This document shows, piece by piece, positions 1 through 64,000 of a DNA stretch of 64,000 nt. Made by a program: the position numbers and the translations under genes. The notes under the pieces are model-generated. The model saw only the letters and a list, made by a program, of their open reading frames with translations, did not search any database and was not told the origin of the DNA. Source of the DNA: Theodoxus fluviatilis (lineage: Eukaryota > Mollusca > Gastropoda > Cycloneritida > Neritidae); assembly GCA_034096865.1 (NCBI GenBank), contig JAWQFJ010006313.1, positions 42,501-106,500 of the forward strand. Direction: 5' to 3'. Within the stretch, counting starts at the first letter, position 1. Each line of letters opens with the position of its first letter.

Positions 1-56
1 AAAGGTCAAGGTCAAGCATGTGAGTCGTATGGGCTTTGCCCTTCTTGTTTTCGCTT
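1..56 (-). repeat. 5' end of receptor-motif (TCAAGGTCA) repeat element, cut by window edge
   Basis: Reverse complement of the start shared by the copies at 17.2, 31.5, 40.8 and 44.2 kb: a conserved head (AAGAAGGGCAAAGCCCATAC), then GACTCACATGC, then the TGACCTTGACCTT motif run. Only the first tens of bases lie in the window. Confidence 0.85.
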
Positions 57-113
57 GGCCTTATATAGCCTACAGAGGCTGATAGGCCGAAAAACTCCAT
101 CCATCCATTGGTT
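57..113 (+). repeat. SINE-like repeat, 3' tail fragment
   Basis: The block GCCTACAGAGGCTGATAGGC followed by a CCATCCATCC tail recurs at 25139-25190 (minus strand), 25950-26010 and 28588-28655. Longer copies show this is the 3' end of a roughly 190-bp short interspersed element. Confidence 0.7.
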
Positions 114-151
114 GTTTAGTGTTCGGAGCTGAGCGCTCACGGCGAGCACCT

Positions 152-305
152 GCGGGGACAGGTTCGTGTGGGAGCAAAGCTTTGGGCTTCGCGAGCGCTC
201 GCGTGGACAGGTTCGTGTGGGAGCAAAGCTTTGGGCTTCGCGAGCGCTCGCGTGGACAGGTTCGTGTGGGAGCAAAGCTTTGGGCTTCGCGAGCGCTCGC
301 TGTGG
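152..305. repeat. 49-bp tandem repeat, about 3 copies
   Basis: Three near-identical units contain TGTGGGAGCAAAGCTTTGGG followed by the palindromic GCGAGCGCTCGC. Open frames across it are by-products of the repeat. Confidence 0.85.
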
Positions 306-1048
306 GCGCTCATCTCTGAACTTTTTCTGTTTAACCTTGCAAAACGAAACTCACCTCTCGTACGGGGAGACGCTCGCGTATGATGCGTTAGGATTGCTTA
401 TGCGAAGGCCGCCTCGAGTCTGGTGGTAGGAGCGCTTGCCCGCTAGTGCTGGCTGTCAGTTGCTGCTTGCTGGAGCGAGCCTCGCAGTGGCGTGGATCCT
501 CGAGTTACGTCCTTGGGCAAGGTGCTCTAGGTGCTTTGCCTCTACCCACCCAGGAGTAAAGCTGGAGACCTGTGAGGGCACTGACGGCACACTGTAGTGC
601 AATCACTCCTTCGTGCAGCCACTAGCCAGGATCGGGTCGGAATACTTCCCTAGGGGTGGAGTGGGTGCAGATACGCGTTGCATTCGTGCGAGGTAAGCAA
701 GGATCTTGCGAAGAGTAGAGTAGCCTGTGTCAACATGTGCCAATATTTGATCTGCAGATGTAAAGGCTATCTAACGTTGACACGTGTTGACACCGGCCTA
801 TTCCTCGCAAGATCCTTGCTTTCCGCGCGTCTATGCAACACAGGGCTGGTAATCTAGTAACTGTGTGCGTCCTAGCTGTCTGTTATTATGTTTGTCGTCA
901 GGTGACAGCAAAGGATTAATTAAGCAGCCCGGTGATCATGGAGTAAGGTGTAAAGCGGTTTCAGCTCCACATGTGGGTAATAAGTCACTATGGAAAACGG
1001 TACCATTACCTTTATTAAACATTCACAATTGACTGCCTGCCTCCACAG
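306..1048. other. No gene recognised; contains a fold-back repeat
   Basis: No supported coding exon was seen. At 694-742 and 776-822 two inverted arms of about 47 bp share GCAAGGATCTTGCGA and GTGTCAACA, separated by a short loop. Related fold-back arms (AGGCC..TGTCAACA) lie at 20054-20235, which suggests a small inverted-repeat transposon family. Confidence 0.5.
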
Positions 1049-1169
1049 AGCCCGAGCCTGAGCCTGCCCCCAAGCCCAAGAGGCAGGGCCTTTCTGAAGA
1101 GGCAGTGAGGAGGCTGGCCTACCCCCCGCCCCGCCTGCTCCCCTCCCACGCCCGCAAGTGTGACGCCAG
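1049..1169 (+). CDS. Candidate internal exon of unrecognised gene (upstream of large 3' exon)
   Basis: The segment follows a CCTGCCTCCACAG acceptor and ends at a GCCAG|gtcagc donor. It stays open in one frame, encoding a charged and proline-rich peptide with PEPEPAPKPKRQG and LSEEAVRRLAYPPPR. It ends in phase 2, which is exactly the phase needed to join the next exon at 1719 in the frame of the large ORF. The junction and the 5' end of the gene are inferred. Confidence 0.45.
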
Positions 1170-1718
1170 GTCAGCCATCTTGACCCCTTTACCACTACTG
1201 TGCACATGCTAGCAGATGTCATGGATCCACTGACATCGTGTTGCCGCCATGCCATGCTGTGCTTTCCGTTGTGCACATACATTATTCATACACGTCCTCT
1301 CGCAGGAAGGATCATATTTAAAAATTGCAAGTTCATGCTCGTTTTCCCTTATTGTAAAGTCTCCGAGTGCCACAGTGGCAAGCAACTTCTGAAGGCATTA
1401 ATTGGAAGCCAAACGTTTGTGGAGATAAATATATCTTTATTTGAATTTGTGCCATTTCAGATATTACTTATACCAAACACCAATTCATTGATCATCAACA
1501 CATACATTTTCTTGACTACTCGTTTGCCCATATCGCCAACTACGGTCGTGGAGCAGATATTCTTATTGTAGACTGGGAACCTTGCTAAATACACATATTT
1601 AGGTAAATACTAAATAAGAGGGTTGGATTGTCAGACGTTGCCGGTTGAAGTTGTCTGCAGGGGCCTTATAGCGAGGTCTGTCGTCCGCCTTTTGGGACGT
1701 CTAGGCACTGGGTCTCAG

Positions 1719-3780
1719 GAGGTGGACGTGTGGCCGAGTCCGCGTCCCTGTGGAACTGGCAGACCAAAGACAGGTCGGGATGACTGACAATAGATCCTAT
1801 GCCCCCGGTGACCAGATTGGCTGCTTGGGGTCGCCCCTGACTGAGCTACTGGAGCTGGCCTGGAGAGCCCAGCAGCCAGGGGCTCCAGCTGATGAGGGGG
1901 GCATCGAGCGGCTTTGGCCTTATGTTGTACTCACGGATTACCTTGAGCATGTCTCAATCTTTCCCAGGTTCCGTGGCTGGTACGACGTGCGGAAGAAGCC
2001 TGGCTCTCACTACGTCCTGGTGGCCTCCACCCTGGAGCCCTCGCCCGTGGGCAGCCAGCTCATCAAGATGCGGGAGCGCGCCGCGAAGGAGGTGCCTCAG
2101 CACCACTCGGACTACATCTACCGCTACACGCGCAAGCGCGAGATCTCCGCCTCCAGCGGGACTTCCAGTCTGGGACCCGGTCGAGACTCTCGACCGATCA
2201 CGGCCCCCGCAGCCATGGACCTGAGGGTGGAGCCCCTGGACCTGGCTGAGGCTGAGGAGGAAGGGGAGGGGGAAGCGGAGATTCTGCAACCCCCCCAAAG
2301 CGGAGCGGTGATGCCCGAGTCTGGCAACGTCAGCAGCCGTGCAGAGGTGCATATGCAGCGAAGAGAGAGCACTACTGTTGACCATCTGATGAAGATGACC
2401 AACTTGTACGAGGCCCAGCTGGCTGGAGGAGGAGGGCCGACCAATCTTCTCCCAGAGAACATCTTCAGCGACAGCCGTCAGATCTTCATCGACAGAGAAG
2501 CTGCCTTCGGCCTGGAGCCTCTCTCCATCAGCACGCCATTCTCCAAGGGCCAGGAGCAGAAGGCGCAGAGTGCGGTGGAAGACAAGCCTTCCTTGAAGGA
2601 GAGGGAACCGTCAGTCACGGACTTGTATCTGCCTGTTCCAGTTTCAGCCCACACTCCCAGCACCGCCGCCAACACCAACGGCAGCAGCAGCAGCAGGCCC
2701 AAGAAGATCGGGATGGGTCAGATGGGAACTGTCACTCTCCTGGAGAGCATCAAGGAGGCGGAGGCGGATGAAGAGCTTTTGTACACAACGGATCTTTCGT
2801 CGGAGCAGGACGAGCCCAATCGGAGCCGACTGCCGCAGGCCAGAGATTCCTTGGAGGGAACGCCCAAGGAGCGGTCCAAGGGAGACCTGCCTTTCGAAAG
2901 CGAGGAGACGGGCACTACGGAGACGGGAACAGAGACTACCAGTACGGTCAGGGTGTCATCCGCAGAAAGGAGGTCCATCCTGCTGAGGCGGGAGGGGTCC
3001 AACACCCCCTACGGCTACCGACCCCCCAGATCCCCTTCCCCTGGCAAGGAAAGGTGCAACGTCAAGTACGACGAAAACTCTCTCAAGAAAGAGGTCATGA
3101 CGTCAGGAGTCACCGAGGGGACCTGCCAGAGTGACGGCAGAGCGGCGTCAAGCCCCGAGTCTGCGCACAGGAAAGTGGCAGCTCAGCAGCAGCAGGAGCA
3201 GCAGCAGCAGGAGCAGCCCTCGTCAGAAAGTACCTCGACCAAGGCAAAGCCAGTCAACTCGGGAAGCCCCGACTCCAAGATTAGCCGGAGCTGGGAGTCC
3301 CCAGTGAAGCAGGCATCGCCATGCACCAAGGCCAGCAAAGCGAGCGAGCAGTACAACTTCCCCAAGGAGGCCAACTTCCCCTTGGACTCGGTCAGCCTCG
3401 GTAAGAAAGCGCCCACGGCAGAGAGCAGCTCCAAAGACCTGCCTGGCCCGCAGACGAGCGCCAGAGGATCTGGAGAGTCCCGCACTCCCGAGTCAGGCCG
3501 GCAAGCCGAGGCAAGGAGGAAAAAGGTTTCCTCCCCCAAGGACTCGGTGATTCAGAGCGGACGAGGGCAGGGAAGGTCAAGCTGCACCGGCTCCGTGAGC
3601 GCCGCGAAGCTGGAGGTGGACTTCCCGACCCCCAAGGTCACTCCCAGACTTTCTCCCCGAGGCCAGACAGCCAAGATAGAGAGGACCCAAGGCCCCAAGT
3701 ACGGGAAGTTCGTGAAGCGTTACGAAAATGACTTGCCGCCCTACCTGAAGGACAGACTGCTGACAGCTGGGACCAGCTGA
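1719..3780 (+). CDS. Unrecognised protein, large terminal exon (about 667-687 residues)
   Basis: An open frame of about 2.05 kb ends with TGA at 3778-3780. The in-frame stop at 1702 means it begins either at the acceptor TCTCAG|GA (exon from 1719) or at the ATG at 1780 (protein starting MTDNRSYAPG). The first ~130 residues look folded (IFPRFRGWYDVRKK, HHSDYIYRYTRKRE). The remaining ~540 are low-complexity: acidic, Ser/Thr/Pro/Lys-rich, with a short Gln/Glu run at 3184-3216. The C-terminus is basic and recovers order (KYGKFVKRYENDLPPYLKD). I do not recognise the family. Sustained sense composition and clean codon use over 2 kb make it a real gene. Its low-complexity body would fit a scaffold or cytoskeleton-associated protein, but no function is claimed. 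Confidence 0.75.
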
Positions 3781-4548
<768 letters not shown>

Positions 4549-4794
4549 GTATGTTAAGTTGATGTTCGAAAAGAACACTCAGTAAAAGCACAGTTAATAA
4601 TATAAAAGCCATCCCAAAGAACTACCCGTAATCTGCCTGAAATTCATACACGACCATTCCTTTACTGGTGGGGGAAATAATAGAGAAAATATCCTGATGC
4701 GGTTAGTTGAACCCTGCACTACAGAAACTAGTAAGTGTTTACACGTCCTCGTGATTTATAGTGCCCCTCAATTTGAAACCAAGCTACATTCTAG

Positions 4795-5528
4795 TGGTAT
4801 GACCCGGAACAAGCTCCAACTCAATGACTCAAAAACTGAAGCACTCCTGGTGGGCGGTGGAGGCAAATCGGATCAGGCCCTCAAACTAACCATGGGTCAC
4901 AGTGACATCATCTTCTCTCAGTCTGTCAATGAGGTCTCATGTCAACAAAGTCTGTCAGTTAGCATATTATGAGCTAAGGAAAATTAGTACCATTCGTCAT
5001 TATCTTTTTCAGCAGGCCACCAAAACGCTCATCACATCACTTGTTCTGTCTCGTCTCGACTATGGAAACTCTCTTCTCGCTGGCATCCCCGACACTCTGC
5101 TTAACAAACTCCAGAAAGTTCAGAATTGTGCTGCTAGGCTAGTTTTTTTATGTCCCAAGCGTACCCATGTCTCATCACTCTTACATACACTTCACTGGCT
5201 CCCCATCTCTCAGAGGATAGATTATAAACTTGCTACTTTGTGCTTCAAGGCCATCGACAACACCGCACCACATGCTCTTACAGAAATTCTTGCAGTCTAC
5301 ACGCCCTCCAGATCTCTACGCTCAACTGCTGACTCTAGAATGCGTAAGGTCCCCCGCCGTAACAAGAAAACTCAAGGACAGCGTGCCTTCTCCTATATTG
5401 GACCTGTAACCTGGAATAGTCTCCCTCTCTCAGTCCGTCATTCTGACACTCTGCCCCAGTTCAAAAGTGCTCTAAAGACCCACCTCTTCCAATCCGCCTT
5501 TCCCGCCAAGCTGCTTCGCATTACTTGA
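4795..5528 (+). pseudogene. Non-LTR retrotransposon (CR1/L2-like LINE) 3' ORF fragment, frameshifted
   Basis: Two overlapping frames reconstruct the C-terminal part of a LINE reverse transcriptase. The first carries the thumb motif NKLQLNDSKTEALLVG. The second carries LITSLVLSRLDYGNSLLAG, LQKVQNCAARLV, LHWLPISQRIDYKLATLCFK and GPVTWNSLPLSVRHSDTL, ending FKSALKTHLFQSAF then a stop. A frameshift near 4925 separates them. These motifs are typical of CR1/L2/Jockey-type elements. The endonuclease and most of the polymerase are absent, so this is a 5'-truncated dead copy. Confidence 0.85.
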
Positions 5529-5576
5529 ATAACTGCAAGTGTTGTGCATATTGTATAGTTTGTTCTATTTGTTCTA

Positions 5577-5818
5577 CTGGATCTTCCCAGTATCCATGGT
5601 GTTTAGTGTACGTCAAAATAAAAACAGATCCTGGCAGCTCACATCCCAGTGCTCTCCCCTTGTGCCCTCATGAGTTCATAGCCAACCCGAAGCCTCTGCT
5701 GGGCTATTGATAGCCTCTTTTTTAGGAGGTGTAAATGGTCCAGCATGCTAAGGCGTTGGGCTTTGCAGCGAGGCGCTGTGCCGTGGTTCAATCCCAGGGG
5801 TGGGAGAGATGAGAGAAA
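5577..5818 (+). repeat. tRNA-derived SINE head, copy 1
   Basis: It contains a pol III-type A box (TGGTCCAGCATG) and B box (GGTTCAATCCC) spaced as in a tRNA, preceded by a block that also recurs at 5988. It is not a functional tRNA: the cloverleaf is not closed and the sequence runs on into non-tRNA body. Confidence 0.65.
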
Positions 5819-5987
5819 AGTTACAAATCATGTTGATCGAGGAAAAATTGCTGCTACCCTGTCTTGTCACTTTGTCTGGTATGAATGAGTGCATGATTGT
5901 GCATGAATGTATAGGTGAACATCGATTGATGCACCCGTTGGTTAAACGTCTTTATGTGCCAACAAGAATGAAAGTTGTGATGTCTGT

Positions 5988-6405
5988 GGGATCTTCCCAG
6001 TATCCATGGTGTTTAGTGTACGTCAAAATAAAAAAAAGATCTTGGCAGCTCACATCCCAGTGCTCTCCCCTTGTGCCCTCATGAGTTCATAGCCAACCCA
6101 AAGCCTCTGCTGGGCTATTGATAGCCTCTTTTTTAGGAGGTGTAGATGGTCCAGCATGCTAAGGCGTTGGGCTTTGCGGCGAGGCGCTGTGCCGTGGTTC
6201 AATCCCAGGGGTGGGAGAGATGGGAGAAAAGTTACAAATCTTAGTTTTTGTTTTTTGTTTATGTGTGTAGTGTGTGAGTTTTTGTAGGAATGTGGTGTTG
6301 AGTGGTTGTATGAGTTTTGATTCTTTGGATTGTAAATGCCATGAGCTTGCCTGTCAAGGGAAGGTATGTGTGTATGAATAAACTATTATTATTATTATTA
6401 TTATT
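5988..6405 (+). repeat. tRNA-derived SINE, copy 2 with 3' tail
   Basis: About 240 bases nearly identical to copy 1 (same A and B boxes at about 6148-6212) continue into a 3' body ending GAATAAACTATTATTATT, a short-repeat tail typical of LINE-mobilised SINEs. Confidence 0.65.
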
Positions 6406-7990
6406 TGTGGAGACACGACTGAGTAAACCCTACTGAATAGTTAAGCCATAATTTAGTGTATGTTATTGCTATTGAGTAGTGCAATCATGATCGAGTACAC
6501 GCTATCAAGTACAGCAATTGTGTACTGCAGTCATGATGTCGTCAACTATTTTCAGTAATGCAGTTATGACTGAGTACACGCTGTTGAGTAGTGTATTCAT
6601 GATTGAGTACAGCAATGATTGAGTAAATGCTGTTGAGTAGTGTAGTCATGACTGAATACATGCATCAGGTACAGCAATGATGAGTATATGATATTGTGTA
6701 CAGCAGTCATGAATGAGTAAATGCTATCGAGTACTGCAGTCATGATTGAGTCAACTATTTTCAGTAATGCAGTCATGATTGAGCACACACTGTTGAGTAG
6801 TGTAGTCATGACTAAATTCATGCATTGAGTACCGCAATGATTGAGTAAACACTGTTGAGACCAGTCAGTATTGAGTGTCTGCCTTTGAGTAGTTCATTCA
6901 TGATCGAGTATCTGCTATTGAGAAGTTCACTCATGATTGAATAACTGCTATTGAGAAGTTCAGTCATGATCGAGTAAACTATATTGAGTAGTGCAGTCAT
7001 AACTGTGTAAATGCTATTGAGAAGCAGTCAGTATTGAGTAAATGCTATCGAGAAGTGCAGTCAGTATTGAGTAAATGCTATTGAGAAGCAGTCAGTATTG
7101 AGTAAATGCTATTGAGAAGCAGTAAGTATTGAGTAAATGCTATTGAGAAGTGCAGTCAGTATTGAGTAAATGCTATTGAGAAGCAGTCAGTATTGAGTAA
7201 ATGCTATTGAGAAGTGCAGTCAGTATTGAGTAAATGCTATTGAGAAGCAGTAAGTATTGAGTAAAAACGCTATTGAGAAGCAGTCAGTATTGAGTAAATG
7301 CTATTGAGAAGCAGTAAGTATTGAGTAAATGCTATTGAGAAGTGCAGTCAGTATTGAGTAAATGCTATTGAGAAGCAGTCAGTATTGAGTAAATGCTATT
7401 GAGAAGTGCAGTCAGTATTGAGTAAATGCTATTGAGAAGCAGTAAGTATTGAGTAAAAACGCTATTGAGAAGCAGTCAGTATTGAGTAAATGCTATTGAG
7501 AAGCAGTCAGTATTGAGTAAATGCTATTGAGAAGTGCAGTCGGTATTGAGTAAATGCTATTGAGAAGCAGTCAGTATTGAGTAAATGCTATTGAGAAGCA
7601 GTCAGTATTGAGTAAATGCTATTGAGAAGCAGTAAGTATTGAGTAAATGCTATTGAGAAGCAGTCAGTATTGAGTAAACGCTATTGAGAAGCAGTCAGTA
7701 TTGAGTAAATGCTATTGAGAAGCAGTCGGTATTGAGTAAACGCTATTGAGAAGCAGTCAGTATTGAGTTAATGCTATTGAGTAAACGCTATTGAGAAGCA
7801 GTCAGTATTGAGTAAATGCTATTGAGAAGCAGTAAGTATTGAGTAAATGCTATTGAGAAGCAGTCAGTATTGAGTAAATGCTATTGAGAAGCAGACAGTA
7901 TTGAGTAAATTCTATTGAGAAGCAGTCAGTATTGAGTAAATGCTATTGAGAAGCAGTAAGTATTGAGTAAATGCTATTGTGAAGTGCAGT
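6406..7990. repeat. 31-33 bp minisatellite, degenerate to homogeneous
   Basis: The core unit is about 31 bp (ATTGAGTAAATGCT then ATTGAGAAGCAGTCAGT), itself a dimer of two ATTGAG-led halves. A 33-bp form has TG inserted (AAGTGCAGTC). Units from 6406 to about 7000 are diverged; from 7000 to 7980 they are nearly uniform, with occasional AAAAC insertions. The gradient suggests recent expansion at the right end. Confidence 0.9.
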
Positions 7991-9600
7991 CTCATATTAC
8001 TCAATCATGTTCTTGATAGAGTTTACTCAATTGTATGTGTATATAGACTCATGCATGTGATTGGATCTCCTTTTCTTTCACACATTAGACCACTTTTACC
8101 TCCTTGTAAACTGGGGCAGCAGCCACACCAAGTCTAGGCAGACGGTAGAGATACACAACAGAGAAAGCACAGATGAAGGCAAAGACCACGTGTTGATTTT
8201 ATTAGTGAGGGAACTGGTCTTGGCCAGACAAATGAGAATCAACTTGGAGGCCAATAGAATTATATTGGCATTGGGTATTTTCCCTCGATTTTTTTTCTTC
8301 TTTAATTTAATTTCACTCCAGTGATGCATGCATCATCCACAAACTGTGCATGTTTGATACTCATGTTTCACTTCTGCAACCAGTAATCACACCACAAACT
8401 GTGCATGTTTGATACTCATGTTTCACTTCTGCAACCAGTAATCACACCACATGCTGATTTCAAGCAACTGAAAATATTGAAAGCTTGCAACATTTACTCC
8501 TCCGAAACCACCATCCCAGATGCATTGGACAATTTCAAGACTGTTAGGTTAGCATTCCTCAAAGTTAATGACTTATTGCAATACAAGAGCAGCTTTAGTT
8601 TGGTACAATAGTCGTGGCCCACCAATACACTCACCAATTCCACCTCGTTTCTTGGATTGTCGACTCCTCTGCATGCATCTCCCATGGAACATGTTCTCAT
8701 TCATATAATGCATGGTGCTCTTAAAACTGGACATACCAAAGAAACCATGAAGACACTCATCGATTCCACCACTCATTTACAAGTTGGTACACTTTCCTCG
8801 GTTGAAGATTTCTTGCACGTCATCACTAATGAACATGTTTACCTTAATTTAATAGATGGTTCTCTCACATTTGATTATACACGCCAAGGAAACCATACAC
8901 AAACACTTATCTATTCCATCATTTTTATAAATAGTGGACATCTTTCACCTCTGTAAATCTAATGGGTGGCACTCTCAAATCTGCTTGAACATACCAATGA
9001 AACCACACAGCCTGCCTGTGACAGAGCCCGATTCAAAGCTGATAACAGTTGATGTAACTTCTTTGTAAATTCTGATGGACAAATTTATCGTTTGACACCT
9101 GCATTTATATCTAGCAAGATTATCATGCCTTTGTATCTGATACCTATGAATCTTGAAGAACCAATCGAATAGTTCACAAATAAGATGCACGTTTACCATC
9201 TCGAGCCTTTCCTCACACTCTCAATACCTTAGAAATGCAAAGTTCCATCTGGCTAAACCTGCCCACATATGGTTCTACACAGTATGGCCCCAGATTGTGA
9301 CAAGAACTGAGGAATCCCTACATTTTAGATCAAGTAAGGTTTCATCAACAGCTGATAATTGGTAATGCAAGAGGAGACAGATGAAATGAGCATACAAGCT
9401 AGGGAGGGTAGACAGACACTACTGGCACAGAGATCATTTGCCAGCAATGCACTGGACCAAGAAGGAAATGTCCAATTCACCTTCAGACACCAAAGGGCAC
9501 AGACTGGTACAGAAACACAGCGCCTTGCATCTAATCTGAAACTCTTTCAAGGAAAGACGATCAGCTTATTTCATACCAGAAAATAATAATCCCAATTCGT
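7991..9600. other. No gene recognised
   Basis: AT-rich sequence with no supported ORF. A 55-bp unit (AACTGTGCATGTTTGATACT...) is exactly duplicated in tandem at about 8338-8450. Diverged phrases containing AAACCAT and CACTC(A/G)T recur between 8620 and 9010, perhaps an old degraded repeat. Confidence 0.5.
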
Positions 9601-9618
9601 GTCTCACGTACGTACAAT

Positions 9619-11567
9619 TTTATTACTTCTACATCAATATCCAACATAAAAAATGAGATTTTCGAGCTAGAGAAATCTGTGAATGACTGGGGTAAAATGT
9701 ACACTTTGATTTCAGTGATTCACAGAGGAAAAATGCGGATAAAGTATTTCTACAGAGGACATCTGCTCTGCTGCTTCCAACCCAACTGCAATGTGTAAAT
9801 CAGTACAGGCTTCACAAGCCCAGACAGACAAATAACCAACACTCCAAAGAGAGAAAATATGTAATAAAAATAGCAATACTAAATTTCTTAAAAATATACA
9901 AACAAACGTAAGCCTTGTAAAGTCTTTAATGAACAATCCAAAATGAAGGACAAATGTGAAATTATTGTATACACACATCATGGGGCCCACATACGGTGAC
10001 AAGCCTTCAAGTCATGAGATGTTGGTGACAGCAGCCGCCCAAGAGTATTCGACATGAAAATGATGTTCCCTCACCACAAAGATGATCGATTCTGTACAAA
10101 TGCACCCTACTCCAAGTCAAAACAAATGACGCAAGGCTGGAGGGAGGAAGGCGTAACGACTCGGACAGGACGCCCCCTCCACTGGGCCGCACTGGCTGGC
10201 CGTCCGTGTGCTTGCCAGTTTATGGCCGAGAGACCCCCTACATTTCATGGTCATCTAAAAAATGCTTCAAAATGCAAACTTTTTGACAAAATAATTCAGC
10301 GACTTCTCATGTTCTCTACCTCTAGGACTACAGGCATCCTACAGCTCGCCCTAGCAGTAATTTTATACACAAATCAGGAAGTAGGAAAATGACATATGAA
10401 AGGATCAAAGGCCTAGACATATGATGACTGTTTCTGGGTGCAAACTCAGGACAAAAGGGTCCTAACTGGCAGTGACCAATGTATCCCATCCACACCCTGC
10501 TACAGTGCTCAGTGGCAGACCTGCGTAATTTATTTCATTGTATATCTTACACCACACCAAATTCATTCACAGATTTCTGCTAGAATTCAAAAGCATGTAG
10601 TTAGGCAAATAAATATTACCATAATGCTTGGAGGCAAAATGCATTCAGTTTCAAATTACAGACATGCGATGTTCAGGAGATATCTGAATTGGACACATAT
10701 ATACCACTTTATCAAACTAACTGCTCCACAAAGACAGAATTTCAAACATGATTCCACATTATTTCTTCTTCTTTCCTTACCTGCAACTAGACCATTGGTT
10801 CTCAACAAAAACTGCATGCATTACACCATGACCACACTAAGGAGCTATAAAATGTTGAAGCATCCCTTCAGGAATGGAAAAAAAAAGGAGAGAAAAAAAG
10901 ACACAGAAGCTCACAGGATAGCTTTAGCAACAAACCAACATAGCTAGCCTAGTAGTTTTTAGTCAACATATTGCATGGACTTTCTCGACATCATCTGTGC
11001 TAAGCCCGTACACCAGATTGTCTTTGTACATCGAAAGTTCCATTCCAGAATCGATCCCAACAATAAGGCTCGGAGACCATCAACAGAACAAATCAACAAG
11101 GGATAGATGCGGCCACTTCATCAGCTGGGATGCACTTTGCCGGCTCCTTGGCTGAAGAGGAGGGCGAATCGTCTCTGAGCAAGCAGCTTCCATCAACCAG
11201 CTTCCACATCCCACGGAAAGGTGTTGTACCAGTTGGAGATGACATAGCAAACATCAAAATCTCAAAGTTGTTCAAGACAACACCGAGGCCACAACAAGCA
11301 CACATATCATGGCGTGAGGGCAACTTTGCTTGAGTTCTTGAGTTGGATGCATTTAGGTTAGAGTTTTCCGTGTTGTTGTTGTTTTGAGTGCATGTCCAAG
11401 TTCTCCCTCCACCAAAGTTGTTTTCAGGCCAGGCAAGACCATGGCATTGCCACACCAAGTCTGCCACACAGACATTTTCTACTATTCCTCTTTTTTGTGT
11501 TTTTGTTGTTTTTTTAAACATTTGGTAGTGTTATGTCTTCTCTGGGATTCTCTTCCAAGTCCACGAG
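9619..11567 (-). other. Probable eIF4G2 3' UTR
   Basis: It directly follows the eIF4G2 stop on the minus strand and has no other gene content. Minus-strand AATAAA signals (TTTATT on plus) occur at 10529-10534 and 9619-9624, so a UTR of about 1.0 or 1.9 kb is plausible. The end is inferred. Confidence 0.4.
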
Positions 11568-11636
11568 TCACTCATCATCTTCCTCCTCTTCGCTTTCCTC
11601 TTCTGCCTGTTCAAGCCATGTCAGCCACTGGTTCAC
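11568..11636 (-). CDS. EIF4G2: eIF4G2 exon 19 (terminal; end of W2, acidic tail)
   Basis: After TTGTACAG it encodes VNQWLTWLEQAEEE and an acidic run ending DDE then TGA. This is the tryptophan/acidic box that closes W2 (HEAT) domains and binds partner factors. 69 bp, phase 0. Confidence 0.93.
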   Translation of the reverse strand: MNQWLTWLEQAEEESEEEEDDE

Positions 11637-14170
11637 CTGTACAACACAGGAAACAGATGTCAAGGTTCCATTGCTAAATCTGTATCCAAATATCTGTACA
11701 AAAACAAATGCATGACATGTCTGGAAAAAAATGTCAACACACTCAAATAACAAACTTACACAGCATTTATGAAAATGTCAACATTTCATAGTTCGTCACA
11801 TGGCCAAATAAACCACTCGGCTATGAGTGACGTACCACTTTCTCAGTGCAATCCTATGGTTGTGCCATAAGCTTCACATGAGTCTTGCTGCAAGCTGAGC
11901 TACTCTGCCTTCCCAGTCCACAGGTGAGTTTCATAGAGGCAATCCTAACTCATCAAATGTGATCCTTTTCTGGAACCAAGTATTTTTAAATGCTCAGAGA
12001 TGAGCACCCGTGCAGTCCAAAACTTTTCTCCTAATTGAACATTTCCATGCAGGGGCTCACCATGAGCAATCATCTCTAAACTTTTTCTAAATACTTTCAA
12101 ACCAAAATGCGCCTCTGGTCCCGCAAAAAGATATGGAGGTAACATGAGAATCCCATGGACTTCATCATTAAGAAACCTTCATAAGTCCTCAGGGGCAGGA
12201 TTGACAAAAAGCTAGAAATGAAGGTGGGAAAGACAAGACAATGACAGAAAACAAGACAAAAACGGAGGACACCACACAAAGACGGGGACAAGACAATGAC
12301 GGAGGACAAGACAAAGACGGGGGACAAGACAAAGACGGAGGACAAGACAAAGACGGAGGACAAGACAAAGACGGAGGACAAGACAAAGACGGGGGACAAG
12401 ACAAAGACGGGGGACAAGACAAAGACGGAGGACAAGACAAAGACGGAGGACAAGACAAAGACGGAGGACAAGACAAAAACGGAGGACAAGACAAAGACGG
12501 AGGACAAGACAAAGACGGAGGACAAGACAAAGACGGAGGACAAGACAAAGACGGGGACAGGACAAAGACGGAGGACAAGACAAAGACGGAGGACAAGACA
12601 GAGACGGGGGACAAGACAAAAACGGAGGACACCACACAAAGACGGGGACAAGACAAAGACGGGGGACAAGACAAAGACGGAGGACAAGACAGAGACGGGG
12701 GACAAGACAAAGACGGGGGACAAGACAAAGACGGGGACATGACAAAGATGGAGGACAAGACAAAGACGGAGGACAAGACAAAGACGGGGGACAAGACAAA
12801 GACGGAGGACAAGACAAAGACGGAGGACAAGACAAAGACGGAGGACAAGACAAAGACGGAGGACAAGACAAAGACGGAGGACAAGACAGAGACGGGGGAC
12901 AAGACAAAGACGGAGGACAAGACAAAGACGGAGGACAAGACAAAGACGGAGGACAAGACAAAGACGGAGGACAAGACAAAGACGGAGGACAAGACAAAGA
13001 CGGAGGACAAGACAAAGACGGGGACAAGACAGAGACGGGGACAAGACAAAGATGGAGGACAAGACAAAGACGGAGGCCTCCACACAAAGACGGGGGACAA
13101 GACAAAAACGGAGGCCTCCACACAAAGACGGAGGACAAGACAAAGACGGGGGACAAGACAAAAACGGAGGACTCCACACAAAGACGGGGGACAAGACAAA
13201 GACGGGGACAAGACAAAGACGGAGGACAAGACAAAGACGGGGGACAAGACAAAGACGGAGGACAAGACAAAGACGGAGGACAAGACAAAGACGGAGGCCT
13301 CCACACAAAGACGGAGGACAAGACAAAAACGGAGGACTCCACACAAAGACGGGGACAAGACAAAGACGGGGACAAGACAAAGACGGAGGACAAGACAAAG
13401 ACGGGGACAAGACAAAGACGGGGGACAAGACAAAGACGGGGACAAGACAAAGACGGAGGACAAGACAAAGACGGAGGACAAGACAAAGACGGGGACAAGA
13501 CAAAGACGGGGGACAAGACAAAGACGGGGGACAAGACAAAGACGGAGGACAAGACAAAGACGGGGGACAAGACAAAGACGGAGGACAAGACAAAGACGGG
13601 GGACAAGACAAAGACGGAGGACAAGACAAAGATGGAGGACAAGACAAAGACGGGGGACAAGACAAAGATGGAGGACAAGACAGAGACGGGGGACAAGACA
13701 GAGACGGGGGACAAGACAGAGACGGGGGACAAGACAAAGACGGGGACACCACACAAAGACGGGGGACAAGACAAAGACGGAGGACAAGACAAAGACGGGG
13801 GACAAGACAGAGATGGAGGACAAGACAAAGACGGGGGACAAGACAAAGATGGAGGACAAGACAAAGACGGGGGACAAGACAAAGACGGGGACACCACACA
13901 AAGACGGGGGACAAGACAAAGACGGAGGACAAGACAAAGAGGGGCACCCACCTGGAACAGGGCCTCGCCCTTGCCAGGGTACTCATCGTTGACCTCCTCT
14001 TTCCACCGCAAAAAGGCATCCTCCTCAACTACTTCAAGGTCGTAGAAGTACATGAAGAAACGCAGTAGCATTCCTGTCAAAAAACACAAACAAGTCTTCA
14101 CAACAGTCACGGGCTACACATACTTTCTCCACAAAACAAACAATAATTAGGCATTGAGTTTATTTTTAAA

Positions 14171-14216
<46 letters not shown>

Positions 14217-17200
14217 ATACTCCTTTTTTTAATTCACTTCGTAGAACTGAGAGCAGATTTATGCATTATCCGTTTGAAAATCTTCACTGAAATAATCCAA
14301 GGAGCCCCAACACACAGGATTAGTGCCACTTTGTGCCACAAGTAAGCATCACTCCTGCTCATTGCAAGGCAAATAAGATCAGATAGCACAAGGACAGCTG
14401 GCCCAAACCCACCTTTCGGAAACTTGTTGTTGTAGCTGTAGACCTGTGCAGCGTACAGGGTAACAAGCTGCAAGTTCATGTTGTTGTGAAGGAACATCTG
14501 CAAGATGCCCTGCAAGCAAGACGAAGAAAACTACTGTCAAGCATTCCCAGCCAGTAAATGCCACGCAATAAATGCTGACAAAGACCTGCTACGCTGAAAA
14601 TCAAATGTCATTCATTTCTGCAAACAACGTAAGCAAGTTCTCACTGTCGACATTAAAAAACTGGCAATGTGTCTCCACTCACGCATTTATTATGTGTCTA
14701 TAATAAAGATCTTTGATAATGATAACCATGACCATCAATTTACCTTTGCACATCATTGATGGCCTAGAATTCAGACATATCCAGACACACACCTTCATTT
14801 TGTCCAGTAGCTCTTTCTCTTTCTCCTGCAGACTCTTGTCTGGGACCTGAGTGTTGTCTCCCCCGACCACCAGCGTGCTCTCCTCGGCCACGTAGCGCAG
14901 GATGCTGCAATCAAGAAACCAGTGTTTCCACCATTCAACACCAGAAAAACGCTTCCAGTTATGGTGGACTTCATGAGCTGACAGTGAGGCAGACAGTGAG
15001 GCAGACAGTGAGGCAGACAGTCAGGAAGACAGTCAGGAAGTCAGTCAGGAAGAGTCAGACAGTTAGGCAGTCGGGCAGACAGGCAGACAGACAGACAGAA
15101 AGTCAGGCAGACAATCAGACAGAAAGTCAGGCAGACAGTCAGGCAAACAGGCACAGTCAGGCAGGCAGGCAGTCAAACAGGAAGTCAGGCAGACAGTCAG
15201 GTAGACAGTTAAACAGAAAGTCAGGCAGACAGTCAGGTAGACAGTCAAACAGGAAGTCAGGCAGACAGTCAGGTAGACAGTCAAACAGAAAGTCAGGCAG
15301 ACAGAAAGTCAGGCAGACTGTCAGTCAGGAAGGCAGTCAAACAGAAAGTCAGGCAGACAGTCAGGCAGACAGTCAGGCAGACAGTCAAACAGTCAGGCAG
15401 ACAGGCAGACAGACAGTCAAGCAGACAGTCAAGCAGACAGTCAAGCAGACAGTCAGGCAGACAGTCAAGCAGACAGTCAGGCAGACAGTCAAGCAGACAG
15501 GCAGACAGTCAAGCAGACAGTCAGGCAGACAGACAGTCAAGCAGACAGTCAGGCAGTCAAGCAAACAGTCACAGAATTCCAACAAGAACAAATCCTCCAA
15601 GTACTGCAGCTTTACATATCATCTGGTAAAAGCAGCAAATACAAAGACAAATCACATTACTTTGAAGTACCAATCAATTGCAAAGAAAATCCCCTGTAAT
15701 CATTCACTTGAAAATGAATCAGGAATTATCAAAATGTTTCAATCCTACCAGCTTCTTTGCACCACATTACTTTACAGGCATTTTACAGGAACACATGAAT
15801 TCTAGTTGCTTCAAGTTCCCTCATGCAAATACATATTAACATTGATGTATCTACATCCAAAAGCAGTTGCACTCTAAGATCTGAAACAGAGTCTCATCAA
15901 CTATAGGTACGAAGAGGGCACAAATTACCTAGTGGTGAGCACTCGAATGAATCCCGGGTTCTTTTGCATGTCCTCGTCCACTTTGTCCTTGACCCACTTG
16001 AAGATGGCCGTGGCGTTGGGCTCTGCTTGGATCTGCTTCCACAGCTCCGACTGGATGCGCAGCAGTGGGAACATGAAGCTCAGCCCCCGGTCCTCCAGGA
16101 TCTCCAACATGCGCTCCTTGCGTCGGTCACACTCTGACCAAGACAATGCACACATTAGGATGTGTTCCCCACGTGTCTAAGTGGCTGTTCATGAGCAGTA
16201 CGCAGCAAGAGCCACTCCATGTCAACCTCATCAGCTGGAGGCAAAAGCCACTGGGATCTCTGGGCCTCATCGGGCTCTAGGGCAAAGGTGCCCTGTTGCA
16301 AACCAGAAATGATTCACGGAGAACTTTTACTCCATGAGCGCTGCTCTAAACACATGACAAAACTCCATCTCATCTTCTTCCTTGGGGTCACATTAGCAGC
16401 TCTTATTTCTTATCAGGCATATTTTTATCTCATAATGAAACCCACTACATTTTCTTTTCAAAGGCTACACATGGGTTTTGCTCAACATTTTATACTCTTT
16501 TTTTTCACTCTCCACACACATGCAGACACAGACACACACACAGATACACAAACACACACAGACACACAAACACACACACTCACCAGGCAGCATGTTCTGG
16601 AGGTTGATCTTGCTCTCCTCAAAGACGCGGACCAGCCAGGGTTTGTCACGGACTTTGTGCAACTGCTGGAGGCAAAGCAGGAACAGCGGGTAGCGGATGC
16701 CACCCTCCATTGGCGCCGCCAGCTCCGAGAAGGAGATGACAGACTCCGCAACTGCCCAGGCAGCCAGTCGTGCCACGTGGGAGCGCACCAGAGGCAGCTC
16801 CTCCTCCAGCTCATTCATCTTGTTCATCACCACCTCAAAGCCCTGTAGGCACAGACACCAGAAAACTACACTCAGGACGGCCCCAAGGCAATAGGATTGC
16901 CATCAACAAAATGCTGGATTCCTAGACATGTTTGTAAAGCCTCAAAGCATTTACAGCACAACTATGGTTGTCTGTTACACTCAAGTGTGTTTTATTATGT
17001 TTGCTGTCATTCTATGGTTACCAAGTACTGATCCATGTCATGCAGACAAAGCTGCTGCTATTTCAACATCCATCATCAAACCCCTGTACAGAGTCGGGGC
17101 AACATGCACTGCTGCTCAGGAGAGCAGCTCCACCATTTTATCTTGGCCAATACTGTATTCAAGTCTTCCACATGAAAAGCCATGATCATTTCACTAGTGG

Positions 17201-20200
17201 TGGACAAACACCATGGTCAAATTAAACAAGAAGGGCAAAGCCCATACGACTCACATGCTTGACCTTGACCTTCACATGTCCTTGACCTTCAGGTGACCTT
17301 AAGGTCAAGGTCAAACAGCTAAACCTAGCAATGACATACACTAAGAACTGCTTTCACATTTTCCATACCAAAATACATGTGACCTTGACCCAAGGTCAAG
17401 GTCATCCAAGGTCATGCAACACAAAGCTGTTAATGCAAGACATAGGAAGCACAATGGTGTTTATTGGCACTTTCTACCATGAGATACGGTCACTTTTAGT
17501 GGTTCACTACCCCATTTTGGTCACATTTCATAAGGGTCGAAGTGACCTTGACCTTGATGATATGTGAACAAATGTGTCTCATGATGAAAGTATAACATGT
17601 GTACTACAATGTTATGAAGTTTGGAAGTTATCTTCCATAGTTCAGGGTCAAGGTCACTTCAAAATATGTATACAATTCAACTTTAAAGACCTCCAGTGAC
17701 CTTGACCTTGAAGCAAGGTCAAATTCCTGTGTACGTTTTTGTACGCCTTGTCATCCTACACTATCATGCCAAATTGGGTGTTGATAGACTTAATAGTCTC
17801 TGAGAAAAATCCAACGTTAAAGTTTTTTACGGATTAAAGGGCGCCCGGACGCCTGGTCTGCCCGGACGCCCGATCGGACGCCTGGACACACGGACGGACG
17901 ACACAGGTGACCTAGTATGAAAGTATAACATGTGTACTACAATGTTATGAAGTTTGGAAAAGTTATCTTTCATAGTTCAGGGTTAAGGTCACTTCAAAAT
18001 ATGTATACAATCCAACTTTAAAGAGCTCCTGTGACCTTGACCTTGATGCAAGGTCAACCAAACTGGTATCAAAAGATAGGGATTACTTTGCCCTATACAC
18101 CATTTATAGGTCAGGTATCCAATCTCAAAAACTTCAGAGAAAATTGGGAAAATGTGAAAAATGGTTGTTTTTTAGACAACATTTATGGCCCCTGCGACCT
18201 TGACCTTGAAGCAAGGTCAAGTCACTATGTGTGTTTATTGACGCCTTGTCATCATACACCATCATGCCAAATTGGGTGTTGATAGACTTAATAGTCTCTG
18301 AGAAAAATTCAACGTTAAAGTTTTTCACGGATGCCCGGACGCCCGACACGGGTGAGTACATAGACTCACTTTTGCTTCGCATGCGAGTCAAAAATATATT
18401 ATAAAACTTTCCCTCATGATGAGCTTCAAATCACCCTCAACTTGTCAGTGCTATATAACAGTCATAACTGCTCTCTCTCATAACAAATGATCATGACAGA
18501 ACTGCTGTAAAAAGTGCCACAATTACCTCCATGAACTGATCAGGAGTCAGCATTCCTTCAGACTTCAGAGTTGCATTGAGTTTGATGACATTTTCTCTGT
18601 CAGTCTCTGCAAGAATCACCACAAACCAGGATTACAAAGACTGTGCAGACAAGTATGAGGAACAACTCTTCTAGAGAGACAGCTGTAACAAAATCAATGG
18701 AGAACTACTTAGAAATGAGTGTAGTTACACACTGTAATGAAAGACACCATACCTACAGAGTGGCAGAACAGCTGGACATGAGCATGGAAGAGAATGAGAA
18801 GCCAAGAGGTCAAAACCCAAGGGCTGAGGGGTCAGACATGGGTGCAGCCTGTCGGGAGGGGTTTCTAACAAGGGGGAGAGGCTAGACAGGAGATGAGCCT
18901 ATATAGGGGGGAGTGTGACAGAAGAGGAGTCTATGAAGGGTGGAGCCAGACAGAAGAGAAACCTATACAGGGTGGAGCCAGACAGAAGAGGAACCTATAC
19001 AGGGTGGAGCCAGAGAGAAGGAAAACCTATACAGGGTGGAGCCAGACAGGAGAGATGCCTATACAGGGTGGAGCCAGACAGAAGAGGTGCCTATACAGGG
19101 TGGAGCCAGACAGGAGAGATGCCTATACAGGGTGGAGCCAGACAGGAGAGGTGCCTATACAGGGTGGAACCAGACAGGAGAGGAACCTATACAGGGTGGA
19201 GCCAGACAGGAGAGGAACCTATACAGGGTGGAGCCAGACAGGAGAGGAACCTATACAGGGTGGAACCAGACAGGAGAGGAACCTATACAGGGTGGTGCCA
19301 GACAGGAGAGGAACCTATACAGGGTGGAACCAGACAGGAGAGGAACCTATACAGGGTGGAGCCAGACAGGAGAGGAACCTATACAGGGTGGAGCCAGACA
19401 GAAGAGGTGCCTATACAGGGTGGAGCCAGACAGGAGAGGTGCCTATACAGGGTGGAGCCAGACAGGAGAGGTGCCTATACAGGTTGGAGCCAGACAGCAG
19501 AGGTGCCTATACAGGGTGGAGCCAGACAGAAGAGGAACCTATACAGGGTGGAGCCAGACAGGAGAGATACAGGGTGGAGCCAGACAGGAGGAACCTATAC
19601 AGGGTGGAGTCAGACAGGAGAGGAACCTATACAGGGTGGAGCCAGACAGAAGAGGAGCCTATACAGGGTGGAGCCAGACAGGAGAGGAACCTATACAGGG
19701 TGGAGCCAGACAGAAGAGGTGCCTATACAGGGTGGAGCCAGACAGGAGAGGAACCTATACAGGGTGGAGCCAGACAGGAGAGGTGCCTATACAGGGTGGA
19801 GCCAGACAGGAGGAACCTATACAGGGTGGAGTCAGACAGGAGAGGTGCTTATACAGGGTGGAGTGTGACAGGAGAGGTGCCTATACAGGGTGGAGTGTGA
19901 CAGGAGAGGAACCTATACAGGGTGGAGCCAGACAGGAGAGATGCCTATACAGGGTGGAGCCAGACAGGAGAGAGGGAGCTTGAAAGGTATGGAGCAAGGC
20001 AGGAGAGAAGGAGCCAGCCATGGGCCATAATGCATAGACGAGAGGTCCTGCAAGGCATAGGCCGATGTCAACAAGTGTCAAGAATGGCATACTTCCCTCA
20101 TTGGCTGGAATGTCTGTGTGTTTTGGGGACCTGCTCCAGTGACACCTGCACAGCCAGCCCTAAGCAGCCTCCACATTGCCTTTACATCTACTTTCACCAT

Positions 20201-23200
20201 GTTGACACAGGCCTATTCCTCACAGGATTCTAGTGTAAGCAATGCATGAAAACAAGAGGTCTGGTGGGGGAAAAATGATAGAGGTGAAGGGTGAGAACTG
20301 GAAGGGGTGAACTATAAAACAAAGTAGTGTCCCCACACAGGAGCAAGAGCCCAGAGAGGAGGGGTCCAGACCTGCAGGTGACAGTGACCTGAAGATGCAG
20401 GGAAGAGAGGACACAACATACCTGATTTCTCCAGGCAACCCAGCAGCAGCTGGGATACCATCTCAGGAACATACCTGCAATGCAACACACAGAAATGAGC
20501 CACTTGCAAACTGCATTTTCCATTAACTCATTCAAGATGCAGTATTTCTTGTGCGTCTGACCCCTGAAATCGCAGCAAATTTGGGTATATTTTGAAAAAT
20601 CGTAATAAGCAATACAGCTACAAATATAATTTTGGTACTGCTGAAAATACTTTTTTTCTTGCCAATAGTCTTATACTGCACCATGTAAAGCAAAAACACC
20701 TCTCTATGTGGTATGGTAATAATTGCAACCACAATAATGGAAGAAAACTGGTTTTTCACCCACAGCTCTTTCTTGGATCACCCACTTTTTATATCTTGAA
20801 TGAAAGCTGTAAAAAATAGTGAATATCAAGGAAGGACACAAGAACACACTGGTGAATTTTTGTTATGATTTTATTTACAAAACTTGAGCTACAGTAAGTT
20901 TTAAGCATGCAAGGATTACGGAAAATTGTAGTTATAATGTTCATGCAAAAAGGGTTGAAAGATCCATGAAAAAATGCACAGAAAGCAAGCATACTGACAT
21001 AGTCCTCTTGGGTGTGGTACTGTTTGAAGCATGGGATGGGTGGAGACAGAGTGGCTTTCCACACTCACTACACTGGAGCTGAGTCAGTTATCAATGATCA
21101 TGCAAAAAAGGTTGAAAGATTCATCAAAATGTACACAGAAAGCAAGCTTAGCTGGCACAGTCCTCTTGGGTGTGGTACTGCTCGAAGCATGGGTGGAGAC
21201 AGAGTGGCTTTCCACATTCAGCACACTGGAGCTGAGTCAGCTTTCTCCTGTTTTTTTTCCTGCCTGCTGGCCCCACTCCTGGCCAGTTTTGCATAGCAAA
21301 CAATACATGCTTTCTGCACTCTGTCCTTTCCTGGGGGTGAGGGGAGGGGCTCAAGGAAGTGCCTGTCTACCAGCCTGTTCACAGTGGCACTGGGACTGGG
21401 AGAGGCACTGGTGCTGGGACTGGGGGAGGCACTGGTGCTGGGACGGGGGGAGGCACTGGTGCTGGGACTGGGGGGAGATGCTGGGACTGGGAGAGGCACT
21501 GGTGCTGGGACTGGGGGAGGCACTGGTGCTGGGACTGGGAGAGGCACTGGTGCTGGGACGGGGGGAGGCACTGGTGCTGGGACTGGGGGAGGCACTGGTG
21601 CTGGGACTGGGGGAGGCACTGGTGCTGGGACTGGGGGAGGCACTGGTGCTGGGACTGGGGGAGGCACTGGTGCTGGGACTGGGGGAGGCACTGGTGCTGG
21701 GACTGGGGGAGGCACTGGTGCTGGGACTGGGGGAGGCACTGGTGCTGGGACCCAGACTAGGGCTGGCAGAGGCAGAAGCAGTGGCACCCACAGGAGCAGC
21801 AACTGGAGTGGGATACACAGCCAGGGAATTGCACACTGACAGTGCAAAAGTCTCCAGGTCCATTGTCTTCCTCCCCTTGGACCTTGTCCACATTGTGCAG
21901 GCAGTGGTCCTGGATCATCACCAGTGTGATGAGGTGGAAAGCCAACTTTTCCCACCACTTCAGTCTTTCTATGAAGAGGCAGATAGGCAATCATCTGGTC
22001 ACTTTTGTCCACACCTGCCATGTTCTTCACATAGTCCAGGACAGCAGTGGGTTTTTCTTTTCTTTCCACTCGAGATGTTGCCATCCTCATCTCAGGCAGA
22101 TGCTTTGTCGTGAGCATGTGGACATCGTGCTTGTCCTTCCAGCGAAGAGCCAGAACCTGATTTTGGCACCTGTAGTCCATGTCATCGCGACGCATGGGCT
22201 GGCTTGTGAGGTCTTTGGGCATCCCCACTCGTTTCGCATGGACTGTGCCCACCACTCCTGTGTCCTCAGCTGCCATAAAAAAGGCCAGGGCAGGGCTGCA
22301 GTAGTAATTGTCTACAAACAGCATATGCCCCTTGCTCTTCAGTGGTGCCATCAGCCGATGACACACATCATATGGGGTGTTGCTGAGGTTTGGCATGTGG
22401 CAGAAGACCTCAAAGTCCCACACGTAGCCGGTGACACTCTCACATACCTCGTAGAGTTTCATTCCCCACTTGGTAGACTTATCCTTCATGTAGACCCTGA
22501 AGGGAAATCTTCCTCTCCAGGGGCAGAGGGCCTCATCTATACAGATGTTCTGACCAGGCTGGTACAGGGCTTTGAAGGTCTGAAAACATAAATGAGAGTA
22601 ATATTAGTCTCTGAAATACAATCTAAAAAAACTAATGGGTGATCATGATGAAAATATTTGTACAACATGTAAATAGATCAATTGCTTGCTTACATTACTG
22701 GCAATAGAAAGAATCGTCTGCTTTTATGGTAAGTTTATATCATAAAAATATGTCTAAGTCAGTAAGTAGACAAGAAACTATTTCTAAAATTGAATACAAA
22801 ATTGAAAACGTTCACTGAAGAAGGGCGTGTGCCCGAAAGACTTTGATTTTGGTGTTTGTCGTGTGTTTGTTTCTTATTGATAGTAAAATTGAATACAAGA
22901 ATGAAAATGTCTTCATGCTACTCACCTGTCTCAGATGATCCCCAAGTGATCTCACTTTGTGCAGAGGATCATGGGCTGGCTGTCCTCTTGGCACGTAGTA
23001 CCAGTTGACGTGCAGGTGGAAAAAACCGAGTACAGCTCGAAAGCGTTCACGCTTTATGAGTTGAGGAGCAAAAAATCAGTGGACCAATAATCAGTGATGC
23101 GGGGTTTGTGCACTATCCCCATGTGTATGAGGATCGCGAGCATTCTCGTGATCTCTTCATCTGTCACGCGAACCCATGTCACGTACATGGATCTTGGAGA

Positions 23201-26200
23201 CAGGACACGCCCACTGGCTCGCTTGGTTTGAATGACTGAGGTGGCATACCTATTGGTTTCCACTCTCTACAGGCTTCGCATCATCTGGCATCCTGACTTG
23301 CAAGCCAGCTGTACTGTCATTGAAAGGAGTTACGATTGGAAAATTGTGCAGGTTCCGTGACCATGTAAACATGTAGTCATCGTCATCGCTATCCACTTCT
23401 GGAAGATGTGGATCAGCTCGAGGCACACCAGATGTGGAGGGAGAAGGTTGTATTCCTATCTCACTACAAAGTGATAGGACGTGCTACAGCCTCAGTCATG
23501 CCCGAAATACCAGCACCGCTGCTGGTCGACGCGAACGCAGACAGCGTGGCTGACCCAAATTCGCCATCACCATCACTGTCAGTTTCCTCATCATGAGCGA
23601 GAGGAAAAGCTCCATCATCATCATCACTGAAATTACCTATGTCATGAAAGCATCCTCCTCCACATCAGATCCTTCCTCTAAAACAATCTCTAGTGCTTCC
23701 TCCAACTCACTTCGTTGCTCCCGCCCCGACGCCATACTCGCCTGATATCTCGCTCCTCTTAGCACATGCCTAAACAGAGCTATAATCTGGCCAGGTGAAG
23801 TCAGAGGGGTCACTAAATGGTCACAAATGATAGCAAATAGTGTGGTTTCAGACTACACAAACCCCGTTGGTGTGATCAGGGCCCCTTACAACAGAGAAAA
23901 TTATGCTAATGCGCCACATCATATGAAGCGACGCATCGTGAACGACTACGTTTGGCATGCCGTGTCATATGATGCGGCACGTCGCGAATGAGTTAACTCA
24001 CTGGAGTCGTGGCTAAATAGTGTGATCAGTCCTCTGGGATCGTAAGTTTTTCATGCATTTTCAAAATATAATAAAGATACAAAGGCATAAGATAACAATA
24101 CAAATTATAAATCAAATGAAAGCTTGTTTTTTACTCTTTACATTCAAAGAATGATTTAAGGGATTAAAAATGCTAATTATGAATTACACACCATAGAATT
24201 GAATGTGTACATGCACGAAAATGAAAAAGTACCCAAAAAATCAGATCACTAGCTGTTATGGGAACCTTACAAGTGCCTAGAAAAGGAGAAACTTTAAATG
24301 TAAATATCCAAGTAATGCAAATGTGTATAAACATTTAGTACAGACAAATACAAGCAGATGGAGGCTAGCAATCAACCAAATCAAAGTATTTGTTCATAGA
24401 ATTGGTAGATCAAATGTTTTGCAGAACGCTTTCCCGCTTTTTTGTCAACATACACACCACATGCACAAAGGTTACGATTTCCGATCGAAATATTCTAAAG
24501 GGAAGTAAATCTGCTTGCAAATTCCTTCAGCTATATAGGCTAACAAGATTTACCTCCCTTAGACCGTTATAGGAAAGGGAGAAATTTGCAATCGCATCGC
24601 AAACAATCTCGCGATACGACTCTGGCAGGACGCCTATCGCGATATTTCTTGCAATACGACTCTAGTGAGTTAAGGCAAATTCAACATTCACCACACAGAT
24701 TATCATAGGGTTGTTAAAAGTATACAGTCACTAAATGGAAAAGATGTGCAACAATAAACAATAAAAGTGATACTGATTTTAGTTATGCAATACATATTTC
24801 CTCATTTGAGCTGTGCAGAAGTTGAACATGGCTATGAAATACCACCATATTTAAAAAAAACAAAGTCTACAATTATATGCAATTTTCATTTTTACTCACT
24901 TTCTGGGGATGGACAGCTCACGGATGGCATTCACAGAATCATTGTTGTCATTGTTCTGGATGAAATCTTTGAGTATGGTATCCTGAAAGTAACAAGACAA
25001 ACTACATGAACAGGACTCAGAAGAACATCATGTGCCACTTACAAAATCATTCAGATATATCACAACTTCAGCAATACTACATCTTTTATCCAGTGCAAAG
25101 ACAATGATCTTCTCCATGACGATCTCTTCTACAGCAGTGATGGACGGATGGATGGTGTTTTACGGCCTATCAGCTTTTGTAGGCTATATAAGGCCATTAA
25201 GCACAAAAATCACTATAACAGTTTAGAGTAAACGCAAATCAAGTCACAGTGTCCCTAGTTATTTGCCTCTTACGAATCACGTAGGGAGAAGCGGTGGGTC
25301 AATTCTTACCCCGAACCCACAGGGGGATTCTAAAGCAGTGAATCAATAAGTTGATAACTGAAATTACAATGATCATATATCCACGTCTGACCATTCACAC
25401 AAGTCCTGTTGCTGCAGTTGGATCCTCTATGGGTTGGGGGTGAGAATAGTCCCATTGCGTCTCCCTATGCCATTCACACAAGTCCTGTTGCTGCAGTTGG
25501 ATCCTCTATGGGTTGGGGGTGAGAATAGTCCCATTGCGTCTCCCTATGCCATTCACACAAGTCCTGTTGCTGCAGTTGGATCCTCTATGGGTTGGGGGTG
25601 AGAATAGTCCCATTGCGTCTCCCTATGCCATTCACACAAGTCCTGTTGCTGCAGTTGGATCCTCTATGGGTTGGGGGTGAGAATAGTCCCATTGCGTCTC
25701 CCTATGCCATTCACACAAGTCCTGTTGCTGCAGTTGGATCCTCTATGGGTTGGGGGTGAGAATAGTCCCATTGCGTCTCCCTATGCCATTCACACAAGTC
25801 CTGTTGCTGAAGTTGGATCCTCTATGGGTTGGGGGTGAGAATAGTCCCATTGCGTCTCCCTATGCCATTCACACAAGGCAAATAACAAGGGAAAGCACGT
25901 CCCATGTTCACTCCAAATAGTTCCACTGATTTCGTGATTAATGGCTGCACATGGCCTACAAAGGCTGATAGGTGCTATAACTTTTTCCATTCATTCATTC
26001 ATGCTGCAGTGGGCATCTGCTGCTACAAGTCACACTTACCACCGTCTTTTTCAGCTCCTCCTTGGAGAAGTTTGTTTTCTTGTTGGACTTGGCCTTGTCC
26101 GGGTTAGCCTGCTTGATGGTGATTTGAGGCTGCAGTGGAGGAAAACAACTGCTGATACTGATCACCTAAGCAGACGTATTGCTACATCCAGTTGTTCCCA

Positions 26201-26430
26201 TAATGCAGACCTCTGACTTTTACCATTTTCCAAGTTCCTCACAATCCACACATTCTCTTGATATGTTTTTCTTAGAATTCAAATACTTCCACAGAGAACT
26301 TCACAGTTGACATAATTCCTGTATGCAAAGCCTTCCAGGCTAATCTGGCTCAAGGCCTGTTGTGATTGTGCTGTACTAGCAATCTTAGGCAACAACAACA
26401 CACACGCACGCACGCACGCACATACGCACG

Positions 26431-26468
<38 letters not shown>

Positions 26469-29013
26469 AGTTGTGGTTGAGGAAACATGTCAAGAAAAAA
26501 AAGAATTGGTAGGTCTTTCTGAACTTTTTTTTTCTTTTTTCTTTTAAGAACAGGCCAGGCTAATCATAAACTTTTTTCACTGAAGGCGCTTTTCATAACT
26601 TACATAGAGGATTCCCTGAGTGCTCATTGGGCAGAGAAGATGGAACAGCACAGTTCAGTGGTTACTGTCAATCTCTTTTTGTTTTCTTTTTGGCTCGATC
26701 CGGAAAAAAAAGGTTTAGGGTTGGCAGACAAAAAAAGGGGGGGTTGCTCACATTACCGTAACCACATTTATCTTCTCTTTTTTTTCAGCCTTCTCTAATC
26801 AAGACGCAGAACTAGCTCAAGAGGATATCACGTCCCTGTAAGTCCCACCATTCATGCAAATTAGGTTCCTAACCAAGGGGACCGGGGCTTGCTCACCTGT
26901 TTGGCCATGATGGGGTTGATGGAGAGGGGGGGTTCCGGGGAACTGCCGTTGCGAGGGGGGAAGGCAGTAGGGGGAGCCACAGGGTTGCCCAGCTGGGCAG
27001 ACTTGGGCAGCTTGTTGGGCACGTTGGGTTTGAGGATGAAGTTCTTCACTGGACGCAGGCTGACCTCCTCCTGGCCGCCCGAGCCCTGGCTGCCTGGCGC
27101 CCCCCCTCCCTTGTTGTCCTGCTGCTGCTGCTGCTGCCCCATCCGCACAAAGCGAGGCGGCAGATCCCTGGCGCCCCCACCCCCACTTCCCCCACCACCC
27201 TCACCACCATCACTACCTCGTCCTCGGCCCCCTGAAATGGCAAGGACAAGCACCACTGCATCAAGGCAAAGAAGCTTCAATCAGCAAAAGAAAAAGTAAT
27301 TACAATGTAATGCTCTCTTAGAATACCTTACTCAAGATTCAACATGAATATCCGTTTGTTCTATCTGAGCAGACTGAACTTCACATAAATAAAATGGGCC
27401 ATTTACCAAGTTTCTACTGCAAGCCTATTCAATGCTGAAGAGGCTATCATATTGCCACCTAGTCATAAATCACTTTCTAGGTCAATGGAGAAACACAGGA
27501 GGCCCTAGGGCACAGCTTACCTTGCTTGAAGTGGGGGGCAGACTGTGAAGAGGGCGACTGTTGATTCTGCTGGTTCTGCTGGTTGCCATGACGGCCGTTT
27601 CGGGGACTCCCACCCTCCTGCCGTCGATTGAAGTTGTTCTGGTAACCTGCCATCAAAGCCATCCAATGATGTCACTAGAACATCTGATGGGAAAGACTGA
27701 GGAAAACGACATGTGAAACACACTTCAAAAACTGACTGGGAGCATGTTTCCTAAGAAAATATTCAACAGGAAACTTTTTGTATTGACAGTAAACAAAATC
27801 CCAGGCGACATCCCTAATTCAAAAAGAGAAAGATCATTGTCACCATTACAAACAGCAGACATGCCAGAAGACCCCTGCTAGATTCATTATCACATTGCCC
27901 CTAACTGTCATGATCTCCTGGCATACGACCATCATTGTTCATAGCTATATTATATGCCATTCAGAAACAGGTGAGGAACAAATGATCAATGATTCTCAAT
28001 TAAGAGTCTATGACTAAGAAATGCAAGAAGCAACTCACCTTGGTTGGGCATATTGTTTCTGTTGTTGCGACTGATGCTGGGAGGGAACTGAGGTGCAAAG
28101 TTGTCTACCTGGATGACCCCCGGACCCGTCCCAATTGAGTTGACTGCAAACAAACAAGGAGAGCCAGTTGTCAACAATGGCAGTGAAAGGTCACTTCACC
28201 ATTTACCAGTCCACCTCCAACTGATCTCTTGTAACACAACTCCTTGAATGTTCACACCTCCCTATATATAAACTAAAATTTCTTTCAGCTTGAACAAATC
28301 CACCCAAAGTACAGAAAACTAACTCACTTCAAGTAAAACTTAACCACCCACAGCCACTAGTGCCTAAAATTCTCATTGCATTGCCAACTTGTCTTTACAA
28401 GACAGCTTCCACCAAGCAACCACTTCACACAAAACACTGCTACTCATTAAGTTCCATCCTTGCTCCCCATGTGGGTTTGGTTTAAGAATTGACCCACCGT
28501 GTCTCCCTACGCGATTCATAAGAGGTGAATAATTAGGGACACCATGACTTGATTTGCGTTTCTTCTAAACTTTTATAGAGATTTTCGTGCTTCATGGCCT
28601 TACATAGCCTACAAAGGCTGATAGGCCGTAAAAGCCTATCCATCCATCCTTCCATCAAAGCCTGCAGCTCCATTCTGGAGAAGCCCAGGAAACCCAGGAA
28701 GGACTTACCCATGGTTCCCACAGGGGGAGGGCCGAAGAGGTCTCCAAGGCCACCCCCTGGGGGCCCCGCACCCCCTCGCCATTGGGGGCCCAGGCCATTT
28801 GACATGCGGCTCATCATCCCCCGGTCTCGACCCCCTGCCGTCGGTGACGGAATGTACACGCCCATTTCCTGCAAGACACATCAATGGTTAACCTGGGCTG
28901 CATAAAGGGCAGGAGGAAAAGGAAAACAACATCAAACCACTCATATGTATTGTATGGGCAGATGTATTTCGAGCAGCTCCGTGTCAAGGTAGACACGTTA
29001 AATGTCTAATCCT

Positions 29014-29087
<74 letters not shown>

Positions 29088-32000
29088 AGCCACCTGAAAG
29101 GTTGTATCAAGAAGAACAGTGCCTTCCCTGAATGAAAGAACAAGCTTCGCCGGATTATGATGCCGAGTTTCGTCGTATGAAAAAAAAAATCGTCGTTTGG
29201 TTCTGAGCGCTCGCTGAGTGTTTAAACCCGGTGTCAGTTCGGGTACATGTGTGTGGGTGAACCCACAAGTGTCTATGGCCTTTAGATCCTCTCTTTCCAA
29301 GGTGTAGTCTTGAGAGAGAGAGAGTGTGTGCTTGTGAATGCCCATTTCTGAGTGGACATCGCTTTTGGGCAGAAATTTTCGTTGGTGGAAAATTCGAGAA
29401 TCGTCGTCACCCATCAGCGTGAACTTGTGAGTAATCGGGGGTCAACTTTGGTTTCGGGTCAGTAAAATTAATTCTCTACTTTTCAGTCAGAAAATAGACT
29501 GATAGAATTGATAGACATTTTCATTCATATTGCCTTAAATTTGATTTTACTCATAATTAAGTCTGATTAAAGAAAATCTTTGATGAACATTGTGTCATGT
29601 CATGCGAGCGTGAGACGAAAGTGAGTGAACAAGAGATACCCCTAGTCACTCAAACAGAAAGAATTTGAGAATTGTGTGAGTGAGTGTGGAGGGAGGTGAT
29701 AGCAGGGCTGCCTACCCTCCTTTTCCGATTTCAGTATTACCAAGTTCCAATTTCCGTATTTCAGTTCCGATTTCAGTATTAAACCGTGCGACAGTGCAAG
29801 AAAACAAAGCAACTTTAATCATTAACCAGGGACCAAAAGATAAAACAAAACATACCTGATTTTATGTACACTATATACAATAGTTCTGCAGCTTGTTTAC
29901 TGTGACAAAGACTGGTAGTAGGCACTTTTCAGGCCTTTCAGGTCTTTGACACTGTAGTTTCTGTCAAGGGCTTGTCCAGGCCTGGACTTGGCTACCACCA
30001 AGGCCTCCAAGGTGTCGGATCCCATGCTGCCTCTGAAGTGTGTTTTGTTCTTTCTCACGACTGAGAAAATGCGCTCACAGTGAGCTGATGAGTGAGGGAT
30101 TGTCATTATGGCAAGCATAACCATGGGGAGGTGTGGGAAGAGGAGGTCTTCCCCTACACCTACACTCAGTTTGTCCAATGCCGCCATTGGGAGGTTCAGT
30201 TCTACTGTCAAGTCTACCATCATCGCCTCAGCTCGAATTACGTCGATGTCGATTTGGGACACTTTCGAAGGAGGCGGTGTAAAATATTCACTGATAGGTT
30301 TTTGCGCTGCTGCGACCTTCTTCTCCTCATTTTTCTTCACATGCTTTGGGCCTTCAACATGCCTTTCGATATCGTTGGCGCCACCACTGGAGATGCTGAA
30401 CTGGTTATCACAAGTCGTACATTTGACAGTGGAGTCAGTGGTGCCGCGGACTATAAATGGATACTTCTCCGTGTACGCTGGAATGTAGACCTGCGACCTC
30501 CGCTGTTTCTTCGATAATTCAGAAACACAATCGCTTGGCTTTCGTTTTGACGCCATTGTTGCACATGAACACTGCACATACCGGCACTCTCCGGAAAAAC
30601 ACTTCGTGCGTTGCGCTTGCGCACTGTACGAAAATGAAGTCACTCGGCAATCTTCGGAAATATTTTCGCGCGCTGCGCCTGCGCATTACAGAACAAACCC
30701 ATTCGGCAATCATCGGTAGACTGCTTCGGAAAACGATTCGCGCACAGCCACAGGCCAACAATTTTGGAAATTATTTTATTATAGTTTTTATTTTGATATT
30801 TCCGGAACGCAAAATAAACTCCCGTATTTTCCGGAACGCTCGCCGATTGTTTTAAATTTCCGGACAAAATACGGAATTTCCGTACGGGTAGGCAGGCCTG
30901 TGATAGCCATGAAACTATCACAACTTGTTCCCTGACTAGAAAGCCAGTTAAAGCAACAAACTGAACAATAGCCAGTACAGACACCATGGCACCAAATCAG
31001 TGCCAGCTACTACACAAACTAATCAAAGAGGTGAAGAGACTTACTTCAGCAGCTTCCAGGCGGATCTGGGAGATGGTTTTTGGTCTGTGGTCAAAAGCTA
31101 CTCTACGTGGCACCCACTGCAAGGACAAACACAAAAAGGCATCTTACTGAGCTTGCACTACTTGTCCCCATTAGGAAATAAAAATTGTGGTTAAGGTAAC
31201 ATGGCAAAGAAAATTTGGGTCAGTAGGTTAGCCAGATTGAATATTAATCAAGCTTTTTTCACTGCAAACACTTTATAAAACTTCAAATATTGGATTCCCA
31301 GAGTGGTCATGAGGTAAGGAAAATGGGATGGCATGCAGTTAGTATTTTACCATTTATATCTTTGTATTCTTTTTTAAGCATTATTAAAACATTTTTTTAA
31401 GTTTAGGGTTGACAGAAAACAAGGGTCAGGTAGGTTACTGTAACCATAACTTTTCTAATCAATTCTGAATGAAAAACTTGTGTGCTACTGCAAGTATTCT
31501 TCCATTTGTCAGGTATTGGAAGCAAAATCTATGAGTGTTCATATTCAAAACAAGAAGGGCAAAGCTCATACGACTCACATGCTTGACCTTGACCTTTATA
31601 TGACTTTGACCTTCGGGTGACCTTCAAGGTCAAGGTCAAACAACTAAACCTACCAATGACATCATACACAAAGAAATGCTTTACACATTTTTCCTACCAA
31701 AATACATGTGACCTTGACCCAAGGTCAAGGTCATCCAAGGTCATGCAACACAAAGCTGTTAATTCAAGACATAGGAAGCACAATGGTGCTTATTGGCACT
31801 TTCTACCATGAGATATAGTCACTTTTAGTGGTTCACTACCCCATTTTGGTCACATTTCATAAGGGTCAAAGTGACCTTGACCTTGATGATATGTGACCAA
31901 ATGTGTCTCATGATGAAAGTATAACATGTGCCCCACATAATTATTAAGTTTGAAACAGTTATCTTCCATAGTTCAGGGTCAAGGTCACTTCAAAACATGT

Positions 32001-33386
32001 ATACAATCCAACTTTGAAGAGCTCCTGTGACCTTGACCTTGAAGCAAGGTCAACCAAACTGGTATCAAAAGATAGGGCTTGCTTTGACCTATATACCACT
32101 TGTAGCTAAGGTCGCCATTCTCAATAACGTGGGAGAAAATTGGGAAAATGTGAAAAATGACTGTTTTTGAGACCACATTTATGGCTCCTGTGACCTTGAC
32201 CTTGAAGCAAGGTCAAGTCACTGTGTATGTTTTTTGAGGCCTTGTCATCATACACCATCATGCCACATTTGGTGTTGATAGACTTGATAGTCTCCGAGAA
32301 AAATCCAATGTTTAAGGTTTTTACGCCCGGACGGACGGACGCCCGGACGGACGGACGCCCGGACGGACGGACGGACAGACGACACGGCTCAGTACATAGA
32401 CTCACTTTTGCTTCGCATGTGAGTCAATAATACACAGGATCTCAAGGGTATACTGAAAGAATGCAATACTTGACATCATGTAACACATGTGAACAAACAC
32501 AAAAAGCACAGCTTACTTTGTTGTTTCGTAGGTCCACACAATCCCGCAGCATGAACCGAATCCTGGCTGGCAGATCTGAGTGGACGATTAGCCGCTTGAT
32601 GCGATCAAAGTACTGATTCATCCAGGCCTGAAATCAAGACACAGACAAAGAAAGTCATAAAGAGCCAGTGACAAAATATCAGCAATACAAAGCACCCCAC
32701 GCAAACAAATTCAGAAGCTGTAAAACCATTTCTTTTTCAGTAGCCCATTCATTACTCCAAAGATTGTTATTAGTAACCTCAAACAGCCTGCATCTTTTTC
32801 TTCCATAGTTATAAGTAAGGCATCTTGCGAGGACCTGCATGACTCACCTTCGCTCGGGCTGTATCCAAACGAGGCCCCACTGTCCGCATTATCTGGCACA
32901 GACATTCAAGGTCTTCAGACGTGTCCCGAATCTGCGTATGTTTCTTCTTCTCCAACAGCTGCTTGATGCACTTGTGGAGAATCCCTTCATGCAGCATCTG
33001 TAGCTTCCCCAGCTCACCTGAATAGAGAATACCTCACAAGTCAGCCCATTCTAAAACTCGGGTGAAAATGTCCAGGACAAGGGGAAGTATAAGCTCCATT
33101 ATAGCCAACGCAGCCTTAGTGAAAATCAATCAGATGCAATTGATCAGACTTGCCATTCTTGTTGACAAAAAAGAAGAAGCAGGAATCAAGATGGCAACAA
33201 AAAGGAGGCAGCATTATGCATTGGAGACTGATATATTGCAGGAACCAACATACAAAATTACCGCAATCTCCAATTCTCTTTTAGTGCCTACAAATAGCTT
33301 TGCTAGCAGTCAATCAGCTTGAGGAACATGCCACTCATCTTTACCGAGGGAAGCGACAGCGTAACCCAACATTACATGAAACTCGT

Positions 33387-33467
<81 letters not shown>

Positions 33468-33864
33468 CACACACACACACAGCAGAGGGATTGCACAGGC
33501 AAGGAACTTGGGTGAAGCAGTTCTAATTACCAATGAACTTGATGTTGCCAAGCATCTTCTTCTTTGCCAGATGATACTGCTCCAGCTCTTCGTCAGTGAG
33601 CGGGACATCTTTCCGGTCATATGCTGAAAGTATATGGTCCACTTCAGTAATCTCACTTGGAACAAAACTCTGTCACACGAAAGCTTTTTACTTTCAAATT
33701 AAAAGATTTTTTTTTCTTTCAAAATCGTTTATTGTAGTCTTTGGCCAGAGGGTCTGGAGGAATATGCTGATAAACTGGTTTTCCAACGCATGCTCACCTT
33801 CAGTGGCTCTGGATCGGTTCTCAAATTCATCCTGGCACTTGTTCAGCAACAGACGGCGGAAGGT
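11568..33864 (-). CDS. EIF4G2: eIF4G2 (DAP5/p97/NAT1), 5'-incomplete gene, 19 coding exons
   Basis: Translation factor related to eIF4G that supports cap-independent or alternative initiation by binding eIF4A, eIF2-beta and eIF3, but lacks the eIF4E/PABP-binding N-terminus. The 19 exons total 2409 bp (802 residues plus stop) and every junction agrees in phase. Domains in order: MIF4G from FRRLLLNKCQDEFENR through KMLGNIKFIGELGKL, EDLECLCQIMRTVGPRLD and MNQYFDRI; a linker with the conserved GTGPGVIQ block, an RG/Gln-rich stretch and ISLRPxxxF-like SLRPVKNF; MA3 from EELKKTV to LFLLCLQQL; and W2 from CDRRKERMLEILED to the acidic end EEEEDDE. Compared with the human protein (about 907 residues), the N-terminal ~160 residues, including the start, are missing. 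The human start is a GUG, but the start here cannot be judged. Introns are rich in minisatellites and transposons. Confidence 0.93.
12240..13944. repeat. 18-bp minisatellite inside the last eIF4G2 intron
   Basis: About 95 units of GACAAGACAAAGACGGAG, with G/A variants, a 17-bp form (GGGGACAAG), and interspersed longer variants (ACCACACAAAGACGG, CCTCCACACAAAGACGG). The unit has no stop in any of six frames, which explains the >580-residue artefact ORFs on both strands. The array ends only about 10 bases inside the intron from the exon 18 donor. Confidence 0.97.
13952..14073 (-). CDS. EIF4G2: eIF4G2 exon 18 (W2)
   Basis: Acceptor TTTTGACAG, donor CAG|gtgggt. Encodes MLLRFFMYFYDLEVVEEDAF and PGKGEALFQ, near-identical to the animal DAP5 W2 core. 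The frame stays open through the donor into the adjacent minisatellite (next stop at 12212). Confidence 0.95.
14172..14213. repeat. (AT)n microsatellite
   Basis: About 21 AT dinucleotides in the intron between eIF4G2 exons 17 and 18. Confidence 0.95.
14413..14509 (-). CDS. EIF4G2: eIF4G2 exon 17 (W2)
   Basis: Acceptor CTTGCTTGCAG, donor AAAG|gtgggt. Encodes GILQMFLHNNMNLQLVTLYA and YSYNNKFPK, matching the family's helix pair before the FPKGMLLRFF block. Ends in phase 1. Confidence 0.94.
14793..14904 (-). CDS. EIF4G2: eIF4G2 exon 16 (W2)
   Basis: Acceptor CTTGATTGCAG, donor AAG|gtgtgt. Encodes ILRYVAEESTLVVGG and KSLQEKEKELLDKMK. The loop between them is species-specific; the rest aligns with the W2 domain. 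Confidence 0.92.
14984..15572. repeat. CAGACAGTCAGG-type minisatellite (about 12-16 bp)
   Basis: Irregular array of GCAGACAGT, CAGGAAGT and AAACAGAAAGT modules, in the intron between exons 15 and 16 of eIF4G2. Open frames on both strands are artefacts. Confidence 0.95.
15929..16133 (-). CDS. EIF4G2: eIF4G2 exon 15 (start of W2)
   Basis: Acceptor TCTTGGTCAG, donor CTAG|gtaatt. Encodes CDRRKERMLEILEDRGLSF, FPLLRIQSELWKQI, IFKWVKDKV and GFIRVLTT, the hallmark DAP5 W2 opening. Confidence 0.95.
16518..16580. repeat. CA-rich microsatellite abutting the exon 14 donor
   Basis: Runs of (CA)n with GAC interruptions sit directly inside the intron, so the donor reads G|gtgagtgtgtg and continues as TG repeat. 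Confidence 0.9.
16584..16842 (-). CDS. EIF4G2: eIF4G2 exon 14 (end of MA3)
   Basis: 259 bp. Encodes GFEVVMNKMNELEEELPLVR, LAAWAVAESVISFSELA, PLFLLCLQQLHKVRDKPWL and KINLQNMLP. It corresponds to the second MA3 helical half of DAP5 and the linker to W2. Confidence 0.95.
17226..18390 (+). repeat. Receptor-motif (TCAAGGTCA/DR0) element with duplicated middle module
   Basis: Full-length copy running from the AAGAAGGGCAAAGCCCATAC head to the TTTGCTTCGCATGCGAGTCA tail. Head GACTCACATGC and tail GCATGCGAGTC form a short inverted repeat. The block starting GTATAACATGTGTACTACAA occurs twice (about 17590 and 17925), so an internal module is duplicated. Lies in the eIF4G2 intron between exons 13 and 14. 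Confidence 0.85.
18527..18606 (-). CDS. EIF4G2: eIF4G2 exon 13 (MA3)
   Basis: Acceptor GATTCTTGCAG, donor GAG|gtaatt. Encodes TDRENVIKLNATLKSEGMLT and PDQFME, equivalent to the MA3 stretch that follows the SLDRSDEDKE region in vertebrates. Confidence 0.92.
18890..19975. repeat. 32-bp minisatellite in an eIF4G2 intron
   Basis: About 34 units of GGTGGAGCCAGACAGGAGAG followed by GAACCTATACAG. As 32 is not a multiple of three and no stop arises, all three plus frames stay open, giving 317-347-residue artefact ORFs. Confidence 0.97.
20422..20474 (-). CDS. EIF4G2: eIF4G2 exon 12 (MA3)
   Basis: 53-bp exon; acceptor GCATTGCAG, donor ATCAG|gtatg. Encodes YVPEMVSQLLLGCLEKS, matching the FLPEMLSKV...LDRS segment of vertebrate DAP5. 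Flanking phases agree. Confidence 0.93.
20930..21250. repeat. Direct duplication of the piggyBac 2 zinc-tail region
   Basis: About 150 bp containing GTCCTCTTGGGTGTGGTACT and GGAGCTGAGTCAG is present twice (about 20930-21085 and 21095-21240), with several substitutions. Confidence 0.75.
21150..23735 (-). pseudogene. piggyBac family 2 transposase remnants, with apparent intron
   Basis: Pieces run from an ATG at 23735 (MASGREQRSELEEAL). Next is an N-terminal block near 23260-23050 (RVTDEEITRMLAILIHMG). A segment to 22927 ends LRQ at a gtgagt donor; after acceptor TTTTCAG (22582) comes FKALYQPGQNICIDEAL (first Asp), then STKWGMKLYEV, MLFVDNYYCSP (second Asp) and GVDKSDQMIAY (third Asp). A frameshift near 21960 breaks it; the downstream frame carries LKWWEKLAFHLITLVMIQ. 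The end is a Cys-rich tail (CIVCYAKLARSG, CGKPLCLHPCFEQYH). At least one stop near 23270 and one frameshift make it dead. Confidence 0.8.
21378..21752. repeat. 24-bp minisatellite within the piggyBac 2 transposase linker
   Basis: About 16 units of GGGACTGGGGGAGGCACTGG then TGCT. On the coding (minus) strand it reads VPAPVPPP in frame, extending the linker between the catalytic core and the zinc tail. Confidence 0.93.
23993..24673. mobile_element. piggyBac-type MITE, TTAA-bounded, adjacent to family 2 element
   Basis: Termini TTAACTCACTGGAGTCGT (left) and, inverted, TTAACTCACTAGAGTCGT (right); 681 bp without coding capacity. Its left TTAA is the right TTAA of the larger neighbouring element. 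Confidence 0.85.
24900..24982 (-). CDS. EIF4G2: eIF4G2 exon 11 (MA3)
   Basis: Acceptor TTACTTTCAG, donor AGAAA|gtgagt, 83 bp, ends in phase 2. Encodes DTILKDFIQNNDNNDSVNAI then RELSIPRK, equivalent to TETVVTEYLNSG...AVNGVREM in vertebrates. Confidence 0.93.
25042..25122 (-). CDS. EIF4G2: Candidate 27-codon cassette exon of eIF4G2 (MA3)
   Basis: An open 81-bp segment with a perfect donor (TTTT|gtaagt) and a possible acceptor CTGTAGAAGAG|ATC. It encodes IVMEKIIVFALDKRCSIAEV and VIYLNDF. Both borders are phase 0, so inclusion or skipping keeps frame. Joining exon 10 directly to exon 11 gives LKKTV-DTILKDF, which aligns with vertebrate DAP5 without a gap, so this piece is an insertion if used. 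The stronger acceptor at 25128 (CTGCTGTAG|AAGAG) would break frame. It may be an alternative exon or a pseudoexon. Confidence 0.4.
25139..25330 (-). repeat. SINE, nearly complete copy, minus orientation
   Basis: Read on the minus strand: a head CCCCCTGTGGGTTCGGGGTA, AATTGACCCACCGCTTCTCC, a body with GTGACTTGATTTGCGTTTAC, and a tail GGCCGTAAAACACC with CCATCC repeats. The same element occurs at 28468-28655. Its 3' end touches the candidate cassette exon's acceptor. Confidence 0.75.
25390..25995 (+). repeat. SINE copy whose 79-bp head is tandemly amplified six-fold
   Basis: Six units of 79 bp (CCATTCACACAAGTCCTGTT ... ATTGCGTCTCCCTATG) fill 25390-25866. They match, with divergence, the head of the SINE at 28468 (GGGTTnGGGGT..GAATnGnCCCAnnGnnTCTCCCTA). 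After the last unit the SINE body and tail continue (ACAAGGGA; TGGCCTACAAAGGCTGATAG; CATTCATTCATT). Confidence 0.75.
26040..26129 (-). CDS. EIF4G2: eIF4G2 exon 10 (linker to start of MA3)
   Basis: Acceptor CCACTGCAG, donor GTG|gtaagt, 90 bp phase 0. Encodes PQITIKQANPDKAKSN then NFSKEELKKTV; the EELKK start marks the first MA3 helix. Confidence 0.92.
26397..26463. repeat. (CACG)n/(CA)n microsatellite
   Basis: Mixed CACG and CA units within the eIF4G2 intron between exons 9 and 10. Confidence 0.93.
26466..26768. mobile_element. MITE-like repeat with GTGGTTACGGTAAC termini, copy 1
   Basis: Starts TAGTTGTGGTTGAGGAAACA and ends CATTACCGTAACCACA, with internal landmarks GGATTCCCTGAGTG and GTTTAGGGTTGGCAGA shared with the copies at 31188 and 60069. 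Confidence 0.6.
26897..27231 (-). CDS. EIF4G2: eIF4G2 exon 9 (linker, RG/G-rich and Gln run)
   Basis: 335 bp, acceptor CCATTTCAG, donor CAG|gtgagc. Encodes a GRGRG and poly-Gly stretch, DLPPRFVRMGQQQQQQ, EEVSLRPVKNFILK and a Pro-rich tail ending PIMAKQ. DLPPRF and SLRP correspond to the vertebrate DMPPRF...ISLRP blocks. The Gly/Gln runs are unusual compared with vertebrates. Confidence 0.9.
27521..27646 (-). CDS. EIF4G2: eIF4G2 exon 8 (linker)
   Basis: 126 bp; acceptor GATGGCAG, donor CAAG|gtaagc. Encodes YQNNFNRRQEGGSPRNGR and a NQQNQQNQQ stretch, an Asn/Gln-rich disordered linker. Confidence 0.88.
28039..28143 (-). CDS. EIF4G2: eIF4G2 exon 7 (linker, GTGPGVIQ motif)
   Basis: 105 bp; acceptor GTTTGCAG, donor CAAG|gtgagt. 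Encodes NSIGTGPGVIQVDNFAPQFP and SISRNNRNNMPNQ. IGTGPGVIQ is conserved across animal DAP5 proteins. Confidence 0.92.
28468..28655 (+). repeat. SINE, nearly complete copy
   Basis: Same element as 25139-25330: CCATGTGGGTTTGGTTTAAG head, CGTGTCTCCCTACGCGATTC, ACCATGACTTGATTTGCGTT, and GGCCGTAAAAGCC with CCATCC tail. Lies just downstream of eIF4G2 exon 6. Confidence 0.75.
28709..28868 (-). CDS. EIF4G2: eIF4G2 exon 6 (linker)
   Basis: 160 bp; acceptor GTCTTGCAG, donor ATGG|gtaagt. Encodes EMGVYIPSPTAGGRDRGMMS and LGDLFGPPPVGTM, aligning with the vertebrate DLGVFIPAPMAQG...LADMFGQMPGS region. Confidence 0.93.
29014..29086. repeat. (CA)n microsatellite
   Basis: About 36 CA units in the intron between eIF4G2 exons 5 and 6. 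Confidence 0.95.
29703..30900 (-). mobile_element. Mini-hAT transposon with short TSD
   Basis: Inverted ends CAGGGCTGCCTACCC (left) and CAGGCCTGCCTACCC (right, inverted), flanked by the direct repeat TGATAG (29697-29702 and 30901-30906). Sub-terminal ACGGAAAT..CCG sequences are also shared. Fits a hAT-superfamily deletion derivative of 1.2 kb. Confidence 0.8.
29897..30556 (-). CDS. hAT-derived chimera: BED-type zinc finger fused to hAT C-terminal domain
   Basis: An intact ORF of 219 residues from the ATG at 30556 (an upstream in-frame ATG at 30643 would give 248). N-terminus MASKRKPSDCVSELSKKQRR, then a finger with CTTCDNQFSI and ERHVEGPKH (C-x2-C...H-x5-H spacing), then a short linker ending YFTPPPSKVSQID. 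The second half is the family's dimerisation region: LPMVMLAIMTIPHSSAHCER, IFSVVRKNKTHFRGSMGSDT, LEALVVAKSR. The catalytic RNase H-like DDE core and helical insertion, hundreds of residues in hATs, are absent, yet the frame continues cleanly. It cannot be an active transposase; it could bind transposon ends or dimerise with full-length enzyme. Located in an eIF4G2 intron on the same strand. Confidence 0.75.
   Translation of the reverse strand: MASKRKPSDCVSELSKKQRRSQVYIPAYTEKYPFIVRGTTDSTVKCTTCDNQFSISSGGANDIERHVEGPKHVKKNEEKKVAAAQKPISEYFTPPPSKVSQIDIDVIRAEAMMVDLTVELNLPMAALDKLSVGVGEDLLFPHLPMVMLAIMTIPHSSAHCERIFSVVRKNKTHFRGSMGSDTLEALVVAKSRPGQALDRNYSVKDLKGLKSAYYQSLSQ
31045..31116 (-). CDS. EIF4G2: eIF4G2 exon 5 (after MIF4G)
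   Basis: 72 bp phase 0; acceptor TCCTTGCAG, donor GAA|gtaagt. Encodes WVPRRVAFDHRPKTISQIRL then EAAE, matching WVPRKAFLDNGPKTINQIR of vertebrate DAP5. Confidence 0.95.
31188..31452. mobile_element. MITE-like repeat with GTGGTTACGGTAAC termini, copy 2
   Basis: Begins AAATTGTGGTTAAGGTAACA, ends TTACTGTAACCATAAC; shares TTGGGTCAGTAGGTTAGCC, GGATTCCCAGAGTGG and GTTTAGGGTTGACAGA with copies 1 and 3. Confidence 0.65.
31551..32427 (+). repeat. Receptor-motif (TCAAGGTCA/DR0) element, complete copy
   Basis: From the AAGAAGGGCAAAGCTCATAC head to the TTTGCTTCGCATGTGAGTCA tail. About a dozen exact TCAAGGTCA/TGACCTTGA sites are visible. Four full DR0 15-mers occur at 31624-31638, 31872-31886, 32028-32042 and 32191-32205. 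A CGGACGGACG tract precedes the tail. Intron between exons 4 and 5 of eIF4G2. Confidence 0.87.
32517..32627 (-). CDS. EIF4G2: eIF4G2 exon 4 (MIF4G)
   Basis: 111 bp; acceptor GATTTCAG, donor AAA|gtaagc. Encodes AWMNQYFDRIKRLIVHSDLP and ARIRFMLRDCVDLRNNK, the last MIF4G helices (RIRF/LQDVLDLR in vertebrates). Confidence 0.95.
32848..33017 (-). CDS. EIF4G2: eIF4G2 exon 3 (MIF4G)
   Basis: 170 bp; acceptor CTATTCAG, donor AAG|gtgagt. Encodes ELGKLQMLHEGILHKCIKQL, LEKKKHTQIRDTSEDLECLC and QIMRTVGPRLDTARAK, the eIF4A-contacting core of MIF4G. Confidence 0.96.
33388..33482. repeat. (CT)n(CA)n microsatellite
   Basis: Compound microsatellite in the intron between eIF4G2 exons 2 and 3. Confidence 0.95.
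33531..33623 (-). CDS. EIF4G2: eIF4G2 exon 2 of those found (MIF4G)
   Basis: 93 bp; acceptor CTTTCAG, donor TTG|gtaatt. Encodes YDRKDVPLTDEELEQYHLAK and KKMLGNIKFI; KMLGNIKFIGELGKL spans the junction with the next exon. Confidence 0.95.
33798..33864 (-). CDS. EIF4G2: eIF4G2 most upstream exon found (MIF4G)
   Basis: 67 bp; acceptor GTCTGCAG, donor GAAG|gtgagc. Encodes TFRRLLLNKCQDEFENRSRA, the TTFRRLLISKLQDEFENR block of DAP5. As it starts at an acceptor in phase 0, further 5' exons must exist; none was recognised upstream. Confidence 0.95.
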
Positions 33865-34012
33865 CTGCAGTTGGAAAAGACAAGGCTCCAGTCAGCAATC
33901 ACTGTCAAGTTCCATGTTTCCCACCAGCAAAGACATGGATTGTTTTACTTGACTGTGTTGATCCATGCAACTTTGACATCAAGCTTACCAATAACTTGTA
34001 ATCGAAAACTTA

Positions 34013-34131
34013 ACAAGAAGGGCAAAGCCCATACGACTCACATGCTTGACCTTGACCTTTACATGACCTTGACCTTCAGGTGACCTTCAAGGTCAAGGCC
34101 AATCAACTACACCTAGCAATGACACCATACA
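34013..34131 (+). repeat. Receptor-motif element, left part, interrupted by hAT
   Basis: Starts AAGAAGGGCAAAGCCCATAC and stops at ACACCATACA where the hAT terminus begins. The right part resumes at 39086, about 450 bp further along the element. Confidence 0.8.
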
Positions 34132-34369
34132 CAAGGTTCGTACAGGTTTTTAGATACAAAATTCCATGACTTTTCCATGACCTTCAACAACATTTTCCAT
34201 GACCTAGCGTACTGTGATACATGACAATTTTAAAGAGAAAAGTGTAGGGCGCACGACCAAACTCACGCACAATACACCCGTTGTAAAAAAATTCTAATTC
34301 TTGTTATTATTTTTACAGCAGATTGATTCAAAAACTGACAAATGCAGAAAATTTTCAAACAAGTACTCC

Positions 34370-34986
34370 TTAACTCTCTGGCAACGTAACGCCCCATATG
34401 GGGCGTTAGGAACAAAAAATTCCTGTATTCTCACCAAAGGTCTAAGGGAGGCAACTCCAGTTTAGAATTATGTAGTAACCATATTTCCACAGTGAGTTAC
34501 CTTTCTTTATAATTTCTTTTGAGGGGAGTTTGAATCAGTGAATTTTTTATGTGAACACCCTATGTTTTGCAAAAATGGCCGACAACTACTTTTCCGTGAA
34601 AATCTATCAATTTATATAGTGATTTTTCTTTTCTAGGTGCCTTTTTTATATTGCAAATGCTATCAGAATATAGGTAAATATATTGGCATTGTTTTTGCAT
34701 TTCAGATTTTTTTTTTTGAAGGCACCATTCCAGCATTTTTCAATTCTTGCAACTTGACTGACGATTTTTGAACTTTTTTTTTGTTTTTTGTTTTTGCTGA
34801 TTACATGCATTATTTCAGTAGATATAACTCAAATCATGCACATTGAAACATTTTGATCATGATTTGTTTGAATTAAGTGAATAAATATCTTTTATTTGAT
34901 ATATAGCTTTTGTCATTATTTCATGGCTTTCTATTTTTGTTAGATTTTTGAAAATGCTTGAAAAACCTACGTTGCGAGTGAGTTAA
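34370..34986. mobile_element. piggyBac-type MITE, TTAA-bounded
   Basis: TTAACTCTCTGGCAACGTA at left and inverted TTAACTCACTCGCAACGTA at right; 617 bp, no coding capacity. Contains the short palindrome CGCCCCATATGGGGCG near its left end. Confidence 0.8.
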
Positions 34987-35159
34987 CGCACGCTGAATGT
35001 GGTAATCGAGCACAAACAGGTGGAAAATTTCCGCCTATTTTCTCCTTTCAAGCGCACAATCCGGGCGCTAGACAAAAAGTAGATTCATCGTACATTAACA
35101 TCGAATATAGCGTTGGAAGGGGGAAATCTTGTAGAATCCGAGGGTGTTTTTGTACGAAA

Positions 35160-35640
35160 GCGGGAGTGAGCAAATTTTAACAAAATGTCCAATGACGTTC
35201 GAACTTTCATCCATAACTCGTCTTTCGATTTTCACCGGAAGTTCAAACATACACCGAACGAAAGATCAATCTTTCCTCTAATGAGTAGTTAAGTTTCAAC
35301 TTGATCAAATGAGAAACTTCAACGGACGAGTATTTAGAAGAGACCAACCCGAGTCGCGAAATGCAAACTCCGTCGAGCCACCGCGAGTCGGTAGTGGCGG
35401 AGGGTGTTTTTTTTTTTTACGTAATCGGCTTGTATGTTCTCAACGGAAATAAGACGGATTAACACAAAACTACACGACACATGTTCTTGAAACCTTCTGC
35501 TTCATAAACAACTTTCATTCTTGTTTTTATTCACAATATTTTGTGGATTGTCCACAATTAGCCATGAAAGTGAAGTGGTATTGCCGAGTGCATTTTGGCT
35601 AGTACTGTAGTAGCGCAAAGATTTGATACAAATTACCATG
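35160..35640 (-). repeat. Interspersed repeat leader (shared with 52170-52560)
   Basis: On the minus strand it shares TCATGGCTAATTGTGGACAA, TTCAAGAACATGTG, AAGCCGATTACGTAAAA-like sequence and GCGACTCGGGTTGGTCTCTT with 52170-52560. At that site it leads into a tandem array; here the array is absent. Confidence 0.7.
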
Positions 35641-36079
35641 GAATCCTACCACTAGTTAAAAAAAATTAGACAACTCAGAAAGACTTTCATCTTTCATGTT
35701 ACATTGGTATTTTGTGTTATTGATATGTGCGAATCCTAGAAAAAAGTGGATTCTATCGAACCGACGGCCACTTCCGGTCTGATGAAATTTCTTCGAACAT
35801 CGCGTGCGGCGTCTATTTAGCACTCGCTGAAGGTCCCGAGTTCTACAATACTTTTTCCAATATGTGCAAAATATTGCAATAAATATCTTCCTATCTGATT
35901 GTTCTAGCATAAACTGAAACAAAAACCTTAATAAACTAACCAATTTCAGCTGATTTGTCCGTCAAAATCGCATCTGCGCCGTCACGCTCTTACTCGCCAT
36001 GAATCATTGTGTGATTTTGACGGTCATGCTATTTACCAAAATGGCGCTAATGTCTTCGAAATGGCTTAGAAATGAGCAT

Positions 36080-37602
36080 ATATCCCACTCGCTTCGGATG
36101 GAACGCGCACGTTGCATCCCCCCTTCGCTTCGGGAGCGACGCACGCGTCTCATCTTACCCTCGTGGTGTTTACGTCGAGATCTAAAATTAGCAACGGTAA
36201 TGGCCGACTTATCGCAATGCCTGCTGGGAAGCAGAGTGACTGCGCACTACGCTAGTCCAAGTTTGATCAAAATCGGACAAGTTTTAGCTGTGTTGTGGCG
36301 ATTTTTGTCGAGATTTCGACTGACGTTCTGAATTTTTTCGCGTCATGTCCGATTTCGCATCGGATAAGAGCGAAGGAAGCGACATCGATGCCAATTTTAA
36401 TTCTGATTTCGACGATGTCGATGCGCCGGAAGATCCGCTTCAATAGGACCAGTGGATGCGAGATGTTGGAGGAGGAATCGTCGGAGGAAGAGTTTCTAGG
36501 CTTCCAAGGATCGTGGCAGACAGAAAATTTTCGTTCTCGCACACGACACGCGTCATGTCCGACTCAGCATCGGATGAGAGCGAAGGAAACGACATTGATG
36601 CCGATTCTAATTCTGATTTCGACGATGTCGATGCGCCGGAAGATCCGCTTCAATAGGACCAGTGGATGCGAGAGATGTTGGAGGAGGAAGAGTTTCTAGG
36701 CTTCCAAGGATCGTGGCAGACAGAAAATTTTCGTTCTCGCACGTGCTCAAGGAGTGAAGATTGACATCCCCTCGGACGCAAAGCCTCTTCATGTCTTCTC
36801 TCTGATCTTCACACACGCGATGTGGGAAAACGACTTGTGACAGAGACAAATCGATATGCTGAGAGAGAGAGAGAGAGAGAGACAGAGGAATCCACCTCCT
36901 GCCAGCTCCAAGTGATGTAAAAAAAATCATGATTTTTGAAAGACTTTATCACTTGGTAATGCATGCTTATTTTTGAAAGACTTTATCACTTGCTAATTAA
37001 TCCATGCCTATTTTTGAAAGACTTTATCACTTGCAAATGCATGTCTTGCACCTTTTCTCTTTATATTATCTGTCATGTCATGCATGTGCTTCATGTTTAC
37101 CTTTATCTGAGTGAAAAAAGGCATGGTGAAAATTACTTTGTGATCATGTAAAAAAAAAATTTTTTTTTGCGATTTCATGTCATGTACCATATTTGCTGTA
37201 TCTCATGAACAAATTGATTTAGAACTTTGCATTTTGTTTCAGCAGATAGCTAAATGAGTAAATTATCCATTAAGAGTCTGTTTTGAGCTTATTTGGGAGG
37301 TTTTCTTTCTAAAAACCATAATTTTAAACTGAAAATCAAGGTGAATGTGTCCGTTTTTGCACTATTTTCTAATTTTAAAAAATCATTCCTAAATTTTAAC
37401 TTGTATTGTGTTGTATTTGATTGTATGAGCTTGTAGCAATGGATGTCAGCTTTAAGACAATGCTTATTTTGTGTCTCTGTGATTGTTACAAGTGGAGTTA
37501 ATAAATTTTTTGTAAACGTACCCGACTTCTTCAGTTTTTCTGAAAAAGGCTCAGGTTTTCAGGACTCTTTTGTGTATACCGTCATAGTGTCTAATGGGTT
37601 AA
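36080..37602 (+). mobile_element. piggyBac family 1 deletion derivative
   Basis: Same ends as the complete element at 53714-56372. The right terminus CTAATGGGTTAA (37591-37602) is intact; the left (TATCCCACTCGCTTCGGATG) has lost its TTAACCCATT identity. It retains the transposase start region, then most of the gene is deleted and the 3' non-coding part follows (AAAAGGCATGGTGAAAAT, AGTGGAGTTAATAAATTT). Confidence 0.85.
36343..36760 (+). pseudogene. piggyBac family 1 transposase N-terminus, tandemly duplicated
   Basis: The first ~70 codons (ATGTCCGATTTCGCATCGGA ...) appear twice (from 36343 and 36555, about 212 bp apart), both with a TAG shortly after GAAGATCCGCTTCAA. The acidic SEGxDIDAxS start equals that of the intact transposase. 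Confidence 0.85.
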
Positions 37603-37689
37603 ATCGTTATCCCCTTCTTGAATATGATATATTTAAGCTATTCTAATTAAACCAGAACTATATTTGACCAAATTACGTTAGAAACAGCA

Positions 37690-38697
37690 ACATTTTGAAA
37701 CAGACATGCGGTCGCCATTTCGATCCAGCGCCAAATGGTAAATAGCAAAATCGGACATGGATATCCAGCTGTTTCTTCTGAAGTTCAGCATTCAGGGACT
37801 CATCAAAGAGCAGCACCAGAGAATCAGAAGACCGGGCCTTTGCCTTGAGCATGTCTAAGAAATGTGGCCCCAGACCAAAAGTTATCAAGTACCGGTGTCG
37901 CGAAATATTCTTTCCCTGTGCTATTTTATGGCGGAAGTGCTTCTGCGCATGCGCGAAATTGGGTGCGAAAATAAAAATTAATGTTAGTCTTTCCAACTTT
38001 CACGTCACCGTTTGCTACATTAGCAACACTGTTTTTACACTGGTTTGATCAATTCAGTGGTTTAAATCATGGCATGCAGATTGTTGTACACAATTTCGCG
38101 CATGCGCAGAAGCACTTCCGCCATAAAATATCACAGGGATAAAATATTTCGCGACACCGGGCTTTGCTTTCACTCAAGGCAAACTTGGAGGCGATGACAC
38201 TGTCGGGAAAAATGCGACGGAACAGCTCGTTCATTCCTTTGGCACTGGAGAATGAGAAGTGGGAGATGACCATTTTCAAAGTCCACAAAATTTCTGATTT
38301 CAGTGTGTCCTCTGTTGTCAAGAAAGTGTCAATCCCAGTAGATCTACTGCCACTGCCAGTGGGTGCAGGCCTAGTTTCGACCGGCGTAGCAGCGCCAGCT
38401 GGAACCACCACCTCTGAAGTACTCTCTGTCTCAGCATTTTTTGCAGTTTGAACAAAATCTGATATTCGTGTTTGACGTTTGCTCTTTTCTTCTAGGTGTT
38501 TTTTAGCACGCGCCTGGTGCGCGACACCTTTCATGTGGCTTTTCAACGCTGCCGCTTCCATGTTGGATACAGCAAAGTCTTTTTCACAAAATCGGCACTT
38601 TGCCATCCCATCCACTCTCGCTCGCATGACCCACTCACGGTATTCAGGGTCTCCTGTCCAAGAGTCTTGAAAGCGACACTTTCCAGGCATGATGATA
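37690..38697 (-). pseudogene. hAT transposase fragments split by a MITE
   Basis: The N-terminal part from 38697 (MPGKCRFQDSWTGDPEYREW) has a BED-type finger (CRFCEKDFAVSN...LKSHMKGVAH) and runs to FALSESKA near 38165. After the inverted-repeat insert (37893-38163) it resumes with FGLGPHFLDMLKA, LVLLFDESLNAELQKKQLDI and HVRF, typical of the hAT catalytic region. The rest was lost to further insertions. Confidence 0.75.
37893..38163. mobile_element. MITE with ~65-bp inverted repeats
   Basis: CCGGTGTCGCGAAATATTCT at left and its inverted near-copy at right (AATATTTCGCGACACCGG), including GGCGGAAGTGCTTCTGCGCA in both arms; about 130 bp between arms. It interrupts the hAT transposase. Confidence 0.75.
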
Positions 38698-39085
38698 ATC
38701 TGATTCTCAAAGAAACACTGCACCACAAACAATACAAGCTCTTTTCACTCTGTCCTCGCTTGAACCAACTGACCGGACTGGCGTGGAAATGAAACGAGGT
38801 CACCTAGCCAAAGAACCAATCAGGAAGCAGAAGGCACACGAGCCTTCAGAATTAATCAATGGGATGCAAGGGCACGTTTTCCTGACGTGCTCAGCGTTTA
38901 AAATTAGATTGAGAGTATCGCGCGAAGCACAGCCTAGAAAACGTATTTTTTTCATTCTTTTTTTTCTTTCTTAAATTCCATGACTTTCCATGACCTAAGT
39001 TGAAATTCCATGACTTTCCAGGCCTGGAAAATGAAAAATCAAATTCCATGACTTTCCAGGTTTTCCATGACCTGTACGAACCCTG

Positions 39086-39517
39086 TTATTAAGTTTGAAA
39101 GTTATCTTCCATAGTTCAGGGTCAAGGTCACTTCAAAATATGTATACAATCAAACTTTGAAGAGCTCCTGTGACCTTGACCTTGAAGCAAGGTCAACCAA
39201 ACTGGTATCAAAAAATAGGGCTTCCTTTGCCCTATATATCATGTATAGGTGAGGTATCCAATCTCAAAAACTTCAGAGAAAATTGAGAAAATGTGAAAAA
39301 TGGCTGTTTTTTAGACAACATTTATGGCTCCTGCGACCTTGAAGCAAGGTCAAGTCGCTATGTATGTTTTTTGAGGCCTTGTCATCATACACCATCATGC
39401 CAAATTGGGTGTTAATAGACTTAATAGTCTCCTAGATAAATCCAACGTTAAGTTTTTTACGCCCGGACGGACGACATGGGTGAGTACATAGACTCACTTT
39501 TGCTTCGCATGTGAGTC
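39086..39517 (+). repeat. Receptor-motif element, right part
   Basis: Resumes at TTATTAAGTTTGAAAGTTAT and ends TTTGCTTCGCATGTGAGTCA; carries DR0 motifs such as TGACCTTGACCTTGA near 39171. Confidence 0.85.
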
Positions 39518-39702
39518 ATAAAAGGAAAAAAGTTGGCAAGTAAGGCAAGTAAGTAGGTAGGATAGGCACTTTTATAGACATGGGAAAATAACATTTTGTA
39601 TAGTAACTGATGTTTCATACACTACTAAGAAAGCATTTCATACACATAAACTAATTGAAGTTATTGATTCCGGTGAAGGATTTACACATTTTAGGCACTC
39701 AC

Positions 39703-39725
39703 TGTGTGTGTGTGTGTGTGTGTGT

Positions 39726-39786
<61 letters not shown>

Positions 39787-39787
39787 G

Positions 39788-39853
<66 letters not shown>
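39703..39853. repeat. (GT)n(GA)n microsatellite
   Basis: Compound repeat at the start of segmental unit 1. Confidence 0.95.
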
Positions 39854-39856
<3 letters not shown>

Positions 39857-40323
39857 CGTGCATTTCCAACAGCGAAAAAAAGTGTAGAGTCAGCGGCAAA
39901 ATTTGGGGTCAGTTGGTTGACCCCAAACAAATTTTTTGCCTTATAATAACTGCATAGGGAGACATGGTGGGTCTAGTGTACCCCCAACCCCTGGGGGTCT
40001 GAACAATGTGTGCTTTATGCACAAACTGGTGTGGTCCATCTACCAGCAGCTTATTCTAGCACGATTTCAGGAATCTAGACAGGGAGCTCAGGCTTGAGTA
40101 CACAGAGGCAATAATCTCGTCAAGTTGCTCAGAGAGGGCAAGTACCATTCATCATAGCTCCTTTTCCCATCTACTGCTGCTCTCAACCACACCTGCATGA
40201 ATGAATGGAGGTTTATGGTCTTTTAATCATTCCAGGTTATGCAAGTGCATAGACTTCAAAATGAACAGAGCTGGTTAGAGTAAAAACAAATAGAGCCTTG
40301 ATGCGTTTCAGGTAACATGGAAA

Positions 40324-40666
40324 ACAAGAAGGGCAAAGCCCATACGATTCACATGCTTGACCTTGACCTTTATATGACCTTGACCTTCAGGTGACCCTCA
40401 AGATCAAGGTCAAACAACTAAACCTACCAATGACATCATACACTAAGAAATGCTTTACACTTTTTTCCTACAAAATACATGTGACCTTGACCCAAGGTCA
40501 AGGTCATCAAAGGTCATGCAACACAAAGCTGTTAATTCAAGACATAGGAAGCACAATGGTGCTTATTGGCACTTTCTACCATGAGATACGGTCACTTTTA
40601 GTGGTTCACTACTCCATTTTGGTCACATTTCATAAGGGTCAAAGTGACCTTGACCTTGATGCAGAC
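40324..40666 (+). repeat. Receptor-motif element, 3'-truncated copy
   Basis: Head to CCTTGACCTTGATG, then replaced by unrelated sequence (CAGACCTGTTTACCTTAAGT). A complete copy begins at 40798. Confidence 0.85.
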
Positions 40667-40797
40667 CTGTTTACCTTAAGTTGTGCACAATAGGGAGATG
40701 GCGATTCAAAAATTCGGGAGATTTCAATAAAAAGCGGGAGATTTTTATTTTTAGATATGTGTACCATCCCAGGTCACGAACTGCATAACAATTGAAT

Positions 40798-41620
40798 AAC
40801 AAGAAGGGCAAAGCCCATACGACTCACATGCTTGACCTTGACCTTTATATGACCTTGACCTTCAGGGTCAAGGTCAAACAACTAAACCTACCAATGACAT
40901 CATACACAAAGAAATGCTTTACACATTTTTCCTACCAAAATACATGTGACCTTGGCCCAAGGTCAAGGTCATCCAAGGTCATGCAACACAAAGCTGTTAA
41001 TTCAAGACATAGGAAGCACAATGGTGCTTATTGGCACTTTCTACCATGAGATATAGTCACTTTTAGTGGTTCACTACCCCATTTTGGTCACATTTCATAA
41101 GGGTCAAAGTGACCTTGACCTTGATGATATGTGAACAAATGTGTCTCATGATGAAAGTATAACATGTGCCCCACATAATTATTAAGTTTGAAACAGTTAT
41201 CTTCCATAGTTCAGGGTCAGTGTCACTTCAAAATATGTATACAATCCAACTTTGAAGAGCTCCTGTGACCTTGACCTTGAAGCAAGGTCAACCAAACTGG
41301 TATCAAAAGATAGGGCTTGCTTTGACCTATATACCACTTGTAGCTAAGGTCGCCATTCTCAATAACGTGGGAGAAAATTGGGAAAATGTGAAAAATGACA
41401 GTTTTTGAGACCACATTTATGGCTCCTGTGACCTTGACCTTGAAGCAAGGTCAAGTCACTATGTATGTTTTTTGAGGCCTTGTCATCATACACCATCATG
41501 CCACATTTGGTGTTGATAGACTTAATAGTCTCCGAGAAAAATCCAACGTTTAAGTTTTTTACGCCCGGACGGACGACACGGCTCAGTACATAGACTCACT
41601 TTTGCTTCGCATGTGAGTCA
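40798..41620 (+). repeat. Receptor-motif element, complete copy
   Basis: Near-identical to 31551-32427, with a shorter CGGACGG tract before the tail. Confidence 0.87.
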
Positions 41621-41709
41621 AAAATCAGCTGAAAGTGGAATAAAAAACTCAGAAATCAGCTGAAACGCCGATAAGTCTCATCTCTGATCAGGGAGGCGAA
41701 AAGTCAAAT

Positions 41710-41945
41710 TCTCTATCTCTCTCTCTCTCGCGCGCGCGCGCGCTTTCTCTCGCTCTGTCTCTCTCGCGTGCGCTTCTCTATCTCTCTCTCTGTCTCTCTC
41801 GCGTGCGCTTCTCTATCTCTCTCTCTCTCGCGCGCGCGCGCTCTTTCTCTCTCTCTGTCTCTCTCGCGTGCGCTTCTCTATCTCTCTCTCTCTCGCGCGC
41901 GCGCAAGTTCTCTCTCTCGCGCGCGCGCACACAAGTTCTCTCTCG
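41710..41945. repeat. (CT)n/(CG)n microsatellite
   Basis: Alternating TCTCTCT and CGCGCGCG runs; the alternating purine-pyrimidine CG runs are the kind that can adopt Z-DNA. Confidence 0.93.
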
Positions 41946-41949
41946 CCTC

Positions 41950-42172
41950 CTGGGGGTCTAGTGTACCCCAACCCCTGGGGGTCTAGTGTACCCCCAACCC
42001 CTGGGGGTCTATTGTACCCCCAACCCCTGGGGGTCTAGTGTACCCCCAACCCCTGGGGGTCTAGTGTACCCCCAACCCCTGGGGGTCTAGTGTACCCCCA
42101 ACCCCTGGGGGTCTAGTGTACCCCCAACCCCTGGGGGTCTAGTGTACCCCCAACCCCTGGGGGTCTGAACAA
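41950..42172. repeat. 26-bp palindromic minisatellite, 8 copies
   Basis: Unit GGGGGTCTAGTGTACCCCC plus AACCCCT. The single-copy version is at 39970-39998 and an 11-copy version at 43535-43830. Confidence 0.95.
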
Positions 42173-42486
42173 TGTGTGCTTTATGCACAAACTGGTGTGG
42201 TCCATCTACCAGCAGCTTATTCTAGCATGATTTCAGGAATCTAGGCAGGGAGCTCAGGCTTGAGTACACAGAGGCAATAATCTCGTCAAGTTGCTCAGAG
42301 AGGGCAAGTACCATTCATCATAGCTCCTTTTCCCATCCACTGCTGCTCTCAACCACACCTGCATGAATGAATGGAGGTTTATGGTCTTTTAATCATTCCA
42401 GGTTATGCAAGTGCATAGACTTCAAAATGAACAGAGCTGGTTAGAGTAAAAACAAATAGAGCCTTGATGCGTTTCAGGTAACATGG

Positions 42487-43258
42487 AAAACAAGAAGGGC
42501 AAAGCCCATACGACTCACATGCTTGAACTTGACCTTTATATGACCTTGACCTTCAGGTGACCCTCAAGATCAATGTCAAACAACTAAACCTACCAATGAC
42601 ATCATACACTAAGAAATGCTTTACACATTTTTCCTACCAAAATACATGTGACCTTGACCCAAGGTCAAGGTCATCAAAGGTCATGCAACACAAAGCTGTT
42701 AATTCAAGACATAGGAAGCACAATGGTGCTTATTGGCACTTTCTACCAGGAGATATGGTCACTTTTAGTGGTTCACTACTCCATTTTGGTCACATTTCAT
42801 AAGGGTCAAAGTGACCTTGACCTTGATGATATGTGACCAAATGTGTCTCATGATGAAAGTATAACATGTGCCCCACAAAATTATTAAGCTTGAAACAGTT
42901 ATCTTCTATAGTTCAGGGTCAAGGTTACTTCAAAATATGTATACAATCCAACTTTGAAGAGCTTCTGTGACCTTGACCTTGAAGCAAGGTCAACCAAACT
43001 GGTATCAAAAGATAGGGCTTACTTTGCCCTATATACCATATAAAGGTGAGGTATCCAAATCTCAAAAACTGCAGAGAAAATTGAGAAAATGTGAAAAATG
43101 ACTTTTTTAGACAACATTTATGGCCTTTGCGACCTTGACCTTGAAGCAATGTCAAGTCACTATGTATGTTTTTTGAGGCCTTGTCATCATACACCATCAT
43201 GCCACATTTGGTGTTGATAGACTTAATAGTCTCTTAGAAAAATCCAACGTTAAAGTTT
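42487..43258 (+). repeat. Receptor-motif element, 3' end replaced by microsatellite
   Basis: Runs from the head to CCAACGTTAAAGTTTTC, then passes into (GA)n, losing the GGACGG and TTTGCTTCGCATG tail. Confidence 0.87.
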
Positions 43259-43429
<171 letters not shown>

Positions 43430-43534
43430 CATGCATTTCCAACAGCAAAAAAAAGTGTAGAGTCAGCGGCAAAATTTTGGGTCAGTTGGTTGACCACAAA
43501 CAATTTTTTTGCCTTATAATAACTGCATAGGGAG

Positions 43535-43830
43535 ACATGGCGGGTCTAGTGTACCCCCAACCCCTGGGGGTCTAGTGTACCCCCAACCCCTGGGGGTCTA
43601 GTGTACCCCCAACCCCTGGGGGTCTAGTGTACCCCCAACCCCTGGGGGTCTAGTGTACCCCCAACCCCTGGGGGTCTAGTGTACCCCCAACCCCTGGGGG
43701 TCTAGTGTACCCCAACCTCTGGGGGTCTAGTGTACCCCAACCCCTGGGGGTCTAGTGTACCCCAACCCCTGGGGGTCTAGTGTACCCCCAACCCCTGGGG
43801 GTCTAGTGTACCCCCAACCCCTGGGGGTCT
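43535..43830. repeat. 26-bp palindromic minisatellite, 11 copies
   Basis: Same unit as 41950-42172; three units have a 4-C variant (TGTACCCCAACC), one of them with CCTCT. Confidence 0.95.
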
Positions 43831-44151
43831 GAACAATGTGTGCTTTATGCACAAACTGGTGTGGTCCATCTACCAGCAGCTTATTCTAGCACGATTTCAG
43901 GAATCTAGGCAGGGAGCTCAGGCTTGAGTACACAGAGGCAATAATCTCGTCAAGTTGCTCAGAGAGGGCAAGTACCATTCATCATAGCTCCTTTTCCCAT
44001 CCACTGCTGCTCTCAACCACACCTGCATGAATGAATGGAGGTTTATGGTCTTTTAATCATTCCAGGTTATGCAAGTGCATAGACTTCAAAATGAACAGAG
44101 CTGGTTAGAGCAAAAAACAAATAGAGCCTTGATGCGTTTCAGGTAACATGG

Positions 44152-44997
44152 AAAACAAGAAGGGCAAAGCCCATACGACTCACATGCTTGACCTTGACCT
44201 TTATATGACCTTGACCTTCAGGTGACCTTCAAGGTCAAGGTCAAACAACTAAACCTACCAATGACATCATACACTAAGAAATGCTTTACACATTTTCCTA
44301 TCAAAATACATGTGACCTTGACCCAAGGTCAATGTCATCCAAGGTCATGCAACACAAAGCTGTTAATTCAAGACATAGGAAGCACAATGGTGCTTATTGG
44401 CACTTTCTACCATGAGATATGGTCATTTTAGTGGTTCACTACCCCATTTTGGTCACATTTCATAAGGGTCAAAGTGACCTTGACCTTGATGATATGTGAC
44501 CAAATGTGTCTCATGATGAAAGTATAACATGTGCCCCACATAATTAATAAGTTTGAAACAGTTATCTTCCATAGTTCAGGGTCAAGGTCACTTCAAAATA
44601 TGTATACAATCCAACTTTGAAGAGCTCCTGTGACCTTGACCTTGAAGCAAGGTCAACCAAACTGGTATCAAAAGATAGGGCTTACTTTGCCCTATATACC
44701 ATATATAGGTCAGGTATCCAATCTCAAAAACTTCAGAGAAAATTGAGAAAATGTGAAAAATGACTGTTTTTTAGACAACATTTATGGCCCCTGCGACCTT
44801 GACCTTGAAGCAAGATCAAGTCACTATGTATGTTTTTTGAGGCCTTGTCATCATACACCATCATGCCAAATTGGGTGTTGATAGACTTAATAGTCTCCGA
44901 GAAAAATCCAACGTTAAAGTTTTTCACGGACGCCCGGACGCCCGGACTGACGACACGGGTGAGTACATAGACTCACTTTTGCTCCGCATGTGAGTCA
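44152..44997 (+). repeat. Receptor-motif element, complete copy
   Basis: Complete head and tail (tail TTTGCTCCGCATGTGAGTCA). Confidence 0.87.
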
Positions 44998-45072
44998 AAA
45001 ACTAGTTGTCATTACAGTAACCACATGACATTGAACTTTTTTTTCAATAGTGGGGGAAAAAAAGAAGAAGAA

Positions 45073-46106
45073 ACAAGAAGGGCAAAGCCCATACAACTCA
45101 CATGCTTGACCTTGACCTTCAGGTAACCTTCAAGGTCAAGGTCAAACAACTAAACCTAGCAATGACATCATACACTAAGAAATGCTTTACACATTTTTCC
45201 TACCAAAATACATGTGACCCAAGGTCAAGGTCATCCAAGGTCATGCAACACAAAGCTGTTAATTCAAGACATAGGAAGCACAATGGTGCTTATTGGCACT
45301 TTCTACCATGAGATATGGTCACTTTTAGTGGTTCACTACCCCATTTTGGTCACATTTCATAAGGGTCAAAGTGACCTTGACCTTGATGATATGTGACTAA
45401 ATGTGTCTCATGATGAAAGTATAACATGTGTTCTACATCGTAATGAAGTTTGGAAGAGTTATCTTCCATAGTTCAGGGTCAAGGTCACTTCAAAATATGT
45501 ATACAATCCAACTTTGAAGAGCTCCTGTGACCTTGACCTTGAAGCAAGGTCAATCAAACTGGTATCAAAAGATAGGGATTACTTTGCCCTATATACCATA
45601 TATAGGTCAGGTATCCAATCTCAAAAACTTCAGAGAAAATTGGGAAAATGTGAAAAATGGCTGTTTTTTAGACACATTTACGGCCCCTGCGACCTTGACG
45701 CAAGGTCAAGTCACTATGTATGTTTTTGTACGCCTTGTCATCATACACCATCATGCCAAATTGGGTGTTGATAGACTTAATAGTCTCCGAGTAAAATCCA
45801 ACGTTAAAGTTTTTTACTGATGGCAGGACGCCTGGACGCCCGGATGAACGACACGGGTGACCTAGTATGAAAGTATAACATGTGTACTACAATGTTATGA
45901 AGTTTGGAAGAGTTATCTTCCATAGTTCGGGGTCAAGGTCACTTCAAAATATGTATACAATCCAACTTTAAAGAGCTCATGTGACCTTGACCTTGAACCA
46001 AGGTCAAGTCACTATGTATGTTTTTGTACGCCTTGTCATCCTACACCATCATGCCAAATTGGGGGTTGATAGACTTAATTAATAGTCTCCGAGAAAAATC
46101 CAATGT
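45073..46106 (+). repeat. Receptor-motif element with duplicated middle module, tail lost
   Basis: Like the 17226 copy it has two GTATAACATGTGT modules (45418 and 45872). Its tail is replaced at TTTAA by the inverted-terminus element at 46107. Confidence 0.85.
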
Positions 46107-47651
46107 TTAAGGGGGGACACGGCCTGCAGAATTTCATGAAAAATTTTCAGAAATTGAGTTTCGTGTTAAGCGCGGATTTGGAATCTACAACATCTCCGCT
46201 ACACGTGTGTGCGATCGATTTTGCTGGCTTAGGTTTCAAAGTATTTTAAACCAATTTGTTTTGTAAGGTACCCACCGCTAGATTTTAAAAAAGTACTAAC
46301 CAGGAAGCCAAAATGCACAGATTTGAAAGCTTAGTTTCAGCATCTTCCTTCCAAAGAACGCCACATGTTTGGTATCGCATCGAAGCTTCATTTCCCGGCT
46401 TTACGTTGCAACTGTTTCCGGTACCGAAGAATAATTACCGAAGGCACACGAAGTACAAATCGGAGGGCAGTGCAAACCAATGGAAAGCTTCGAAATAACG
46501 GCCTGTCTCTCAGCTAGGCTCTGATTGGCCGCTTGTGTGCGTGATCACAGCGTGATCAGGCGGAAGTGGCTGGCGGAAACGGCCGAACCGTACTTCGACT
46601 GGCGGAAGTGGTAGGCGGAAACGGCCGAACCGTACTTCGGCTGTTTCCGGCCTGAACGTCGGCCGCCGAAGCAAACATCGGTTCTTTCCGAAGTGTGCTT
46701 ACAGCGCGCGAAAGTTTGCGCTATCTCGATCGAGACAATTCCACGGAAGATGCAGAAATGGACGGAAAAAGCAAGCCCAGAAAAGAAATTAAGTCGTGTC
46801 AACAGCCTCTGGAGGTTGTGATACAACAGCGATCGCGTTCTTATCTACAGACACGGCACTGAACGAAGCTGTTATCACGGCGGAAGTTGCCGTGATTACG
46901 CGATTCTTACAGAAAACGGGAATGTTTTGCTACAGGTGATGCTTTTCACCTAATTATTCTGATATTTTGAATTAAGATAATAAGTTGAAAGTTTGCTACA
47001 ATGATAACAAATAAACGACACATTCAATGAGTTATGTTATTAAATTGTATCTGTTATGGTTGAGTTGTAGTTAACGTTTAATCTTTCTCAAACTTTAAAG
47101 TCAATTTTCTCATAATGTGGTTTTTATTTCAACGGTAGTGATTTTCTCCCCAAAAATAAAGTCACTTAGGATTGAGATAGCTTTCTGAAATTGTGTGTGT
47201 ATATGTATGAATAAATACTGCATTCAATAAGACCAATCAGAAAGGTGTAGCTGAATTTGCTTAATTTTTGTAAAAATTTAATTATGTTATGCCCGGAGCA
47301 CATTTTTTGGTTACTTTTTCTAAATTCCACTAAAATTAGTTAGAAGTGTTAGTAATCCACTTATTATATCTTATTGAATAATATAGACCTTCTTCTTTGT
47401 TTACAATCATTGTTGATCATAAAAAGGTTATTAATTAAAATTTCACGGAGGGGAGAAAATTGGTATGTTTATTTTTCAGTTATTTTGCTATAACACATGA
47501 ACAACTAAGTCTTCAGCAATAAAATTTTGTTTAAATATACCTTCCAGTGTGTTTGTATTCTGTATAAAATTTCATTAGTATAGCTTTCATATTTGCTGAG
47601 TTATGATTTATTTTCTATTAATCCGTTTTTGTACGCCATGTCCCCCCTTAA
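46107..47651. mobile_element. TTAA-bounded element with GGGGGGACAYGGC termini
   Basis: Left TTAAGGGGGGACACGGC and right inverted TTAAGGGGGGACATGGC enclose 1.54 kb without coding content. The TTAA ends suggest a non-autonomous piggyBac-type element. A 50-bp tandem duplication (GGCGGAAACGGCCGAACCGT) lies at about 46558-46640. Confidence 0.65.
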
Positions 47652-47754
47652 ATGCTAAGTATCCAAAAAGCTCTGGATGCTACTCTTTGGCATGATGGTA
47701 GGTTGGCAGCTCTGTTTTCAGTACAGTGCATGTTGGATAAAACAACCATGAAAT

Positions 47755-47801
47755 ACACACACACACACACACATAGAGGGAAGGTGAGAAAGAGAGAAAG
47801 A

Positions 47802-47877
<76 letters not shown>

Positions 47878-47880
47878 GAT

Positions 47881-47935
<55 letters not shown>

Positions 47936-47942
47936 GATAGAG

Positions 47943-47996
<54 letters not shown>
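47755..47996. repeat. (CA)n and (GA)n microsatellites
   Basis: Short CA run followed by long GA runs with CAGACAGAGATAGA interruptions. Confidence 0.95.
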
Positions 47997-47997
<1 letters not shown>

Positions 47998-47999
47998 TA

Positions 48000-48566
48000 G
48001 GTCTAGACTAAGCCTGGTCAAAAGACCATGCAGTATCCATAAGAACAATGAAAATATAGCCAGAGAGCCACGATAATCAGTGACAGGCCCTGGACGCCTA
48101 AGCAAGGCGAGTTATTTTAACCCCGATTTATCTCTAAAGTAAACTCAGACGATTCCAACTGTCTGTTCCGCTCTCCCTTGGCTGGAAACCAGTATATATA
48201 GCAAAGCGCAACCTAGGATCCTCTGACGAGCGTACCTTAGCTCACTGATCAAGATTAGACTGAGCGATCTCTCCCTCAACCCACAACTTTGTTTTTAAAA
48301 AAACCTTCAACATTTTCAATAAAAAGATGTAGGGTCGGCGCCCCAGAATAGGGTAGGTCGGGTTACCGTAACCACACCAATTTTTTTTTTTGGCCTTAGG
48401 GGAAAAAAAGAAGGAAAAAAAAGAAGAGTTGTTACAGTAACTCAAGAGAGTGCAGCCCTCAGTAGCTGAAAATGTAATGAGAATTGGCAGCATGGGGGCA
48501 GAGAATGGCAGCATGGGGCATTACTTGCAAATCAGTTCAAAGAAAGTGTTTAGAGGGATGTGAAAG
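48000..48566. other. No gene recognised; tail of a GTTACCGTAACC repeat
   Basis: No exon for the DBHS C-terminus or eIF4G2 N-terminus was seen. About 48280-48440 resembles the right half of the MITE-like family (GGGTCGGCG..., GGTTACCGTAACCAC). Confidence 0.4.
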
Positions 48567-48826
48567 CTATGGCAGATCAGTGCTGGAGCGACCACCTACC
48601 ATGATGTCATCACGGCCCCTGTCCATCATGTGGCCTCGGTCCAGAACACCACGGCGGTTGGCCAGTTCCTGGGAGCGCATGCTCATAATTTCTTGGCGCC
48701 GGCGTTCCTCCTCCTGGCGCCTCTCCTCCTCCTGACGCCGAATCTCCATCTCCTGCCTCCGCCTCATCTGCTCCTGTGACCTCATCTCCTCAATGCGCCT
48801 CAGTTCTTCCTGCTGCCGAACCAGGT
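48567..48826 (-). CDS. DBHS exon 5 (coiled coil, possible C-terminus)
   Basis: Acceptor TATTTGGCAG; encodes [20 protein letters not shown] through an R/E/Q-rich helix to [15 protein letters not shown], then [10 protein letters not shown] and TAG. Right after DDIM is a good donor (CATCATG|gtaggt, exon end 48600), so the final 10 codons may be intronic and a further exon used. Confidence 0.9.
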
Positions 48827-51800
48827 CTGCCAAATAGATGGAACATGCACATATTACAAACTTTTATTAGACTGATGCAATTTAAGAAGGTGACAGATAA
48901 AACATCCTAAGAACATGCAGAAGACGTGTAGCATGTGTTGACAGTCACTACAGAAGCACGTATCTACTTACTGTTTAGGCATAGGAAAAAAACATGTCTG
49001 CCTGAGGTTTAGGACCAAGTTCAAAAGCACATTCCCCCAAGTGCAGCCATTTCTATCATGAGGCTTCAAAAGCATCCAGGATGGGCACACATGGCAAGTG
49101 CTCCCCAAGCCAGCTTTTCTCCTGCTTAAACCTGACCACTCCTGACTCTTGTGGTGAGTGCTAATCTTTGAACATTTTCTATATTTATTTACATTTATCG
49201 CCACCCTCTGCAGGACACACTTCAAGTAGTATTAGACTCTGTCAAGTTTCCCTTTCCCTTATCATTCACCTCACAAGAATCATGTTGAGAGATAGATGCA
49301 TTTGGGCTATTCTCATTCCCAACCCATATAGCAGACATGGGACAAGGGAATTGTGAAAAATACTGAAACTGAAGGCGCGAAGCGCCAAACTGATGGCGCG
49401 AAGCGCCAAGCAAGCTAGGGGGGTCCGGGGGCATGCCCTCCCGGAAATGTTTTTTAATAGGGGAAGCCAAATGGTGCAATCTGATGCAATCTGAGCAGGA
49501 AAATAACTTTCTAGGCTGTTCACTGAAACAGCTACAGTACAAAAAAAGTAATTTTTTTAAGTACTCACCCAAAATCACATGTCTGTTTTAGATTGATCTC
49601 TGCCATCAATAGTTGTGTGTTGGGTGTGCAAATACCAAAAAATTGTACACAGAAAAGTCTGTTCATTTTGTGACTGTTTATTCTTCATTTCATAGATACT
49701 CTGGGAAGTTTGCTGAAGAAATCCCTCAGATCACCACTGGAAACCTGCCTCTTCTTTGCTGGGGCCGGCACCACATTAGCTTCACTCACGGGCACAGATG
49801 ACGATCTTTAGTTGATGGGGGTCTGCACCACCTTCATGGCGGAAGAAGAGGCCACCTTGGGAATACAAAACCCCGGAGACACACCATTAGCAGTGACTGG
49901 AGGTACAGTTTCCCGTCTCAAAGCACTGACCACAGCTGATGTGGAGGGTGTGGGAGTCTGCAGCTTATTTTTAGAAGAGGCTACCTTGCGGCTCCATGAT
50001 TTCCGAGCAAAAGCAATGTGGGATGGTCTACGACTTCGGCCGCCAACTGGAACCGTAGCATGATGAGGTACAACACGGGTTGATCTCCAGGGAGTTCCAT
50101 TGGCTGCCGAATCTTTGGGTCCACAGACGGCGTTGTTCGATGCAAATCCAATTTCAGTGCGTGTTTGTTGGTGGTGAGATACAGACGCAGACTTTCCATT
50201 TGTCCCGTAATTGATGATTCCTTTCTCGCACCACTTGCAAATGGCTTCTCCAGGCACGTCGATTTTTGCAATCAACTGGGATCTCTCCTTGCCCTTGTAT
50301 TTCACTACAACTCTCTCCGACAGCCATTGCGCTTTCCATTTGTTTTTCACACTGTCAACCTTGTCGATGTTGGCGGACTCAATACTTTCATTTTCCGTCA
50401 ACACTCGATAGGAGTAAATCGCCATTTTGACTGCTTTGACTTCACAACTGCACAAGCGCTCGGAGAATCCGAAAACGAGTATTTTCAGCTTCGGCAAAGA
50501 TCGGCAATGATCATGACCAATCAAAACGAGCGCAAAGTTTGGATAAATGTCGTCGCAGTACTTCGTGAAACATGACGGAACGACCCGACAACCGAACTTG
50601 GGAAGGCGCCAAAGTTCACCCCCCCCCCCCCCCCCCCCCAATTTTCTCTTCGGATTTGCGTCGATCTCAGAATTGACCCATTGCCTTTAAAAAAATACGG
50701 AAATCAGTATAAATACGGATCAGTCCCATGACTGATATAGGGATTCTTGTAATGAAAGTGCACTTATCCTAGGTGAAAACAAAGACCTATGTTGGCATAG
50801 GTGTAAATTATTTCAGCTTACCCTGCCTGATCTGCTCAGCCTGGTAGTCATAGAGCGCATTCTGCATCTCATCCTCCAGTTTCAGCCGGGCTTCCTCCAT
50901 CTCCTTATCCACTCTCTTGTGTCGGTCTTTTTCCATCTCATCAATCTGCTTCCAGCGCAGCCCAAACTCGTACTCAAAGCTACCAGGGACAGCAAACCTG
51001 GGGTCCTTCTCTCGCTCCCTGAAACAAAACCAGTACTGCCATTCACAAATTACCCTGGCATTAACATGCACCTAGACTCAGAAAATTTCAAGAAATTTTT
51101 CAGACAAAAAAGTGTAATGTTCCATTTTAAAACAGTGAGGGACAAGTGAAAAATCACACTTAATATCACACTGTAACTTGAAGTAGGGAAAAGGTCAGGG
51201 ATTGGACTTAAATTATTTCAAAACAGGCAATCCTAGAACTAGAAGTCAACTATCAAGATGGTAAGTGTAACAGAGAGGGTGATGGTTTGAGCTTACTTCT
51301 TGAACTGGTCATTCTTTTGGATGAACTTCTCTGTCAGGCCATCATCTTCATCCCTTTGTTCCAAAGGCTCCACAGCAATAGGACGGGGTGATCTGCCAAG
51401 TAGTTGTACAATTATATTTAAAAACGAATCTAAAGTTTTCCCAGAGCTGGTTACCTGAAAATTGCACATCTATTAAACACCCATGGAAACACTATCACAG
51501 TGATTATAGAAAGAATTAACATTTCTGGATTCTTCAGAATACAACTTGATAAATATGCAACTTGAGACAGTCAACAAGCCATTCTCACACTGACACTGCA
51601 AAGTTTTCCTATCCAAGGAATGAGAGCACATGCAAATCAAAAACACTGCTGAACAAAGCAATTCTTTGCGAATTCAAATTAAATATCAATGGCACACTTG
51701 CACACTCACATACACACCCCACACATTTCAATGAAAGACTGAAAATATTATGCATTTCAATGTGTCAAAATGGACATGTAACACTTACGATCCCAGGAGG

Positions 51801-54800
51801 AAAACTCCCTCGGTGACACGGCGAAGTGCCTGTTGTGCTCCAGGCTTCCTCACGAACTCCACGATCCCCTCCCCTGTCGACTTGCCACGATCATCAACGA
51901 TGACGATGGCTCGTTCAACGTCACCGAACTGTGAGAAAGCTCTTTCCAACAGCTCATTCGAGACGTAGGGGCTGAGGTTCGTCACTTTCAAAGCAGCACC
52001 ATGGGTGGCAAATCTCACTCTCAGTACCCGACCTTTGTGCGTGGCGCCGTCCAAGGCTGCCTTCGCGGCTTCAGCATTGTGTCGGTAGTCCTGCAATCAT
52101 TGGAAACAGCGTTCTCTAGTCACTAGTGCAGCCAGTCTCGATGGGATTTAGTCATTTACTAGCAATGCCCGCGCCTTCTTTCCGGTATGCGAAAAATGCA
52201 AGCAAGCACCACCACTTCACTTTCATGGCTAATTGTGGACAATCCACATAATATTCTCAATAAAGACAAGAAGAAAAATTGTTCATAAAGGTTTCAAGAA
52301 CATGTGTGTGTGATTTGGTGTTAATCTGCCTGATTTCCGCCGAGAAAATACAAGCTGATTACGTAAAAGCACCCTCCGCCGCTGCCGCCTCTCGACGGCA
52401 CGGCGGTGTTCGCGTTTCGCGACTCGGGTTGGTCTCTTCAAAACACTCGTCCGTCGAAGTTTCTCAATGGATCAAGTTCAAACTTTACAACCCATCAGAG
52501 GAAAGCTTGCTCTTTCGTTCGGTGTGCGTTATAACGTCCAATGTTTCTGCAGACGAAAGATATTGCGGTAAGTGTGAAGTGAATCCGATATTTTTCTATT
52601 ATTTGCTTCGTAAATCTGTTCAAATCGCTCTATAACGCGTAGAATTGAATTCCTCAATAATTTCTCTTTTTCATGATATATTTGGCTTAATTTTTGCGAT
52701 AAGCATGACGACGGATTGTGCATTTTTCTGGGGTACCATCCGAAGGATTTATATCATTTAGCGGCAGCCGAAAGATATTGCGGTGTGCAGTGAATCCGAT
52801 ATTTTTCAATTATTTGCTTAGTAAATCTGTTCAAATCGCTCTATAACGCATAGATTTGAATTCCTCGAGAATTTCTCTTTTTCATGATATATTTGGTTTT
52901 ATTTTTGCGATAAGCATGACGACGGATTATGCATTTTTCTGGGGTACCATCCGAAGGATTTACATCATTTAGCGGCAGCCGAAAGATATTGCGGTGTGCA
53001 GTGAATCCGATATTTTTCAATTATTTGCATAGTAAATCTGTTCAAATCGCTCTATAACGCATAGATTTGAATTCCTCGAGAATTTCTCTTTTTCATGATA
53101 TATTTGGTTTTATTTTTGCGATAAGCATGACGACGGATTGTGCATTTTTCTGGGGTACCATCCGAAGGATTTACATCATTTAGCGGCAGCCGAACGATAT
53201 TGCGATGTGAAGTGAATCCGATATTTTTCAATTATTTGCTAGTAAATCTGTTCAAATCGCTCTATAACGCATAGATTTGAATTCCTCAAGAATTTCTCTT
53301 TTTCATGATATATTTGGTTTAATTTTTGCGATAAGCATGACAACGGATTGTGCATTTTTCTGAGGTACCATCCGAAGGATTTAGATCATTACGAATAGGC
53401 CTACCGGCCGCGGGAACAGACATTGTAATGTGATTGCCGCTGGTCACTTTAGCTGCTTCGCAACCAAAATTTCACTTAAATTTAAAGATATTTTTCAGAT
53501 GTACAGAATCAATGCTTATATATGTTTTTGTGTGGTTTGGTTGTGTGGTTTTGTTTTGTTTCTTCAGAAAATTCCAATCGCTTCGCTAGCGACAAGCGTC
53601 TTGTGGGCCAGTCCATTGTTGAAACCCCCCCAACCTCTCAATCTATTTTTAGACCGCTGCAGTTTGAATGGCGCAGCTTGCCAATTTGGAATGTTCCGAC
53701 GGGGGGAATGGGTTTAACCCATTAGACACTATGACGGTATATAGAAAAGGGTCCTGAAAACCTGAGTCTTTTTCAGAAAAACTGAAGAAGTCGGGTACAT
53801 TTACAAAAAATTTATTAACTCCACTTGTAACAATCACAGAGGTACAAAGTAAGCATTGTCTTAAAGCTGACATCCATTGCTACAAGCTCATGCAATCAAA
53901 TACAACACACTACAAGTCAAAATTTATGAATTATTTTTTGAAATTAGAAAATAGTGTAAAAACGGACACATTCACCTTGACTTTCAGCTCAAAATTATGG
54001 TTTTTAGAAAGAAAACCTCCCAAATAAGCTCAAAATAGACTCTTAATGGATAATTTACTCATTTAGCTATCTGCTGAAACAAAATGCAAAGTTCTAAATC
54101 AATTTGTTCATGAGATACAGCAAATATGGTACATGACATGAAATCGCAAAAAAAAATTGTTTTTTTTACATGATCACAAAGTATTTTTCACCATGCCTTT
54201 TTTCACTCAGATAAAGGTAAACATAAAGCACATGCATGACATGACAGATAATATAAAGGGAAAAGGTGCAAAACATGCATTTGCTAGTGATAAAGTCTTT
54301 CAAAATTGGCATGCATTAGCAAGTGATAAAGTCTGTCAAGAATCAAGATTTTTTTACATCATTACCTCAGTATCTCAAGTATGTACATGCATTCACAAGT
54401 CCATGGCAGGTCACCAGCTCTCCTCCCCATTGCCTACTGTCCAAGGACATGTCTGCGAATGTGCCTCCCAAAGCACTCGATGTGGACAGCAACATCACAC
54501 TGCTTGCACCCATAGACCGTGGCAGTGGCTCGGGCCTCTGTTCCACTCCGAGCAAGGGAGCACTCTTTGCACACCCTCCTCTTGGTGTACAGTTTGTCCA
54601 TGTCATGGTCCAGGGATGCTCTGGGAGGTTCAGTTGGCTGAGGTGCTCTCCTGGTGGTGGAAGGAGTGACAAGGTCTTGAGCAAGGTCTTCCAGCCAGTC
54701 CTTGAAGTTCCTTCTGTATCTTTTCCTGAAGGCCTCTCCCCCTACGCTCCTGGACACCACAAATGCATTGTAGCAGGAGACAGTCAGGAGGAAGAAGAAA

Positions 54801-57800
54801 AGTCTCCTCCACCATTTCTTGGACCTGTGGTTGAATTGATAGTACCCCACCATTTGATCAAGAAGATCCACACCCTTCATATGTGCCTGGTAGTCAGAGA
54901 GGCAGGATGGCACCGTCACTTGGGTCCGCTGACCTTCTGGATTGCGTCTCTGCACAGTGCCTTTTTCCTCAGGAGAGTGGAAATTGGAAAGGACACTTAC
55001 AGGCTTTGTGTCCTGCCAAACACAGAAGGTAAGCTCATCTTGCTGAGCCACCTTGTAGGAGTGCTTGGTCATGGGTGATCTGGTCCCTCGGCGTGGAATG
55101 AGGTCTGAAGGCAGTCCCTTGCGGTTTGCACGTACAGTCCCACAGGCCTGGACTCCATGAGACTTCAGATCCTTCATTAGGTCTGTGCTGGTGTAGAAGT
55201 TGTCCATGAAGACTGAGAGGTAGGAGCCATAGTAGGGTTTGCACAGGTCCATCACCACCCGATGCCCCAGTCCCTTTTCCTGTTGTCCCTCTCGCCCTGT
55301 GTACACCTGGAAATTGGAGACGTATCCTGTGGCACTGTCTGCTAGGACCCAGACCTTCACTCCCCACTTTGTTGGCTTCATAGGGAGGTATTGGCGAAAT
55401 GACAGTCTTCCCTTGAATTTCACCATACTCTCATCGACGGTAGCAGTGCCCTGGATCTCGTAGAGGCGTCTGAACTGCATCATCAGGAAGTTGAGAAACC
55501 AGCGTACCTTCCATAGCCTGTCTGTGGTGTTCATCGCTTCCTCGTTGTCTTGTAGATGCAGGTACCGCCACAGAGAAAGGAATCTGTCTCTCGACATTGC
55601 CTTGGGGAACTTAGTCTCGAATAGCCACTTCTTCTGTCGCCAAAAATCTTGCTTCTCAGGCAAGCGAAGAACACCCATTGCGACGCAGAGACCGATGAAC
55701 GTTTTCATTTCAGACACTGTCACAGGCGCCCACTTGGAGCTGGAAGGAGGTGGATTCCTCTGTCTCTCTCTCTCAGCATACCGATTTGTCTCAGTCACTA
55801 ATCTTTCCCACATCGCGTCTGTGAAGATTAGAGAGAAGACATGAAGAGGCTTTGCGTCCGAGGGGATGTCGATCTTCACTCCTTGAGCGCGTCGAAAGGC
55901 GTGTCGTGTGCGAGATCGAAAATTGTCTGTCTGCCACGATCCTTGGAAGCCTTGAAACTCTTCCTCCGATGATTCCTCCTCCAACATCTCTCGCATCCAC
56001 TGATCCTGTTGAAGCCGATCTTCCGGCGCATCGATATCGTCGAATTCAGATTCAGAATCGGCATCAATATCGCTTCCTTCGCTATCATCTGATGCGAAAT
56101 CGGCCATGACGCGAAAAAAATTTGAACATCAGTCGAAATCTCGACAAAAATCGGCACAACTCAGCTAAAACTTGTCCGATTTTGATCAAACTTCCACTAG
56201 CGTAGTGCGCGACCTCTCTGCTTCCCAGCAGGCATTGCGATAAGTCGGCCACTACCGGTGCTATTTTTAGATCTTGACGTTAGCAACACGAGGGTACAAT
56301 GAGCCGCGTGCGTCGCTCCCGCAGCGAAGGGGGGATGCAACGTGCGCGTTCCATCCGAAGCGAATGGGTTAAGTGCTTCACAACATGAAAAAACCCCACA
56401 GTAATTCGTTCTACACCCCCAAGGCCCCATCCCCTTCAAATGAATAATTACTGTAAAAGATTATGTTTGACTTAAGTGTTTAATGTCAGTTAGCCTAGTT
56501 GAGTGTTTTGATTTATTGTTTGTTTCAATGTTTTTTGTTCAGTAGTTTGTCTAGTCTGTAATAATGTATTTTGTAATGTTTGTTTGCTTTTCTATATCTT
56601 ATGTCAGTTAGCCTATAGTTGAGTGTTTTGATTTATTGTTTGTTTCAATGTTTTTTGTTCAGTAGTTTGTCTTGTCTGTAATAATGTATTTTGTAATGTT
56701 TGTTTGCTTTTCTATATCTTTATGTCAGTTAGCCTATAGTTGAGTGTTTTGATTTATTGTTTGTTTTAATGTTTTTTGTTCAGTAGTTTGTCTTGTCTGT
56801 AATAATGTATTTTGTAATGTTTGTTTGCTTTTCTATATGACTTAATATTTGTTGCACATATTTCTTGCAACAGTCTGGCCCAGATCTTGATGTCTCATCT
56901 GATGATGTCATGGTTCTGTAGAGGGTAGACACTAGACAGTGTAGAGTATAACCACCCGCCCAACACACAAATTCCAGGTGATGCTTTGTTTGGCTGTATT
57001 TCAGGAAATAGGCTTTTGTGATATGTCATACATGTATATTGTGGGTTCATTACATTAACACCATCACAATAAAGTTGTATGTTTGTATATATCATGTGTA
57101 GTTTTTATTTTGTTAATTTCTCATCTTATACTTCAACTGTTGTCAAAATAATGCACAGTTCACTTCAAATCACAATGCACTAAAAGACAATGAAAGTAAG
57201 AGACAGAGCAACATAAAAATTAAAAAAATTATGAGAAATCTTCATTTTTAGCAAACTTGTGCTTGTTTTATATTTCGACCAATCAGAACACATTTAATTA
57301 ATTATGCAAATTCGTGTAATCACAATTTACATATTTTTTCATTTATTTTCATGGATGGAATTATTGTACATTGATAAAATGCCAGTAATATGCCAGGATA
57401 CTGCATATTATTTTGTGTCCTTTCAAGAAATTTGAAACAAGCGTAAAATGTATGCAAATTTTATGCAAATTAGCAAATAGTAATTTAGTTATGTCATTTT
57501 TGATGGTGCCATTGGATTTGGTTGAATTTTTTCCATGGGTGTGTGAATTTTTATTAATATACTCCAATAAATGTAAGAATGACACTAAGAAATGTATTAT
57601 TTCCTTGTTTCAACCGGTGCCATCCCAAATCTGGGGGTCTTCACAAATCCTACTAAATATTTTTGGCCTTCGAATTACCATAACTTTGGTTCTAATTAAC
57701 CGATTTCCAAAATTCAAATTGCATTGTGATTAGATCAATGAGTACTATCACCATAACTTGAAGTTATAATCATTTGGTACATTTGAAAAAAAGGTCGGGC

Positions 57801-58570
57801 ATTGCTACATTTACACACATTCGCTGCCATTCTTACTTCAGACCTTACTTCCGGCGATTTTTCGCCATTCTACATCATAGTCGAAATGGCAATTGAAACT
57901 TTCAGAAGAAAAAACAAACATAGGTTACATTATTAGCATGACACGAAGATCAACTGAACAGGTCAATTGCGACTCCATTTTCTAGCTTCCATCTTGGGCG
58001 TCTCACAGTGAAGTTACTGTACACAGCAGAAAGGGTTCCCGTCAACCCTACCTTATTGAACTCGGGCGCTTGAGTTGTCAAAATAGATTATTGAAGGTTT
58101 TGTGTCTAGTTTACCATTAAAATATTACTATATAAAGCATTCTCCCGAAAAACAAGAGAGAAGCAACGAACCGTCCGCAAGTACAAGAGAAATGAGCCAG
58201 GCACAATGAATGAATTTTGGCTTACCAAGCGAATGAATCCAAACCCACGAGGAGCGTTGAGATAAACCTCTGAAATTTCGCCATAGGGCTCGAACATCTT
58301 CTTAAAAGTTTCCTCTGTAGTGTCGGGGGTTAGGTTTCCCACAAAAAGACGACATCTTCCCGTAAATTTCTTTTCTTCTTTGGTCGAAATTGGTGGGGAG
58401 GCGGGGGGGGCATCGGCTGACGCTCCTTTGGATTTATCATCTTTCGAGTTACCGGCGCCGCGATTCTTATCCTTGCTGTCACCGCGTCCTCTGTCATTAC
58501 TCTTCGGAGTGCTGTTCTGATCCTTTTTCATCGACATGTCTCGACCTTTCGAAGTATAATTCATAGGCAT
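48567..58570 (-). CDS. DBHS paraspeckle protein (NONO/PSPC1/SFPQ/NonA family), 5 exons
   Basis: Nuclear RNA- and DNA-binding protein of the Drosophila Behaviour/Human Splicing family, which dimerises and acts in transcription, splicing, RNA retention and repair. Five exons with consistent phases encode 399 residues. 1-70: disordered, charged ([20 protein letters not shown]). RRM1 ~73-141: RLFVGN and [11 protein letters not shown]2 ~148-218: [28 protein letters not shown] ~219-275: [37 protein letters not shown]. Coiled coil ~275-370: [17 protein letters not shown] and Arg/Glu/Gln-rich continuation. The order is exactly that of human NONO. The start is the first ATG (58570) in frame. There is no SFPQ-like long N-terminus, and the Gly/Pro-rich C-terminus is short or encoded elsewhere. 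Confidence 0.93.
49370..49460. repeat. GGCGCGAAGCGCC repeat fragment
   Basis: Two close copies of GGCGCGAAGCGCCAA followed by GGGTCCGGGGGCATGCCCTC, an interspersed-repeat style block in the DBHS intron. Confidence 0.45.
49808..50440 (-). pseudogene. BED-like zinc-finger ORF of a transposon (hAT-like remnant)
   Basis: From [16 protein letters not shown] the ORF (about 205 residues; the stop is at the left end) shows [14 protein letters not shown], then [20 protein letters not shown] and a His pair (SVSHHQQ), as in BED-type N-termini of hAT-like elements. The rest is basic and Ser/Thr/Pro-rich, with no recognisable catalytic core. It lies in the DBHS intron between exons 4 and 5. ATACGGAAATCAGTAT-like sequence near 50695 resembles the sub-termini of the mini-hAT at 29.7 kb. 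Confidence 0.45.
50618..50639. repeat. Poly(C) homopolymer, about 21 nt
   Basis: Uninterrupted C run just beyond the upstream end of the BED-like ORF; on the minus strand it extends the frame as poly-Gly, so upstream codons are doubtful. Confidence 0.95.
50822..51018 (-). CDS. DBHS exon 4 (NOPS end, coiled coil)
   Basis: 197 bp; acceptor TTTGTTTCAG, donor CAGG|gtaagc. Encodes [40 protein letters not shown] and DYQAEQIRQ. Confidence 0.95.
51297..51392 (-). CDS. DBHS exon 3 (NOPS)
   Basis: 96 bp; acceptor ACTTGGCAG, donor AAGAA|gtaagc. Encodes [20 protein letters not shown] and [12 protein letters not shown], equivalent to [22 protein letters not shown] in NONO. Confidence 0.95.
51789..52090 (-). 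CDS. DBHS exon 2 (end RRM1, RRM2)
   Basis: 302 bp; acceptor ATGATTGCAG, donor GGATC|gtaagt. Encodes [60 protein letters not shown] and [19 protein letters not shown]. It joins exon 1 in phase 0 (FIRL-DYRHNAE versus FIRLETRTLAE in vertebrates). Confidence 0.96.
52170..53400 (+). mobile_element. Non-autonomous element: leader plus ~210-bp tandem core
   Basis: The leader (52170-52550) is homologous to 35160-35640. It is followed by four units of about 210 bp beginning GAAAGATATTGCGGTGTGCA and ending GATTTACATCATTTAGCGGC, the last unit more diverged. A short GC-rich segment (AGGCCTACCGGCCGCGGG) lies at the right edge. A unique leader with tandem core and structured end resembles Helitron-like/'pearl' elements of molluscs; that classification is inferred. 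Confidence 0.55.
53714..56372 (-). mobile_element. Complete piggyBac element (family 1)
   Basis: Bounded by TTAA (53714-53717 and 56369-56372). Terminal inverted repeat TTAACCCATT, diverging inside: AGACACTATGACGG on one side, CGCTTCGGATGGAACG on the other. 2.66 kb, one intact transposase ORF, no internal repeats. Inserted in DBHS intron 1 on the same strand. Confidence 0.92.
54434..56107 (-). CDS. piggyBac transposase, intact, 557 residues
   Basis: Cut-and-paste DDD transposase. Residues 1-60 are acidic ([20 protein letters not shown]). The core holds Asp225 ([14 protein letters not shown]), Asp302 ([10 protein letters not shown]) and Asp414 with Asp417 ([10 protein letters not shown]), matching the D268/D346/D447 triad pattern of the moth enzyme. 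Flanking family motifs include [20 protein letters not shown] and [15 protein letters not shown]. The C-terminal ~50 residues form a Cys/His zinc module (CKECS..., [16 protein letters not shown]). Length is normal for the family (about 550-600). No stop or frameshift. The start at 56107 is the first Met, and matches the start in the deletion derivative at 36.3 kb. Probably recently active. Confidence 0.95.
   Translation of the reverse strand: MADFASDDSEGSDIDADSESEFDDIDAPEDRLQQDQWMREMLEEESSEEEFQGFQGSWQTDNFRSRTRHAFRRAQGVKIDIPSDAKPLHVFSLIFTDAMWERLVTETNRYAERERQRNPPPSSSKWAPVTVSEMKTFIGLCVAMGVLRLPEKQDFWRQKKWLFETKFPKAMSRDRFLSLWRYLHLQDNEEAMNTTDRLWKVRWFLNFLMMQFRRLYEIQGTATVDESMVKFKGRLSFRQYLPMKPTKWGVKVWVLADSATGYVSNFQVYTGREGQQEKGLGHRVVMDLCKPYYGSYLSVFMDNFYTSTDLMKDLKSHGVQACGTVRANRKGLPSDLIPRRGTRSPMTKHSYKVAQQDELTFCVWQDTKPVSVLSNFHSPEEKGTVQRRNPEGQRTQVTVPSCLSDYQAHMKGVDLLDQMVGYYQFNHRSKKWWRRLFFFLLTVSCYNAFVVSRSVGGEAFRKRYRRNFKDWLEDLAQDLVTPSTTRRAPQPTEPPRASLDHDMDKLYTKRRVCKECSLARSGTEARATATVYGCKQCDVAVHIECFGRHIRRHVLGQ
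56455..56845. repeat. ~121-bp tandem repeat, 3 copies
   Basis: Three near-identical units with TATGTCAGTTAGCCTATAGT and TTTGTTTGCTTTTCTATATC, AT-rich, in DBHS intron 1 next to the piggyBac element. Confidence 0.9.
56846..58225. other. DBHS intron 1 sequence, nothing recognised
   Basis: AT-rich sequence without supported ORFs or clear repeats. The minus-strand donor CTTG|gtaagc of exon 1 is at its right edge. Confidence 0.5.
58226..58570 (-). CDS. DBHS exon 1 (start, RRM1)
   Basis: The ATG at 58570 opens [21 protein letters not shown] second Met lies two codons on, and an upstream in-frame TTG is ignored. RRM1 RNP2 [20 protein letters not shown] and RNP1 RGFGFIRL end at the CGCTTG|gtaagc donor. 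115 codons, phase 0. Confidence 0.94.
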
Positions 58571-58616
58571 CGTGGAAATTCTTAGATCTGCTGGATTTGC
58601 GTAGGGCACGCTCAAG

Positions 58617-58627
58617 CAAGATGGCGT
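58617..58627 (+). promoter_or_regulatory. Possible YY1-type element near DBHS start
   Basis: CAAGATGGCG, the YY1-like core promoter element (either orientation works), lies about 50 bp upstream of the DBHS ATG. Such motifs are common at starts of RNA-processing genes. Single motif, so weak. Confidence 0.3.
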
Positions 58628-58639
58628 CTACAAGTACAA

Positions 58640-60068
58640 GTGAACAAAAGCGTCCGGTGTATGTTAATCGTTTGAAAAAAAGTATATAATTTTTATATCA
58701 AAACTATATATCCTTGACTATTCTTTAAAAACATATAGATTTTAATAATAATAATTAATAACGTATCATGAAATTAAAAACTCGGGAATATTCCGAGACT
58801 TCTTAAAGGGCATGTTTGCGAAGTGTCTATTTCAAAACGAGGCCGCGAACTTGCACATCGCTGTTTAGGATGCCTTGAAAAATGGTATGAAGTACCGACT
58901 GCTTGCAAATTTTGCCACTCGTTTTTTGTGAAGATGTTATGTTTGAATCTGAGTAATTGAAGTAAATGCCATGTGCAGCCGTTGCTAGAAAGAGTGTTGA
59001 ATGTGGTGCAGCAGATGACCTAGATCTTTGCCGCCATGACTGAAATTTCCCGGGATTATTGAGTCCCAAAAAACACTCATTGCATTTATAGTGCGTTCAG
59101 GAGGTGATTTGCCAAAGCTAACTTTACATTGCAATGGGGGTTTGGTTTTGCTGTATTCCTTTCCATTCTGGTAACGCAATCGGTGTTGCAAAACATGTGT
59201 TTACTCCTTCGAAACATCTCGTGGATTACCCCCCTTACACCGCGTCTATAACTAGTGTGGACGACAATGCGCGAAAAGCGTGAACGCGCTGTTGAGAGAA
59301 ACACAAGCTGTGTAAGCATGATTGCAATGACTACGCAAACCATTTCTGATTTCGTCACTTTCAACTAGTTATTGATGTCTTTTTAAGTGTGCTTTGCAGT
59401 GAAAATTGAAATATCTTTGGATAGTGTTTGAAGCGTACCGGCACAAGTGATAGTCCCCAGCTAAGAGTAAGATGATGAACAAAAGTATTCTTGCGAGAGT
59501 CGTTAGGAATGGTTTCAGTTTGACAAGCGGGGATCATTTTGTTTTTATAAATTCTGAATACACAACTTGGCAGTTGCTGTCGGCATCTTGAGAAATGGCC
59601 ACTTGTATCCTGAAAATAATCGGAATACATGCAGATCTGCATGTCTTGCCAGCAATGTATAATTATCAAGATCATTGTGACTGAGCACTGCAAAAATGAG
59701 ATTTATTACCAGTTTGTGTCTCATTCAGGAGAGGGTTTTCCCCCTGTCATTTACAAATGCGTTGTCAACAGTCACAACAAACTTCTTGAAAATAAAACTG
59801 TTAATACATATTCAATTTAACCATCCCTCAGAAACAGGAGAGCTGCAATAAGCACCAAACATGTCAAACTTTATGACTATGAGTACTGAACTTTTCAACC
59901 TTCTGTGGGTTGGCAGTAACAACAGACTCACCACTTGTCCAGGAGGTATGTAAAAGGCCAAGAACTAGAGGAATAAGACTTGACTTACTCAAGATTATGC
60001 CAACCAGCTCTAGCAAATCAGCTTTACTCCCACTGCACTGCTCATGAAAAATTATACTTTCGGCCCAA
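58640..60068. other. Upstream of DBHS; nothing recognised
   Basis: No ORF with family features, no clear repeat structure. May hold the DBHS promoter next to 58.6 kb. Confidence 0.45.
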
Positions 60069-60376
60069 AGAAAAACTAGTTGTAGTTACAATAATGTTGG
60101 CCAAAAATTGGGTCAGTAGGTCAGCCCAAACTTTTTAAATTGTCCTTTTTATTTAAATTGGAAGAGGCCAGATTTAACTCAACTCACCATTTCTCCTTAG
60201 CTGTAAAAACTTTTTGAATACTTAAATAGTGGATTCCTGGAGTGTTTTGTAGGGCAGGGAAGATGGGACAGCACATAATTCTTTGATTACCATCCATTCA
60301 AAAATATGTTGCATAATCAATAAAAGTTTAGGGTCGACAGAAAAAACCGGTCATTCAGGTTACCATAACTACAACT
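60069..60376. mobile_element. MITE-like repeat with GTGGTTACGGTAAC termini, copy 3
   Basis: Starts ACTAGTTGTAGTTACAATAA, ends GGTTACCATAACTACAAC; shares TTGGGTCAGTAGGTCAGCCC, GGATTCCTGGAGTG and GTTTAGGGTCGACAGA with copies 1 and 2. Confidence 0.65.
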
Positions 60377-60769
60377 ATATTTTGTTTGAATTCACTTATA
60401 GCACAAATTATTTAAATAAACTCTTCATTTATCTATTTATGTCATGCACACATCAAGTAAGAGTGGAATGAAATTGATGTATAGTTTATTGTGATCATCA
60501 CAAGCCCTTATTTTTTTGCTCCGTTTTCAAGAAACAGTTTATGATGATCATCATGGGACCAATACTGGAACTATGAGTAAATTCAGTAATGCTTGCATGT
60601 CATTGAGTCTGCTGTAGTTTGCATCACTAACAAGATAGGCAGATTGACCCCTCTTTAGACAAGGTATTATTTGCAATACTCCAAACAGCTTGAATTTTGT
60701 TGCTCAGACATGAAAATGATGATGTTGACGCTGACAAATGTGTGATTAACATTATTTGCATTAATCTCA

Positions 60770-60975
60770 GTGAGAAATATTATAGTGATGATTGTGAGGG
60801 TGCTGATGGCTTTGGTGATTATGATGATAGTGAAGTGTAATAAAAATGGTGGTGGTGGTGGTGAGTGTGATGATGATGGTGGTGCTGGTGCTGGTAATGA
60901 TGGTGGTGATGGCAGTGATGAAGATGAATATAACAAGATTGAGTAGGTGATGATACTGATGATAGTGCTGTTGCC
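60770..60975. repeat. GTGATGATG-rich trinucleotide-like repeat
   Basis: Imperfect GGTGGT, GATGAT and GTGATG runs; short ORFs here (His/Thr-rich) are artefacts. Confidence 0.8.
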
Positions 60976-61404
60976 GTCTGTGTTGTCTCAGTGTGACAAA
61001 GCTGAGGATACTTATCCAAATGATGACATACATGTGAATTATAATTGCTGATGACATCTAATCAAAATAAAATGACATATCTGAATTATCATGGCTGATG
61101 ACAAATATGTAATAAATGAAGTTTGCTTTCAAAAAATGATGAAGAGTGGTGAGACTACTTATAACAGTGATGACAAATAAGGAAAATTAATTTTAAAAAT
61201 TCATTTGATGATGAATATGACACAAAAATTGAGTATAACGGTGGTACTGGTGATGTTGCTGTCTTCCTGCCACTGCCCTGCTGCTTCTTACATTGGTGAT
61301 GGTGACACTGGTGCATGTGCTGTAAAGTGTACTACTGATGCTCTTCCCACCCATGAGGTTATGAAGTCACAATGACATTCTTGCTTATTCATATGTGCAG
61401 TATT

Positions 61405-61445
61405 GCTCATTTTCCTTAATGAATAAAGTCTTTTTGATATGTAGA
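61405..61445 (+). repeat. LINE/SINE 3' tail fragment, copy a
   Basis: GAATAAAGTCTTTTTGATAT GTA, also present at 62170 and, variant, at 62831. Confidence 0.65.
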
Positions 61446-61783
61446 TGGTCAAAAGTACAGAGGTGAGCAGAGGGTCAATTTCAATACCCATCAGTGAAAC
61501 TTTGCCTTACAAACTCAAACTTCAACACATGCTGACTTCAAACTTGCTGTGACTTATTCAGAATTGAACAATGTTGCTAGCAAATAATTTTTTTCTCACT
61601 AAAATTGATAGTTGTTGAGTTATTTGCATTTGTGTTAGGAATATTGAGTTTTGGGAAACAGAGAAAGTGTTACACATTCCAAAAGGCTCATTTTCAAGAT
61701 CTTTTTCACTGTTAAGTTTTCATAAAGTTTACTTTTAGGAACTCATGTAACAGCTCTCTGCTCACCTCCGTACTTTTGACCAG

Positions 61784-61848
61784 ATATGTATGTATGTATG
61801 TATGTATGTGTGTGTATGTATGTATGTATGTATGTATGTATGTATGTT
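61784..61848. repeat. (TATG)n microsatellite
   Basis: About 15 TATG units with one TGTG interruption. Confidence 0.95.
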
Positions 61849-62119
61849 TTTACCGTCAAGGTAATCATAATTTTCTAACTGTCTGTAAAGTCAATGTAAC
61901 AAACTGATGGTAAACACTGTACAGGTGACTAACAGGCCAAATGTAAACTTATGTTTGGAAAAAATAATATATTGTGATAAAGGTCTTGCAAATGACAAAG
62001 GCATATCATAACACATATCACAGAGATAAATGTGTTAAGCCCATATGATCAGCCGCTACTACTCTTTATTCCAAATTAGGTCTATGTTCTGTACTTATAC
62101 TCAATGGCTGAGAGTTAAT

Positions 62120-62222
62120 GCATTATATTTATCCTTAATTTGTTCATGTGTGCAGATGTACAATTTTCATGAATAAAGTCTTTTTGATATGTATGTATGT
62201 ATGTATGTATGTATATATGTAT
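62120..62222 (+). repeat. LINE/SINE 3' tail fragment, copy b, with (TATG)n
   Basis: ATGAATAAAGTCTTTTTGAT followed by ATG TATG units, the usual end of a CR1-like element with short tandem tail. Confidence 0.7.
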
Positions 62223-62789
62223 GTGGATTACAGTGGTACGCGGGTGAGGAGAGGGGAGGAGAGTCAAAATCGTAGAAGCTTCCGATTGCTGTGAAGTTTG
62301 ATAACATTAATAATGTAGCAGAGTAACGCATTAATTTAATTAATAAGTATGGCATTGGCACAATAACAAAGCCAATTAACATGTCTGTTCAGTTCAAGGA
62401 AAGTTCATTATTGCTGAACAAGTAAAAAAGTACATTAACCAGTGAGTGAGTGGGTGGGGGTGGGGGGTGGACTTGAGTGAGTGAGTGAGTAAGAAAGGAA
62501 TTATAGTTCCTGCCTTTATCTAATTGCAAAGAAAGAATAAACAATTATGTGCATGGAGCAAAAGTCTCGCGTAACACCCAGAAACAGTGCACTATAATCA
62601 GATGATGTTGATGTTTGCTGTGTATTTGTCCCGAGGCCGCTCCGCCCAATCTGGTTCCCTGGCCTTGTGGCCTGCAGAAATAGTATACTGAATACCAAAA
62701 TGCTGTGATTTGCTGTAAGTCTCTTAATTAACTGTCCGATGTAGTTTGCAATCTTGTTCCCATGCCGTGTTGCCTGCATAAGTTGCAAT

Positions 62790-62900
62790 ATATAATCTGT
62801 TCATCATGTGCAATACTTGTACCCCCATAAGATGAATAAAGTTATTTTGATATGTATGTATGCATACATGTATGTATGTATATATGCATGCATGTATTTT
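62790..62900. repeat. Two LINE tails meeting at a (TATG)/(CATA) tract
   Basis: The plus-strand tail GATGAATAAAGTTATTTTGA runs into TATG units from the left, and the minus-strand LINE fragment from 63.2 kb ends in the same palindromic tract (TGTATGCATACATG) from the right. Confidence 0.6.
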
Positions 62901-63190
62901 AACTTTATACCGAGCCACTTATCACATTGTACAAATATGTTCATGGCGAAATACACTGTCTGAAGAGGTGTCTTGAGGCCACTTTTGAAAGTGGTCAAGC
63001 ATGTCAAAAACCTCAGGGAGAGAGGAAGCTGGTTCCATTGTCTCGGTTCCACAGCACTGAAGAATCGGTCCCCGAAACCTTTCAGTCTACATTGTGAGAC
63101 CTCTAGAAGTTCATTGTCTGATGACCGGAGCCTCCTTATACTTATAGTTATACAGTCGTGTTTCTTTATGGCATCTGTTAGATATGCAGG
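62880..63190 (-). pseudogene. CR1/L2-like LINE RT C-terminus fragment
   Basis: Minus-strand translation gives KGFGDRFFSAVEPRQWNQLP, LSLRFLTCLTTFKSGLKTPL, the same end-of-ORF2 signature (W-N-x-L-P-x-S-x-R...FKSxLKTxL) as the fragment at 5.4 kb, but a different family. No other LINE domains remain. Confidence 0.7.
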
Positions 63191-63199
63191 GGCTTGATT

Positions 63200-64000
63200 T
63201 GTTACACATTTTTAAACCAAGGAAAGGATTTTGAACTCCATGCACTTGTGAATTGGAAGCCAGTGAAGCTCATGAAACTCTGGTGTTATGTGTGTGAAGA
63301 GTTTGGAGAGGAACCTGACTTCATGTATCAATTCTTTGGCCTTTCTAGCATTGTGTTGTCTTGAAATAACCATTAATTTGACATCCTTAAAAAATGCTAA
63401 TTAGGTTTTGGTAGCCTGTAATTAATAGCTCTGTGATAATTGGATTCATTTGAGATAAAGTTGCAAGAACGCTTGATGAGTGTGTGAGTATGTATGCGTG
63501 TGTATACATACATGTGTGTGTGTGAGAGTGTGTGTGCAAGCAGATTGTGTGAACCAACCTTCAAAGTGACTGGAAAAAGTTAAGACAAGGGGGCCATAGG
63601 TATGCATGTATACTAGGTGCTACTCAGAAAAAGTTAAGTGCCACCTTCCGTTTTTGAATTATTTAAGCAGATTTTTAAAAAAGTAAAAATTACCTTCTCT
63701 GCACAAGACCTGGCTGCTTCATCCTCAGTACTCTTAACATACATGATGTGGTCACAATGGTTACACATCAGCCAAATATCCCATCCCGCAATGTCTCTGG
63801 CAAAACTGCTGTGAACTAAACATGTTGTATACTGTCAAAATTTCCAGCTGGAACAGTGTGTGATGGCATGGGGGCTGCATATTTTTGGGGCTAGAGCAAC
63901 CGCTGAATGGGAAATTTGACAGAAGTTTAATCCCTTTAACACTTCTAGGGTTAATGCCTGTAGGGCTCAGTTTAGATGGACAAGTTTTGTTTTGTTTTGT
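63200..64000. other. No gene recognised
   Basis: AT-rich sequence with a short TG-rich run at about 63480-63535; no supported coding region. Confidence 0.5.

What the first reader, a model, noticed from the sequence alone, without database searches (positions are those of the whole stretch)
31551..32427. Repeat family carrying dense nuclear-receptor motifs (TCAAGGTCA and DR0)
Each copy (17226-18390, 31551-32427, 34013 plus 39086-39517, 40324-40666, 40798-41620, 42487-43258, 44152-44997, 45073-46106, and 1-56) is crowded with TCAAGGTCA on both strands. The 31.5 kb copy has about a dozen exact 9-mers in ~880 bp, where chance would give far less than one. Many overlap as TCAAGGTCAAGGTCA, an AGGTCA direct repeat with zero spacing. 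Established: single extended half-sites bind ERR and NR5A (SF-1/FTZ-F1); the DR0 form binds GCNF/NR6A1, a germ-cell receptor. Inference: this repeat spreads receptor sites through the genome, possibly exploiting germline or gonad expression, and could add hormone- or metabolism-linked control to host genes such as eIF4G2.
Basis: partly seen in the sequence, partly recalled or inferred. Interest (0 to 1): 0.85.

Follow-up and report, generated by a model that had tools for sequence, protein, structure and literature searches.

The report
Snail Helentron relic with receptor-like motifs
The motif-packed repeat is a family of short, protein-less rolling-circle jumping elements in what looks like a sea-snail genome; the motifs match hormone-receptor binding sites exactly, but what the sequence shows directly is that they are joints at which the element's internal modules are lost and swapped, and receptor binding is untested.

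Summary
In detail: 79 exact TCAAGGTCA occur in the window, 79 of 79 inside this repeat; the 31.5-kb copy has 12 against 0.013 expected from shuffles. Read on the minus strand the repeat has the anatomy published for Helentron non-autonomous elements (HINE/DINE-1-like): T-rich end, 11-bp subTIR, complementary IR, GTCC microsatellite, central modules, 3' subTIR, palindrome, T-rich junctions, no evident TSD. A Littorina saxatilis predicted protein reads through a related copy. The motifs sit in five inverted clusters; four cores are phased 163/156/163 bp, joined by spacers with little detectable mutual similarity. Seven of seven internal indels of 5 bp or more touch a motif (chance 0.0004, or 0.003 for the 5 distinct places); two copies lack the same 163-bp module, core to core. 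Motif columns diverge less than the rest (ratio 0.31-0.68, modest support), GG contacts 3.6% versus 3.9% over all copies. Best reading: a new HINE family whose palindromic cores are recombination/slippage joints; receptor binding is plausible in vitro, regulation unshown. Transposons spreading receptor sites are already known (Alu DR2, SINE B1/NR5A2).

The parts
31553..32427 (-). HINE copy c31 (the finding), both ends present, between eIF4G2 exons
   Evidence: 12 exact TCAAGGTCA
32415..32425 (-). 5' subTIR (GACTCACATGC read on the minus strand) of c31
   Evidence: I23 pair
32399..32405 (-). IR complementary to the 5' subTIR (GTGAGTC on minus), 9 nt from it
   Evidence: (hairpin z -2.8)
32323..32381 (-). 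GTCC-type microsatellite
32184..32216 (-). module core m4: 33 bp, DR0 plus everted half-site, hairpin
   Evidence: D2 family; DNA fold z -5.0
32021..32053 (-). module core m3: 33 bp, identical to m4 in this copy
   Evidence: 100%; fold z -2.8
31973..31990 (+). single motif site without a local hairpin
   Evidence: z +0.8
31845..31901 (-). module core m2: inverted repeat of 28-nt arms including DR0
   Evidence: I1; fold z -6.6
31702..31745 (-). module core m1: inverted DR0 with further half-site
   Evidence: fold z -4.5
31584..31642 (-). motif cluster m0, abutting the 3' subTIR
   Evidence: fold z -4.9
31572..31582 (-). 3' subTIR (GCATGTGAGTC on minus)
   Evidence: I23; exact in 7 of 9 copies with this end
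31557..31567 (-). 3' palindrome GGGCTTTGCCC, one mismatch in this copy (and no predicted fold here, z +0.6), perfect in 8 of 9 copies with this end
17227..18389 (-). HINE copy c17, long form; first array lacks one 163-bp module
34014..34134 (-). HINE copy, 3' end fragment
39086..39517 (-). HINE copy, 5' end fragment, across a ~5 kb stretch from 34014-34134
40323..40660 (-). HINE copy truncated at its 5' side
40799..41619 (-). HINE copy, both ends present
42489..43257 (-). HINE copy, ending at a GA microsatellite
44154..44996 (-). HINE copy, both ends present
45073..46112 (-). HINE copy, long form, 5' end missing; second array lacks the same 163-bp module
1..51 (+). HINE copy, 3' end only, opposite orientation

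Best explanation
A family of non-autonomous Helentron-type rolling-circle elements (HINE, DINE-1-like), about 0.8-1.2 kb, mostly on the minus strand, with about 7 insertions in the window. The motif density comes from its central modules: each carries an inverted core built of AGGTCA/DR0 units, and the cores are phased about 160 bp apart. Shown: the cores are the element's joints; insertions and deletions fall in them, a whole module is missing core-to-core in two arrays, and mosaic divergence blocks lie between cores. Inferred: slippage, template switching during rolling-circle copying, and recombination between the palindromic direct repeats keep the cores alike and multiply them while spacers diverge or are replaced. 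The DNA would probably bind ERR or FTZ-F1 in vitro, since the sites are consensus, but I expect this to be a by-product rather than the reason for the motif.
For: HINE anatomy element by element: compared with passages of PMC4067079 and PMC7492417. Related copy in Littorina saxatilis: the protein P0121 reads through subTIR, IR, module m4 and its core. Five of five clusters of c31 fold as hairpins (DNA z -2.8 to -6.6); three of three tested spacers do not. Spacers: of 10 pairs, s0/s4 scores above most shuffles (local, 6 of 500 as good); for the other 9 at least 57 of 500 shuffles are as good. m3 and m4 cores are identical over 33 bp in c31 and c40.8, including 15 bp outside any half-site, and differ at 3 of 33 in c44. 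7 of 7 internal indels of 5 bp or more touch a motif, 6 of 7 at both breakpoints; c17a and c45b each lack columns 486-648. Randomly placed, 7 of 7 would touch with probability 0.0004, and 5 of 5 distinct places with 0.003. c31 versus c44: 19 differences in the 120 columns 526-645 (between cores m3 and m4; block chosen after seeing the profile), 16 in 642 elsewhere.
Against: One motif site (31973-31990) has no local hairpin. Motif columns are somewhat better conserved than the rest, which receptor binding would also explain. In the five stems no pair was kept by changes on both sides; 7 cells kept by one change, 11 broken, 543 unchanged. No autonomous partner and no empty site could be tested: the genome search did not complete. 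The 3' subTIR lies about 22 bp from the end, nearer than the 38-60 bp given for mite HINEs. The 4-core phasing was picked after seeing it (0.0009 in a simple simulation). The two 163-bp losses, and the two 6-bp losses at columns 643-648, may each be one ancestral event; gap placement in repeats depends on the aligner.
Confidence: 0.55

Rival explanations
1. The cores are kept because they bind nuclear receptors (NR5A/FTZ-F1, ERR, or NR6A on the DR0). Receptors open chromatin in germ line or early embryo, helping the element to be copied, and insertions then carry receptor sites into host genes.
For: Exact consensus TCAAGG(C/T)CA (PMC11102866, passages); 40 DR0 and 18 ER7 pairs in the copies; with one copy per insertion motif columns diverge 0.31-0.54 as much as the rest, 9-39 of 766 shifts as low, GG 6 of 236 versus 172 of 4047 outside; 9 of 9 copies with the 3' end keep at least one intact half-site beside the 3' subTIR; 4 further degenerate half-sites in motif-masked c31, 22 of 2000 shuffles as many. 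Precedents: NR5A2 on SINE B1, DINE-1-like elements supplying MSL sites (PMC4067079, passages); two gastropods have the receptors.
Against: AGGTCA over all copies is not significantly protected (135 of 766; 107 of 811 with the consensus mask); GG 11 of 302 versus 194 of 4951 over all rows; conservation between m3 and m4 covers 15 bp outside the half-sites; no binding or expression data.
Confidence: 0.2
2. The inverted cores matter as DNA hairpins for rolling-circle transposition (recognition or pausing by the Helentron Rep or a host factor), and the AGGTCA letters themselves are incidental.
For: Five of five clusters are inverted repeats with z -2.8 to -6.6; m2 has 28-nt arms extending beyond the motif; one cluster abuts the 3' subTIR.
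Against: A motif site without hairpin exists; in m3 the outer half-site of the DR0 lies outside the stem yet is intact in 9 of 9; no pair kept by changes on both sides in any of the five stems. Pairing follows trivially when one motif occurs on both strands.
Confidence: 0.15
3. Passive hexamer expansion: (AAGGTC)n slippage made short arrays of no role at all, spread by copying of the element.
For: 6-bp and 17-bp losses of motif units in several copies; DR0 is the commonest arrangement.
Against: Arrays stay at two to three units, appear on both strands at fixed places, and the cores share non-motif letters. TRF reports only arrays of about 2.3 copies of a 17-bp unit there.
Confidence: 0.1

Closest known systems
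Cg_HINE elements of Crassostrea gigas (PMC7492417; passages and section 6 read)
   Same: 11-12 bp subTIR, 7-12 bp IR 1-12 nt away, GTCY/GTCC microsatellite, central repeats mostly of 140-180 bp, 3' subTIR followed by palindrome, T-rich insertion without TSD; double arrays occur
   Different: Cg_HINE monomers within a cluster differ by 8.5-21%; here modules share little beyond the core. AGGTCA content of Cg_HINE not available to me
DINE-1 / HINE-Mo of Drosophila and mite (PMC4067079; passages read)
   Same: subTIR, IR (DINE-1), microsatellite, central repeats, 3' stem-loop, TT preference
   Different: 3' subTIR 38-60 bp from the end in mite, about 22 bp here; sequences not compared; no AGGTCA cores mentioned in the passages read; DINE-1-like elements supply MSL sites in D. 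miranda
BIV160/Cg170 satellite family and pearl elements (PMC5139131; passages read)
   Same: ~160-bp units that keep two motifs while the rest diverges; junctions loosely near conserved motifs, though that paper found no statistical support; related repeats are carried by Helentron-type elements
   Different: Sequences of those motifs were not in the text I could read, so identity with AGGTCA is untested
Alu DR2 retinoic acid elements (PMC1785376; abstract and section list seen) and SINE B1/NR5A2 (PMC11102866; passages)
   Same: Mobile elements that spread nuclear-receptor sites
   Different: Retrotransposons, not rolling-circle elements; binding shown there, not here

Membership tests
HINE (non-autonomous Helentron) | subTIRs of at least 11 bp at both ends | tested here: met
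   GACTCACATGC/GCATGTGAGTC; 3' copy exact in 7 of 9, 5' copy exact in 4 of 5
HINE (non-autonomous Helentron) | IR complementary to the 5' subTIR within a few bases | tested here: met
   GTGAGTC 9 nt away in 5 of 5 copies with this end
HINE (non-autonomous Helentron) | GTCY-type microsatellite after the IR | tested here: met
   GTCC repeats of variable length, longest in c31, weak in c17
HINE (non-autonomous Helentron) | central tandem repeats | tested here: inconclusive
   four cores spaced 163/156/163, but spacers mostly not alike
HINE (non-autonomous Helentron) | palindrome at the 3' end after the subTIR | tested here: met
   GGGCTTTGCCC perfect in 8 of 9 copies with this end; only a 4-bp stem, and c31, the imperfect one, gives no fold
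HINE (non-autonomous Helentron) | insertion in TT, oligo-T ends, no TSD | tested here: met
   five insertions with both ends (34/39 taken as one) show T-rich 5' ends, TT across the 3' junction and no evident duplication by inspection; empty sites not available
HINE (non-autonomous Helentron) | autonomous Helentron partner with the same ends | not testable with these tools
   The genome search unanswered in 10 of 10 tries; 9 of 82 window ORFs of 110 aa or more (and one exon) scanned with Pfam, none a Helitron Rep/helicase
canonical Helitron | 5' TC and 3' CTRR, insertion A|T (recalled) | tested here: not met
   3' end reads CTTGT|T and 5' end is T-rich
TIR transposon or MITE | terminal inverted repeats with TSD (recalled) | tested here: not met
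   inverted repeats are subterminal; no TSD evident
nuclear receptor response element | consensus sequence TCAAGGTCA / DR0 | tested here: met
nuclear receptor response element | contact bases conserved above background | tested here: inconclusive
   whole motif lower than rest in most sets; GG 3.6% versus 3.9% over all rows, 2.5% versus 4.3% with one row per insertion
nuclear receptor response element | receptor binding and regulatory effect | not testable with these tools
   no binding or expression data
BIV160/Cg170 satellite family | the two conserved motifs of that family | not testable with these tools
   sequences not in the text I read

The most novel reading that the evidence does not exclude
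A Helentron-type element in snails has evolved a nucleosome-spaced array of DR0 and everted AGGTCA cores that recruits a germline or early-embryo nuclear receptor (FTZ-F1/NR5A, HR4/NR6A or ERR), so that selection on the element keeps the cores while its spacers turn over; every insertion then plants a strong receptor platform, for example within eIF4G2.
Probability: 0.15. Interest if true: 0.75.

Novelty: new member of a known kind. Interest (0 to 1): 0.4.

Why it matters
It gives the repeat a class (Helentron-type, non-autonomous) with ends that can be used to look for copies and for a Rep-coding partner. It turns the receptor idea into a countable prediction, core versus spacer decay genome-wide. 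And it offers a case for an open question about mollusc satellite-like repeats: why short motifs persist while the rest of ~160-bp units diverges. If receptors do bind, it would join Alu and SINE B1 as a rolling-circle example.

Tried and rejected
Simple satellite: rejected, 9 of 10 spacer pairs no better than at least 57 of 500 shuffles. Chance: rejected. Canonical Helitron, TIR/MITE: ends do not fit. Searches that led nowhere: two viral-contig scans and one genome-contig scan for core and end patterns, 0 hits (the last is prokaryotes only); a second translated stretch found no protein. Full-text search for TGACCTTGACCTT gave 10 papers; by title none concerns a mollusc repeat, and the two I opened were a primer and a toy example. 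GACCTTGACC plus mollus gave only that primer paper. AGGTCA plus nuclear receptor plus transposable elements plus mollusc gave 0. The Helitron/receptor search counted 538 papers with at least 3 of 4 terms; 15 were listed, each with 0 mentions of Helitron. So these searches showed me no report of AGGTCA cores in mollusc HINEs; sequences printed in figures or supplements, and subscription papers, were not seen.

The conservation test was run as 12 set/motif combinations; between 9 of 766 and 135 of 766 shifts were as low as observed. An earlier run with a consensus mask gave 107, 22 and 40 of 811 for divergence and 209, 135 and 89 of 811 for the share of variable columns. Hence 'modest'. In the same run motif G letters on the plus strand varied more than other G (10 of 220 versus 28 of 840) and A, C, T less. 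A first by-position count was made against the motif letters at loci where any copy has the motif; one search repeats it against the consensus and is the one used. In the one-per-insertion sets I dropped 40.3 and 42 (duplicates of the 44 insertion). Two 8-bp microsatellite gaps were left out of the indel count. 1-51 was not in the alignment.
Full report
Observation. The count is right and far above chance. All 79 exact TCAAGGTCA in 64 kb lie in the 6.5 kb of repeat copies. In the copies (1-51 left out) there are 135 AGGTCA half-sites; 78 carry the TCA extension, and adjacent pairs are mostly DR0 (40), ER7 (18), DR5 (9) and DR4 (6). Because a DR0 supplies the TCA of its second half-site, 9-mers are not independent counts.

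Identity. The copies with both ends read, on the minus strand and with small changes between copies, T-rich end, GACTCACATGC, 9 nt, GTGAGTC, GTCC microsatellite, modules, GCATGTGAGTC, GTAT, GGGCTTTGCCC, TTCTTGT|T. This is the order given for HINE/DINE-1 (PMC4067079, passages) and for Cg_HINE of oyster, down to the 7-12 bp IR at 1-12 nt and the GTCC/GTCY microsatellite (PMC7492417, passages). Five insertions with both ends show T-rich junctions and no evident duplication. Departures: the 3' subTIR is about 22 bp from the end, against 38-60 bp in the mite, and the 31.5-kb copy has a mismatch in its 3' palindrome. The autonomous partner could not be sought.

Host and spread. The only protein match to a translated stretch of the element is a 178-aa Littorina saxatilis hypothetical protein (E 3e-20, 77% over 59%; a second stretch found none). 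It contains FLTHMRSKSESMYSP followed by the m4 module and LTLLQGQG, the same as the translated 5' end and core of the 17-kb copy apart from scattered changes. So related copies exist in that snail; that the window is from Littorina or a relative is inference. Two stretches on the minus strand at 16.5-16.9 and 32.5-32.6 kb match eIF4G2 best (3l6a, E 7e-24; 4iul, E 1.2e-4). The copies at 17.2 and 31.5 kb lie between them, so probably in introns, and in the gene's own orientation.

Anatomy of the motif. In the 31.5-kb copy the motifs form five clusters plus one single site. Cores m1-m4 start 163, 156 and 163 bp apart. Of 10 spacer comparisons only s0/s4 stands out (local score, 6 of 500 shuffles as good); for the other 9 at least 57 of 500 shuffles do as well. 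Each of the five clusters folds as a hairpin with DNA parameters (z -2.8 to -6.6), three spacers do not (-1.6 to +0.3), the single site does not (+0.8). Across copies no stem pair is kept by changes on both sides, so there is no covariation support. m3 and m4 agree over 33 bp in c31 and c40.8, 15 of them outside half-sites, so what is shared is a core and not merely a receptor motif.

What the copies show. Among 11 aligned pieces, 7 internal indels of 5 bp or more outside the microsatellite all touch a motif, 6 at both breakpoints; two remove columns 486-648, core to core. Random placement gives 7 of 7 with probability 0.0004, and 5 of 5 distinct places with 0.003. Divergence is mosaic: c31 versus c44 differ at 19 of 120 columns between cores m3 and m4 and at 16 of 642 elsewhere (block chosen after seeing the profile); another block near columns 351-425 separates c17b and c45a from c44. 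The cores therefore act as joints for loss and exchange of modules.

Test of the receptor idea. Over 22 half-site loci, 131 of 158 cells are intact. Divergence from consensus: AGGTCA columns 2.6% versus 3.8% (135 of 766 shifts as low), TCAAGGTCA 1.8 versus 3.9 (27 of 766), DR0 1.6 versus 3.9 (28 of 766); with one copy per insertion 2.1 versus 3.9 (39), 1.5 versus 3.9 (9), 1.2 versus 3.9 (12 of 766). The GG contact positions: 11 of 302 (3.6%) versus 194 of 4951 (3.9%) outside over all rows; 6 of 236 (2.5%) versus 172 of 4047 (4.3%) with one row per insertion. There is modest protection of the motif as a whole and no clear extra protection of the contact bases; conversion or slippage between cores would lower divergence too. 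The test does not decide.

Comparison with the known. Spreading of receptor sites by mobile elements is established (Alu DR2, abstract; NR5A2 on SINE B1, passages), and DINE-1-like elements supply MSL sites in Drosophila miranda. Biomphalaria and Lottia have ERR, FTZ-F1, HR39 and GCNF-group receptors. BIV160/Cg170 units keep two motifs while the rest diverges; whether those are AGGTCA cores I could not see. The element is best filed as a new HINE family; the core-only modules are its unusual trait.

Verdict. Real, strong pattern; known class; the receptor role is open and the less likely of the two main readings on present evidence.

Noticed in passing
34135-39085: About 5 kb between two HINE fragments, with inverted ends GGTTCGTACAGG / CCTGTACGAACC; contains a weak BED zinc-finger ORF (38070-38744, minus, below Pfam cut-off), so possibly a hAT-type transposon (inference).
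   Followed up: partly
54437-56128: Open 564-aa piggyBac-type transposase frame on minus (PF13843, E 7e-96). Among the named proteins in the 120 of 544 listed, fish ones come closest (64% to Aldrovandia affinis), ahead of molluscs (52% Saccostrea cucullata), which may hint at horizontal transfer.
   Followed up: partly
21221-22603: Second, partial piggyBac-type transposase on minus (PF13843, E 2e-43).
   Followed up: no
29900-30685: hAT C-terminal dimerisation region on minus (PF05699, E 7e-08).
   Followed up: no
39720-44150: A unit of GA microsatellite, 26-bp GGGTCTAGTGTACCCCCAACCCCTGG satellite and further shared DNA recurs together with HINE copies 40.3, 42.5 and 44.2 kb, apparently a local segmental duplication.
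   Followed up: partly
12232-13940: Very long 18-bp tandem array (95 copies, GACAAGACAAAGACGGAG).
   Followed up: no
17913-18389 and 45864-46112: Two long-form HINE copies share a similar duplication junction (GGTGACCTAGTATGAAAG), so they probably belong to one long subfamily.
   Followed up: partly
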